A stretch of 38,695 nucleotides of DNA from Chloroflexota bacterium (GTDB lineage: Bacteria > Chloroflexota > Dehalococcoidia > Lucifugimonadales > UBA3495), in assembly GCA_026710825.1 (NCBI GenBank), contig JAPOQH010000085.1:1-38695 (forward strand), read 5' to 3'. The translations under genes and the position numbers were made by a program. Each line of letters opens with the position of its first letter. The first letter of the stretch is position 1. A model generated the notes under the pieces. The model ran no database searches. It saw only the letters and a list, made by a program, of their open reading frames with translations, and had not been told where the DNA came from. Below, piece by piece: positions 1-38,695 of the stretch.

Positions 1-208
1 CCGCCCGGACCGGTGTAGAGCCCGCCGCCCGGACCGGTGTAGAGCCCGCCGCCCGGACCGGTGTAGAGCCCGCCGCCCGGACCGGTGTAGAGCCCGCCAC
101 CCGGACCGGTATAGAGCCCACCGCCCGGACCGGAATACGCTCCGCCGCCAGGGCCGGTGTACAGACCCCCGCCAGGGCCGGTGTACAGACCTCCGCCAGG
201 GCCCGCGT
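1..208. repeat. 24-bp coding tandem repeat
   Basis: About eight to nine head-to-tail copies of a 24-bp unit (core CCGCCCGGACCGGTGTAGAG on plus). The copies at 1-95 are almost identical; those at 120-205 have drifted (gaatacgctccg, gtacagaccccc). The period is exactly eight codons and the minus-strand frame stays open, so this is a coding repeat. It has no unique spacers, so it is not CRISPR. The array probably continues to the left of the window. Confidence 0.9.
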
Positions 209-230
209 AGCTGTCCCTTGGCCATGCCAT
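1..230 (-). CDS. Gly-rich tandem-repeat protein, N-terminal part (cut by window edge)
   Basis: Reading the minus strand from the ATG at 230-228 gives a short leader (MAWPRDSYAG) followed by near-perfect copies of the octapeptide GLYTGPGG to the window edge, with no stop; the C-terminal part is outside the window. A GGAGG sequence about 13 nt upstream and a promoter-like pair at 272-301 support a real start. The copies nearest the start vary (one reads AYSGPGG, with other codons), while the distal copies are nearly identical at DNA level, which suggests recent expansion. No signal peptide or membrane segment is visible in this part. Repeats of this kind form extended or beta-rich structural segments in other proteins, but I recognise no function. 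Confidence 0.7.
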   Translation of the reverse strand, partial: MAWPRDSYAGPGGGLYTGPGGGLYTGPGGGAYSGPGGGLYTGPGGGLYTGPGGGLYTGPGGGLYTGPGGGLYTGPG

Positions 231-271
231 ATGCTTTTCAGTTCCTCCGGTCTGTGTTCAATTGCAGTTCC

Positions 272-301
272 ATTGTACGTAAGTCGGTCTAAAGTAATCA
301 A
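272..301 (-). promoter_or_regulatory. Candidate sigma70-type promoter of the Gly-rich repeat gene
   Basis: On the minus strand, TTGATT (301-296) and TACAAT (277-272) are separated by 18 nt. The expected transcription start near 265 leaves about 35 nt of leader, which contains GGAGG before the ATG at 230. Confidence 0.5.
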
Positions 302-350
302 AGGACCGGATTTTTGCCCAATGTATGCTCACGCAGCCACCATCTCAAAA

Positions 351-379
351 ATGGCAGACTTTGAACGGAAGTCTGCCAT
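351..379. terminator. Perfect 11-bp hairpin, possible minus-strand terminator
   Basis: ATGGCAGACTT (351-361) and AAGTCTGCCAT (369-379) are exact inverted repeats around a 7-nt loop. Read on the minus strand the stem is followed by TTTTTGAG, the layout of a Rho-independent terminator for the leftward gene run. It lies just upstream of the recombinase fragment, so a role as a recombinase-related site is an alternative. Confidence 0.45.
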
Positions 380-393
380 GTTTAACTTGCCCC

Positions 394-960
394 ATGGCGA
401 CGCGAGGACTCCCGCACTACTGGACACCCGATCAGGCCAAGTTGATCCTGGACGCTATACTGCCAAGACAACCTTGGCTGCTCGAGCTGCTGTTGTGGCG
501 CACCGCGCTGCGCCAAGCGGAGGCCCTCAACTTGGAGTGGCGCAGTCTGCAATTCACCGGCGCTCAACCCTCGGTTACTGTCCGAAATGGGAAGGGCGGG
601 AAATACCGTGTGATACCGGCGCACCCTGAGTTGGTAGACGCCTTCCGCTCAGTTCCGCATCGGAGCGCCGGAGACAATGTCTTCATCGGTCGGGCCGGCA
701 AGCCACTATCGCCGAGGACGGCAACCCGTTGGATCGCCGACGGGATCACCAAGGCTGGTCTGCAGGCCGCCGCTACGGGGACCGGAGCGAAGGGACCCGC
801 AACCCACAGTTTGCGCCATAGCTCCGCCCACCACTGACTGCAATCCGGACTGAACGTCAACGCCGTTTCTGCCTGGCTGGGCCACAGCAGTCCGACGGTG
901 ACGCTGAACACCTACCTGGTTCTGGTGCCGGACACTCTGGGCAACATCAGCGACGTTCCC
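394..960 (+). pseudogene. Tyrosine recombinase (phage integrase), nonsense-interrupted
   Basis: Catalytic domain of a XerC/D-like integrase. Visible motifs are the first Arg block (TALRQAEALNLEWRSL), the HSLRH box, LGHSS and the nucleophile Tyr in TLNTY. The frame is broken by TGA at 835-837, between HSLRHSSAHH and LQSGLNVNAVSAWLGHS. In this family the residue after the His pair is commonly Trp (HWL), so a single TGG-to-TGA change explains it. After the Tyr the frame does not stop near the expected place (about 960) but runs open to 1302, antisense to the next gene, so the normal 3' end may be lost too. The N-terminal SAM-like core-binding domain is also missing: the ATG at 394 starts almost at the catalytic domain. 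Most likely an inactive remnant. Confidence 0.8.
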
Positions 961-1025
961 TATGCTTGGGGATCCGTGGCTGTGCTGCTTGCGCACTCGT
1001 CCCGGTCGATGGTAGTCAACCAGGG

Positions 1026-1484
1026 TTATCCCGTCGTTGCCGACGTCAACATCGGCGGCATCCTGCCCGTCCCGTACGCCTCTGCAATCTGCGGAGCCAA
1101 CCATTCACCCACCGTTCCGCCATCAGGCAGGACCAGGTTGGCCAGGAACTCGCTCTCCAACGTGGTGATGCCGGATTCCACCGCCTCCAGCTTGGCCCGA
1201 ATGATCAACAACAGCGCTCGCCACCGCTGCCGGCAAGCCTGTTCCCACGCTGATTGTCGTGCGGCCGCCGTCCGTCTGGCGCTCCGCGGCGTGCGTGCGT
1301 AGTCGTCGATCGACGGCATCGCCAGCATGATCTGCACGCGCCGCCCGGCCATGTTGAACGCGACAAGTGCGCGGTTCCCCTCCGTAACATAACCGAAACC
1401 GTTGGCGCCGTACTTCGCCAGCAGTTCCTCGATGTCGGTCTTGGTCCTGGAGATGGGGACCTTTGTCTGTGCGGCGTAGGGCAT
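1026..1484 (-). CDS. Conserved hypothetical phage-type protein
   Basis: 152 aa starting MPYAAQTKVPISRTK. I chose the ATG at 1484 because AGGAG lies 8 nt upstream; an ATG at 1517 is in frame but lacks this. The sequence has an N-terminal IEELLAKYGANGFGY segment, a central basic helix (SARRTAAARQSAWEQACRQRWRALLLI, interrupted only in my citing) and a C-terminal LPDGGTVGEWLAPQIAEAYGTG motif. I recall this layout from hypothetical proteins of phages and integrated elements; no enzymatic motif is visible. It is the last gene of the leftward run and lies opposite the read-through tail of the recombinase remnant. Confidence 0.75.
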   Translation of the reverse strand: MPYAAQTKVPISRTKTDIEELLAKYGANGFGYVTEGNRALVAFNMAGRRVQIMLAMPSIDDYARTPRSARRTAAARQSAWEQACRQRWRALLLIIRAKLEAVESGITTLESEFLANLVLPDGGTVGEWLAPQIAEAYGTGRMPPMLTSATTG

Positions 1485-1517
1485 CTGTTGATCTCCTCTG
1501 CGATCTCCGGTGGTCAT

Positions 1518-1701
1518 TCGAATCCAGTACAGTTCTCCCAGCCTGCGAGCGACGGTCGATGCTCGGCAATGATACGCAACCTGGGAGTTGGGCGAACAAG
1601 CAGGACTGCCGGATCATCGGCATACCAGCGGTTTGTAGCTCGGGAGCGCGGCCGTGGGGCTCTACGATGGCGTGGGCAGGGATCATCACGAAGAGTGCTG
1701 G
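1518..1701. other. Non-coding stretch inside the element
   Basis: Between the small interrupted gene and the gene starting at 1484 I see no convincing coding region on either strand. The open frames here lack ribosome binding sites and look compositionally random. Confidence 0.4.
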
Positions 1702-1869
1702 TCAACCGTTAACGCCACGTATTCGCAGGCGGAGCGTGGCAACTACGATAAGCGTTCCCTCAGGCTCGTCGTCCAGCAGCTTCATCTGCGCTTGCAACCC
1801 CTCGTGTTCGTCGGCTCACTCGACCTCCGCGTCGTTCGCGCACACGAAGATCCCGTCATTCAGTTCCAC
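1702..1869 (-). pseudogene. Small element gene with in-frame TGA
   Basis: A GTG at 1869 with AAGGAG 7 nt upstream opens a frame beginning MELNDGIFVCAND. It hits TGA at 1818-1816 after 17 codons, then stays open in the same frame for 37 codons (ADEHEGLQAQMKLL..., ...VVATLRLRIRGVNG) to TGA at 1704-1702. The strong start and protein-like sequence on both sides of the stop suggest a gene of about 54 residues with one nonsense change, for example CGA to TGA. Translation could instead restart at the internal ATG (MKLLDDEPEG). Function unknown. Confidence 0.4.
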
Positions 1870-1889
1870 CGGTCGGCTCCTTCCTGCCA

Positions 1890-2255
1890 TTAGCTCTCTC
1901 CGTTCAGGCTGGGGGCCCAGTCGTTTTCTTGAGCCGCCTGGAAAATGGACGCCGCTTTTCGCTCGCCGATCCGGCGGAGATCAGCGTCAGTCAGGTCGGA
2001 TCCCGCCAGGTTGGTGAACGGTAGCCGGAGTCTCAGACCGGGCTCCAGCTGCTGAACGGCCACGTACAGGGGGACTGACGGACCGGGCATCGTATCCGGC
2101 GTCATCAGCTCGAACGCCCGTCGCTCGTTGGGAAAGACCCTTCTCACTCGGTGCCGGCGTTTGGGTCGCCGTTGAAAGTAGATTCGGTCTGCATCCAGTT
2201 CCCGGTCGACGATGTCGGCCAGGGTCTCCATCTCTCGCTGCTTTTCGGTGTTCAT
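1890..2255 (-). CDS. Hypothetical element protein
   Basis: 121 aa starting MNTEKQREMETLADIVDRELDADR. Two consecutive ATG codons are possible; the second (2255) fits better because GAGG is 6 nt away. It contains a very basic stretch (RRPKRRHRVRRVFPNERRAFEL) that could contact nucleic acid, then a hydrophobic middle (PSVPLYVAVQQLEPGLRLRLP) and an acidic, helical tail. No known family recognised. It sits between the HNH cluster and the small interrupted gene, all in one direction. Confidence 0.6.
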   Translation of the reverse strand: MNTEKQREMETLADIVDRELDADRIYFQRRPKRRHRVRRVFPNERRAFELMTPDTMPGPSVPLYVAVQQLEPGLRLRLPFTNLAGSDLTDADLRRIGERKAASIFQAAQENDWAPSLNGES

Positions 2256-2293
2256 CATTACCCTCGCACTTGTCCGTGTCTGCCGGTTCCGGG

Positions 2294-2518
2294 TCAGTAG
2301 TCCTCTCCCAGTGGATTGGGCCCGTTCTCGAAGTTGGGCGGGAACTCCATGTGGTCCATCAGGAACTCACGGTCAACCGGAGGCGGCTTGGGCGGGAACC
2401 ACCACGTGAACGGCAGGCCGCTCCCCTCGTCTATCATCTCCACCGGCCGCCAGCCGAGATCCCGGAGTTCCCTTTCCAGGTTGGTGATGGCGGCGATCAT
2501 TTCGTGCGGGCCGGTCAT
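2294..2518 (-). CDS. Small hypothetical protein downstream of HNH gene
   Basis: 74 aa starting MTGPHEMIAAITNLERELRD and ending NFENGPNPLGEDY. The ATG at 2518 has AGGAG 6-7 nt upstream. An ATG at 2542 that overlaps the HNH stop as ATGA would add eight residues (MNDAQEKP) and would allow translational coupling. The middle is Trp/Pro-rich (FTWWFPPKPPP). No function recognised. Confidence 0.6.
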   Translation of the reverse strand: MTGPHEMIAAITNLERELRDLGWRPVEMIDEGSGLPFTWWFPPKPPPVDREFLMDHMEFPPNFENGPNPLGEDY

Positions 2519-2538
2519 TGGTTTCTCCTGCGCGTCGT

Positions 2539-2976
2539 TCATGCCACGTACTCGTATGCGGTACGGAGAATCGGCAGCTGCACCACCGGCGGCGTGATCT
2601 GGCCCGAGTCGATGAGCAGCTGGTAGATCTCCATGGCCATCGACACGCCCGGCGGCCAGGGCAGCGGCAACTGCCCGGCCTGCAGCAGCATGACCAACCG
2701 TTTCCGGATCCGGCTCAGGCGGCGGTCGGCCGCATCCCATTGGAGATGACAGCGCTGGCAGAGACACGCGAGATTCAACAGCGACGCGCACTCCGGCACC
2801 TTGTCCCAGACATGAGCCAGGGTGAGCACCACGATGCTGCCCGTGTCCGGATGGGGTTCTTCGTTCTCGGCTCCGCACCACTCGCACCGGTTCTGCGCAC
2901 GGTACTGGATGATGAACCGGCGGCGGCGCGCCCAGTCGGCCGGGTAACGCTTGGCCATTTCCTTGCTGATGGGCAT
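2539..2976 (-). CDS. HNH endonuclease-like protein
   Basis: 145 aa with an HNH/zinc-finger core: RCEWCGAENE (CxxC), LTLAHVWDK (candidate first His), an Asn-containing LLNLACLCQRCH stretch with the second CxxC and the terminal CH pair. The nuclease family is common in phages and mobile elements, where it nicks or cuts DNA in packaging, homing or restriction. The core covers roughly residues 28-85; the C-terminal part is helical. GAGG 4-6 nt before the ATG supports the start. The stop overlaps a possible start of the next gene. The short core leaves open that it is a structural zinc protein and not an active nuclease. Confidence 0.7.
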   Translation of the reverse strand: MPISKEMAKRYPADWARRRRFIIQYRAQNRCEWCGAENEEPHPDTGSIVVLTLAHVWDKVPECASLLNLACLCQRCHLQWDAADRRLSRIRKRLVMLLQAGQLPLPWPPGVSMAMEIYQLLIDSGQITPPVVQLPILRTAYEYVA

Positions 2977-2982
2977 GGTTCC

Positions 2983-3429
2983 TCAGTCAGATCCGAAACG
3001 CGGTCGGAGCATGATCGTGTGGGCGTAGCCGTCCGGAAACACGACATCGACGTCGTGAACGTTGTGCGTCTTGGCAAACCGGACCGCTTGCTCCAGGTCA
3101 TCGAACTCGTGGACGTTGCCGACGTCCGTCTTGAACCGGTACTTCACCAGGCCCTGTTCCGCGAAGACGATATGGTTCACTGCTTCCATAGAGATTCCCC
3201 TGTGTTGTGCGTGGTACCTGATCCTGGCCCGATGGGGATACATGGTGGTGGCACCTGATGCCTTGCGGCACGGCTCGCCATGTTTGGCCGGGCAACTCGG
3301 GCACGGCATGGGATTGGCGGCCAGCTTTTCGCGGGAGGCGTGCGGCAGGCGTTGGTGGCCGTTCATGGTCGTGCACTGTTCCCCGAACTTGGCGTGGTAC
3401 GCGGCGCAATAGACGCTCAGCGGGCTCAT
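2983..3429 (-). CDS. Phage-type zinc-binding protein (two Cys/His modules)
   Basis: 148 aa. Two successive modules of the small phage zinc-binding type are visible near the N-terminus: CAAYHAKFGEQC...H and CPSCPAKHGEPCRKASG...H. They follow the C-x-x-[CY]-x-A-x-x-G-x-x-C...H pattern often seen in actinophage proteins. The C-terminal half (NHIVFAEQGLVKYRFKT ... VVFPDGYAHTIML) looks like a separate small beta-rich domain. It has its own ATG at 3190 preceded by AGGGG, so an internal start or an old gene fusion is possible. The ATG at 3429 was chosen because it lies just after the upstream gene's stop; its ribosome binding site is weak. Confidence 0.65.
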   Translation of the reverse strand: MSPLSVYCAAYHAKFGEQCTTMNGHQRLPHASREKLAANPMPCPSCPAKHGEPCRKASGATTMYPHRARIRYHAQHRGISMEAVNHIVFAEQGLVKYRFKTDVGNVHEFDDLEQAVRFAKTHNVHDVDVVFPDGYAHTIMLRPRFGSD

Positions 3430-3451
3430 TTCCAAGGGGGACGATAGGTGG

Positions 3452-6397
3452 TCATCGCTCAACCTCCACGTTGGCGTCCTCGCCGGTGAGGATCCTCCTG
3501 ACCTCCAGGGAATCAACGCGCCCGGTCTGACAATCCTGGCATGTGTCTCCATATTCGTCAGGCAACAGCGGCCGTGCGCAAAGGGCACAAACTCGTTTCT
3601 CGCCCGAAACGGCCATCGGTTTTTGCGCCGCAGTATCTGAACCCTGCAATCCCTGCAATTCCTGCAACGGCTCCCGGGTTTCCGGAGGCACCAGCGGGAA
3701 CGCTCCCACCGTGGCGTCGGCCACCTGCAGCATGAAGGTCGGGTAACGGTTACCGTACATTGGACCGGCGACGATCCTCACCGTTGCGTCGTCGAGCTCG
3801 TAGGTCTGGTCCAGCCAGGTCTTGATGAGCTTGGTCAGGTTGGACCTCCGCTGTTTGTCGTTGGTTCCCCTGACCCTGAGCATTCCCTCAGCATCGTCGT
3901 CGTTGGAGTCTCCCAGCGCCACCAGGGCCAAATCCTTGGTCATCACGGGATTGGACTTGTGCGTATCCCACCACCACTGTACGAAGGGCCGTTGCGCCGC
4001 CTCGGCATCGGTGATAGCCCTTTCCTCGAACTCCACCGTATTGCCGGCGAAGTCGGTGAGCCCAGCGGCTTCCAGGATCGCCGCGGTCTGCCGCTGCCAG
4101 GCGGGATAGCGCCGGAGACCCTGGGGCAACTCCGAGGCGGGCGGCTTACCTTGCTCCAACCAGTGATGAATCAGGGAAAGCGCGGCGTTCCTGTACTTGG
4201 CCAGGTTGACGACCAAGTGTTCCTTGACGTCCGGATGGCGGAAGTCGGTGCGCTGGTCCGGTCTCTCTACCCCCGCGTTCAGTCGCACGGGTAGGGTGCG
4301 GTTGGCCAGTTCCGCCGTCATGATCACGTTGTTGGCGGTACCGACGATCACGAAGTTGCGCGGGTTGAAGGTCATGTTTCGGCTGGTGCCCAGGTCCCGG
4401 GCGGTGAAGCTGTCGTCCGCGGTGAGCAGCTCCGCGAGCATGGCACTGGACATTACGCCGGACAGGTTGTCCAGCAGCACCACGCCGCTGGCGGCGCGGC
4501 AGGGTGCGGCCACCCGCTTCTCGAACTCCAGCATCTCACCGTTGCAATAGGTGACCCGCTCCGACTTCTTGCCGGTGCTGAGCACTGCCACCAGGTTGGC
4601 CAGCAAAGTGGCTCCGGTGCCCGACTTGGGCTTGTCGAACATGAACATTGGCGCGATGTCGTAGGAACGGCGGCAGATCCGCGTGATGATCGCGGCGTAC
4701 AGATTGGTGCGGTCCGCCGTCTGGTTGGCGAAGGGGAAGTCGTGGAACAGGTCGTCCAGATCCTCAACGGCCTTCTCAATGGCCACAGGCGCGAACGGGA
4801 TGCGGTTCTTCAGGTAGACCCTCTCCTCGGGGTGATAGCCTTCTTCGGTGACCAACCGGTCGCCCGCGCCGTTCAGAAAAGGGTGCGTGATCACCGCGTC
4901 CAGTTGAGGCAGATGGTCGGGAAGGTTGATCAGCAGCGCGCTGGTCACGGTGCGTTGGGGGTGATGACGCTTGGGGGTATGCAGCGCGTAGCTGACCTGC
5001 ATAGACCCATCCGAACGCGCCTTGACCTCCCGGGCAACCCAGCTGTGTTCCTCACCGTCGATGCCATCCACCAGCGCGGCCGCTTCCTTCCAGGCCTCCA
5101 AATCCGCATTGGGATCGGGTTCAACCAGCAGGGCCCGTTGTTGATAGCCCAGGTACCAGAACACCGACGATGCGGCCAGGATTGCGATGCTATCGCCGGT
5201 GTGCTCCGTGATTTCGAGTCCGCCCTGGTCGTCGGACGCCAGGTAAACCAGCTTGCCGTCCCTGACGTAGAGACTCGGCTGCTGCAGGTCCTCCTCCCGC
5301 TGGAAGATGCCGGCCCACACCTGGCCCACGTGGTCGTCGAAGTGTTCCTGCTTGGTGGCCGCCACCAGTGGCCGCCTGGTCAGCGTCCGGCACCGGTCGC
5401 CCAGGTTATGCACGGCCAACTCCAGGTAAAGCGGACCCAGCTCGCGGACTGGTGAAAACCAGCCTTCCTCGATCACGAGGGCCCGTTGCTCGATGTCCAG
5501 GTCGGCCAGGTCCTCGCCGCGGCGATGAAACGCGTCCGTGGGCAGGATGCGAACCTTGTGGGAGCCAGCCTCGATGCAGCGTATGGCGGCGGCGAGCGCG
5601 GCCTTCGTGCCGGGCCGGTCGTTGTCCGGCGCGATCAGCACGTCCATTCCAGCGATGGGCGTGTAGTCGGCGCGCTCAGCTCCGCTGGCGCCGCCCTGGT
5701 AGGAGAAGGCCCTCCACCCACAGGCGGCCGCCGCCTCCGCTGTGCTCTCGCCCTCGGCGATCACCGCCCAGTTGTCCGTTCCGCCACCGTCGGTTTGTTG
5801 TTGCATGGCGTTGCGGCGATTGCAGGAATTGCAGGAATTGCAGGGTTGACCATCCACCGGCGAAGAACAGTCGGCGTTTTCGGGGGTTTTAGGCGTTGCA
5901 GCGAAGTGTTCCAGCAGCAGGAACCCGTCTGTCGGCCAGCCCTGCCACTGCGCCACACGCCGGATCCACGGATGCTTGTGGGCAAACCGGTCGCCGCAAT
6001 CCTTGCGCCAGCACGGACCGTCATAGCGTTCCACCACCTGAACCGCTTCCTCGCCGGTGAGTCTGTTGACGTAGGTCCACTCCCGCACCTGATAGGGCCG
6101 GCCTGCCTCCACCGACTCCGGCAACCGGTACTCAGGAAGACCCAGGTTGCCGGTGATGCGGTGCTGGGCTCCCATCCACACCTCTTTCCCGCCCTTGTGC
6201 TTGTGGCAGTGGAAATAAACGCGACCGTCTTTCTCGGTGGCCCAGCAGCCGGCACGGTTGTCGCCGCCCACGTGGCAGGCGCGGGAGTTGAAACTGAACC
6301 CACCCCGGTTACCCAAGCGAGTGGGCTTGAAACCCAGGGCGGTCGCCGCGGCGTGGGCCTCCTCGAGTGTGAAGGCGTTTGACGAGTACGAAGGCAT
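3452..6397 (-). CDS. Phage/element replication protein: Zn-finger, Toprim and AAA+ ATPase (primase-helicase-like)
   Basis: 981 aa, ATG at 6397 with AGGGG 8 nt upstream. An N-terminal Cys/His cluster (C41, C51, C64, H66) resembles a primase zinc finger. A Toprim-like segment at about 210-262 has the acidic residues AEGES and APDND. A C-terminal P-loop ATPase follows: DKPKSGTGATLL (590-599), Walker B VVLLDN (639-644), sensor Asn in VGTANN (687-690) and an Arg-finger candidate ELANR (R700). The Walker A lysine is replaced by Ala (GTGAT for GTGKT), unexpected for an active ATPase unless a clade feature. A zinc ribbon (CALC...CQDC) sits near residues 937-956. This is the only replication gene of the element. 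Two inverted copies of a 28-bp repeat lie inside it, at 3640 and 5820. Confidence 0.8.
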   Translation of the reverse strand: MPSYSSNAFTLEEAHAAATALGFKPTRLGNRGGFSFNSRACHVGGDNRAGCWATEKDGRVYFHCHKHKGGKEVWMGAQHRITGNLGLPEYRLPESVEAGRPYQVREWTYVNRLTGEEAVQVVERYDGPCWRKDCGDRFAHKHPWIRRVAQWQGWPTDGFLLLEHFAATPKTPENADCSSPVDGQPCNSCNSCNRRNAMQQQTDGGGTDNWAVIAEGESTAEAAAACGWRAFSYQGGASGAERADYTPIAGMDVLIAPDNDRPGTKAALAAAIRCIEAGSHKVRILPTDAFHRRGEDLADLDIEQRALVIEEGWFSPVRELGPLYLELAVHNLGDRCRTLTRRPLVAATKQEHFDDHVGQVWAGIFQREEDLQQPSLYVRDGKLVYLASDDQGGLEITEHTGDSIAILAASSVFWYLGYQQRALLVEPDPNADLEAWKEAAALVDGIDGEEHSWVAREVKARSDGSMQVSYALHTPKRHHPQRTVTSALLINLPDHLPQLDAVITHPFLNGAGDRLVTEEGYHPEERVYLKNRIPFAPVAIEKAVEDLDDLFHDFPFANQTADRTNLYAAIITRICRRSYDIAPMFMFDKPKSGTGATLLANLVAVLSTGKKSERVTYCNGEMLEFEKRVAAPCRAASGVVLLDNLSGVMSSAMLAELLTADDSFTARDLGTSRNMTFNPRNFVIVGTANNVIMTAELANRTLPVRLNAGVERPDQRTDFRHPDVKEHLVVNLAKYRNAALSLIHHWLEQGKPPASELPQGLRRYPAWQRQTAAILEAAGLTDFAGNTVEFEERAITDAEAAQRPFVQWWWDTHKSNPVMTKDLALVALGDSNDDDAEGMLRVRGTNDKQRRSNLTKLIKTWLDQTYELDDATVRIVAGPMYGNRYPTFMLQVADATVGAFPLVPPETREPLQELQGLQGSDTAAQKPMAVSGEKRVCALCARPLLPDEYGDTCQDCQTGRVDSLEVRRILTGEDANVEVER
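3640..3667 (+). repeat. 28-bp inverted repeat, left copy
   Basis: Built of roughly three 9-10 bp units related to CCTGCAATT. It matches the reverse complement of 5820-5847 at 27 of 28 bases. In the host gene it encodes an LQELQGLQ run near the C-terminus. Confidence 0.85.
5820..5847 (-). repeat. 28-bp inverted repeat, right copy
   Basis: Reverse complement of the 3640-3667 copy with one mismatch. In the coding frame it gives a CNSCNSCN run near residue 186, in the linker before the Toprim-like segment. Because the two copies are inverted they encode different peptides, so selection on protein sequence does not explain the match. Confidence 0.85.
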
Positions 6398-6573
6398 AGT
6401 TATTTCCCCTGGGCAGATTTGGGACGTCCCGATGAACTGTTTTCGAGGTCCTTACTGATGTTAGGGAATTTCAGACAGGGGCTTGTCACAGGGTCTCGTT
6501 CAAGGCCGTCCAGCGGCCCTCCGAGAGGGTGGTGGCGATTGATCAGACGAACCGTGAATGACCCCATCGTCAA

Positions 6574-6915
6574 TCACAGTCGGCGACGCCGGCTGTCTAT
6601 CGCCAGGCGCTCCCTGGTGTCGCTCATGTCGGTGTTCATGTTGCGCGGCGTCAGCGCTCTCGCCGGCCAGTCAGGCCGGTCGGTCTGGTACCCGCAAGTC
6701 TGGCAGATGGCCCAGTCTGGACCGGAAATCCGCATGTCTCCGTGGCCGCAGCGGGGGCACTCGGTCGCGGGATACTCGCCGCGAGCGATGCTGTCCGCCC
6801 ATTCCTGGTGCAGACGGCTGCAGTACGCGTGCTGTTCATCGCCGCTGCTCGCGGTCCTGTAGCAGCGCTTCCCGCGCCAGGCGCAGTTGGCCATCCGTGT
6901 GGTCGATGTGCTCAT
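6574..6915 (-). CDS. Small zinc-ribbon protein
   Basis: 113 aa. Contains an N-terminal C..C..C..H cluster (CAWRGKRC ... YCSRLH) and a typical zinc ribbon CPRCGHGDM...CQTCGYQ at about residues 53-76, followed by a basic tail. The ATG at 6915 overlaps the stop of the upstream gene as ATGA, which indicates translational coupling. A second ATG eight codons in (MANCAWRG) is possible. Probably nucleic-acid binding or structural; no family recognised. Confidence 0.65.
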   Translation of the reverse strand: MSTSTTRMANCAWRGKRCYRTASSGDEQHAYCSRLHQEWADSIARGEYPATECPRCGHGDMRISGPDWAICQTCGYQTDRPDWPARALTPRNMNTDMSDTRERLAIDSRRRRL

Positions 6916-7349
6916 GCGCAGGACTCACCATCCCGGGCGGCCCTGAACTCCTGGGTTTTTTGTCGGATCTGCTGTCTGATTGCGTGGTATTGCAGGAGGA
7001 GGTCCTGCCTGCCCGCCTCAGCAGCCTCGTGGCGTTCTTGGTCGTAGTTGCGCCGAATCATCAGCGCGACGAACTCGGACTCTTCCACGTCCTCGTATCG
7101 GACGTAACCGAAGCTGTTCTTGTGCAACTCCCAGCCCGCCGCTGCCATTTCGTTCATGGTCTCCTGGATTTCAGCGGCGGTGCCGCCGGAGGCGATCTGC
7201 CACGGTTCAGAGTCAAAAACCTCCCTGTTGGCGGCGTTCAGCTTCTCCCGCATGGGACAGAGCGGACAAGGAGCGCACCAGTGCGCGACGTACACCAGCT
7301 CGCAGTGCTCGCAGTAGTTGATGACGTCGTGGTTCTGGGTTGTGGTCAT
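6912..7349 (-). CDS. Hypothetical protein with N-terminal zinc finger
   Basis: 145 aa starting MTTTQNHDVINYCEHCEL. The ATG at 7349 has GAGGAG 8 nt upstream; an upstream in-frame ATG at 7370 lacks one. Residues 13-31 contain CEHC and CAPCPLC, a probable zinc finger. A GWELHKNSFGYVRYED segment in the middle recalls small sticky-fold domains, and the C-terminal third is a charged helix. It overlaps the next gene by ATGA. Its start context (TCACAATGACCAC) is nearly the same as that of the gene at 7427-7642. Confidence 0.6.
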   Translation of the reverse strand: MTTTQNHDVINYCEHCELVYVAHWCAPCPLCPMREKLNAANREVFDSEPWQIASGGTAAEIQETMNEMAAAGWELHKNSFGYVRYEDVEESEFVALMIRRNYDQERHEAAEAGRQDLLLQYHAIRQQIRQKTQEFRAARDGESCA

Positions 7350-7426
7350 TGTGATCAGCTCCTCTCGCATTCATGGCTTGCGCCGCCACGGGACCTATCC
7401 TTCCACGGCGGCGCTTTTCGTTGGCG

Positions 7427-7642
7427 TTACCGGTCGTTCAAGATGTGGTTGACGCTGTGCTTATCCCGGTCTTGGAGGCGTTCCATGATCTCGGAATCCC
7501 GGGTCCTGGCCTCCCGCAGGTGAGTACGTCCAAGATCGGTCAGGTTCCAGCGATCATCCATGATCAATTCGTTGAGCAGCTTGTTGACGACTAGATCGTC
7601 GTCTGGTTCGGCGTCGACGGTAGGGTGGTTGGTCGTGGTCAT
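7427..7642 (-). CDS. Small acidic/helical element protein
   Basis: 71 aa starting MTTTNHPTVDAEPDDDLVVN. I prefer the ATG at 7642 because its context matches the start of the next gene downstream, although the ribosome binding site is poor; ATGs at 7657 and 7666 are in frame. The sequence NKLLNELIMDDRWNLTDLGRTHLREA resembles a winged-helix or HTH-like fold (the phrase LTDLGR is common in wHTH proteins). A regulatory role is possible but unproven. Confidence 0.5.
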   Translation of the reverse strand: MTTTNHPTVDAEPDDDLVVNKLLNELIMDDRWNLTDLGRTHLREARTRDSEIMERLQDRDKHSVNHILNDR

Positions 7643-7662
7643 TGTGATAGACACCATTCGAT

Positions 7663-8031
7663 TCAAAGCTTTGCGCCGTCGTCGGGAATGGGCGTCCCTT
7701 CGACGGCGTTATCGTTGACCGCGGAGCAGGATTTGTTCGTAGGCAGCGCGGGTGCCCGGTAGAGTTCGTCCGGCGCATCAACCAGGCCGTTGTGGTTGTG
7801 AACCTGAACGCTGGCGGCCTGTTGGGTGGCACGGATCCGTGCCACTGCCCACTTCCTGAACTGGTAGTGGGGAATCCGGGTCGCATCGTCTGCGCACTCT
7901 GCGTGTCGAACGTCCTGTCCCTTCCTGCCGGGCTCGTCCCAAAGGAAGGGGTTCCAGCCCACGCTGACGGTGATCGTGTCGTCACAGAGGCTGCCGCCCT
8001 CGATGGGCAACCCGCACTTGGTACAGTCCAC
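7663..8031 (-). CDS. Hypothetical element protein with N-terminal CxxC
   Basis: 122 aa with a GTG start (8031) and a strong GGAGG 7 nt upstream. It opens with MDCTKCGLPIEGGSLCDDTI, a knuckle-like Cys cluster, then WNPFLWDEPGRKGQDVRHAECADD with a further His/Cys pair; together these could bind one zinc. The C-terminal part is low in recognisable motifs. First gene after the directly repeated 15-mer at 8070-8103. Confidence 0.6.
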   Translation of the reverse strand: MDCTKCGLPIEGGSLCDDTITVSVGWNPFLWDEPGRKGQDVRHAECADDATRIPHYQFRKWAVARIRATQQAASVQVHNHNGLVDAPDELYRAPALPTNKSCSAVNDNAVEGTPIPDDGAKL

Positions 8032-8069
8032 AAAAAAGCCTCCAACTTTTCAGTTAGAGGCTAGGCTAA

Positions 8070-8103
8070 TCAAGACAGTGCAGATTTGTCAAGACAGTGC
8101 AGA
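8070..8103. repeat. Two 15-bp direct repeats, possible operator
   Basis: TCAAGACAGTGCAGA occurs at 8070-8084 and 8089-8103, a 19-bp period. The pair lies between the HTH gene and the GTG gene downstream; the second copy contains the last codons of the HTH gene. Direct repeats in this position are typical binding sites of small excisionase/MerR-like proteins, here plausibly the product of the adjacent gene. Confidence 0.5.
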
Positions 8104-8490
8104 ACGTTTCGGGCCAGGTTTCCTTGGATTATCTCGACAACGCAAAATTTCGGCCTCAACGGTCACGATATAGCCGCCCCGGGCAGTTGGCCCTCGAAGG
8201 CGCCCGACCTCAGGCAATTTGCCTCGCCGTACCCACGCTCGTAGGGTGTTACCTGAAATACCATACCGCTTGCTGGCACTGGGCAGGTCAATCAGACCCT
8301 CCGGCAGTTCGCCAGGTTCGTAGATGACATCGTCTGTCTCTTCGGATTGGATGCCGTTGGGGGGCGTTGCTTGGTTCTCGGTCGCGGTGATCATGCTGGC
8401 CATTTCGGCTTCGGACATCCCGTCCTCGCGGGCCCGCTCGATGGCGGCCCGGAAAGCTTCGCGCTTCGGATCATCGCCGTAGGTTAGCAT
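8089..8490 (-). CDS. HTH (MerR/excisionase-like) DNA-binding protein
   Basis: 133 aa. The N-terminal half is an acidic helical region (REAFRAAIERAREDGMSEAEM). The C-terminal half contains a winged HTH of the excisionase/MerR type: DLPSASKRYGISGNTLRAWVRRGKLP, then the wing RGGYIVTVEAEIL. Such proteins act as excisionases or element repressors. It is the first gene of the leftward run and lies on the tRNA-Gly side of the element. No Shine-Dalgarno sequence is visible before the ATG, so the mRNA may be leaderless or the start may differ. Confidence 0.65.
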   Translation of the reverse strand: MLTYGDDPKREAFRAAIERAREDGMSEAEMASMITATENQATPPNGIQSEETDDVIYEPGELPEGLIDLPSASKRYGISGNTLRAWVRRGKLPEVGRLRGPTARGGYIVTVEAEILRCRDNPRKPGPKRSALS

Positions 8491-8739
8491 ATCGGTTCGC
8501 GGTTTGTCCCAATGCTTACAACAGGGTTCAGCCAGCGGCGATACGTGCGGTCCGGTAAGGTTTGATGCGGTCTGATTTAGGCCGACGTGCAGGACATACG
8601 CGATTTGGTAGGATCAGGTTCCATCGGGTCTGAAATCATCCAAATCCGTTCGTGTTGGCGGCACTGGCGGGCGGGAAATGCCTTGAGGTGCTGCCGAAGA
8701 TGGAGGATCCCTACTTGAAACGCCCGCGATCAGGAAATA
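8491..8739. other. Gap between element and tRNA-Gly
   Basis: No gene recognised. I looked for a duplicate of the tRNA 3' end here and at the other end of the element (1-400) and saw none, so no attachment-site pair can be named. Confidence 0.4.
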
Positions 8740-8813
8740 TGGAGCGGGCGATGGGAATCGAACCCACGTAGCCAGCTTGGAAGGCTGGGGCTTTACCACT
8801 AAGCTACGCCCGC
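8740..8813 (-). tRNA. tRNA-Gly (anticodon TCC)
   Basis: The minus strand folds as a cloverleaf: acceptor GCGGGCG/CGCCCGC, D-arm with AGTGGTA, anticodon stem CCAGC/GCTGG with loop CTTCCAA (TCC, reads GGA), T-arm TGGG-TTCGATT-CCCA, discriminator T and an encoded CCA (8742-8740). A TATAAT lies 12 bp upstream of the 5' end. tRNA genes are common integration targets, which fits the element immediately downstream. Confidence 0.95.
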
Positions 8814-8824
8814 TTGGCTATTGC

Positions 8825-8830
8825 ATTATA
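8825..8830 (-). promoter_or_regulatory. Candidate -10 box of tRNA-Gly
   Basis: TATAAT on the minus strand, 12 nt before the tRNA 5' end. No convincing -35 box is visible at 16-18 nt. An unrelated GC-rich 7-bp hairpin (8842-8863) lies upstream. Confidence 0.45.
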
Positions 8831-8895
8831 CTCCAAGAAATGGCGCCCGACCTGATGGGCGCCCGCAATGCCACTCCCGCGCAGTCCCCGAAACG

Positions 8896-9363
8896 ATGCC
8901 CAACACCATCTACCTGGCCAACCCTTACGGCTTTTCCGCCCAGCAAAAAGAGTCGCTACTGCCGCCCATCATCGCCGCGCTGGAGAGCCTTGGTCTGGAA
9001 GTGTGGGAACCATTTGCCCGCAACAACCAGGTGGACTTCCAGCGGGCCGGTTGGGCCTACCGCGTCGGCCAGCAGGATTTTGCCGACGTGGTCGCGGCCG
9101 ACGCAATCTTCGCGGTGGTCAACGGTGTACCGCCTGACGAAGGCGTGATGGTCGAATTGGGGATGGCAATCGCGCTGGGCAAGCCGACGTTCCTGTTCCG
9201 CGACGATTTCCGTCGGGCCACCGACAGCGAGGAATACCCGCTCAACCTGATGCTGTTCACCGGAATTCCGGAGCAAGATTGGATGGATTACTACTACACT
9301 TCGTTGGGCGAAATCACCGCACCCGACAAGGCTTTGGCTCAGTGGGCGTCCTCAACGGTATAG
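8896..9363 (+). CDS. Nucleoside 2-deoxyribosyltransferase-like protein
   Basis: 155 aa. The family transfers or hydrolyses the deoxyribose of nucleosides or nucleotides. Typical elements are the N-terminal strand IYLANPYGFS (residues 5-14), the ADAIFAVVNGVPPDEG block (D69, D81) and the catalytic Glu in GVMVELGMAIALGKP (E87), followed by FLFRDDFR. ATG 8896 is chosen because homology begins right there; the upstream in-frame ATG at 8821 overlaps the tRNA promoter. Length is normal for the family. Alone on the plus strand, followed 84 bp later by the monooxygenase gene. Substrate unknown (salvage, or DNA precursor sanitation). Confidence 0.8.
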   Translation: MPNTIYLANPYGFSAQQKESLLPPIIAALESLGLEVWEPFARNNQVDFQRAGWAYRVGQQDFADVVAADAIFAVVNGVPPDEGVMVELGMAIALGKPTFLFRDDFRRATDSEEYPLNLMLFTGIPEQDWMDYYYTSLGEITAPDKALAQWASSTV

Positions 9364-9447
9364 CGGAGTAGACCATGGACCGGACTGATGAGTTGCGCAT
9401 TACGTCCAGAATGAGTTGGGACCACGCATGAACGAGGAGTCCACCCT

Positions 9448-10440
9448 GTGTTGAACACTCGATTCACCGACCTGCTCGGGCTGGACCACCCGGTGATGTC
9501 CGCCCCTATGAGCAACCACAGCGGCGGGCGCCTGGCGGCGGCGGTTTCGGCGGCCGGCGGATTGGGCACCTTTGGCGGCAGCAACAATTTCGGTCGCGAC
9601 TGGTTCCGGGAGCAAATCGGTTACATGCGCTCGGAGACAGACCGCCCTTTCGGTGTGGGGTTCATCACCCAGCTGATCGAGGCGTACCCAGCGAACATCG
9701 AGATCGCCCTTGAGGAACGCGTGCCCGTCGTGATTTTCTCCTTCGCGGACCCCCGCCCGTGGCTGGGACGCGCCCGTGATGCCGGAGCCACCACCATCTG
9801 CCAGGTGCAGACGCTGTCGGCAGCGCGGTTGGCAGTGGATGCGGGCGCCCACATCCTGCTGGCCCAGGGCAATGAGGCGGGAGGCCACACCGGCGAGATG
9901 AACCTCCTCCCGTTGCTTTGCGATTTGGTCGAACGCTACCCTGACGTCCCCGTGATGGCGGCGGGCGGGATCACCTCAGGTCGCGCGCTGGCGATGGTGC
10001 TCGCGGCAGGCGCCGAGGGAGCATCCCTGGGCACCGCAATGTTGGCTACGCCCGAAGCGGTTGAGGTGCCGGCCGCTTTCAAAGAACAGATCATCCGGTC
10101 CAGCGGCGAGGACACGGTCTATACGCGATTCTATGATTTGCTGGGCGACGATCCCTGGCCCACTGGAATCGCGGGGCGCGTCTACCGCAACCGGTTGGTG
10201 CGGGAGTGGGATGGCCGCGACGGTGAGATCCTCCAACTGCGAGAGGAATTGGCGTCCGACGTTGCGGCAGCGCGCGCCCGCCAGGACCCGGAAGAATCAT
10301 CGGTATACATGGGACAGGGAGTCGGCAACGTGAATGCGATGCGGCCCGCCTCCGAAGTGGTGCGGACCATCTGCGATGACGCGGAGCGAATTTTGGGGGA
10401 TTTGTTGACGCGCGGCCTGGGCAGAAGCACCGCAGAATAA
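9448..10440 (+). CDS. Nitronate monooxygenase (2-nitropropane dioxygenase) family protein
   Basis: 330 aa FMN-dependent TIM-barrel protein. The family oxidises nitronates such as propionate-3-nitronate; some members are enoyl reductases. Visible features are the N-terminal PVMSAPMS block, GGLGTFGG, the QGNEAGGHTG motif (residues 140-149) with its conserved His, and the phosphate-binding AAGGITSGRA and GASLGTAMLAT segments. The start is GTG at 9448, with GAGGAG 8 nt upstream. Length is normal. The 3' end is followed by a long gene-poor stretch. Confidence 0.82.
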   Translation: MLNTRFTDLLGLDHPVMSAPMSNHSGGRLAAAVSAAGGLGTFGGSNNFGRDWFREQIGYMRSETDRPFGVGFITQLIEAYPANIEIALEERVPVVIFSFADPRPWLGRARDAGATTICQVQTLSAARLAVDAGAHILLAQGNEAGGHTGEMNLLPLLCDLVERYPDVPVMAAGGITSGRALAMVLAAGAEGASLGTAMLATPEAVEVPAAFKEQIIRSSGEDTVYTRFYDLLGDDPWPTGIAGRVYRNRLVREWDGRDGEILQLREELASDVAAARARQDPEESSVYMGQGVGNVNAMRPASEVVRTICDDAERILGDLLTRGLGRSTAE

Positions 10441-11180
10441 GACCGTCCGCATCCGATTATGCTTCCCCCACAAATCAGCATTTGTCGTAACCTCCTACCC
10501 AATCGCGGATACCGCACGACACAAGAATCCTCGATGCTCCACGCTCTGATAGATGCACGTTCGCTGCCTCTCCTGGCAAGAACGAACAGGGCCTTTCGAG
10601 CATTTACATGCTGCCCACCCAGTCCGCTCATGGTGCGGAACGTCCGCCGGTGGCGGGAACAGCCGCAGGTCCGACTCTGGCGCATCGAACCACGAGCGTA
10701 CGATGCCTCCAGAACCGCGTTGGGCTCTACACATTTTCTTGGTCTGCCGACCATCGAAAGATCCGGTGACAATTCCCCCTTGTCCCTACCATCCCCATAT
10801 CCTTACCATCTAACTGTCCAACCGCCCAACTCCATCCCGCCGCCCAACTCAAACGCGGCATCCGCAATCCCGAAAATCCTCCAACCTCGTTAATCTCGAT
10901 TCTGACCACCACGAACCATTCCAACCCCGCTCCGCCAAACCCTCTCACCAACCCGTCAAAACCATCAATATCGCCCCCAAAACCGCCCGATCCGCCCTCG
11001 TTTATCCTCACGTCCCACCTCCTTGCCCTACTCAAATGAGCGGAAATGACCGGAAATGAGTGGGATATTCAAAAAATCGCCAGCAATCCAATCCCCTTCC
11101 GCTCATCCTGAGCCTGTCGAAGGATGCCCATTCCAATCCTGCCCATCCATGCAAACAATTCCCGGTAAGAGGTATTACCC
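10441..11180. other. Gene-poor region with dispersed-repeat signatures
   Basis: No open frame here looks coding: they are C-rich, Pro/Ser-rich on one strand and lack ribosome binding sites. It contains a C-rich stretch (about 10780-11010), three 10-bp near-repeats at 11031-11060 (ctcaaatgag, cggaaatgac, cggaaatgag) and a REP-like palindrome at 11102-11126. Confidence 0.6.
11102..11126. repeat. REP-like palindromic element
   Basis: CATCCT ... AGGATG arms around GAGCCTGTCGA. Elements of this wording (hairpins containing CTGAGCCTGTCGAAGG) recur in intergenic regions of many bacterial genomes; family membership is from memory. Confidence 0.55.
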
Positions 11181-11513
11181 TTGACCATCTCCCAGATCCG
11201 CCGCCGCATCGCCGCCCTCAAGCATAGGTTCGCCCCCGAACTCACCATCATCAAGCTCCGCCGCATCGCCGAGGCCGTCGCCGACGACTGGACTCCCGAC
11301 CAACCCCCCGAGCCTGCCGACGTCATCGAGCGCATCGCCAAAGCCGGCTTCCGCCTGCCCACCTTCGCCAGCCTCGGCCGCTACCTCAACGACACCCGAC
11401 GCCAGGGAGACGTCCCCGATCCTGGCGCCATCGTCCTCAACCTCCTCCCCTGGGCCAGCAAAGACCGCTACTGCGAACTCCTTCGCTGGGACCTCCCTGC
11501 CCCTGCACTCTAG
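11181..11513 (+). CDS. Small conserved hypothetical protein
   Basis: 110 aa with TTG start and GAGG 9-10 nt upstream. It is a basic, helical protein: RRRIAALKHRFAPELTIIKLRRIAEAVADDW, then a second segment GFRLPTFASLGRYLNDTRRQGDVPDPGAIVLNLLPWA. I have an impression of similar small proteins in Dehalococcoidia-type genomes, usually near repeats, but cannot name a function. It sits alone in a repeat-rich stretch. Confidence 0.55.
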   Translation: MTISQIRRRIAALKHRFAPELTIIKLRRIAEAVADDWTPDQPPEPADVIERIAKAGFRLPTFASLGRYLNDTRRQGDVPDPGAIVLNLLPWASKDRYCELLRWDLPAPAL

Positions 11514-11947
11514 CCATGCCCTCAACCTCTCGTTCCGGACTTGATCCGGAAACCGGGAACGTCATGCTGCCGCCAACGTTCCGGAACGCCGACGCCTTCT
11601 GGATTCCGGCGTGCGGCTCTTGGGAATCACGGTTTGGCCGGTTCAGACCGATAATCCAAAGGCCCTGAATGCAGACGGCGTAGTTAACGCCAGTTGTTTC
11701 ATTGCCGATCTCTGTGCAACCTTGTGGGACTCTTACCACGATGGCGGGTTCCCCCGATAAGGCTAAACCAGTGGTTACCGTTAACGGCTACGGCCTGCCA
11801 TGATTCGCAATGGATTGCGTGGTCGCGGAACCCCACTCGCCCGCAGGTGTGGCGGGATTCTGCTGGGTAATCTACAATGAACGGGCATCAATTTTAGGTT
11901 TGCCACGCGTTTGAGTATTGACGCGGATTCGCCTGGAGGGACACGTT
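11514..11947. repeat. Intergenic region with several perfect palindromes
   Basis: Contains TTCCGGA-cttga-TCCGGAA (11533-11551), the 10-bp palindrome GTTCCGGAAC (11578-11587) and a CTGGATTCCGGCGTGCG stretch (about 11599). All recall the widespread 'TTCCGGACTTGATCCGGAA' and 'TGGATTCCGG' intergenic repeat families. No gene seen. Confidence 0.55.
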
Positions 11948-13048
11948 TTGAAGGTAAAAGCTGCTGTTTTGTGGGAAGTGGGCCAGCCCCTGGATATTTG
12001 TGAGGTTGACCTCGATGAACCCAAGGCCGGAGAGGTGTTGGTGAAAGTTGGCTCGGCGGGCATCTGCCGGAGCGACCGCCACTTCATGCACGGCGACGCC
12101 CCCATCTCGATTCCGGTCGTGCTGGGCCACGAGGGAGCCGGTACGGTGGTGCAGACCGGACCGGGAGTCACCCTTGCCAGCGAAGGCGACCAGGTGATCC
12201 TGTCTTTCGTCCCCGCCTGCGGACGCTGTCGGTCCTGCCTTGAGGGCCACAGCAACCTGTGCGACTTGCATGCGGCCACCGGCGCCAACCTCCTGGACGG
12301 CACCACCAGGTTGCACGCTGCTGGGAAGGATATTCACCACATGGGCAAGGTCGCCTGTTTCGCCGAGTACGCAGTCGTCCCCGAAACCGGCGTCGTTCCC
12401 GTCACCGACAATCTGCCCATGGACAAGGCAGCCATGATCGGGTGCTCAGTGACCACCGGCGTGGGCGCAGCCCTCTACAGCGCGGAAATCAAGGCAGGGA
12501 GCACCGTGGCCGTCATTGGTTGCGGCGGCGTTGGCCTGAACGTGATCATGGGCGCGGCCCTGGCCAATGCCGGCCAGATCATCGCAGTCGATATCCGCGA
12601 GGCGCAGCTGGAATTCGCCATGAAGTTTGGCGCGACCCATACGGTGAACGCCGCCGATCAGGATCCGGTCCGGCAGGTTAAGGAACTCACCGGCGGGCGC
12701 GGCGCCGATTATACCTTTGAGGTGTTCGGCAGCGGGGATACCACCAAGGCCGCCTACGACATGGCCGCCAAGCGCGGCGTGGTCACAGTCGTCGGCATCG
12801 CCCCCTGGGGCCAGGAGGCCGCCATCAACGCGGTAGACCTGGTCCGAAACGAAAAGACCCTGCGCGGCTCCTACTATGGTTCGGCCCGTTCCCGCACCGA
12901 CATGCCGGTGATGGTTGATATGTACCGTTCCGGCAAGCTGAACCTGGACGACCTCGTGGTACGCCACTACACGTTGGATCAGATCAACGAAGCGTATGAC
13001 GACCTGGACCGTGGCGAGATCGGCCGCGGCGCGATAATGTTCGATTAG
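11948..13048 (+). CDS. Zn-dependent alcohol dehydrogenase (MDR family)
   Basis: 366 aa, TTG start at 11948 with GGAGG 8-9 nt upstream. Medium-chain dehydrogenase oxidising an alcohol, or reducing an aldehyde, with NAD(P). Catalytic zinc ligand C40 lies in GICRSD and H61/E62 in GHE; the structural zinc site is C91, C94, C97, C105 in PACGRCRSC...NLC. The Rossmann GxGxxG is GCGGVGLN. It most resembles the branch with S-(hydroxymethyl)glutathione and NDMA-dependent dehydrogenases (ATGANLLDGTTRL, SYYGSAR), so aldehyde or formaldehyde substrates are possible. A GC hairpin follows at 13064-13085. Confidence 0.85.
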   Translation: MKVKAAVLWEVGQPLDICEVDLDEPKAGEVLVKVGSAGICRSDRHFMHGDAPISIPVVLGHEGAGTVVQTGPGVTLASEGDQVILSFVPACGRCRSCLEGHSNLCDLHAATGANLLDGTTRLHAAGKDIHHMGKVACFAEYAVVPETGVVPVTDNLPMDKAAMIGCSVTTGVGAALYSAEIKAGSTVAVIGCGGVGLNVIMGAALANAGQIIAVDIREAQLEFAMKFGATHTVNAADQDPVRQVKELTGGRGADYTFEVFGSGDTTKAAYDMAAKRGVVTVVGIAPWGQEAAINAVDLVRNEKTLRGSYYGSARSRTDMPVMVDMYRSGKLNLDDLVVRHYTLDQINEAYDDLDRGEIGRGAIMFD

Positions 13049-13063
13049 TTCGTCGGACTACCT

Positions 13064-13085
13064 GGGGTGGCCCGTCAGCCACCCC
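13064..13085 (+). terminator. GC-rich hairpin after alcohol dehydrogenase
   Basis: GGGGTGGC and GCCACCCC form an 8-bp stem with a 6-nt loop 16 nt after the stop codon. The following T-run is weak, so it may be an imperfect terminator. Confidence 0.45.
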
Positions 13086-13131
13086 CGATTCCCGTCTAAC
13101 ACCAACGATTCAGCGACTTTGGAGGCTCGTG

Positions 13132-14334
13132 ATGCCCCGTTTGGAAGTTTTGTCCGAAGTACAGCGCCGCATGCTGGAGTTTTTCCCCTGCATGGAATCC
13201 GACGAATCGCCGTGGTCTCCGCTGGGGAAACCGCTCGCGGAGAGCATCGTGGCTATCGTCACCACTGCTGGTCTGCACCTTCGCGATGACAAGCCCTTCA
13301 ATCGCGACCATCCCGGCGGAGAGTCTACGTACCGCATCCTGCCCAGCGATGCCGACACGGCTGACATCGTCCAGAGCCATTTCAGTATCGGCTTCGATCG
13401 CACGGCCATCTACCGGGATATCAACATCACCTATCCCATTGACCGGATGCGCGATTTGGCTGAACAACGCGTCATCGGCTCATTGGCTCCCAACAATTAC
13501 TCATTCATGGGCGCTCTGCGCGACTGCACCGTGGTCGCCGAGCAAACCGGACCCGAGGTTGCCCAGCGTCTCAGAGATGAGGGAGTCGACCTGGTTTTCC
13601 TCACACCAACTTGACCACTGTGCACTCACGCCGTGAGCGTGCTGGCCCGCGTATTTGAAACGGCCGGACTGACCACCGTCGCCGTAGCATTGGTGCGGGA
13701 ACATGCCGAAAGAGTCAAACCACCCCGCGCCCTGTGGGTGCCATTCTACTTCGGCTATGCGCTGGGCAAGCCGGACGACCCCAAATTCCAACACGAGGTC
13801 ATCTCCGCGGCGCTGGATCTGGTAAAAGCCACCGCGGGTCCCGTACTGGCGGATTATCCCGATGACGCCGGCCCGGTAGGCATGCCGCAGGCCTCAGACG
13901 TTGCTACCGCCGCGACCAACGGCGAAGCCAAGCCGCTGGATGCCGCCGGTGAAATCACCGCCCTGCGCGGTTATTACGAGCGGTGGCAGGAACAGCGGGG
14001 TCGCACCGCCGTGGGGATCACCGGCATCCCTCAGCGCCGTTTCCGGGGAATCATCAGGTTCCTGGAAGCCTACGCCGCCAGCGACGACGCCGATATGGAC
14101 GAGCGGCCCGACGACGTTTCCATCCCGCAGTTTGCTCGCTACTGCGCCGACGACCTCAAGGCGTTCTGCTACGAGGCGCGCATGGCGCAACGTCCTGACG
14201 ACGATGAGACGGAAATCCATAGCTGGTTCTGGGGCGAGACTGCAGTGGGCGCGTTGATCGACAGCATCACGCAACGGTTGACCGCAACCGACGACCCCAA
14301 GCTCCAGGCAACCGCTTACGGTCTGTCGCGTTAG
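13132..14334 (+). CDS. PrdB-like (D-proline/glycine/sarcosine/betaine reductase B family) protein, probable selenoprotein
   Basis: One 400-codon frame read across an in-frame TGA at 13612-13614 (residue 161). Before it the sequence is typical of this family: ...AIYRDINITYPIDRMRDL, IGSLAPNNYSFMG, DEGVDLVFLTPT. After it, still in frame, come PLCTHAVSVLARVFETAG and VKPPRALWVPFYFGYALGKP, equally typical. In cysteine-containing members, as I recall, the site reads TP-x-CPLC; here TGA takes the first Cys, giving UPLC, a UxxC redox motif. A hairpin directly after the TGA (13615-13645) could be the bacterial SECIS. ATG 13132 has GGAGG 6 nt upstream. An additional C-terminal domain of unknown function runs from about residue 260. 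Physiological substrate unknown. Two separate genes or a nonsense mutant are the alternatives. Confidence 0.75.
13615..13645 (+). promoter_or_regulatory. Candidate bacterial SECIS hairpin
   Basis: Directly after the TGA the RNA can fold CCA-(cugu)-GCA-CUCAC-[GCC]-GUGAG-(cg)-UGC-UGG. It has a 5-bp upper stem, 3-nt apical loop beginning with G, and lower helices with small bulges. The loop starts 15 nt after the UGA, at the short end of the range described for bacterial SECIS elements, which also call for a G early in the loop. Confidence 0.5.
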
Positions 14335-14361
14335 GATCGTCTCGGACACCGTCGGCGACCC

Positions 14362-14389
14362 AAGGGGGCCGTTGGTGGACGGCTCCCTT
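14362..14389. terminator. Bidirectional terminator between convergent genes
   Basis: AAGGGGGCCGT (14362-14372) pairs with ACGGCTCCCTT (14379-14389) over 11 bp (one G-T) with a 6-nt loop, between the stops of the PrdB-like gene and the MscS gene. Confidence 0.65.
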
Positions 14390-14398
14390 ATTCATCAG

Positions 14399-15625
14399 CT
14401 AAACATCCGGTCCATCCCCTCCACCTCCGGGCGCGTCTGACGGCAGGTGAGACCGAGAGCGCACCGCGGGCGCTTGCCTGCCCGTTATCGGTGGAGGAGG
14501 CGTTGGTTGACCGTCCTGCGGGGTCCAGCCATCGGGGAAATGCAAGGTGCGCACGGGGTAGTTGATGGTGATGTCCTCGGACGCCAACCGGGCGTGTAAT
14601 TGCTTGATCAGCTCAGTCCGAACCTCGAAACTGGCGAGCCGGTCCGCTGCCTGCATGAACAGCCAGAAATCGATGTTGCTCTCGCCAAAGGTGTCGTAGC
14701 CGAAGTACACTCCGTAGTCCTGCACCACACCCGGATGCTCGCGCTCAACTTTCTGCATCACCTCCATGCTGACCGCCTCAACCATCTGCAGATCGCTCTC
14801 GTAGGCCACTCCACAGGTCAGGAAAACGTTGACGTGTTCATCCGGCTTGCTGAAATTGGTGATGATGGTTTCCGCGAAACGGGAGTTGGGGATCACCACC
14901 AGGTTGTTGGTCCACGTCCTGAGACGGGTGCTCCTCCAATTGACATCCACCACGTAACCGGTTACGCCGTTTTCCATCTCGATGTAATCACCCGCGCTGA
15001 CCACTCCCTCGGTGATCACGTAGGTTCCCGCAAACAGGTTGCTGAGCGTGGGTTGCAGAGCCAACGCCACCGCCAGCCCGCCGATGCCCAGACCTGCGAT
15101 CAACGGGCTGATGTTTATTCCCAGGATGTCCAACGAAACCATCGCGGACATGGCAACAACGACGATCATCACGCCGCGCCGCGCCAGGGGCAGCGCCCAA
15201 TTGCCGGCGTTTTCGGGATCGCTGCTTTCGAGCAACTCTTCCAGCCAGTAGATGACTGCTCCACTCGCTGCGGTGATCATGAAAGCCCCGATCACAATCG
15301 CGATCAGCGCGGCTATTCTGTTGACCACATCCTGCACGGTATCGGCGAGGTGGAGCGGGAACGTGGCAGCTATGTACGCTCCGGCAAGTATGATAAGAGC
15401 GGTAACCGGACCCCGAGCCGCCGAAATTATCCGGTCGTCCAGATCTCCTGCCGAGAAATGCGCCATTCGCAGCATCAACCTGGACAGGAGCCTACTGAAC
15501 AGAAACGCAAAAACTATCGAAGCAGCGAGAATGATCCCGGCCACGGTAAGGTCCGCCCATGTGACGGTCGTACCCGCAGCCCACTCCAAAAACCCATGCC
15601 ACCAATTGTTTATGTAATCGCCCAT
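14399..15625 (-). CDS. MscS-family mechanosensitive ion channel
   Basis: 408 aa. Small-conductance tension-gated channel of the inner membrane that releases solutes on osmotic downshock. The N-terminus has about four membrane segments (residues 24-48, 75-90, 102-125, 148-168). The pore helix LIAGLGIGGLAVALALQPTLSNLFAGTYVI is the family signature, followed by the beta domain (GDYIEMENGVTGYVVDVNWRSTRLRTWTNNLVVIPNS). The last 50 residues are Pro-rich and disordered. It follows the Sir2 gene by 7 bp and ends in a terminator. Confidence 0.9.
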   Translation of the reverse strand: MGDYINNWWHGFLEWAAGTTVTWADLTVAGIILAASIVFAFLFSRLLSRLMLRMAHFSAGDLDDRIISAARGPVTALIILAGAYIAATFPLHLADTVQDVVNRIAALIAIVIGAFMITAASGAVIYWLEELLESSDPENAGNWALPLARRGVMIVVVAMSAMVSLDILGINISPLIAGLGIGGLAVALALQPTLSNLFAGTYVITEGVVSAGDYIEMENGVTGYVVDVNWRSTRLRTWTNNLVVIPNSRFAETIITNFSKPDEHVNVFLTCGVAYESDLQMVEAVSMEVMQKVEREHPGVVQDYGVYFGYDTFGESNIDFWLFMQAADRLASFEVRTELIKQLHARLASEDITINYPVRTLHFPDGWTPQDGQPTPPPPITGRQAPAVRSRSHLPSDAPGGGGDGPDV

Positions 15626-15632
15626 CTTGGTC

Positions 15633-16415
15633 CTATGCGTTGATTCGCTCCCGTACGGCCTGGACTATGGCGGGGAGAATGTCACCGGCGCCACCTGAGA
15701 TCACAACGTGCGCGGCGGCCGTTAACTCGGTTGGCATCGGGTTGACCTCGATAATTTTGGCGCCCTGCTCGCGAGCCACCAGCGGAAATTGCGCAGCCGG
15801 ATTGACGGCTCCCGATGTTCCCACCAATAGCATAGCATCGCAACGGTGGACCTCCTGAGCGCACGCCGCCAAGGTCGGAGCAGGAATCGGCTCGCCAAAC
15901 ATCACCGTATCCAGCTTGATGATCCCACCACAATCGATGCAGGGCGGAGGCAGATCAGTAATCAGATAACCATCGCGAGGCCGCCGTGAGCCGCAACCGA
16001 TGCAGCGCAGATGGTTCCGGTTCCCGTGTATCTCCAGCACGGCCTGAGAACCGGCGCGGCCGTGCAAACCGTCGACGTTTTGGGTTATCACCGATTTGAG
16101 AACGTCTAGGGATTCCAGGTCGGCCAGCGCAACATGTCCCGGATTGGGGAGAGCCTGATCGACCGCCGCTTTCAGGTCATAAGTAGGATTGCCGGGCGCT
16201 GCTTCGTCGTTCAGCCTCTGCTCCCACCAGGCTTGCGGATCCTGTGAGAAGACCCGGTAGGACAAATTCGACGGCTGGCCGTAGCGAGTCCAGAGTCCGT
16301 CAGGACCACGAAACGACGGGATTCCGCTCTCCACTGACAAACCGGCGCCAGTCAGGGCAATCGCATACTCGGCGCCAATCAATATATCGGCGGCGCGCCC
16401 GATCAATTCTTGCAT
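15633..16415 (-). CDS. cobB: Sir2-family NAD-dependent protein deacetylase
   Basis: 260 aa. Removes acyl groups from lysines using NAD+. NAD-binding GAGLSVESGIPSFRG (residues 23-37), TQNVDGLH (111-118), catalytic His130 (LEIHGN), zinc Cys138/141/159/162 (CIGC ... CIDC), and GTSGAVNPAAQFP. Full length for a bacterial sirtuin. Lies between recF and the MscS gene, 59 bp after recF. The symbol refers to the sirtuin, not to the cobalamin gene of the same name at 35645. Confidence 0.9.
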   Translation of the reverse strand: MQELIGRAADILIGAEYAIALTGAGLSVESGIPSFRGPDGLWTRYGQPSNLSYRVFSQDPQAWWEQRLNDEAAPGNPTYDLKAAVDQALPNPGHVALADLESLDVLKSVITQNVDGLHGRAGSQAVLEIHGNRNHLRCIGCGSRRPRDGYLITDLPPPCIDCGGIIKLDTVMFGEPIPAPTLAACAQEVHRCDAMLLVGTSGAVNPAAQFPLVAREQGAKIIEVNPMPTELTAAAHVVISGGAGDILPAIVQAVRERINA

Positions 16416-16474
16416 CAGTTCACCGCAACGTAGATTGCGAAATTTGGGCTCTGTCGCCGCTGGGCGGTTTCTGC

Positions 16475-17653
16475 TCAGTTCTCTCGCACCACACCATTGT
16501 CTACCACTCGAAAGTAGGTCGCCTCGTCGCCAAGGACAGCCCGCACCTGCTGTACGTCGGTGGTGGTCACCAGCGTTTGCCGGTAGGCAACGGTTTTTTG
16601 CAAAACTCGCTCCCTCCGTCTTTCGTCCATCTCGGAAAAAACGTCGTCCAGCAGGATAATGGGGTCCTCAGCCCGGACCTCAGCCAAATAATCTGCCTCC
16701 GCCAGCCGCAGCGCAAGGGCGATGGTGCGGGCCTCGCCTCGGGACGCGAACGATCCAGCATCCCGGCCATCCACGAGAATTCCGAAATCATCTCGATGGG
16801 GGCCGGTTGCCGTCGCTCCGGTACCTCTTTCCCGGCCGGCGCGTTGCCCGAGCAGCCTCCGGAATTCGGTCTCCGTATCACCCTCGGTCTGGCATGGGGG
16901 CACGTTCGGGCGGTAGGCCAAATCAAGCGATTGGTCCGGTTCCGCCAATGCCCGGTGATGCTCCCCGGCAAACTCAGCAAGGCGGGTCAGGGCGTTGGCG
17001 CGAGTGAGCACTATCTGCGATCCCGTGTGGACCAGCTGGCGATCCCAATAATCCATTTCATCGGGGTCCACCCAACCATCCTGTTGTCGCCGCAGCAGCC
17101 CATTCCGGTTGCGCAACGCCGCCTGATACCGTTGCAGGGCATCAAGGTACGGCCGTCGTCCCTGTGAGATCAGCACGTCCAGGTAACGTCTGCGTCCGGA
17201 CGGCGGTCCGAGAACCAGTTCCAGATCATCCACTACGAAGAGCGCTGCGCAGATGCGTCCCACCAGGCCGGCAGCGGTTGACGGCTGGCGATTCACACGG
17301 ATCTGTTTGGTCACAGTTGGGGCTGCCGGCGCCCGGCCTGTTGCATCATCGCCAGGAGGCGTGGGTCCGGACGGTTGGTAACCCACCACCACCGTGAGGG
17401 ACTGTTGTCCATCGACCGCAACACCCGTGATGTACGCCGCTTCGCCGCTTTGGGCCGCGTGGAAGTTCACCACCTCGCGCTCGCGTTCAGCGCGGAAAGC
17501 TCGCCCGACGACGAGGGTATAAGCCGCCTCCAGTAAAGCGGTTTTCCCCTGGGCGTTCGCTCCGTGGAACACCGACACCCCAGCCGACAGTTCGATATCC
17601 GCCTGTCGGAAGTTACGAAAATTCGTCAGGCTTAGTCGGGATAATTGAGCCAA
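16475..17653 (-). CDS. recF: DNA replication/repair protein RecF
   Basis: 392 aa SMC-like ATPase that loads RecA on gapped single-stranded DNA with RecO/RecR. Walker A GANAQGKT (31-38), the RecF-typical PSGRRRYLDVLISQ block, and Walker B LLDDVFSEMDERR (334-346). The apparent start is TTG at 17653 (MAQLSRLSLTNFRNF), 30 bp after the Fur-family gene; the ribosome binding site is weak. In many bacteria recF is beside dnaA/dnaN/gyrB; here it is in a fur-recF-sir2-mscS run instead. Confidence 0.92.
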   Translation of the reverse strand: MAQLSRLSLTNFRNFRQADIELSAGVSVFHGANAQGKTALLEAAYTLVVGRAFRAEREREVVNFHAAQSGEAAYITGVAVDGQQSLTVVVGYQPSGPTPPGDDATGRAPAAPTVTKQIRVNRQPSTAAGLVGRICAALFVVDDLELVLGPPSGRRRYLDVLISQGRRPYLDALQRYQAALRNRNGLLRRQQDGWVDPDEMDYWDRQLVHTGSQIVLTRANALTRLAEFAGEHHRALAEPDQSLDLAYRPNVPPCQTEGDTETEFRRLLGQRAGRERGTGATATGPHRDDFGILVDGRDAGSFASRGEARTIALALRLAEADYLAEVRAEDPIILLDDVFSEMDERRRERVLQKTVAYRQTLVTTTDVQQVRAVLGDEATYFRVVDNGVVREN

Positions 17654-17683
17654 ATGCGACTGCTAACGCCAGCGCTCGCCGCA

Positions 17684-18112
17684 TTAATTGTTGCGGGCAC
17701 AACCCTCGCAGTACCCGTAAAAATCCACGCGCTGCGAGGAGATGCGGAAGTCGGTGCTGTCGCTGATGGACTGCTCAAGTTCGGCCACGCGTTCGTGCCC
17801 CACCTCTGCATCCACCACGGACCCGCAACCGAGGCACACCAGATTCGCATGTGGCGATAGATTGGCGTCGTAACGGGAGAACTTTTGGAACGGCAATTCG
17901 CGGACAATGCCCGCCTGCTCCAGCAATCCCAGCGTCGAATACACCGTTGCCAACGTAACGTAAGGAAAGAAATCACGGACCCGCTCGAAGATTTCCCGAA
18001 CCGTCGGATGATCTGCCGAGTTCACCACCACCTCGGCAATCGCCAGCCTCTGCGGGGTCAGGCGAATTCCCAGTGGTTTGAGTTGAGTTGCCAGATGTTC
18101 TTGCGTAGTCAA
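17684..18112 (-). CDS. Fur-family metal/peroxide-responsive repressor
   Basis: 142 aa. N-terminal winged helix (RLTPQRLAIAEVV ... YVTLATVYSTLGLLEQAGIV) is the family DNA-binding domain. Structural zinc pairs C93/C96 (CLGC) and C135/C138 (CEGC) are both present, and H88/D-rich residues can form the regulatory metal site. The overall look is PerR/Fur; I cannot decide between iron, zinc and peroxide sensing. First gene of a run with recF, sir2 and mscS. A TATAAT at 18141-18136 lies just upstream. Confidence 0.88.
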   Translation of the reverse strand: MTTQEHLATQLKPLGIRLTPQRLAIAEVVVNSADHPTVREIFERVRDFFPYVTLATVYSTLGLLEQAGIVRELPFQKFSRYDANLSPHANLVCLGCGSVVDAEVGHERVAELEQSISDSTDFRISSQRVDFYGYCEGCARNN

Positions 18113-18135
18113 AACGTTACGTCCGTCGCGGAAGA

Positions 18136-18141
18136 ATTATA
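18136..18141 (-). promoter_or_regulatory. Candidate -10 box of the Fur-family gene
   Basis: TATAAT on minus, 24 bp before the ATG at 18112, in an AT-rich patch (18132-18160) unlike the surrounding GC-rich DNA. No good -35 seen. The patch could also hold an autoregulatory Fur-type box. Confidence 0.35.
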
Positions 18142-18254
18142 GTCAAACAGTATATCACTTTGGGCAAATGTCTGGACTTCAAGGGTATCGGGCCGAGGCC
18201 GCTACGGGCCAAAAGGCAATCCGCCACGCTCATGCCCAGCGATTTAATAAAACA

Positions 18255-18279
18255 GGGGGCGGGCATGTAACCCGCCCCC
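18255..18279 (-). terminator. Rho-independent terminator of the NHL operon
   Basis: GGGGGCGGG (18255-18263) and CCCGCCCCC (18271-18279) form a 9-bp GC stem with a 7-nt loop. On minus it is followed by TGTTTTATTAAA, 29 bp after the NHL gene's stop. Confidence 0.85.
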
Positions 18280-18307
18280 CTTGCAGCCTGATTCGAGGTC
18301 GAATCGC

Positions 18308-19381
18308 CTACAGGCGACCGCCTCCACCAGAAACGCGCTCGTTGACGCCGTAGAAGACCGCGTCCTGCTTCTGGAAAACCTGGATCCGCGAGCGGGCGGT
18401 CTCTACCACGAACACCCGTCCCTCATCGTCGCACTCGACGGCGATGGGACCCCAGAAGTATTTTTCCCGGTCGATGCCCTGGGCGATCTTGCGCTCCTCC
18501 CACATCTCGGGGTTTGCCTCCAGCTTGCCGACTCCCCACTGGGAGATCGTCGCTTCGCCGTAGGTCATGCCCGCGAACGAACCGTCCGGGTGGAAGATTT
18601 GCAGCCGCTCGTTGTTCCAGTCGGCCACGTAAATCGTGCCATCCCGGTCCACAGCGACGTCGGTGGGCCGGTTTAGCTGCCCTTCGCCGTCGCCAGTTTC
18701 GCCGAATTCCATCAGGAATTTGCCGTCGGCCGTAAACTTCTGGATCCGATCGTTCCGCCAGTCAGCGACGAAAACGTTCCCGTCTGAGTCGGTCTCAACA
18801 CCGAACGGCAAGTTGAACTGGCCCTGGCCCGTGCCGAACTCGCCCCATTCGCCGATGTACTCGCCGTCGGCGGTGAGCATCTGGATCCGGTGGTTGTTGC
18901 TGTCCACCACGTAGAGGACACCGTCCTTTCCGAACACCAACCCGCTGGGCTTGTTCCACTGGCCATCGCCATCGCCGGGCCGCTCCCACTTGGTCAGATA
19001 CTCGCCTTCCGCCGAGTAGATGCTGATCCTGTCCAGGTACTCATCGGCCAGATAGACGTTGCCGTTTGGACCAACCGTGATGGCGGTGGGCCAGATGATT
19101 GCTCCGTCCGTGGCGACAGCTTCGCCATCGCCCTGCTCGAACACGCCCTTGGCGAATTCACTGATGAACTCCTCGCCAACGGTGCACATCGTGATCCGCT
19201 TTCCGTCGGGGCGGTAGTCGTAGGAGCGGTTGGCGACGTACATTACGTCGTCTTCGGCCCGAGCCATGGCCGTCGGATTCCGGAAACCCGGCCCCGAAAA
19301 CTCTGCTCTGCCGATGGTGTGAGTGTATTGCAACGATATGCCAACAGTCGGCAGGGCGTTGCGATCCATAGTGGTCGTCAT
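18308..19381 (-). CDS. NHL-repeat beta-propeller protein
   Basis: 357 aa, ATG 19381 with GGAGG 7 nt upstream. At least four to five NHL repeats are clear (WNKPSGLVFGKDGVLYVVDSNNHRIQML; FNLPFGVETDSDGNVFVADWRNDRIQKF; LNRPTDVAVDRDGTIYVADWNNERLQIF, each with the P-x-[DG]-V ... [VI]Y-V-[AV]-D-x-x-N-x-R-I pattern), so a six-bladed propeller is expected. There is no signal peptide or lipobox, so it is probably cytoplasmic. Last gene of a three-gene run with DUF1800 and DUF1501. Ligand or function unknown; such propellers bind proteins, RNA or small molecules. Confidence 0.8.
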   Translation of the reverse strand: MTTTMDRNALPTVGISLQYTHTIGRAEFSGPGFRNPTAMARAEDDVMYVANRSYDYRPDGKRITMCTVGEEFISEFAKGVFEQGDGEAVATDGAIIWPTAITVGPNGNVYLADEYLDRISIYSAEGEYLTKWERPGDGDGQWNKPSGLVFGKDGVLYVVDSNNHRIQMLTADGEYIGEWGEFGTGQGQFNLPFGVETDSDGNVFVADWRNDRIQKFTADGKFLMEFGETGDGEGQLNRPTDVAVDRDGTIYVADWNNERLQIFHPDGSFAGMTYGEATISQWGVGKLEANPEMWEERKIAQGIDREKYFWGPIAVECDDEGRVFVVETARSRIQVFQKQDAVFYGVNERVSGGGGRL

Positions 19382-19457
19382 GTAATTTCCTCCGTTGGAA
19401 CGGATGACAGGGTCAATTGTTGGTGGGGGTGGAGAGGTTCCACCCCTTTGGCAATAC

Positions 19458-20591
19458 CTAGATGAAGTTGAACTTCTCGAACTGTCCGTTCACCAACGGC
19501 TGTGCGTCCAGTCCCATCCATCCTTCCAACAGGTCGGTATAGATGCTCCGGAAGTCGTTGTTGAAGTGCAGGTCGCCTTCCAGCAGCTTGTCTTCCTCCA
19601 GGGAGGGGTATTCACCGTACATGCCGCCCTTGACGTTATCGCCAACGACGAACGCGACGCCACCACTACCGTGGTCAGTGCCGGAGCCGTTGTCGTGGAC
19701 GCGGCGACCGAACTCGGTGAAGACCAGCAGGGTAACGTTGTCGCTGGCATTGTGCTCGCGCAGGTCATCCATGAAGTCGGCGATAGCGTTGGAGGTGTTC
19801 CCCCAAAGGCTCGCGTGCGCCGCCAGCTCACCAGCGTGAGTGTCGAAGCTGTTGTACGGAGCGGTGGTGTAGAGGACGCGAGTCCCGAACCCGGCCAGGT
19901 GCACCTGGGCGATGTTCTTCATGTACTGCGCGACCACGTCGTCGCCGTACTCCACGGTGGAGCTGTACATCTCAGGCGCCGTGCTCAGGATGTCAGCGCC
20001 TTTCAGGGCGTCCATGCCGGTCTGGGAAAGGTAGTCCACGACGGCGTTGCGCCCGATGGTCGGCGAGTACATCTTCGAGAAGATGTCCAGGGCCTCAACA
20101 CGCTGCTCGTCCGCCTCGATTCCGGTGAGCACGCCGTAGGTGGCCAGATTGCCAACCGACGCTACCGGGACGCCTGGCGCGGCCAGCGCGCGCGGAAGCC
20201 CACGACCGAAGTTCACGCCGGTAAGCACGTTTTCTTTGTTCGGATCCATTTCGCGGATGGCGCGTCCCAGCCAACCTTCAGTGCCCTGCTTGTCGGGCTC
20301 GCAGGTGTGCCAGATGTCCATGCTGCGGAAGTGGCTGCGGTTCGGGTTTGGATAACCCACGCCCTGGATGACGGCCACCTTGCCCTCATCGTAGAGCCTC
20401 TTCAACGGTCCCATGTTGGGGTTGAGTCCTGCGTAACCATCAAGGTCCAGGGCCTGACCCTCGGGGACGCGCACTGCCGGTCGATTGTCGTAGTACAGGG
20501 GGTCACCATGCGGCACCAGCGTGTTCAGGGCGTCGTTGCCGCCGGAAAGCTGGAGGACGACCAACACCGGGTCTTTCTTGGTTGCAGTCAT
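19458..20591 (-). CDS. DUF1501 family protein
   Basis: 377 aa, ATG 20591 with AAGGAG 7 nt upstream. DUF1501 proteins have an alkaline phosphatase/sulfatase-like fold and nearly always pair with DUF1800. Matching features are VLQLSGGNDALNTLVP (N-terminus), NRSHFRSMDIW, FDTHAGE and TEFGRRVHDNGSGTDHG, with the metal-binding-like D/H residues. Most members carry a Tat signal; this one starts directly with the domain and has no signal peptide. Substrate unknown. Confidence 0.88.
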   Translation of the reverse strand: MTATKKDPVLVVLQLSGGNDALNTLVPHGDPLYYDNRPAVRVPEGQALDLDGYAGLNPNMGPLKRLYDEGKVAVIQGVGYPNPNRSHFRSMDIWHTCEPDKQGTEGWLGRAIREMDPNKENVLTGVNFGRGLPRALAAPGVPVASVGNLATYGVLTGIEADEQRVEALDIFSKMYSPTIGRNAVVDYLSQTGMDALKGADILSTAPEMYSSTVEYGDDVVAQYMKNIAQVHLAGFGTRVLYTTAPYNSFDTHAGELAAHASLWGNTSNAIADFMDDLREHNASDNVTLLVFTEFGRRVHDNGSGTDHGSGGVAFVVGDNVKGGMYGEYPSLEEDKLLEGDLHFNNDFRSIYTDLLEGWMGLDAQPLVNGQFEKFNFI

Positions 20592-20672
20592 TTTGAATCT
20601 CCTTCCTCGATCGTTGGAGATGCTGGGGTAGCCGGAACGGCACCCCAGCCTGGTCTGTTTTCCAGCTTCCGA

Positions 20673-22079
20673 CTAGGCGAACTGGTACTCCTGCGTGCTC
20701 ACGATGAGCTGCAGCGTCTGTGCGATCGCTTCGGAGTATTCCGCCGTGCCGGGCGTCACGCTGCCGTTGCTGCTGGTGTAGGCAATCAACTGGTCCCTGG
20801 TTTCGGGGGCCAATTCGTAGGCGCCCACCAACTCTAGGCAGCGGTCGACGATCGCGTCCGGGCTGGTGATCTTTTCGCTGTCCAGGCGGGAGACAATATC
20901 CCGAATCCCCGGCAGCGCCGTGTTGCCAACCTGGTCCGCGGCGAAGTTGATTCGCTCCACCAGAGTTCCGGAGTCGATCCACTCGGCGCCGGTGTGCCAG
21001 CCTTCCACGGTCGGCGGGTTCATCAGGTCCTGGCCCATGTAACGGATGGTGTTGGCCAGCGGCTGCAGCCCCAGCTTGGGGGTCGTGAAGTCCTGCACCA
21101 GGCGCATCGTGCCGATCACAACTTCCGTCGGGCTCTTTACCTTCTCGAACGTCGCGTTCTTGAAGAAGTCAGAGTTGAACATCACCCGCAGCATGGCGGT
21201 CAGGTTGTACCCGGAGTCAAAGTAGGTCTGCTCGAGCAGCGCAATGGCTTCGGGATCCCGCGGCGGGGTGTTCTGCCACGCCGGGACCTGCACCTCGTCA
21301 GCCACGAAGAAATTGTAAAGGTGGCGAGAAACGAAGCGGGCGGCCGACTGCTGACGACAAATTATTGCGACGATGTCGTCGCCATTGAGATTCCCGGTCT
21401 CCCCCAGGAACGTCTTCTCTTCGTTGTCGTGGTCGTACGGGTTGTAGATGAACGCCGACTCGTAACGACCGTAGGGATAGCGCGGGATGGCGTTGGTGAT
21501 GGTCCACCCGGTAAACGCCCGGGCGGCTTCCTTGATGTCATCCTCAGAGTAGTTGGCCTCGCCGTCCATACCCACTCCCATGGAGAACAGCTCCAGCAAC
21601 TCACGTCCCCAGTTCTCGTTGATGGCGCCCTTGTGGCTCATGCAGTTGTCCAGGTAGAACACCATGGCCGGGTCGCGGGACAAACCCTTCAACACACCGT
21701 CGAAGCTACCCATGCCCAGTTCACGGAACATATCCAGCTGCAGCTGAATCTGCCGGCCGTGCTCGCACTTCGAGTTGCCAGTGCAGAGAATCCCGTGCCA
21801 GAACAGGGCCATCTTTTCCTGCAACGGGCGCTTCGTGTTGATCATTCGGTAGGTGAGATAGGCCTGGTTCACTTCCAGAGCGTTCATCTCTTTCCAATCG
21901 ACGAAATAGCGCTCGAGGACATCCATCTCCAGATCCGGCTGGGTCATCGGATTCAACAGTTCCTCGACGGTCGCTTCGTAGCCGTTTGCGGCGCGCTCCT
22001 CCAGTTCAGCGTAGGTGGCGCCGAAGCCGGCCCGACGCATCAGGTGCGCCATCTGGGCGATTTCCTGGTTGGTTGGCAT
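20673..22079 (-). CDS. DUF1800 family protein
   Basis: 468 aa starting MPTNQEIAQMAHLMRRAGFG. ATG 22079 has AGGAGG 8 nt upstream; the longer frame to 22259 is not needed. Features typical of DUF1800 are the HLMRRAGFG start, MALFWHGILCTG, ARAFTGWTI, DDIVAIICRQQSAARFVSRHLYNFFV and the C-terminal PPTVEGWHTGAEWIDSGTL. No signal peptide is visible. First gene of the DUF1800-DUF1501-NHL run. Biochemical role unknown in the family. Confidence 0.9.
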   Translation of the reverse strand: MPTNQEIAQMAHLMRRAGFGATYAELEERAANGYEATVEELLNPMTQPDLEMDVLERYFVDWKEMNALEVNQAYLTYRMINTKRPLQEKMALFWHGILCTGNSKCEHGRQIQLQLDMFRELGMGSFDGVLKGLSRDPAMVFYLDNCMSHKGAINENWGRELLELFSMGVGMDGEANYSEDDIKEAARAFTGWTITNAIPRYPYGRYESAFIYNPYDHDNEEKTFLGETGNLNGDDIVAIICRQQSAARFVSRHLYNFFVADEVQVPAWQNTPPRDPEAIALLEQTYFDSGYNLTAMLRVMFNSDFFKNATFEKVKSPTEVVIGTMRLVQDFTTPKLGLQPLANTIRYMGQDLMNPPTVEGWHTGAEWIDSGTLVERINFAADQVGNTALPGIRDIVSRLDSEKITSPDAIVDRCLELVGAYELAPETRDQLIAYTSSNGSVTPGTAEYSEAIAQTLQLIVSTQEYQFA

Positions 22080-22105
22080 TGCCGATACCTCCTGAATTGT
22101 TTGTA

Positions 22106-22132
22106 ACGGTTTCGTGGTCGAAACCGTGTCAA
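22106..22132 (-). promoter_or_regulatory. Inverted repeat next to a -35 box, candidate operator
   Basis: A perfect 9-bp inverted repeat (ACGGTTTCG-tggt-CGAAACCGT, 22106-22127) lies 27 bp upstream of the DUF1800 ATG. TTGACA (minus, 22132-22127) abuts it, so it fills the -35/-10 spacer. It may instead be an RNA hairpin in the leader. Confidence 0.5.
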
Positions 22133-22289
22133 TTGTTGCGGATACCGTAACATTCGCCACATAAAACCGTGGCCGTGCGGCAACCGCAGGCGAATGCCCG
22201 AATACTACTCGCCGGGCCGCAGGAGTGTCAAGAAAATGCTGCTGGAGAGCGAGAGCCACGGGCCGTCCGGCTGTCGGAATCCGTCGCGG

Positions 22290-23240
22290 CTAGTCGCTGT
22301 AAAACAAGGCTGCCCGGTTATCGCGATAACCGCGCTCCGGATCCCATTCGGTGGGTCGCGTCAAGCGGGGATCGTCCGAGAGTCCCAGCTCTTCGGCCAG
22401 GCGACGACGCCACTGGGTGACCCGGGGCAATTCCCCGGCCATCCGCAGCGGCGGGATCGGCATATGCATAGCCGGACCGGCGAAGGGAGAGACGTCGCAG
22501 ACTCCGGCCACATTGTCGTAATGGCACGTGAAAAGTCCAATTTCCGGCTCGAAGACCTCGCCGATACGCGCGAGATCGCGCTTGATACCCTCTTTGCTTG
22601 CACCATAATACGTGTGCATAGCTACCAGCCAACGGTCGGAATCAGGCGCCATTTCGATATCGCAGACATCCTCTACCCGCTGGAGGCTGATTGAAACAGT
22701 GCCCAAATGCCCTTCCGTGGCACATGCAACCAGGTCCACCCGCACATCATGACCGTTGGCTGCCAGGAAACTTCCCCAGATGTCCGGCCCGGTCCGCGTC
22801 ATGGCATCAGACGGTTCAACCAGCGCGACGGTGATCCCTGGAACCGGCACGCCGCGCGCTTGCGCTTCGAGCACTGCAAGCGCCAAGCCGGCACCCGATG
22901 CGAGGGTACCGCTGCCGAAATCGACGATGTCCAGGCGACGCTTGCTGGACAGTTGCGCTTCCCGTTCCTCGATCGCCTGAAAAATGAGGGAATACGCGAG
23001 GTTGGTTTGGAAAGGCTGATACCAGACGCTGTAGAACAGGGCGACCAGCGCCTCTGCGTACTCAGGCGTCTCCAGCCTGCGAATTGACCCGTGGAGCGAG
23101 TCCAGGGCGTGGGACACGCTGACCGCTGTTTCGGTCCGGTTCAGTCCACGCGTCAGGCGATCGAATGTGGTTGCCGCCGCATTGCTGATCGCGGCATCGA
23201 GGACCTCAGCGGCGTCGCTCGACGCGCGCAGCATATGCAT
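22290..23240 (-). CDS. Putative SAM-dependent methyltransferase-like protein
   Basis: 316 aa from ATG 23240; the frame is open to a TTG at 23294, inside the previous gene. The core has a motif I-like LDIVDFGSGTLASGAGLALAVLEA followed by strand and acidic VALVEPSDAM, the usual Rossmann methyltransferase order, then further strands (RWLVAMHTYYG). An N-terminal helical domain precedes it. The C-terminus has WRRRLAEELGLSDDPRLTRP. No family symbol can be given and no substrate is known. It follows the CoA-binding gene by 17 bp. Confidence 0.55.
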   Translation of the reverse strand: MHMLRASSDAAEVLDAAISNAAATTFDRLTRGLNRTETAVSVSHALDSLHGSIRRLETPEYAEALVALFYSVWYQPFQTNLAYSLIFQAIEEREAQLSSKRRLDIVDFGSGTLASGAGLALAVLEAQARGVPVPGITVALVEPSDAMTRTGPDIWGSFLAANGHDVRVDLVACATEGHLGTVSISLQRVEDVCDIEMAPDSDRWLVAMHTYYGASKEGIKRDLARIGEVFEPEIGLFTCHYDNVAGVCDVSPFAGPAMHMPIPPLRMAGELPRVTQWRRRLAEELGLSDDPRLTRPTEWDPERGYRDNRAALFYSD

Positions 23241-23257
23241 TGAGCCGCGATGGCCCG

Positions 23258-23680
23258 CTATCCCCGGCGGCGTTTGTGCTGCCGCAGGATGCAATCGTCC
23301 ATCACAACGCCGAGCCCGGCCTCACGCGCGCGTTCCGCCGCCGTTTCGTCCACGACGCCGTCCTGCATCCACACGTATTTCGCCCCGATCACAATCGCAT
23401 CATCCGAAACGGCCCCGGCGAATTCGCTCCTCCGGAAGACGTCGACCAGGTCTATCGCAGTTCCTTGCTGACCGGCCGCCTCGGAGGCTGACGCGAGGTC
23501 GGCATAGGACTGTTCGCCAAGTACCTCGGACCCATGCAAGGCCGGGTTCACCGGGATGATTCGGTAGCCCTGCGACTGCATGTAGGCGGACACGCCGTGG
23601 CTATCCCTTGCGGGGTTGTCCGAAAGTCCCACCACCGCGATGGTTTTCACGTTGTCCAGGATTTCGTCAATCAGGTCCAT
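23258..23680 (-). CDS. CoA-binding domain protein (YccU-like)
   Basis: 140 aa Rossmann-fold protein of the small CoA-binding family. N-terminal TIAVVGLSDNPARDSHGVSAYMQSQGYRIIPVNP is the nucleotide-binding signature, followed by IDLVDVFRRSEFAG and IVIGAKYVWMQDGVVDETAAERAREAGLGVVMDDCILRQH with the conserved Cys. Function uncertain: members bind CoA and perhaps regulate acylation. ATG 23680 has GAGG 8 nt upstream. It starts just past the cupin terminator, so it may have its own promoter. Confidence 0.85.
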   Translation of the reverse strand: MDLIDEILDNVKTIAVVGLSDNPARDSHGVSAYMQSQGYRIIPVNPALHGSEVLGEQSYADLASASEAAGQQGTAIDLVDVFRRSEFAGAVSDDAIVIGAKYVWMQDGVVDETAAERAREAGLGVVMDDCILRQHKRRRG

Positions 23681-23696
23681 TTACACACCTCTACAG

Positions 23697-23736
23697 AAAA
23701 AGGCGGGCCGGAGAGAATTGGATTCTCCCCGGCCCG
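23697..23736 (-). terminator. Rho-independent terminator of the SMP-30/cupin pair
   Basis: On minus, a long stem (CGGGCCGG..GGAGAAT / ATTCTC..CCGGCCCG, 23704-23736) with a 3-nt loop is followed by CC and five T (23701-23697). Confidence 0.85.
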
Positions 23737-23753
23737 GCTCGTACCAGCAACGG

Positions 23754-24128
23754 CTATCGGCTAGCCGTGCTGTCCTTCATGGTTATCGTGATATGGCCCA
23801 TGTATCCGTCGGCGGTGGCGCCATGCCAATGGTTCTCGCCAGCCTTGATCTGGACTACATCGCCAACACCGACGTGGTGCTCCTCAGACTCGTTCGCCAC
23901 GATGCCATTGCCAACCGTGATCACGAGGATCTGGTCGCTGCTGTGGCGGTGCCAGCCCGTCTGTGCTCCCGTCTGGAAGTTCACCACGCTGGCATTGAAA
24001 AAGTCGCTCTCGCCTTCGGGGATTATGGGTTGGCGAGTGCGATGCACTTCGCCGCCGCTCCAACCGGGCACCGGCTCGGCGGGTCCCAACGGCACGTGCT
24101 CCACGTTGGCAATTCGTACTAGACGCAT
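23754..24128 (-). CDS. Cupin-domain protein
   Basis: 124 aa, ATG 24128 with AAGGAGG 7 nt upstream. Single-domain cupin: motif 1 TGWHRHSSDQILVITVGNG carries the two His and a Gln in place of the usual Glu, and motif 2 GDVVQIKAGENHWHG gives the third His. Probably binds one metal ion in a small-molecule barrel. Follows the SMP-30 gene (24181-25086) in the same direction, so it may act on a related sugar-acid or lactone substrate. Ends in a terminator. Confidence 0.8.
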   Translation of the reverse strand: MRLVRIANVEHVPLGPAEPVPGWSGGEVHRTRQPIIPEGESDFFNASVVNFQTGAQTGWHRHSSDQILVITVGNGIVANESEEHHVGVGDVVQIKAGENHWHGATADGYMGHITITMKDSTASR

Positions 24129-24180
24129 GGTTCGGCCTCCTTGTCGTGTGACATCCCTGTTCGTGTAACGTTCCTCACAT

Positions 24181-25086
24181 CTACCACTTCGCCGGTACCG
24201 GTATCCCAGCAACTTTTATCGGTACGCTGCCCACCGTGTTGCGGCTGGTGAAGTACAACGTCTTCCAGTCGTCCCCGCCGAAGCACAGGTTGGTGGTGGC
24301 CGGCTGCCCATGCACCACGATCCCCAGCGTCTCGCCGCCCGGGTTCATTATGTGCAACCCACCCGCGCCTCCGCAGTACACGTTACCCTCGGTATCCACC
24401 TTCATCCCGTCGGGCACTCCCTCTCGTTCGCCACGCATGTCGGCGAACAGCCGCTGGGTTGCCAGCGACACTGTGCCATCGTCCTGCACGTCAAAGGCGC
24501 GGATGACGCCCCTTCGTGAGTCATTCACGTAAAGGATAGTTTCGTCCGGGGAGAAAGCCAGCCCATTGGGCACGACAAAGTCGCTCACCAGCAGCGTCAG
24601 CGTGCCCAGGTCGGCGGACAATCGGAACACTCCCGAAATGGTCTGTTCCCATTGTTCCCGGGGCCGTCGGAAGGTCCACGGGTCCGTGAAGTAGATGGTG
24701 CCGTCCGATTTCACCACCACGTCGTTGGGGCGATTCAACTGCCGGCCCTGGAACTGGTTTGCCAGCACCGTCGTCGAACCGTCGTGTTCCCGCCTGCTGA
24801 TGCGACGCCCGTCGTGCTCCGCGGCGATGAGTCGGCCCTGAAGATCCCGGGTCAGGCCATTGTGCCGGTTCACGGGTTCCGCATCGACGGTAACGCCCGA
24901 GCCTGGGGTGTAGCGCATCCGCCGGTCGTTGTGAATATCGCTGAACAGCAGGTACCCGCCGTCGCTCCACCACAACGGACCCTCGGCGGGGCCTTCGCCT
25001 CCGCCATACCCTGATCCATGTTCTTCGATGGGGGCGTCGGTGTCGATTATCGCGTCAAGGGCGGGGGAAAGTTTCTCGATTGGCAT
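24181..25086 (-). CDS. SMP-30/gluconolactonase family lactonase
   Basis: 301 aa beta-propeller that hydrolyses sugar lactones or other lactones in the presence of a divalent metal. Typical residues are Glu in GPAEGPLWW, Asn in RPNDVVV (NRPND), Asn in VVPNGLAFSPD and Asp in GVPDGMKVD; all four metal-site residues appear present. ATG 25086 with GGAGG 7 nt upstream. Followed by the cupin gene, 52 bp away, and both share a terminator, so one transcript is likely. Confidence 0.88.
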   Translation of the reverse strand: MPIEKLSPALDAIIDTDAPIEEHGSGYGGGEGPAEGPLWWSDGGYLLFSDIHNDRRMRYTPGSGVTVDAEPVNRHNGLTRDLQGRLIAAEHDGRRISRREHDGSTTVLANQFQGRQLNRPNDVVVKSDGTIYFTDPWTFRRPREQWEQTISGVFRLSADLGTLTLLVSDFVVPNGLAFSPDETILYVNDSRRGVIRAFDVQDDGTVSLATQRLFADMRGEREGVPDGMKVDTEGNVYCGGAGGLHIMNPGGETLGIVVHGQPATTNLCFGGDDWKTLYFTSRNTVGSVPIKVAGIPVPAKW

Positions 25087-25260
25087 GGTTGCGCCTCCTG
25101 TGGGAGTCCGGAGCCACAGCTCGGACGATGGTATGGAATTGGCGTATCCGCCGTCATTGTAGGCGGCAGTTGGGCGGCGCGCAATGGCGGATTAGCCAAA
25201 AGTCGCGGGCGGAACCCTCGGCGCACCACGGCCCGTTTGCGGTTCAATAGAAGCGCTATT

Positions 25261-26118
25261 TTGTCCTCTTTTTATAAAATCAACCAACAAACGCACGCCT
25301 GGTACAACCGGATCCACCACGGCGATTGCCTGATGCTGTTGGGGCAAATGCCCGACGCGACGGCGGATCTGGTCGTGACGTCGCCGCCCTACAACCTGCT
25401 CAACAGCAGCGGCAACGGCATGAAGAACGGGAACGGCGGCAAATGGTCCCGCGCCGCCCTCATGCAGGGCTACGACACCCATTCTGACGCCATGCCCCAC
25501 CATGCCTACGTCGAGTGGCAACGAGAATGTCTGCGCGAAATGCTGCGGGTGCTGTCGCCGGAAGGAGCCATTTTCTACAACCACAAGTGGCGCGTGCAGA
25601 AGGGGCTGCTCCAGGACCGCACTGACATCGTCGACGGTTTTCCGGTCCGGCAAATCATCATCTGGCAGCGTTCCGGCGGATTCAACCACAATCCGGGATA
25701 TTTCCTGCCCACCTACGAGGTCGTCTACCTGATCGCCAAACCGGGATTCCGACTGGCGCCCAAGGCCGGTGGCGTCGGCGACGTGTGGAGAATCCGCCAG
25801 GACCGCGGCAATCCCCATCCAGCGTCATTCCCGGTGGAGTTGGCGAGGCGGGCCATCGGGGCCACCAGCGCCCAGGTGGTCCTCGACCCATTCATCGGCA
25901 GCGGCACCACCGCCGTCGCCGCCCTTTTGGAGGGGAGGCAGTTCATCGGGATGGATGTGTCGGAGGACTACTGCCGCCTGGCTCAACAAAGGGTGGACGC
26001 GGTTGCCAGGGAATTGGCGGGAACTCCGAGTCTGGCGGAGACTCCGTCCGCCATCGAGGTCAAGACCATGCTGGAGCCGGCTCCGCAGGCCGCTGCGGTT
26101 GTAAATCCCGACTCGTAG
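25261..26118 (+). CDS. DNA methyltransferase (N6-adenine/N4-cytosine, beta-type)
   Basis: About 285 aa. Contains the catalytic TSPPYN near the N-terminus and DPFIGSGTTAVAALLEGRQFIGMDVSEDYC (motif I) near the C-terminus, the order of beta-type DNA methyltransferases. Between them lies the target domain with VLSPEGAIFYNHKWRVQKG and NPHPASFPVELARRAI. The start is uncertain: no ATG is near, TTG 25261 is the best candidate, and the frame extends back over the SMP-30 gene. No restriction endonuclease gene is next to it, so it is either an orphan methylase or part of a split system. Recognition site unknown. Confidence 0.8.
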   Translation: MSSFYKINQQTHAWYNRIHHGDCLMLLGQMPDATADLVVTSPPYNLLNSSGNGMKNGNGGKWSRAALMQGYDTHSDAMPHHAYVEWQRECLREMLRVLSPEGAIFYNHKWRVQKGLLQDRTDIVDGFPVRQIIIWQRSGGFNHNPGYFLPTYEVVYLIAKPGFRLAPKAGGVGDVWRIRQDRGNPHPASFPVELARRAIGATSAQVVLDPFIGSGTTAVAALLEGRQFIGMDVSEDYCRLAQQRVDAVARELAGTPSLAETPSAIEVKTMLEPAPQAAAVVNPDS

Positions 26119-26130
26119 CACACGCGATGG

Positions 26131-26136
26131 TACAAT
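26131..26136 (+). promoter_or_regulatory. Candidate -10 box of the thioredoxin reductase gene
   Basis: TACAAT lies 58 nt before the GTG start and downstream of the methyltransferase stop. No clear -35 box at the usual distance. Confidence 0.35.
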
Positions 26137-26194
26137 CACCGGGCATTTCTTCATGAGATGAACTGATTCCCACACTGGAAGAGAGGTATTCCCG

Positions 26195-27121
26195 GTGCCT
26201 GAGCAAGAATTCGACGTACTGATTATCGGTGGCGGCATGGCCGGATTGACCGCCGGAATCTACGCATCCCGATACGGCCTGAACACCGCCATCGTCGAGC
26301 AGATGATGGCCGGCGCACAGATCATCAACCTGGACAAGATCGAGAATTTCCCCGGCTTCCCGCAGGGCATCGCCGGCTATGAATTGGGTCCCGCGACTCA
26401 GGAACAGGCGATGAACGCCGGGGTCGAAGTGTTGATGGACACTGCCACCAACATTTCGGTTGACGGCGACTACCTGCGCGTCACGGGGGATATGGGCGGC
26501 AGCTATCGAGGCAAAGCCGTCATCATGGCCGCCGGTTCCTCCCTCCGTTCCCTGGGCATAGCGGGCGAGGAGGAATTCGCAGGTCGCGGCGTGTCCCACT
26601 GCGCAACCTGCGACGGCCCGCTGTACATGGGCCAAACCGTTGCCGTGGTGGGTGGGGGCGACTCCGCAGCCGATGAGGCGCTGACTCTCACCGAATACAC
26701 CGACCGCGTCATACTGATAGTTCGCGGCGACTCCCTGGGCGCCCAGCAGGTCCTGCAGGACCGCATCGCGTCGAATCCCAAGATCGAGGTCCGTTACAAC
26801 ACCGAGGTCGCGGAGATCGTGGGCGAGGACACCGTAACGGGCGTCAGGACCAACGGACCCGACGGCGAAACGGTCGAGCCGGTCAACGGCCTGTTCATCT
26901 ACGTGGGCCTCGACCCCAACTCGGCTTCAGTTGCCGATCTCGTACCGCTCGACAACGCCGGCCACATCCCGGTCGGCCTGTCCATGGACACGCCACAGCC
27001 GGGCCTGTTTGCGGCTGGCGACATTCGCCAGCAGTCCGCCGCCCAACTGGTGGCGTCCGCCGGCGACGGCGCAACCGCAGCCATCGCCGCCTTCCGCTAC
27101 ATCAGCGCCAAAGAGTGGTAG
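26195..27121 (+). CDS. trxB: Thioredoxin reductase-like FAD/NAD(P)H oxidoreductase
   Basis: 308 aa, GTG start at 26195 preceded by GAGAGG. N-terminal FAD motif IIGGGMAGL (10-18), redox centre CATC (C136, C139) in SHCATCDGP, NAD(P)H motif VVGGGDSAADEALTLTEY, C-terminal FAD-binding LFAAGDIR. Reduces thioredoxin or a related disulfide protein. Length matches bacterial TrxB. Followed 48 bp later by the MBL hydrolase gene in the same direction. Confidence 0.9.
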   Translation: MPEQEFDVLIIGGGMAGLTAGIYASRYGLNTAIVEQMMAGAQIINLDKIENFPGFPQGIAGYELGPATQEQAMNAGVEVLMDTATNISVDGDYLRVTGDMGGSYRGKAVIMAAGSSLRSLGIAGEEEFAGRGVSHCATCDGPLYMGQTVAVVGGGDSAADEALTLTEYTDRVILIVRGDSLGAQQVLQDRIASNPKIEVRYNTEVAEIVGEDTVTGVRTNGPDGETVEPVNGLFIYVGLDPNSASVADLVPLDNAGHIPVGLSMDTPQPGLFAAGDIRQQSAAQLVASAGDGATAAIAAFRYISAKEW

Positions 27122-27169
27122 GCAACCCACGACCAGCCTGACGCCCCGGCCATCCCAGCGAGTTGTCAC

Positions 27170-28000
27170 ATGCAGATCACCGACCACGTCTACAGCACCC
27201 ATATCGCCGAGGACCCCAACGCCTACGGCGCGATGCACCCGGGCGGCACCCAGATCTATTTTGTGGGCGACCCCACCGACAGCATGGTGATGATCGATTC
27301 GGGGGAACCTTACCGCCACTGGCGTCACCAGATACTGGAATACTGGGAAGAATTGGGGAACCCATCAATTGACGCCATCCTCATCACCCACGGCCACGGC
27401 GACCACATAGGCGGCCTTGACCGGCTCCAGGAGGCGTTCGACTGTCCGGTTCGCTGCCATCCCAAGCTTGCCCCGCGTTTGCAGCACATCCTCGGCGGCA
27501 ACTCCGTTTCCGCGCTTTCAGCCAGCGAGATCATCAACGCCGGAGGGGGCGTCAACTTGCGCCCGTTGTTCACGCCGGGCCACGAAGAAGACCACGTCTG
27601 CTATTTCCTGCGGCCCGACCGAGTGCTGTTCAGCGGCGACAACCTGCTCGGCAATTCGTCGTCCAGCGTACGCAACCTGAAGCTGTACATGAACTCGCTC
27701 AACCGCATGGCCAGGACCCGCCCCGTCGTGGTGTGCCCCGGCCACGGCAACACCATCATGCGCGGCGAGCAGCGGATCCAGCAGCAGATCGCCCACCGGC
27801 AGGGTCGGGAAGACCAGGTGATCGCTGCGGTGGGCAGCGGCGCGACGACCGTGGGCGAAATTGTCGGCGCCGTCTACCCCAGGAACCTGCGGAAATCCCT
27901 CCGCGACGCCGCAGGCCGGAACGTTCGCACCCACCTCGAAAAGCTGCGGGCGGAGGGTCGGATCAGCGAACGGGAAGCCACCTATACCCTGGCCGAGTAA
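27170..28000 (+). CDS. MBL-fold metallo-hydrolase (LACTB2-like)
   Basis: 276 aa. Di-metal hydrolase domain with the THGHGDHIGG motif (H74, H76, D78, H79), then HEEDHVCYFL, FSGDNLLG and PGHGN. The C-terminus (residues ~220-276) is a small helical segment (GSGATTVGEIVGAV ... RTHLEKLRAEGRI), the winged-helix-like tail of the LACTB2/endoribonuclease-like group. Substrate could be a thioester, a lactone or RNA. Follows trxB and precedes a small membrane protein. Confidence 0.85.
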   Translation: MQITDHVYSTHIAEDPNAYGAMHPGGTQIYFVGDPTDSMVMIDSGEPYRHWRHQILEYWEELGNPSIDAILITHGHGDHIGGLDRLQEAFDCPVRCHPKLAPRLQHILGGNSVSALSASEIINAGGGVNLRPLFTPGHEEDHVCYFLRPDRVLFSGDNLLGNSSSSVRNLKLYMNSLNRMARTRPVVVCPGHGNTIMRGEQRIQQQIAHRQGREDQVIAAVGSGATTVGEIVGAVYPRNLRKSLRDAAGRNVRTHLEKLRAEGRISEREATYTLAE

Positions 28001-28008
28001 TCCCGGCC

Positions 28009-28215
28009 ATGTCCGGTCGTGGCCCATCCATCCTCAGCGCGGCGGGTCCAGCCGGGGCGATTGGCTGCGGCCTCTCGCTATTCTTTTTGGGCGTATTTCT
28101 GCTCACCCCCCTGGCGGTACTGCTGATCAAAGGCCTTGGATGGGCCCTCGTTTTGATTGGAATCCTGGTGAGCGCGCTGGCGCTATGGTCCTGGTTCCGC
28201 CGAAGACGGTCCTGA
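28009..28215 (+). CDS. Small two-helix membrane protein
   Basis: 68 aa starting MSGRGPSILSAAGPAG, 8 nt after the MBL stop. Two hydrophobic segments are visible (GCGLSLFFLGVFLLTPLAVLL and GWALVLIGILVSALALWSW) and the tail is RRRRS, which places the C-terminus on the cytoplasmic side. No family recognised. Translational coupling with the MBL gene is likely. Confidence 0.65.
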   Translation: MSGRGPSILSAAGPAGAIGCGLSLFFLGVFLLTPLAVLLIKGLGWALVLIGILVSALALWSWFRRRRS

Positions 28216-28260
28216 CCGGAGCATGGTTGCCGACGGGCGCTCACATCGACTCGATCTGAA

Positions 28261-28686
28261 TCACTCTTCCATCAAGCCCGATCCGTCGCGCTGCAGCAGC
28301 TCGATGCGAACGTCGTCCGGCCCGCGAACGAACGCGATGCGGACGCCGGGGCGGATGGTGCGCGGCTCCGTGTAGATCTCCGCGCCTTTACTCCGCAGGT
28401 CTTCGACCGCCCCGTCGATGTCGTCGACGCGGAACCCGAAGTGGTCCAGCCCGAGATGAGGGTCGCGCGGACTCAGGTCAATGTGCTCTTCCGGCGGAAC
28501 GGAGGCGATGAAGATTGCCAGGCCGTTGATGTCCAGGTCCACCCTCGGAACTCCATCGCTTTGGATCAGGCGCAATACCTTGGCTCCGAACATGGTCTCG
28601 AAAAAATCGGCCATGCCTTCCGGATCCTTGGTGCGGACGTGAATGTGGTCGTAGGTGTAGGTGTACACAGGGGTGCTGGTGCTCAT
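28261..28686 (-). CDS. VOC (glyoxalase/dioxygenase) superfamily protein
   Basis: 141 aa from ATG 28686 with AAGGAG 10 nt upstream; the much longer frame through 29601 is not needed. Two beta-alpha-beta-beta-beta modules: YDHIHVRTKDPEGMADFFETMFGAKVL and LGLDHFGFRVDDIDGAVEDLRSKGAEI. Metal-ligand candidates are the N-terminal His (DHIHV), the His in GLDHFGF and a Glu in DDVRIELLQ. Could be a lyase, a dioxygenase or an epimerase; the neighbours do not decide. Convergent with 28009-28215. Confidence 0.82.
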   Translation of the reverse strand: MSTSTPVYTYTYDHIHVRTKDPEGMADFFETMFGAKVLRLIQSDGVPRVDLDINGLAIFIASVPPEEHIDLSPRDPHLGLDHFGFRVDDIDGAVEDLRSKGAEIYTEPRTIRPGVRIAFVRGPDDVRIELLQRDGSGLMEE

Positions 28687-28793
28687 CAGATGCGGGCTCC
28701 TTGGTTCAAGTCGGACGGCAATCGTACTACACCCAACGCCCGGCTCGCACCGCATTGTGTGGGTCCCACGTCGCAGCGGACGACCTCGTAACG

Positions 28794-28821
28794 TTGACAG
28801 CGTGCTTGCCAGCCCTACAAT
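28794..28821 (+). promoter_or_regulatory. Sigma70-type promoter of the aminotransferase gene
   Basis: TTGACA (28794-28799) and TACAAT (28816-28821) with a 16-nt spacer. The predicted start near 28828 leaves a short leader before the GTG at 28852. Confidence 0.75.
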
Positions 28822-28851
28822 CACCTCAATCCGCGCTCCTGGAGGCCCATC

Positions 28852-30156
28852 GTGCCCGACAACTACACTGAAGAAGAACTGCTTGACCTGGCACGCCGGT
28901 ACAGCTTCCGCAGCCGCATGGACCGCAGCGGAGTGACCGGCCCCATATTCGTGTGGGGGCGCGGTTCGGTGGTGCGAGACATCAATGGCAAGGAGTACCT
29001 GGATTTCAACTCCGGCCAGATGTGCGCCGCCCTGGGCCACAATCACCCGCGCATCGTCCAGGCTCTCCAGGAAAGCGCCGAGTCGCTGATCCACAGCCAC
29101 ATGACCATGTACAACGACCGGGAAATCATCCTGGCCAGTCGGCTGGCCGAGATCACGCCGCCCGGCCTCAACCGCAGCATGTTCCTCACCTCCGGCAGCG
29201 ATTCCAACGAAGCCGCCATGGCCATCGCCAAGCGCTACACCGGGGGCTACGAGATAGCCAGCCCGGTGGTCAGCTTTCACGGGATGAGCGACGCCGCCCG
29301 CGCCGTCACCTTCTCCGGATGGCACGGCGGATACGGGCCGTACGCGCCCGGCAACTACCCGATAATGGCTCCGTACCGCTACCGGTGCGCGTTCTGCCAG
29401 GACCGGCCGGCCTGCGACTACACCTGCCTCGATTCCAGTTTCGAACTGCTGGACGCGCAGTCTGACGGTCGCATGGCTGGCGTGATTACCGAGCCGCTGT
29501 TCAGCGCCGGCGGTGTGATCGAGCCACCCCCGGGCTGGTTGCAGGAGCTCAAGCTCCGCTGCGAACGGCGCGGGATGCTGCTGATCCTGGACGAGGCTCA
29601 AACGGGACTGGCCAAGCTGGGCTCAATGTGGGCATCAGAGCAGGAGGGGGTCGTCCCTGATATCTTCACCATCTCTAAGCACTTCGGCGGCGGCATCGCC
29701 ATCAGCGCGACCATCACCACCGACGAAATCGAAGAAAAGGCGGTGGAGACCGGGTTGGTGGTCGCCCACTCCCATTCCAACGACCCGCTCACCTGCAACG
29801 CCGCCATCGCCAGCCTGGATATCATCCTCGAGGAAAACCTGGTGGACGTGGCGGATCGCATCGGCCGGTATTGGAAGGGGCACCTGCAGCAACTGCAGCA
29901 GCGGCACGAACTGATCGGCGACGTGCGCGGCCGGGGCCTTCTCCAGGGCATTGAATTCGTAACCGACCGCGTTACCAAGGAGCCCGCCTACAGCCAGGGT
30001 CAGCAGATCGGGCGCACCTGCCTGGAAAACGGCCTGATCATGAGCATCCGCCGCCAGGGCTCAGCCCTGCGATTCGTGCCGCCGTTCACCACCACCCAGG
30101 ACCAGATGGACCTCGCCGCCGACATCCTGGATCACGCCATATCGTCTGTTTCGTAG
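28852..30156 (+). CDS. Class III PLP-dependent aminotransferase (2,2-dialkylglycine decarboxylase-like)
   Basis: 434 aa, GTG 28852 with GGAGG 6 nt upstream. PLP Lys is K276 in FTISKHFGGG, with D247 in LDEAQTG pairing with the pyridine N; other family marks are TSGSDSNEAAMAIAKRYTGG and ITEPLFSAGG. The sequence is close to 2,2-dialkylglycine decarboxylase and related omega-transaminases. Odd feature: a Cys cluster C179-x2-C182-x5-C188-x3-C192 (CAFCQDRPACDYTC) in the middle of the substrate domain, suggesting a metal or structural site. Substrate unknown. Confidence 0.85.
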   Translation: MPDNYTEEELLDLARRYSFRSRMDRSGVTGPIFVWGRGSVVRDINGKEYLDFNSGQMCAALGHNHPRIVQALQESAESLIHSHMTMYNDREIILASRLAEITPPGLNRSMFLTSGSDSNEAAMAIAKRYTGGYEIASPVVSFHGMSDAARAVTFSGWHGGYGPYAPGNYPIMAPYRYRCAFCQDRPACDYTCLDSSFELLDAQSDGRMAGVITEPLFSAGGVIEPPPGWLQELKLRCERRGMLLILDEAQTGLAKLGSMWASEQEGVVPDIFTISKHFGGGIAISATITTDEIEEKAVETGLVVAHSHSNDPLTCNAAIASLDIILEENLVDVADRIGRYWKGHLQQLQQRHELIGDVRGRGLLQGIEFVTDRVTKEPAYSQGQQIGRTCLENGLIMSIRRQGSALRFVPPFTTTQDQMDLAADILDHAISSVS

Positions 30157-30160
30157 CGTA

Positions 30161-30200
30161 TCCCCCTCCCTCGATGGGAGAGGACCGGGGTGAGGGTGAA
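30161..30200. repeat. Short dispersed intergenic repeat
   Basis: The block TCCCCCTCCCTCGATGGG continuing through AGAGGACCGGGGTGAGGG is a palindromic stretch of the wording often found between bacterial genes. Recognition is from memory. It follows the aminotransferase stop and may act as its terminator (CTCCC/GGGAG stem). Confidence 0.5.
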
Positions 30201-30211
30201 TGCGCTTGCTA

Positions 30212-30841
30212 TCAGCGTTCCCACGCTCGCACGACCCCACTGATGTGCGACGTGTCGTTGTACAGGTGCATGACGGCGTTATCGTTGTACGTGTAGATCA
30301 CCGTCATCGAGCAGTTGGACATCGCGAATTTCCAGTTGGCCTCCAGCGGCAACCCCAACAGCGAAACGATGCCGGCGCGCAGGCTGCCGCCGTGCCCCAC
30401 GATCAGCGCGCTCTGGTCCATGTGTGCGTCCCTGACCTGTTGAACTATTCCGGCCAGGCGGGCGCTGGTCTCTCGGATGGTCTCGCCGCCGGGCGGAGCG
30501 AAATCGAGATCGTTGGCCAGGGACGGCTCGTATAGCTCAGGGTATTTCTCGCGATATTCGTCCTCGGTCAAGCCCTCGAAAACGCCCTTGTTGTACTCGC
30601 GGAGTTCCTGGGTGAACGTTGTCGGAACGTCCCGTTCGCCCAGCACAACCCTGGCAGTTTCGGCAGCGCGGGACAGGTCTGACGAGTAGGCGGCGTCGAT
30701 CTGTATGCTCGCCAGTCGGCGGGCCAGCATCTGCGCCTGCTCTCGACCCCGTTCGGACAGCGACACGTCGGTGTGTCCCTGTATGCGGCCGGCAACATTC
30801 CATTCGGTTTCGCCGTGGCGGGTGATGTAGATGATTCCCAT
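30212..30841 (-). CDS. cobC: Histidine phosphatase, probable alpha-ribazole phosphatase
   Basis: 209 aa phosphoglycerate-mutase-like phosphatase: RHGETEWN at the N-terminus with catalytic His (residue 9), SSDLSRAAETA, and HGG with the second catalytic His in LIVGHGGSLR. The family includes alpha-ribazole-5'-phosphate phosphatase, which removes the phosphate from the nucleotide loop precursor. This role is assigned from the position at the end of the cobalamin operon; a general phosphatase is the alternative. ATG 30841, 26 bp after the cobD stop. Confidence 0.7.
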   Translation of the reverse strand: MGIIYITRHGETEWNVAGRIQGHTDVSLSERGREQAQMLARRLASIQIDAAYSSDLSRAAETARVVLGERDVPTTFTQELREYNKGVFEGLTEDEYREKYPELYEPSLANDLDFAPPGGETIRETSARLAGIVQQVRDAHMDQSALIVGHGGSLRAGIVSLLGLPLEANWKFAMSNCSMTVIYTYNDNAVMHLYNDTSHISGVVRAWER

Positions 30842-30866
30842 GCGGTTTCCTCAACCAGCGTTGTCG

Positions 30867-31994
30867 CTATCGATCAATCAGTTCGGCAATGGCATCAGTC
30901 AAACGGACGCAGTCGTCCACGGGTCGCAGGCCGATGCGGATGCAGTCCGGCAGTCCGAACGAGGTGCAGTCCCGGACAAACAATCCCTGCAGCGCCAACC
31001 GGTCGCGCAGCTCAGGAGCGTCTCCCACACGGGCCAGGATGAAGTTGGCGGCAGTGGGATAACACTGAATTCCCAAAGCGCCCAGTCGTTCCACGACACA
31101 CTCGCGGGACACCGCCACTGCTCGCCGCGCCCGGGCCAGATACTCCTGGTCTGCGATCGCTACCATCCCCGCCGCCTGCGCCAACCCGTTTACGCTCCAG
31201 TCGGGCTGCAATGCCTGCAATCGGGCGATGACTGCGGGCGCGGCGATCCCGTAACCCAACCGCAGCGCGGTCAGCGCGTAATCCTTGGTCATGGAGCGCA
31301 GCACCACTATCGAAGAATGCCGAGCCGCCAGCGCGATAGCGCCGGCTTCTGCCCAACGGTCGGACAGGTTGATGTACGCTTCGTCCAGAACCAGCAGGCC
31401 GCCAGCGACGTGCATGGCGTCGGCCAGGGATTCGATATCGGGCAAAGTAATCAGCGCGCCGGTCGGGTTGTTGGGGTTACAGACGAACGTCAGCGCCGGT
31501 CCGTGGGATGAGATGAGCCGCACGGCGGAATCGGTGTCCCAGGTAAATTCGCGGCAGCCCCGAGTCGCCGGCAGCGCATGCACCTTCCCTCCAGATATCC
31601 GGACTGCCCCGTCATACTCCCCGTAAGTGGGCGTCAACAGCAATGCTGAACGGGAACCATCGGCAGGCATTTGCTCGATGTACGCACGGGTCAGCAGGTG
31701 GATGATCTCGGTCGATCCATTGCCGACTATCACGTTGCCCGCATCCACGCCATCACGCCCATGGTGTGTTGCGATGGCTTCAGTCAGGGCGAGGCAGTGC
31801 GGGTCGGGATACGAGGACAGATCAACACCGGCGATAGCCTCCGCCACACCGTCCGGCGGACCCAACGGACTTACGCTGGCGGAAAAATCGAGACAGTCTT
31901 CCAGGCGAAGGCCCAGGGCCCTCAGCTCGGCTTCCTTGATGCCGCCATGGACGGGCCGAGCGGTGGATTCGGTGGTGTTGTGGTCGTTTTGCAT
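30867..31994 (-). CDS. cobD: L-threonine-O-3-phosphate decarboxylase-like aminotransferase
   Basis: 375 aa fold-type I PLP enzyme. PLP Lys K237 in RSMTKDYALTALRLGYG, Asn in CNPNNPTGA, Asp in LVLDEAYINL. CobD makes (R)-1-amino-2-propanol O-2-phosphate, the linker of the lower ligand arm. The sequence resembles histidinol-phosphate aminotransferase, as CobD does, and the operon context argues for CobD. Starts MQNDHNTTESTARPVHGG; the ATG is 42 bp after the cbiB stop. Confidence 0.8.
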   Translation of the reverse strand: MQNDHNTTESTARPVHGGIKEAELRALGLRLEDCLDFSASVSPLGPPDGVAEAIAGVDLSSYPDPHCLALTEAIATHHGRDGVDAGNVIVGNGSTEIIHLLTRAYIEQMPADGSRSALLLTPTYGEYDGAVRISGGKVHALPATRGCREFTWDTDSAVRLISSHGPALTFVCNPNNPTGALITLPDIESLADAMHVAGGLLVLDEAYINLSDRWAEAGAIALAARHSSIVVLRSMTKDYALTALRLGYGIAAPAVIARLQALQPDWSVNGLAQAAGMVAIADQEYLARARRAVAVSRECVVERLGALGIQCYPTAANFILARVGDAPELRDRLALQGLFVRDCTSFGLPDCIRIGLRPVDDCVRLTDAIAELIDR

Positions 31995-32036
31995 CGGACT
32001 AGAGCCGCAAGCCGGCGACGGGTTATCTTACACTCA

Positions 32037-33017
32037 CTAAGGCCAGAACGCCCACCGGATCCAGATGAGCCCTACTCCGACTGCGGCAGAAAGGATTGCT
32101 GTGGCATACAGGGCGCGGGTCGCGGCAGCGATGTGCCGCGGCGACGGTTCGGGCGCGGGATCGCCCAGGCGGTAGTGCCCGATTTTTTCCAGCGTGACGC
32201 CCAGACCGCCGGCCATGGCGGCCATGGTCCAACCGGCGTTGGGCGATTCCGTGCGGCTGCGATGGGAAATCATGACGCTCCACGCCCTCCCCGCAGCCAT
32301 CCCGGGGAGCATGGAGGTCGCGACCCACAGCAGGGCGGCGGCCACCCGTGCTGGAATCAGGTTCACCAGATCGTCCAGCCGGGCCGACGCCTTGCCCAGG
32401 TATTCGTACCGGCCGTGGTAGCCCACCATGCTGTCCAGCGTGTTGATGGCGCGGTAGGCCACCGCGCCGGGGAGTCCGAACAGGGCGAATGCCAGGAGCG
32501 GGCCCACCACGCTGTCGGTGATGTTCTCGGCCACTGATTCGATCGCGCCGGCGGCCATCTGACCAACGGTTAGCTGCGAGGTATCGCGGCTGACCAACGC
32601 GGACATCTGCCGGCGCGCGTCGGCGATATCTCCAGACGCCAGTATCCGGCCTATGTCGGCCGCCACCCGATGCAGCATCCGCACCGAGAACGTGGTCTTG
32701 AGGAGAATAGCAACGACCACAAGGTAAGCGAGAGGATGGAGTTGCATCAAACCGAACGCCGCCGCCCACGCCGCCGCGCCCCATGCTGTCGGAACCAACA
32801 GAGCCATCGCGACGCCCGCCGCCAGTTGTGCCGGCGCAGACGAGCCGGGCCCGGGCGCAATGCGTTCCGCCAACGCCACCGTCTTGCCAATCCAGACGGT
32901 GGGATGCAGACGGTTGGGCGGCTCACCCACAGACAGGTCCAGCAGCAGCGCCAGAATGAGCGCCAGCACGTCCAATGGGACGGGCAGCGAGTTCAGAGTG
33001 TGGGCCAACGCGTCCAC
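32037..33017 (-). CDS. cbiB: Adenosylcobinamide-phosphate synthase
   Basis: 326 aa integral membrane enzyme that attaches aminopropanol (phosphate) to adenosylcobyric acid. About five hydrophobic segments are visible; marks are LDLSVGEPPNRLHPTVWIG, INTLDSMVGYHGRYEYLG, and the SPNAGWTMAAMAGGLGV region. It begins 1 bp after the cobS stop, indicating tight coupling. Confidence 0.88.
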   Translation of the reverse strand: MDALAHTLNSLPVPLDVLALILALLLDLSVGEPPNRLHPTVWIGKTVALAERIAPGPGSSAPAQLAAGVAMALLVPTAWGAAAWAAAFGLMQLHPLAYLVVVAILLKTTFSVRMLHRVAADIGRILASGDIADARRQMSALVSRDTSQLTVGQMAAGAIESVAENITDSVVGPLLAFALFGLPGAVAYRAINTLDSMVGYHGRYEYLGKASARLDDLVNLIPARVAAALLWVATSMLPGMAAGRAWSVMISHRSRTESPNAGWTMAAMAGGLGVTLEKIGHYRLGDPAPEPSPRHIAAATRALYATAILSAAVGVGLIWIRWAFWP

Positions 33018-33018
33018 G

Positions 33019-33900
33019 TCAACGGGCCGAGTAGGAGAACCAGCCCGACTGGTACCCTATCGGCCACGGGACATCGGTCAGAATCCCGCCGCCAAATCCC
33101 ACCGCGACCGACATACCCGCCAATTCAAAGCGCCAAAGCAGGACCAGCAGCAACAGCAACGCTACGGCTTCCATCATTTCGTTGGTCGCTCCGTAGCAGT
33201 CGCCGGTCAGACCGCCGCCCAACCGTCGGACAGTCCACCACCCAAGGAGCAGCGACGCCGCCGAAACCACCACCAAAACCAGGATCCCCACCAGCCCGAG
33301 CAGGAACCACGCCACCGCCACCACCGTGAGCAGGGCAAACCCGGTTGCCAACCACGGGCGCCCGCTGGACACGAACGCGCTTCCGATCCCCTGCTGCCTT
33401 CCGTAAGGAAACACGGTCAACAGCAGCGTCATCGACCAGCGCGACACCATCGGGAAAAACAACAATCCGCTCAGGCCCGTGGGAACGATCAGGAGCGACG
33501 CCAAAGCCGCGAACTTTAGCAGCAAAACGCTGACGCAACCGGCGACCGCAAAGGAACCCACGTGAGAGTCGCGCATGATCTCCAGCCGGCGATCCACGGT
33601 GTGTCCGCCCCACATGGCGTCGCAGAAATCCATGAGGCCGTCGAGGTGCAGAAACCGGTTGGCTACCGCCAGCGCCACCACCAACAGCGCGGCCAACGCC
33701 GGCATGAAAAAGGGCACAGCCAACACCAGCGTCCAGAGCGACACCAGACCCAGGAGCGCCAGGCCGTACAGCAATCCCACCAGGGGATACCAGCCTCGCG
33801 AGCGGGAGATTTCCGTGTCGGTTGGCTGGGATACTCCGACCGGCAGCAGGGTCAGGAACGATAACGCCACCAGGAGCGGCGCGTAGACGGCTCGCAGCAC
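33019..33900 (-). CDS. cobS: Cobalamin-5'-phosphate synthase
   Basis: 293 aa membrane protein with several hydrophobic segments, GTG start (33900). Joins adenosyl-GDP-cobinamide with alpha-ribazole(-phosphate). Marks are GWYPLVGLLYG, HLDGLMDFCDAMWGGHTVDRRLEIMRDSHVGSFAV and LTGDCYGATNEMMEAV, the typical conserved blocks. Between cobT (14 bp) and cbiB (1 bp). Confidence 0.9.
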   Translation of the reverse strand: MLRAVYAPLLVALSFLTLLPVGVSQPTDTEISRSRGWYPLVGLLYGLALLGLVSLWTLVLAVPFFMPALAALLVVALAVANRFLHLDGLMDFCDAMWGGHTVDRRLEIMRDSHVGSFAVAGCVSVLLLKFAALASLLIVPTGLSGLLFFPMVSRWSMTLLLTVFPYGRQQGIGSAFVSSGRPWLATGFALLTVVAVAWFLLGLVGILVLVVVSAASLLLGWWTVRRLGGGLTGDCYGATNEMMEAVALLLLLVLLWRFELAGMSVAVGFGGGILTDVPWPIGYQSGWFSYSAR

Positions 33901-33914
33901 TGTTTGAGCGACCG

Positions 33915-34982
33915 CTAATCGTCCCGGTCGGACACGCCGGCCTCAGCGAATGTCGCCATCTCGGCCAGCACCTTTGCGGAGGCTTCGACGATATGCATGG
34001 CGAGCGCCGCGCCCGTGCCCTCGCCGAGGCGCATGTTCATGTCCAGCAGGGGAGACAACCCCATGGCCTGCAAACCGACGTTATGGCCCGGTTCAACCGA
34101 GCGATGCGCGGCCACGCAGCGGCCGGCAATATCCGGACAAAGGCGCCAGGCCACCAACGCCGCGGCCCCGCTGATGAACCCGTCCACGATCACGGCGCAG
34201 TTGCGGGCGGCCGCGCCGAGCATGACGCCGGCCAGCACACCAATCTCAAATCCGCCCACCTTGGTCAGCACATCCATGCCGTCCTGCCCATCTGGTTGAT
34301 TCACATCCAGGGCGCGCCGGATGGTGGCGATTTTGCCCTCCAGCGCGGCGTCATCCACGCCGGTGCCGCGCCCCGTGACCGTTGCCACGTCCGCGCCGGT
34401 TATGGCGGCGGTGATGGCAGCAGATGGCGTCGTGTTTCCGATGCCCATGTCGCCGCCGGCGATGAGATTGGCGCCCGCGTCCGCGCTGGCGTCGGCGGCA
34501 TTGATCCCGATTTCCAGGCAGCGTATCGCGTCGTCGCGGCTCATGGCCGGGCCGGCGGCGATGTTCGCAGCGCCGTAACCCACCTTGGCGATGGTGAGGC
34601 CCGGGTGCGGATCCAGGTCAACCGCCACGCCCGCGTCGATCACGGTGATATTCGCGCCCGCATGTCCGGCCAGCGCGTTGATGGCCGCTCCGCCGGCCAG
34701 GAAGTTGAACACCATCTGCGGTGTCACCTCTGCCGGGTATGCGGATACTCCCTCGGACGCAACGCCATGATCGCCCGCGACCACGATCACCGCCTTGCCC
34801 CTCACCTGGGGAATGCTTTCACCAAATATTCCGGCCAATTGGATGGACAAGGCTTCCAGGCGGCCGAGGCTGCCCGGCGGTTTGGTGAGCACACCCTGCC
34901 GCGCTTCGGCAGCGGCCACGGCGGCGGCATCCAGTGGGCCGATGGCGGCGATGGTCTGATCAACCAGCGATGAGATTGTCAT
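33915..34982 (-). CDS. cobT: Nicotinate-nucleotide-dimethylbenzimidazole phosphoribosyltransferase
   Basis: 355 aa. Activates the lower-ligand base (for example DMB) as alpha-ribotide. The catalytic Glu is E321 in MRLGEGTGAALA; other marks are TKPPGSLGRLE, GDHGVASEGVSAYPAEVTPQM and GGDMGIGNTTPSAAI. Full length. Follows cobO after 67 bp. Confidence 0.92.
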   Translation of the reverse strand: MTISSLVDQTIAAIGPLDAAAVAAAEARQGVLTKPPGSLGRLEALSIQLAGIFGESIPQVRGKAVIVVAGDHGVASEGVSAYPAEVTPQMVFNFLAGGAAINALAGHAGANITVIDAGVAVDLDPHPGLTIAKVGYGAANIAAGPAMSRDDAIRCLEIGINAADASADAGANLIAGGDMGIGNTTPSAAITAAITGADVATVTGRGTGVDDAALEGKIATIRRALDVNQPDGQDGMDVLTKVGGFEIGVLAGVMLGAAARNCAVIVDGFISGAAALVAWRLCPDIAGRCVAAHRSVEPGHNVGLQAMGLSPLLDMNMRLGEGTGAALAMHIVEASAKVLAEMATFAEAGVSDRDD

Positions 34983-35049
34983 GGCGTCTCCGGGCCTAGG
35001 GGCGCTTGTCCAATTCTTAGACGTGGTGCAAGGTCGACGTGATGCAGCG

Positions 35050-35619
35050 TCAGAATTCGATGCCCGGTTGGGCCTTGATGCCGGCGTCGTAGGGGTGCTT
35101 GACCACGTTCATCTCGGTGACCAGGTCTGCGTATTCCACCAGGGCTTCGGGAGCATGGCGGCCGGTGATGATGACGTGCTGCATCTCGGGACGACCCTTC
35201 AGGGCATCTATCACGTCCTCGACGGGCAGCCAGCCGTAGTGCATCGGATAGGTGACCTCGTCCGGGATCGCCAGGTCGTACTCGCCGGCGGCGATAACCT
35301 CCTTGGCATCCTCCCACAGGGCGCGAGCCAGGTCGGCGCTGGCATCCAGGTCCTGGGAACGCCAGGTAAAACCGTCTCCCATGGCGCGCACGGTCACGCC
35401 CATCTTCTCAGCGGCGCGCTGCTCGCCGAAATTGGCGGTGGTGTGCTTGATGAACTGGAGCATGACCACCTTCATGTCGCGGCCCCATGAACGCATCAGC
35501 ACGCCCATTGCGGCTGTGGTTTTGCCCTTGCCGTTGCCGGTATTGACGATGACGAGCCCTTTGTTGATGCGGGGGCCGCGCACGGACTGGGGGCCGTGGC
35601 GAGTTTCTTGCGTTGTCAT
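35050..35619 (-). CDS. cobO: Cob(I)alamin adenosyltransferase (CobO/BtuR type)
   Basis: 189 aa from ATG 35619, which has AGGAGG 7 nt upstream. Adenosylates corrinoid Co(I) with ATP. P-loop [14 protein letters not shown] (residues 26-39) is the family signature, with KVVMLQFIK and the acidic block [18 protein letters not shown]. Family members usually have a Leu in place of the Pro before DE. C-terminus ends at the usual place. 25 bp after the cbiA stop. Confidence 0.88.
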
Positions 35620-35644
35620 AGTGAGGCCTCCTGACGAGAGCGGA

Positions 35645-37018
35645 TCATTTACGGGTTGTGGCGGCGCAGGCATCGACGAATCGTCGGGGCAAACCGGGGC
35701 GGCTGGCCAGGGGTACATGGATGTAGGACGCCCACACGCTGCCGTGTCTGAAACCTTCGGGACGACCGCCCTGGTTCACGACGCGGTAGGCGGCGGACTC
35801 TTCACCGGGCGGGTTTTGCAGGACCGACCAGTGGAACTCGTGGCCGCGCACCTGCTCCCCGGCGCGGAGCAACGGTCCCTCGGCGCAGGCCTCCACCTCG
35901 CGGTAGCCGAGATGCAGGCGGCGACCTTCCATCGAGGACACCACGGGGATTGCGCCCACCATGGGGAACTGGCGGCCGTCCAAGTCGGACAGGCTTTCAC
36001 CCAGGTACATCAGGCCGCCGCATTCGCCATACACCGGCACGCCGCTGTCGATGGCGGCGCGGATCGAACTGATCATGCCATCGTTGCGGGACAGATCTTC
36101 GGCGAAGAGTTCGGGGAATCCCCCGCCGAGGTAGACGCCGCCGGTTCCTTCGGGGAGACGGGAATCATCGATCGGCGAGAACGGAATCACCTCAGCGCCC
36201 CAGGCGGACAGCAGATCCAGAGAGTCCTGGTAATAGAAGGAGAATGCGCGATCCTGGGCCACGGCGATGGCGGCGCGAGGCCGTTGGGTCTGGTCGGGAA
36301 ACACCGGGGAGTCCGAACCGGATGGCCGGCCGGCGGTCCCGGCGATGCGCGCGATGGCATCGAGATCTATGGTCTGTTCAATCTGGGCGTTCAGAGCGTC
36401 GTACCAGTCGCTCAACACCGTCCCCTCGACGGTGGGGATCAAACCGAGGTGACGCTCCGGCTGCACCAAGTCATCACGCCTCGGCAGCCAGCCGACCACG
36501 GGCAATCCCGTGGTGGCCTCAATCTGAGGCTGGCAGAATTCCAGGTGCCGCTCGCTGCCCACGCCGTTGAGGATGACGCCGGCCACACGCAGATCGGGGT
36601 CGAACTGCTGGTATCCCAAGACCTCGGCGGCCACACTGCGGGCCACCTTGCCGGCGTCGGCGATGAGGATAACCGGAGCGTCCAAAAGCTTGGCCAGCTC
36701 GGCCGTGGAGCCATCCTCGTCCAGCGAGGAATGTCCGTCGAAAACGCCCATGACCCCCTCTACCACCGCGATGTCGGCCGTTCCGGCAGCGCGATGGAAA
36801 AGTTCAATGACCACCGGGTGCGGCAACAGCCAGGTATCGAGATTGCGGGACGGCACGCCGCACGCAATGGTGTGGTAGGTCGGATCGATGTAGTCGGGGC
36901 CGGCCTTGAATGGCTGCACCCGCAGCCCGCGACGGGCCAGGGCGCCCATCACGCCGCTGGCGATGGTGGTCTTGCCGACTCCGGAACGTACGCCGGCTAT
37001 GACAACGGCTGAGGTCAT
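35645..37018 (-). CDS. cbiA: Cobyrinate a,c-diamide synthase
   Basis: 457 aa. N-terminal P-loop domain ([10 protein letters not shown], residues 9-18) and C-terminal class I glutamine amidotransferase domain with Cys333 in [11 protein letters not shown] and the [15 protein letters not shown] blocks. Amidates the a and c side chains of cobyrinate, or hydrogenobyrinate in the aerobic variant (then called CobB). The choice between the two routes cannot be made here. No clear Shine-Dalgarno before ATG 37018. Confidence 0.9.
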
Positions 37019-37063
37019 CGTGGCACGTGTCGTTGGGGATCGAGATCAGTCAAGAAGTTTTGG

Positions 37064-37513
37064 CTACGGGTGCTCGCCGGCGCCGCCGAATTCATCCGAC
37101 GACAGCGCGATCTTGGTGGGATATTTGCCCAGCAGCGACATGAAGAATTCGTGGCGGGGAGGGTTGGTAGCGTCAACATCAGACTTACGGAGGTAGATCC
37201 GCATGGCCGGATTGCCGTCGCCGTCGCGCATCCACAACTGGTAGGAGGGCAGGCCCTGGTCGTTGGTGGTGTGGATGAATTCAGCCTCGCGGATCTTGGA
37301 CATGTCCAGGTGCATATGGGTGCCGCCCGGAACCATCAGGGTCACAATCCGTCCGTCGGGGGTGAACCTGAGATCATCGAAGTCCATGTAGACTTCCGCG
37401 GAGGCGGCGGTGCTTTCGAGCATCACAACGACCTCGTTGAACCCGATGCCATCGGCGCCGTCGCGGCATTCTTCAAGGATGTTGTGGAGGGTGGAACCGG
37501 ATAGTTCGGGCAT
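37064..37513 (-). CDS. Uncharacterised protein, ChuX/HutX-like, first gene of the B12 operon
   Basis: 149 aa, ATG 37513 with AGGAGG 7 nt upstream. The pattern VTLMVPGGTHMHLDMSKIREAEFIH followed by YQLWMRDGDGNPAMRIYLRK vaguely resembles the ChuX/HutX haem-utilisation fold, a tetrapyrrole-binding beta-sheet, but I cannot confirm this by eye. No signal peptide. It lies directly behind the cobalamin riboswitch and its terminator and 45 bp before cbiA, so it is B12-regulated. Role is unproven; a corrinoid-handling or chaperone role is inference. Confidence 0.65.
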   Translation of the reverse strand: MPELSGSTLHNILEECRDGADGIGFNEVVVMLESTAASAEVYMDFDDLRFTPDGRIVTLMVPGGTHMHLDMSKIREAEFIHTTNDQGLPSYQLWMRDGDGNPAMRIYLRKSDVDATNPPRHEFFMSLLGKYPTKIALSSDEFGGAGEHP

Positions 37514-37684
37514 TATCGGCCCTCCTGAGCAGGGTGTTTCGCGGTGTGTTGACCGTGACTTGGTCGGATTATAACAGTGACCGTGAACTGCAATCATTTC
37601 CCAGGGTGGAAAATGCGCGCCCCGGCGAGTCAGTGGAGGAGGTAACCGGCCCACCGGAGCGGCGCGAGAAGAATGTCGATGTGG

Positions 37685-37720
37685 GAAAACAAAAACCCGG
37701 CTGCGAATCTACAGTCGGGT
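37685..37720 (-). terminator. Riboswitch-linked terminator
   Basis: On minus, ACCCG-a-CTG (37720-37712) pairs with CAG-c-CGGGT (37703-37695) around a loop and is followed by TTTTTGTTTT (37694-37685). It lies between the cobalamin riboswitch and the first gene, where an attenuation platform is expected. Confidence 0.8.
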
Positions 37721-37799
37721 AACGATGGTGGGCTGGTTCCGTGGAACCGCGGCTTGCGCCGAACACGTCCGCCCACTCGTTCCACGAAGTGCAGCTGGA

Positions 37800-38030
37800 T
37801 CACACCCGTTGGCAGGCCTCCTGGCTAATGGCTGATAGCGATGCTCCTCCGCCTTCCCATCCGCCCAATGCGGAAAGTGGCTGGAACCGGGGATTGGTCT
37901 TCAATCCCCTTTGGAGGGCATCTCGCCAATTACAGTGGCGGGACCGCACCGGATTTGCACCGGATTTCCTTTTCAGCTCGTCTTGTCCGCGGAATCGCGG
38001 ATCTGGACAAGCCACCTGCGGGAGTTCACG
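37800..38030 (-). promoter_or_regulatory. Cobalamin riboswitch
   Basis: The minus strand carries the conserved core: GGTGCAAATCCGGTGCGGTC, then CCCGCCACTG (GCCACTG at 37939-37933), a variable arm, and AGCCAGGAGGCCTGCC (about 37830-37811). The 5' arm pairs near 38010-38030. Ends are approximate. It is followed by the terminator at 37685-37720 and the cobalamin operon, so it should repress the operon when adenosylcobalamin is abundant. Confidence 0.93.
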
Positions 38031-38034
38031 ATTC

Positions 38035-38048
38035 GATTGTTAACAATC
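38035..38048. promoter_or_regulatory. Perfect 14-bp palindrome at the predicted transcription start
   Basis: GATTGTTAACAATC lies just downstream of the -10 box (38051-38056) and before the riboswitch, so it covers the expected start site. It could bind a repressor in addition to the riboswitch, or be a transcript-end hairpin. Confidence 0.45.
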
Positions 38049-38050
38049 CA

Positions 38051-38079
38051 ACGATAGCAATTACCCATAATTTTGTCAA
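38051..38079 (-). promoter_or_regulatory. Promoter of the cobalamin operon
   Basis: TTGACA (38079-38074) and TATCGT (38056-38051), spacer 17 nt, on the minus strand. It lies upstream of the riboswitch, in an AT-rich patch that differs from the surroundings. Confidence 0.75.
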
Positions 38080-38099
38080 CCGAACATTTTTTCAACATC

Positions 38100-38695
38100 A
38101 GGCGAAGTCACGCCGGGATAAACCGGACGCCGCCGCCCAAGGCGCTCACTCCCTCGCGCCGAGCGTTCGCGACGAGATTCCGCGAAGCAATGCCCGAGCA
38201 GCATCGGTTCCGGGTCCAGGCCGCGGGTTGGATCCGCGGGCGTCTGGTCTTTGTTATGTCGAGTTGGCTTGTCGCTTCGAGTCTGCTGGTTGTTTCGAGT
38301 TCCTTGATTCCTCCTGTTGTCGGGCTATCGGCTCCTTTCTTGGTTTGTTTTGGCGTCTGAATGATTTTCGAGTCTGCCAGAGGTGATGGTGGTCGTTGTC
38401 AGCCCCACGGCCGAGGGGTTACGCATGGGTTTTGCCCACTCAAAGTTTGGCGGACAGCGCACGGATCAGGAGAATTCCCTGGCCCTGGCCTCTCCCGGAA
38501 AAGATGGCAGAGGTGAATGCGCTGACCTCCCAGCGTGTGGGGAGGCGCTGGCCCCGTTGCGACCACACCGGCTAGAGCGACCGGTCGCTGGTCCTGGCGG
38601 AGACGGGTATGCGATTTGGAGTGTGAGGGGGTTGGCCGTGTAAGCCCGGCATCCCCTCTGGCAAGGCGGTGCTGGATGTTATGTTCCAACTCGAG
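38100..38695. other. Region without recognisable gene
   Basis: No open frame on either strand has both a good start and a protein-like sequence. It includes a 6-bp GC hairpin at about 38221-38240 (CCGCGG-gttggat-CCGCGG), a T/G-rich patch with TCGAGT repeats (38268-38310), and a GC-rich tail. Could be a repeat fragment or the edge of an unseen gene beyond the window. Confidence 0.4.

Follow-up and report, generated by a model that had tools for sequence, protein, structure and literature searches.

Among the closest described systems to the locus treated here is D-proline reductase, whose selenoprotein PrdB carries selenocysteine (Sec) at residue 152 of 242 in C. sticklandii (PMC3091704). The mechanism put forward in the accessible text of that paper has the nucleophilic Sec attack the alpha carbon of a proline bound to the pyruvoyl group of PrdA, after which a Cys of PrdB cleaves the selenoether and the selenide-sulphide is re-reduced. 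The accessible part of PMC10838667 links GrdB-related proteins to C-F cleavage in fluoroacetate, so the chemistry of the wider family may not be confined to amines. UxxC selenoproteins labelled 'proline reductase PrdB' (pfam07355), in both Sec and Cys forms, have been reported from marine metagenomes, initially from the Sargasso Sea (PMC1088965, published in 2005) and later from GOS (PMC2398784), and the available text of the latter counts 235 'PrdB' sequences in GOS and places them among the commoner marine selenoprotein families. The fusions named in the accessible portions of PMC2398784 and PMC9402790 are those of Prx, Prx-like, UGSC, SelD, deiodinase-like and MucD proteins, with no PrdB fusion among them, and the reviews PMC13188914 and PMC9312934, in their accessible passages, describe PrdB without a long form.

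The window, a stretch of 38,695 nucleotides from a Chloroflexota bacterium (contig JAPOQH010000085.1), encodes a PrdB-like protein with a UxxC site and an additional C-terminal domain (Table 1). An earlier note on this DNA, made without database searches, had read the gene as the Sec form of a poorly characterised family; the recoding is well supported, but a Sec core of this kind is not new, since the UxxC 'PrdB' family is already in print in the two marine studies, as far as their accessible text goes. The protein probably belongs to the same broad family as those marine sequences, from which it is set apart by their published descriptions, which in the portions available mention no PrdB fusion. 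The long form, a core joined to a helical domain of about 130 residues, is apparently undescribed, and no report of it was found in the open-licence literature.

Table 1. Features of the window discussed in the text (positions in the 38,695-nucleotide stretch).
Feature	Position	Strand	Basis or remark
Zinc-dependent MDR alcohol dehydrogenase, class III / NDMA-dependent type by best scores	11918..13048	+	upstream neighbour
Long PrdB-like selenoprotein gene	13132..14334	+	400 codons, single in-frame TGA
PrdB-like core, residues 26-232	13207..13827	+	TIGR04483, PF07355
TGA, predicted Sec161 of U-P-x-C motif	13612..13614	+	TGA in relatives, Cys in stop-free relatives, Sec machinery
Cys164 codon, putative resolving Cys of UxxC	13621..13623	+	invariant in 57 aligned long forms
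SECIS-type hairpin CACGC / loop CGUGA / GCGUG	13627..13641	+	covariation
All-helical C-terminal domain, residues 269-400	13936..14331	+	no Pfam/PDB relatives; invariant residues; model
Thioredoxin-reductase-like flavoprotein	26195..27121	+	TIGR01292 E 2.3e-94, 315.6 bits, below cut-off 343.45

Reading frame and recoding of the UGA

The frame opens at the ATG at 13132, with GGAGG just 5' of it, and closes at a TAG (14332-14334), the lone in-frame TGA falling at codon 161 in the context TPT-U-PLC-TH; coordinates, frame and TGA are all as the earlier note gave them. A mechanical list of open reading frames divides the gene in two (13129-13614 and 13633-14334). Relatives in six other genomes, 48-53% identical, run through the same TGA, and as far as sequence can tell the two halves are one protein.

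A search of 400 genomes of the same phylum found relatives in 91, and among the 109 matches listed 87 contain exactly one TGA, 19 contain no stop and 3 are of other kinds. The TGA lies at the same place in 29 aligned relatives of 30 fetched, a frameshifted copy (L040, from genome G161) having been left out of this alignment and also of the tree and the hairpin counts described below. G161:C428 (L226) holds a frameshifted copy of the long gene, through either error or decay. A scan of contigs with patterns that avoided the Sec codon confirmed at least 501 relatives, of which the best 80 were kept, at least two of them (L068 and L098) clipped by contig ends; TGA occupies the site in all 80 of these best-scoring long relatives, with no further stop inside the match. 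TGA is the rarest true stop, closing just 17 of the 78 long genes whose end falls inside the available sequence and 82 of 317 ORFs conserved in the neighbourhood, so its presence at the site is not chance. Since all 80 relatives, drawn from other records, show it, a sequencing error is very unlikely. Cys stands exactly at the Sec site, in the motif CPLC, in 18 of the 18 fetched stop-free relatives that cover it (a TAA listed for the match of the eighteenth falls outside the aligned gene). The earlier note had expected just such a motif and proposed comparing homologues at this codon, and the Cys forms and the TGA forms both agree with it. The UxxC motif is invariant in 57 aligned long forms. 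One short-form relative (L225, G302:C266:2200-3400) reads U-P-I-U, a UxxU variant in which TGA takes the place of the resolving Cys as well as that of Sec.

The genome from which the window derives (3.86 Mb, 137 contigs, 91.7% complete) holds all four of the genes by which the earlier note had suggested checking its reading: selC, a tRNA-Sec of 66.4 bits with anticodon tca; selB (366 bits, cut-off 242); selA (548 bits, cut-off 268); and selD (377 bits, cut-off 125), the SelD gene itself having an in-frame TGA. ARAGORN identifies a second tRNA match, likewise above the cut-off of Rfam, as a tRNA-Ser. Among 32 host genomes chosen from this genome and those of the 80 loci, SelB exceeds its cut-off in 31, the exception (G421) being a draft bin. 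Taken together, comparative evidence of this kind indicates that the UGA at 13612 is almost certainly decoded as selenocysteine.

The UGSC family (PF24696), Sec-based likewise, occurs in 25 of the 32 host genomes and adjoins the long gene at one locus (L114), and PF24696 is absent from the Pfam matches of the long protein at E-values up to 1. The window's genome (G000) has nine UGSC matches (for example C26:101207-101716), eight of them listed with one in-frame TGA each, and the betaproteobacterial host G423 has 22; these two long-form hosts are selenoprotein-rich bacteria. According to the accessible text of PMC5649159, most bins of sponge symbionts have SelA and SelB and most related references do not, a pattern consistent with Sec-rich relatives.

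A conserved hairpin downstream of the UGA

Counting from the U of UGA, nucleotides 16-20 pair with 26-30 (13627-13631 with 13637-13641), so that the hairpin begins 12 nt past the UGA, and its loop (13632-13636) carries G-U. In 77 distinct long-form segments (80 loci and the window, identical segments counted once), 95.8% of the cells of this helix are paired against a mean of 87.9 in shuffles, doubly changed cells number 41 against 12.3, and the covariation score is 0.343 against 0.191, each value being reached in none of 500 shuffles; sliding the partners by 1-3 columns leaves 5-64% paired. The number of pairs changed on both sides does not go beyond the shuffles (127 of 500 as high), nor, clearly, does the number of further pair types (47 of 500 as high). 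The clearest pair, 19-27, in which position 27 is a third codon position, is G-C in 56 of 82 long forms, A-U in 24, G-U in 1 and unpaired in 1. A kinship-aware test of this pair finds five independent pairs on the whole tree, and two, both of them concordant, when it is limited to branches with strong support; the sign test is not significant because independent pairs are too few, related sequences sharing their history.

Folded as a single sequence, 13606-13665 shows no stability beyond that of shuffles (z 0.37), 117 of 200 of which do as well. The putative SECIS-type helix is thus supported by covariation and not by energy. The earlier note had placed a folded hairpin directly after the UGA; a conserved hairpin with compensatory changes does follow, but it is not the one named there, and the argument from folding falls away with the unremarkable energy. 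Cys forms show no consensus hairpin in 15 distinct segments, and the 19 short Sec forms show a weak one in shifted register (-1.5 kcal/mol, where the long form has -6.5).

Core and C-terminal domain

The core matches TIGR04483 (PrdB) over profile positions 18-219 of 238 with an E-value of 3.2e-43, and it shares with D-proline reductase PrdB the placement of Sec in UxxC, here Sec161 of 400; its 147.9 bits are half of the NCBI cut-off of 300. Residues 24-160 match PF07355 (GRDB) with 39.6 bits, over the gathering cut-off of 22, although the match is partial (profile 212-347), and TIGR01918 (glycine/sarcosine/betaine reductase selenoprotein B) gives 44.5 bits, under its cut-off of 65.45, over profile positions 217-384 of 431. 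Compared with GrdB, GrdF and GrdH and the fluoroacetate reductase components, then, the last third of the GrdB profile is matched, up to the Sec, whereas the first 210 or so positions of the GRDB profile are missing. A racemase-like fold, an idea drawn from a sequence motif, found no support in an hhalign comparison with PF01177 (Asp/Glu racemase superfamily), which yielded a probability of 1.2% over 38 columns.

The statement in the earlier note that both halves match the reductase family holds for residues 26-232 and not for residues from about 265 to 400, which have no significant Pfam or NCBIfam match and which correspond to the extra C-terminal domain that the note had also described. With 56 members scanned against Pfam the best E-value for this domain is 0.02, and against PDB sequences it is 0.019; searches for solved structures by sequence gave nothing significant (best E-values 0.04, 0.019 and 0.31). 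The domain has invariant residues of its own in 57 aligned long forms (E274, R291, E348, W365 and T370), and across the long forms D89, D96, N98, Q220, R291 and E348 are invariant. An AlphaFold2 model of the whole chain (57 sequences, Cys for Sec; mean pLDDT 92.2, pTM 0.92) predicts a single compact chain in which an alpha/beta core extends to residue 241 and is followed by a weaker linker (about 241 to 270) and then by helices only, and places residue 161 between strand 154-158 and helix 164-177.

Distribution of the long form

Core sequences from 118 relatives (the window, L171-L173, the 80 contig loci and 17 each of the short Sec forms and the Cys forms) were placed in a tree by a quick method, with long branches flagged. 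A single branch (SH-aLRT 90) separates all 82 long rows from the rest, the 17 Cys forms make one group (support 100), and the short Sec forms, 19 in number, require two changes. In this tree the long form is one clade, and Sec (TGA) is kept in all 80 long members compared (the best 80 of at least 501) and Cys is found in none. Within the same phylum, short PrdB-like proteins with Sec or Cys share the core and the active-site codon but are without the C-terminal domain and fall in separate parts of the tree, their Sec forms having the weaker, register-shifted helix. The C-terminal domain occurs in 13 of the 400 phylum genomes, with 20 of its 21 matches inside long genes (one frameshifted copy contributes two of the 20, as separate pieces) and the remaining match in a short fragment, G161:C439. 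The 80 loci extend from SAR202/Dehalococcoidia and other Chloroflexota to Entotheonella, Rokuibacteriota, Nitrospinota, Clostridiales, alpha-, beta- and deltaproteobacterial bins and Afipia sp. 1NLS2, with the reservation that bins may be mislabelled. L107 (6298-11113, corresponding to G388:C27) carries three long PrdB-like genes, all within 5 kb on one strand.

Partners and gene neighbourhood

The PrdA/GrdE family (PF09338) is found in 7 of the 32 host genomes, which serve as a control, and not in the other 25, the 91.7% complete genome of the window among them; these are draft genomes. PrdC exceeds its cut-off in 0 of 32 hosts, in a search without a positive control, no control genome having exceeded the cut-off either. 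The protein differs from D-proline reductase PrdB in score, in its extra domain and in a genome where no PrdA-family protein was found and no PrdC exceeds the cut-off, and with half the NCBI cut-off and no PrdA-family protein found in its genome the name PrdB should not be taken as a function.

The ORFs of the window and the 80 loci were clustered, and 99 same-strand chain neighbours from 50 of the 81 loci were scanned against Pfam. The commonest family among them, zinc dehydrogenase, has just 5 members, so the long gene has no common gene partner; for the short forms, no neighbour cluster is present in more than 4 of 20 loci, the gene's own two halves aside. In the window an MDR alcohol dehydrogenase gene does lie where the earlier note placed it, on the same strand and 83 bp upstream; its top scores, each under the respective cut-off, are to the class III and the NDMA-dependent alcohol dehydrogenases. 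It is kept upstream in 12 further close relatives (79-96% identity), and elsewhere among the 81 loci there are just a 59% homologue downstream (L091) and a 27% homologue upstream (L120). At L085 the long gene is followed after about 50 bp by a grdC-like gene (over the NCBI cut-off) and then, on the same strand, by grdE-like and grdB-like genes. This run is found at 1 of 81 loci, and its host is one of the seven with PF09338.

Genes of the sel set lie within the examined flanks at 2 of 81 loci. At L106 (6257-21268, Afipia sp. 1NLS2) two long PrdB-like genes, the second likewise split (between 6721 and 6740), are accompanied by a type II haloacid dehalogenase, thioredoxin reductase (TrxB), selA, selB and a gene read by eye as a solute symporter. 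L114 is a compact island (1266-9272) of selB, selA, selD, tRNA-Sec, a fusion with a weak thioredoxin-family match, a UGSC gene and a long PrdB-like gene. Eight of 81 loci (L071, at 14313-15404, L070, L072, L073, L110, L111, L114 and L130) share a protein of about 360 residues, encoded within 10 kb of the long gene, that matches no Pfam or NCBIfam family; in L114 a fusion of 530 residues includes it. The window also contains a cobalamin riboswitch (37794-38034, minus strand, 87.4 bits) on the same strand as a run of CobD-, CbiB-, CobS- and CobT-like cobalamin genes (30867-34982).

A proposed mechanism and its alternatives

The reading that we favour, to which we give a probability of roughly 55% as a whole and with the recoding included, is that the protein is a stand-alone selenol reductase in which Sec161 is resolved by Cys164 and recycled by thioredoxin. 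The UGA would be translated as Sec161 by tRNA-Sec and SelB acting on the hairpin 12 nt further on. Carrying over by analogy the Sec/Cys chemistry proposed for PrdB in the accessible text of PMC3091704, the selenolate of Sec161 would attack the carbon that bears the leaving group in a small, already activated substrate (an alpha-substituted carbonyl, for example), Cys164 would resolve the selenoether to a selenenylsulfide, and thioredoxin with thioredoxin reductase would restore the site. That published mechanism, as described there, needs a pyruvoyl partner that 25 of the 32 hosts, as draft genomes, seem to be without, so the same chemistry may not apply; the enzyme proposed here would act alone, on a substrate needing no Schiff base, with the helical C-terminal domain perhaps replacing the missing pyruvoyl partner as a substrate pocket, lid or dimer interface, of which pocket and lid are guesses. 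That the enzyme would need no partner is suggested by the PF09338 counts, by the lack of a PrdC over cut-off (in the search without a positive control) and by the diversity of the neighbouring genes, and the grd-like run at L085 speaks against it. The thioredoxin link is suggested, against the rarity of sel genes in the examined flanks (2 of 81 loci), by TrxB near selA and selB at L106 and by the thioredoxin-family fusion at L114, and in the window the thioredoxin-reductase-like flavoprotein 12 kb away is a possible, unproven source of electrons for the long protein. The haloacid dehalogenase at the single locus L106 offers a hint as to substrate.

A thiol peroxidase or general thiol-disulfide oxidoreductase, its UxxC pair acting on hydroperoxides or disulfides with no cleavage of a carbon-heteroatom bond, would fit the standing of UxxC as a common redox motif of marine selenoproteins in the available text of PMC2398784, the peroxidase activity of GrdB named in the title of a reference within the accessible part of PMC3091704, and the thioredoxin-family neighbour at L114. 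The core is nearest to substrate reductases, though, and not to Prx or Trx, and invariant residues such as D89, Q220 and R291 suggest a specific pocket beyond the redox pair, so that we consider this unlikely while by no means negligible. It is improbable that the protein is instead a subunit of a multi-protein reductase of the proline or glycine type with its partner encoded elsewhere in the genome: the grd run at L085 and the PF09338 proteins of seven hosts speak for such an arrangement, but the run is confined to that one locus, and the family was not found in the remaining hosts, the window's included, although absence from draft genomes is no proof.

A functional unit with the upstream MDR dehydrogenase, in aldehyde or alcohol metabolism, would be compatible with the other readings and is in keeping with the close spacing on one strand and its retention in the 12 close relatives; the near lack of such a neighbour at the other loci makes it distinctly improbable. 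It is extremely improbable that translation simply stops at the TGA, or that the codon arose by a pseudogene mutation or an error of assembly, to leave a 160-residue protein and a separate downstream ORF, as the two ORFs of the mechanical caller and the unremarkable energy of the single-sequence hairpin might suggest. The TGA recurs in every one of the best 80 of at least 501 relatives with the frame open beyond it, Cys takes the same codon in all 18 stop-free relatives, the hairpin covaries and the genome has complete Sec machinery; on recurrence, Cys exchange, covariation and stop-codon usage a stop, a pseudogene and a sequencing error are all rejected.

Beyond the stand-alone reductase itself lies a broader and speculative proposal, which we hold to be unlikely in its full extent: that the long form represents a hitherto undescribed, single-chain class of selenoenzyme in which a PrdB-type selenol site has been freed from its pyruvoyl partner by fusion to a new, pocket-supplying helical domain. 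Such an enzyme would be a Sec-dependent reductive lyase of carbon-heteroatom, possibly carbon-halogen, bonds, spread from Chloroflexota to Proteobacteria, Nitrospinota and others and set beside sel genes in some alphaproteobacteria.

Concluding remarks

Because standard gene calling splits genes of this kind at the UGA, many annotations may lack the 44-kDa protein. The label 'PrdB' on the marine selenoprotein family suggests proline reduction, yet a PrdA-type partner was not found in 25 of the 32 hosts. A clade that keeps Sec in 80 of 80 members (the best 80 of at least 501) and Cys in none, and that has a domain of its own, is a defined target for finding the function of these proteins.
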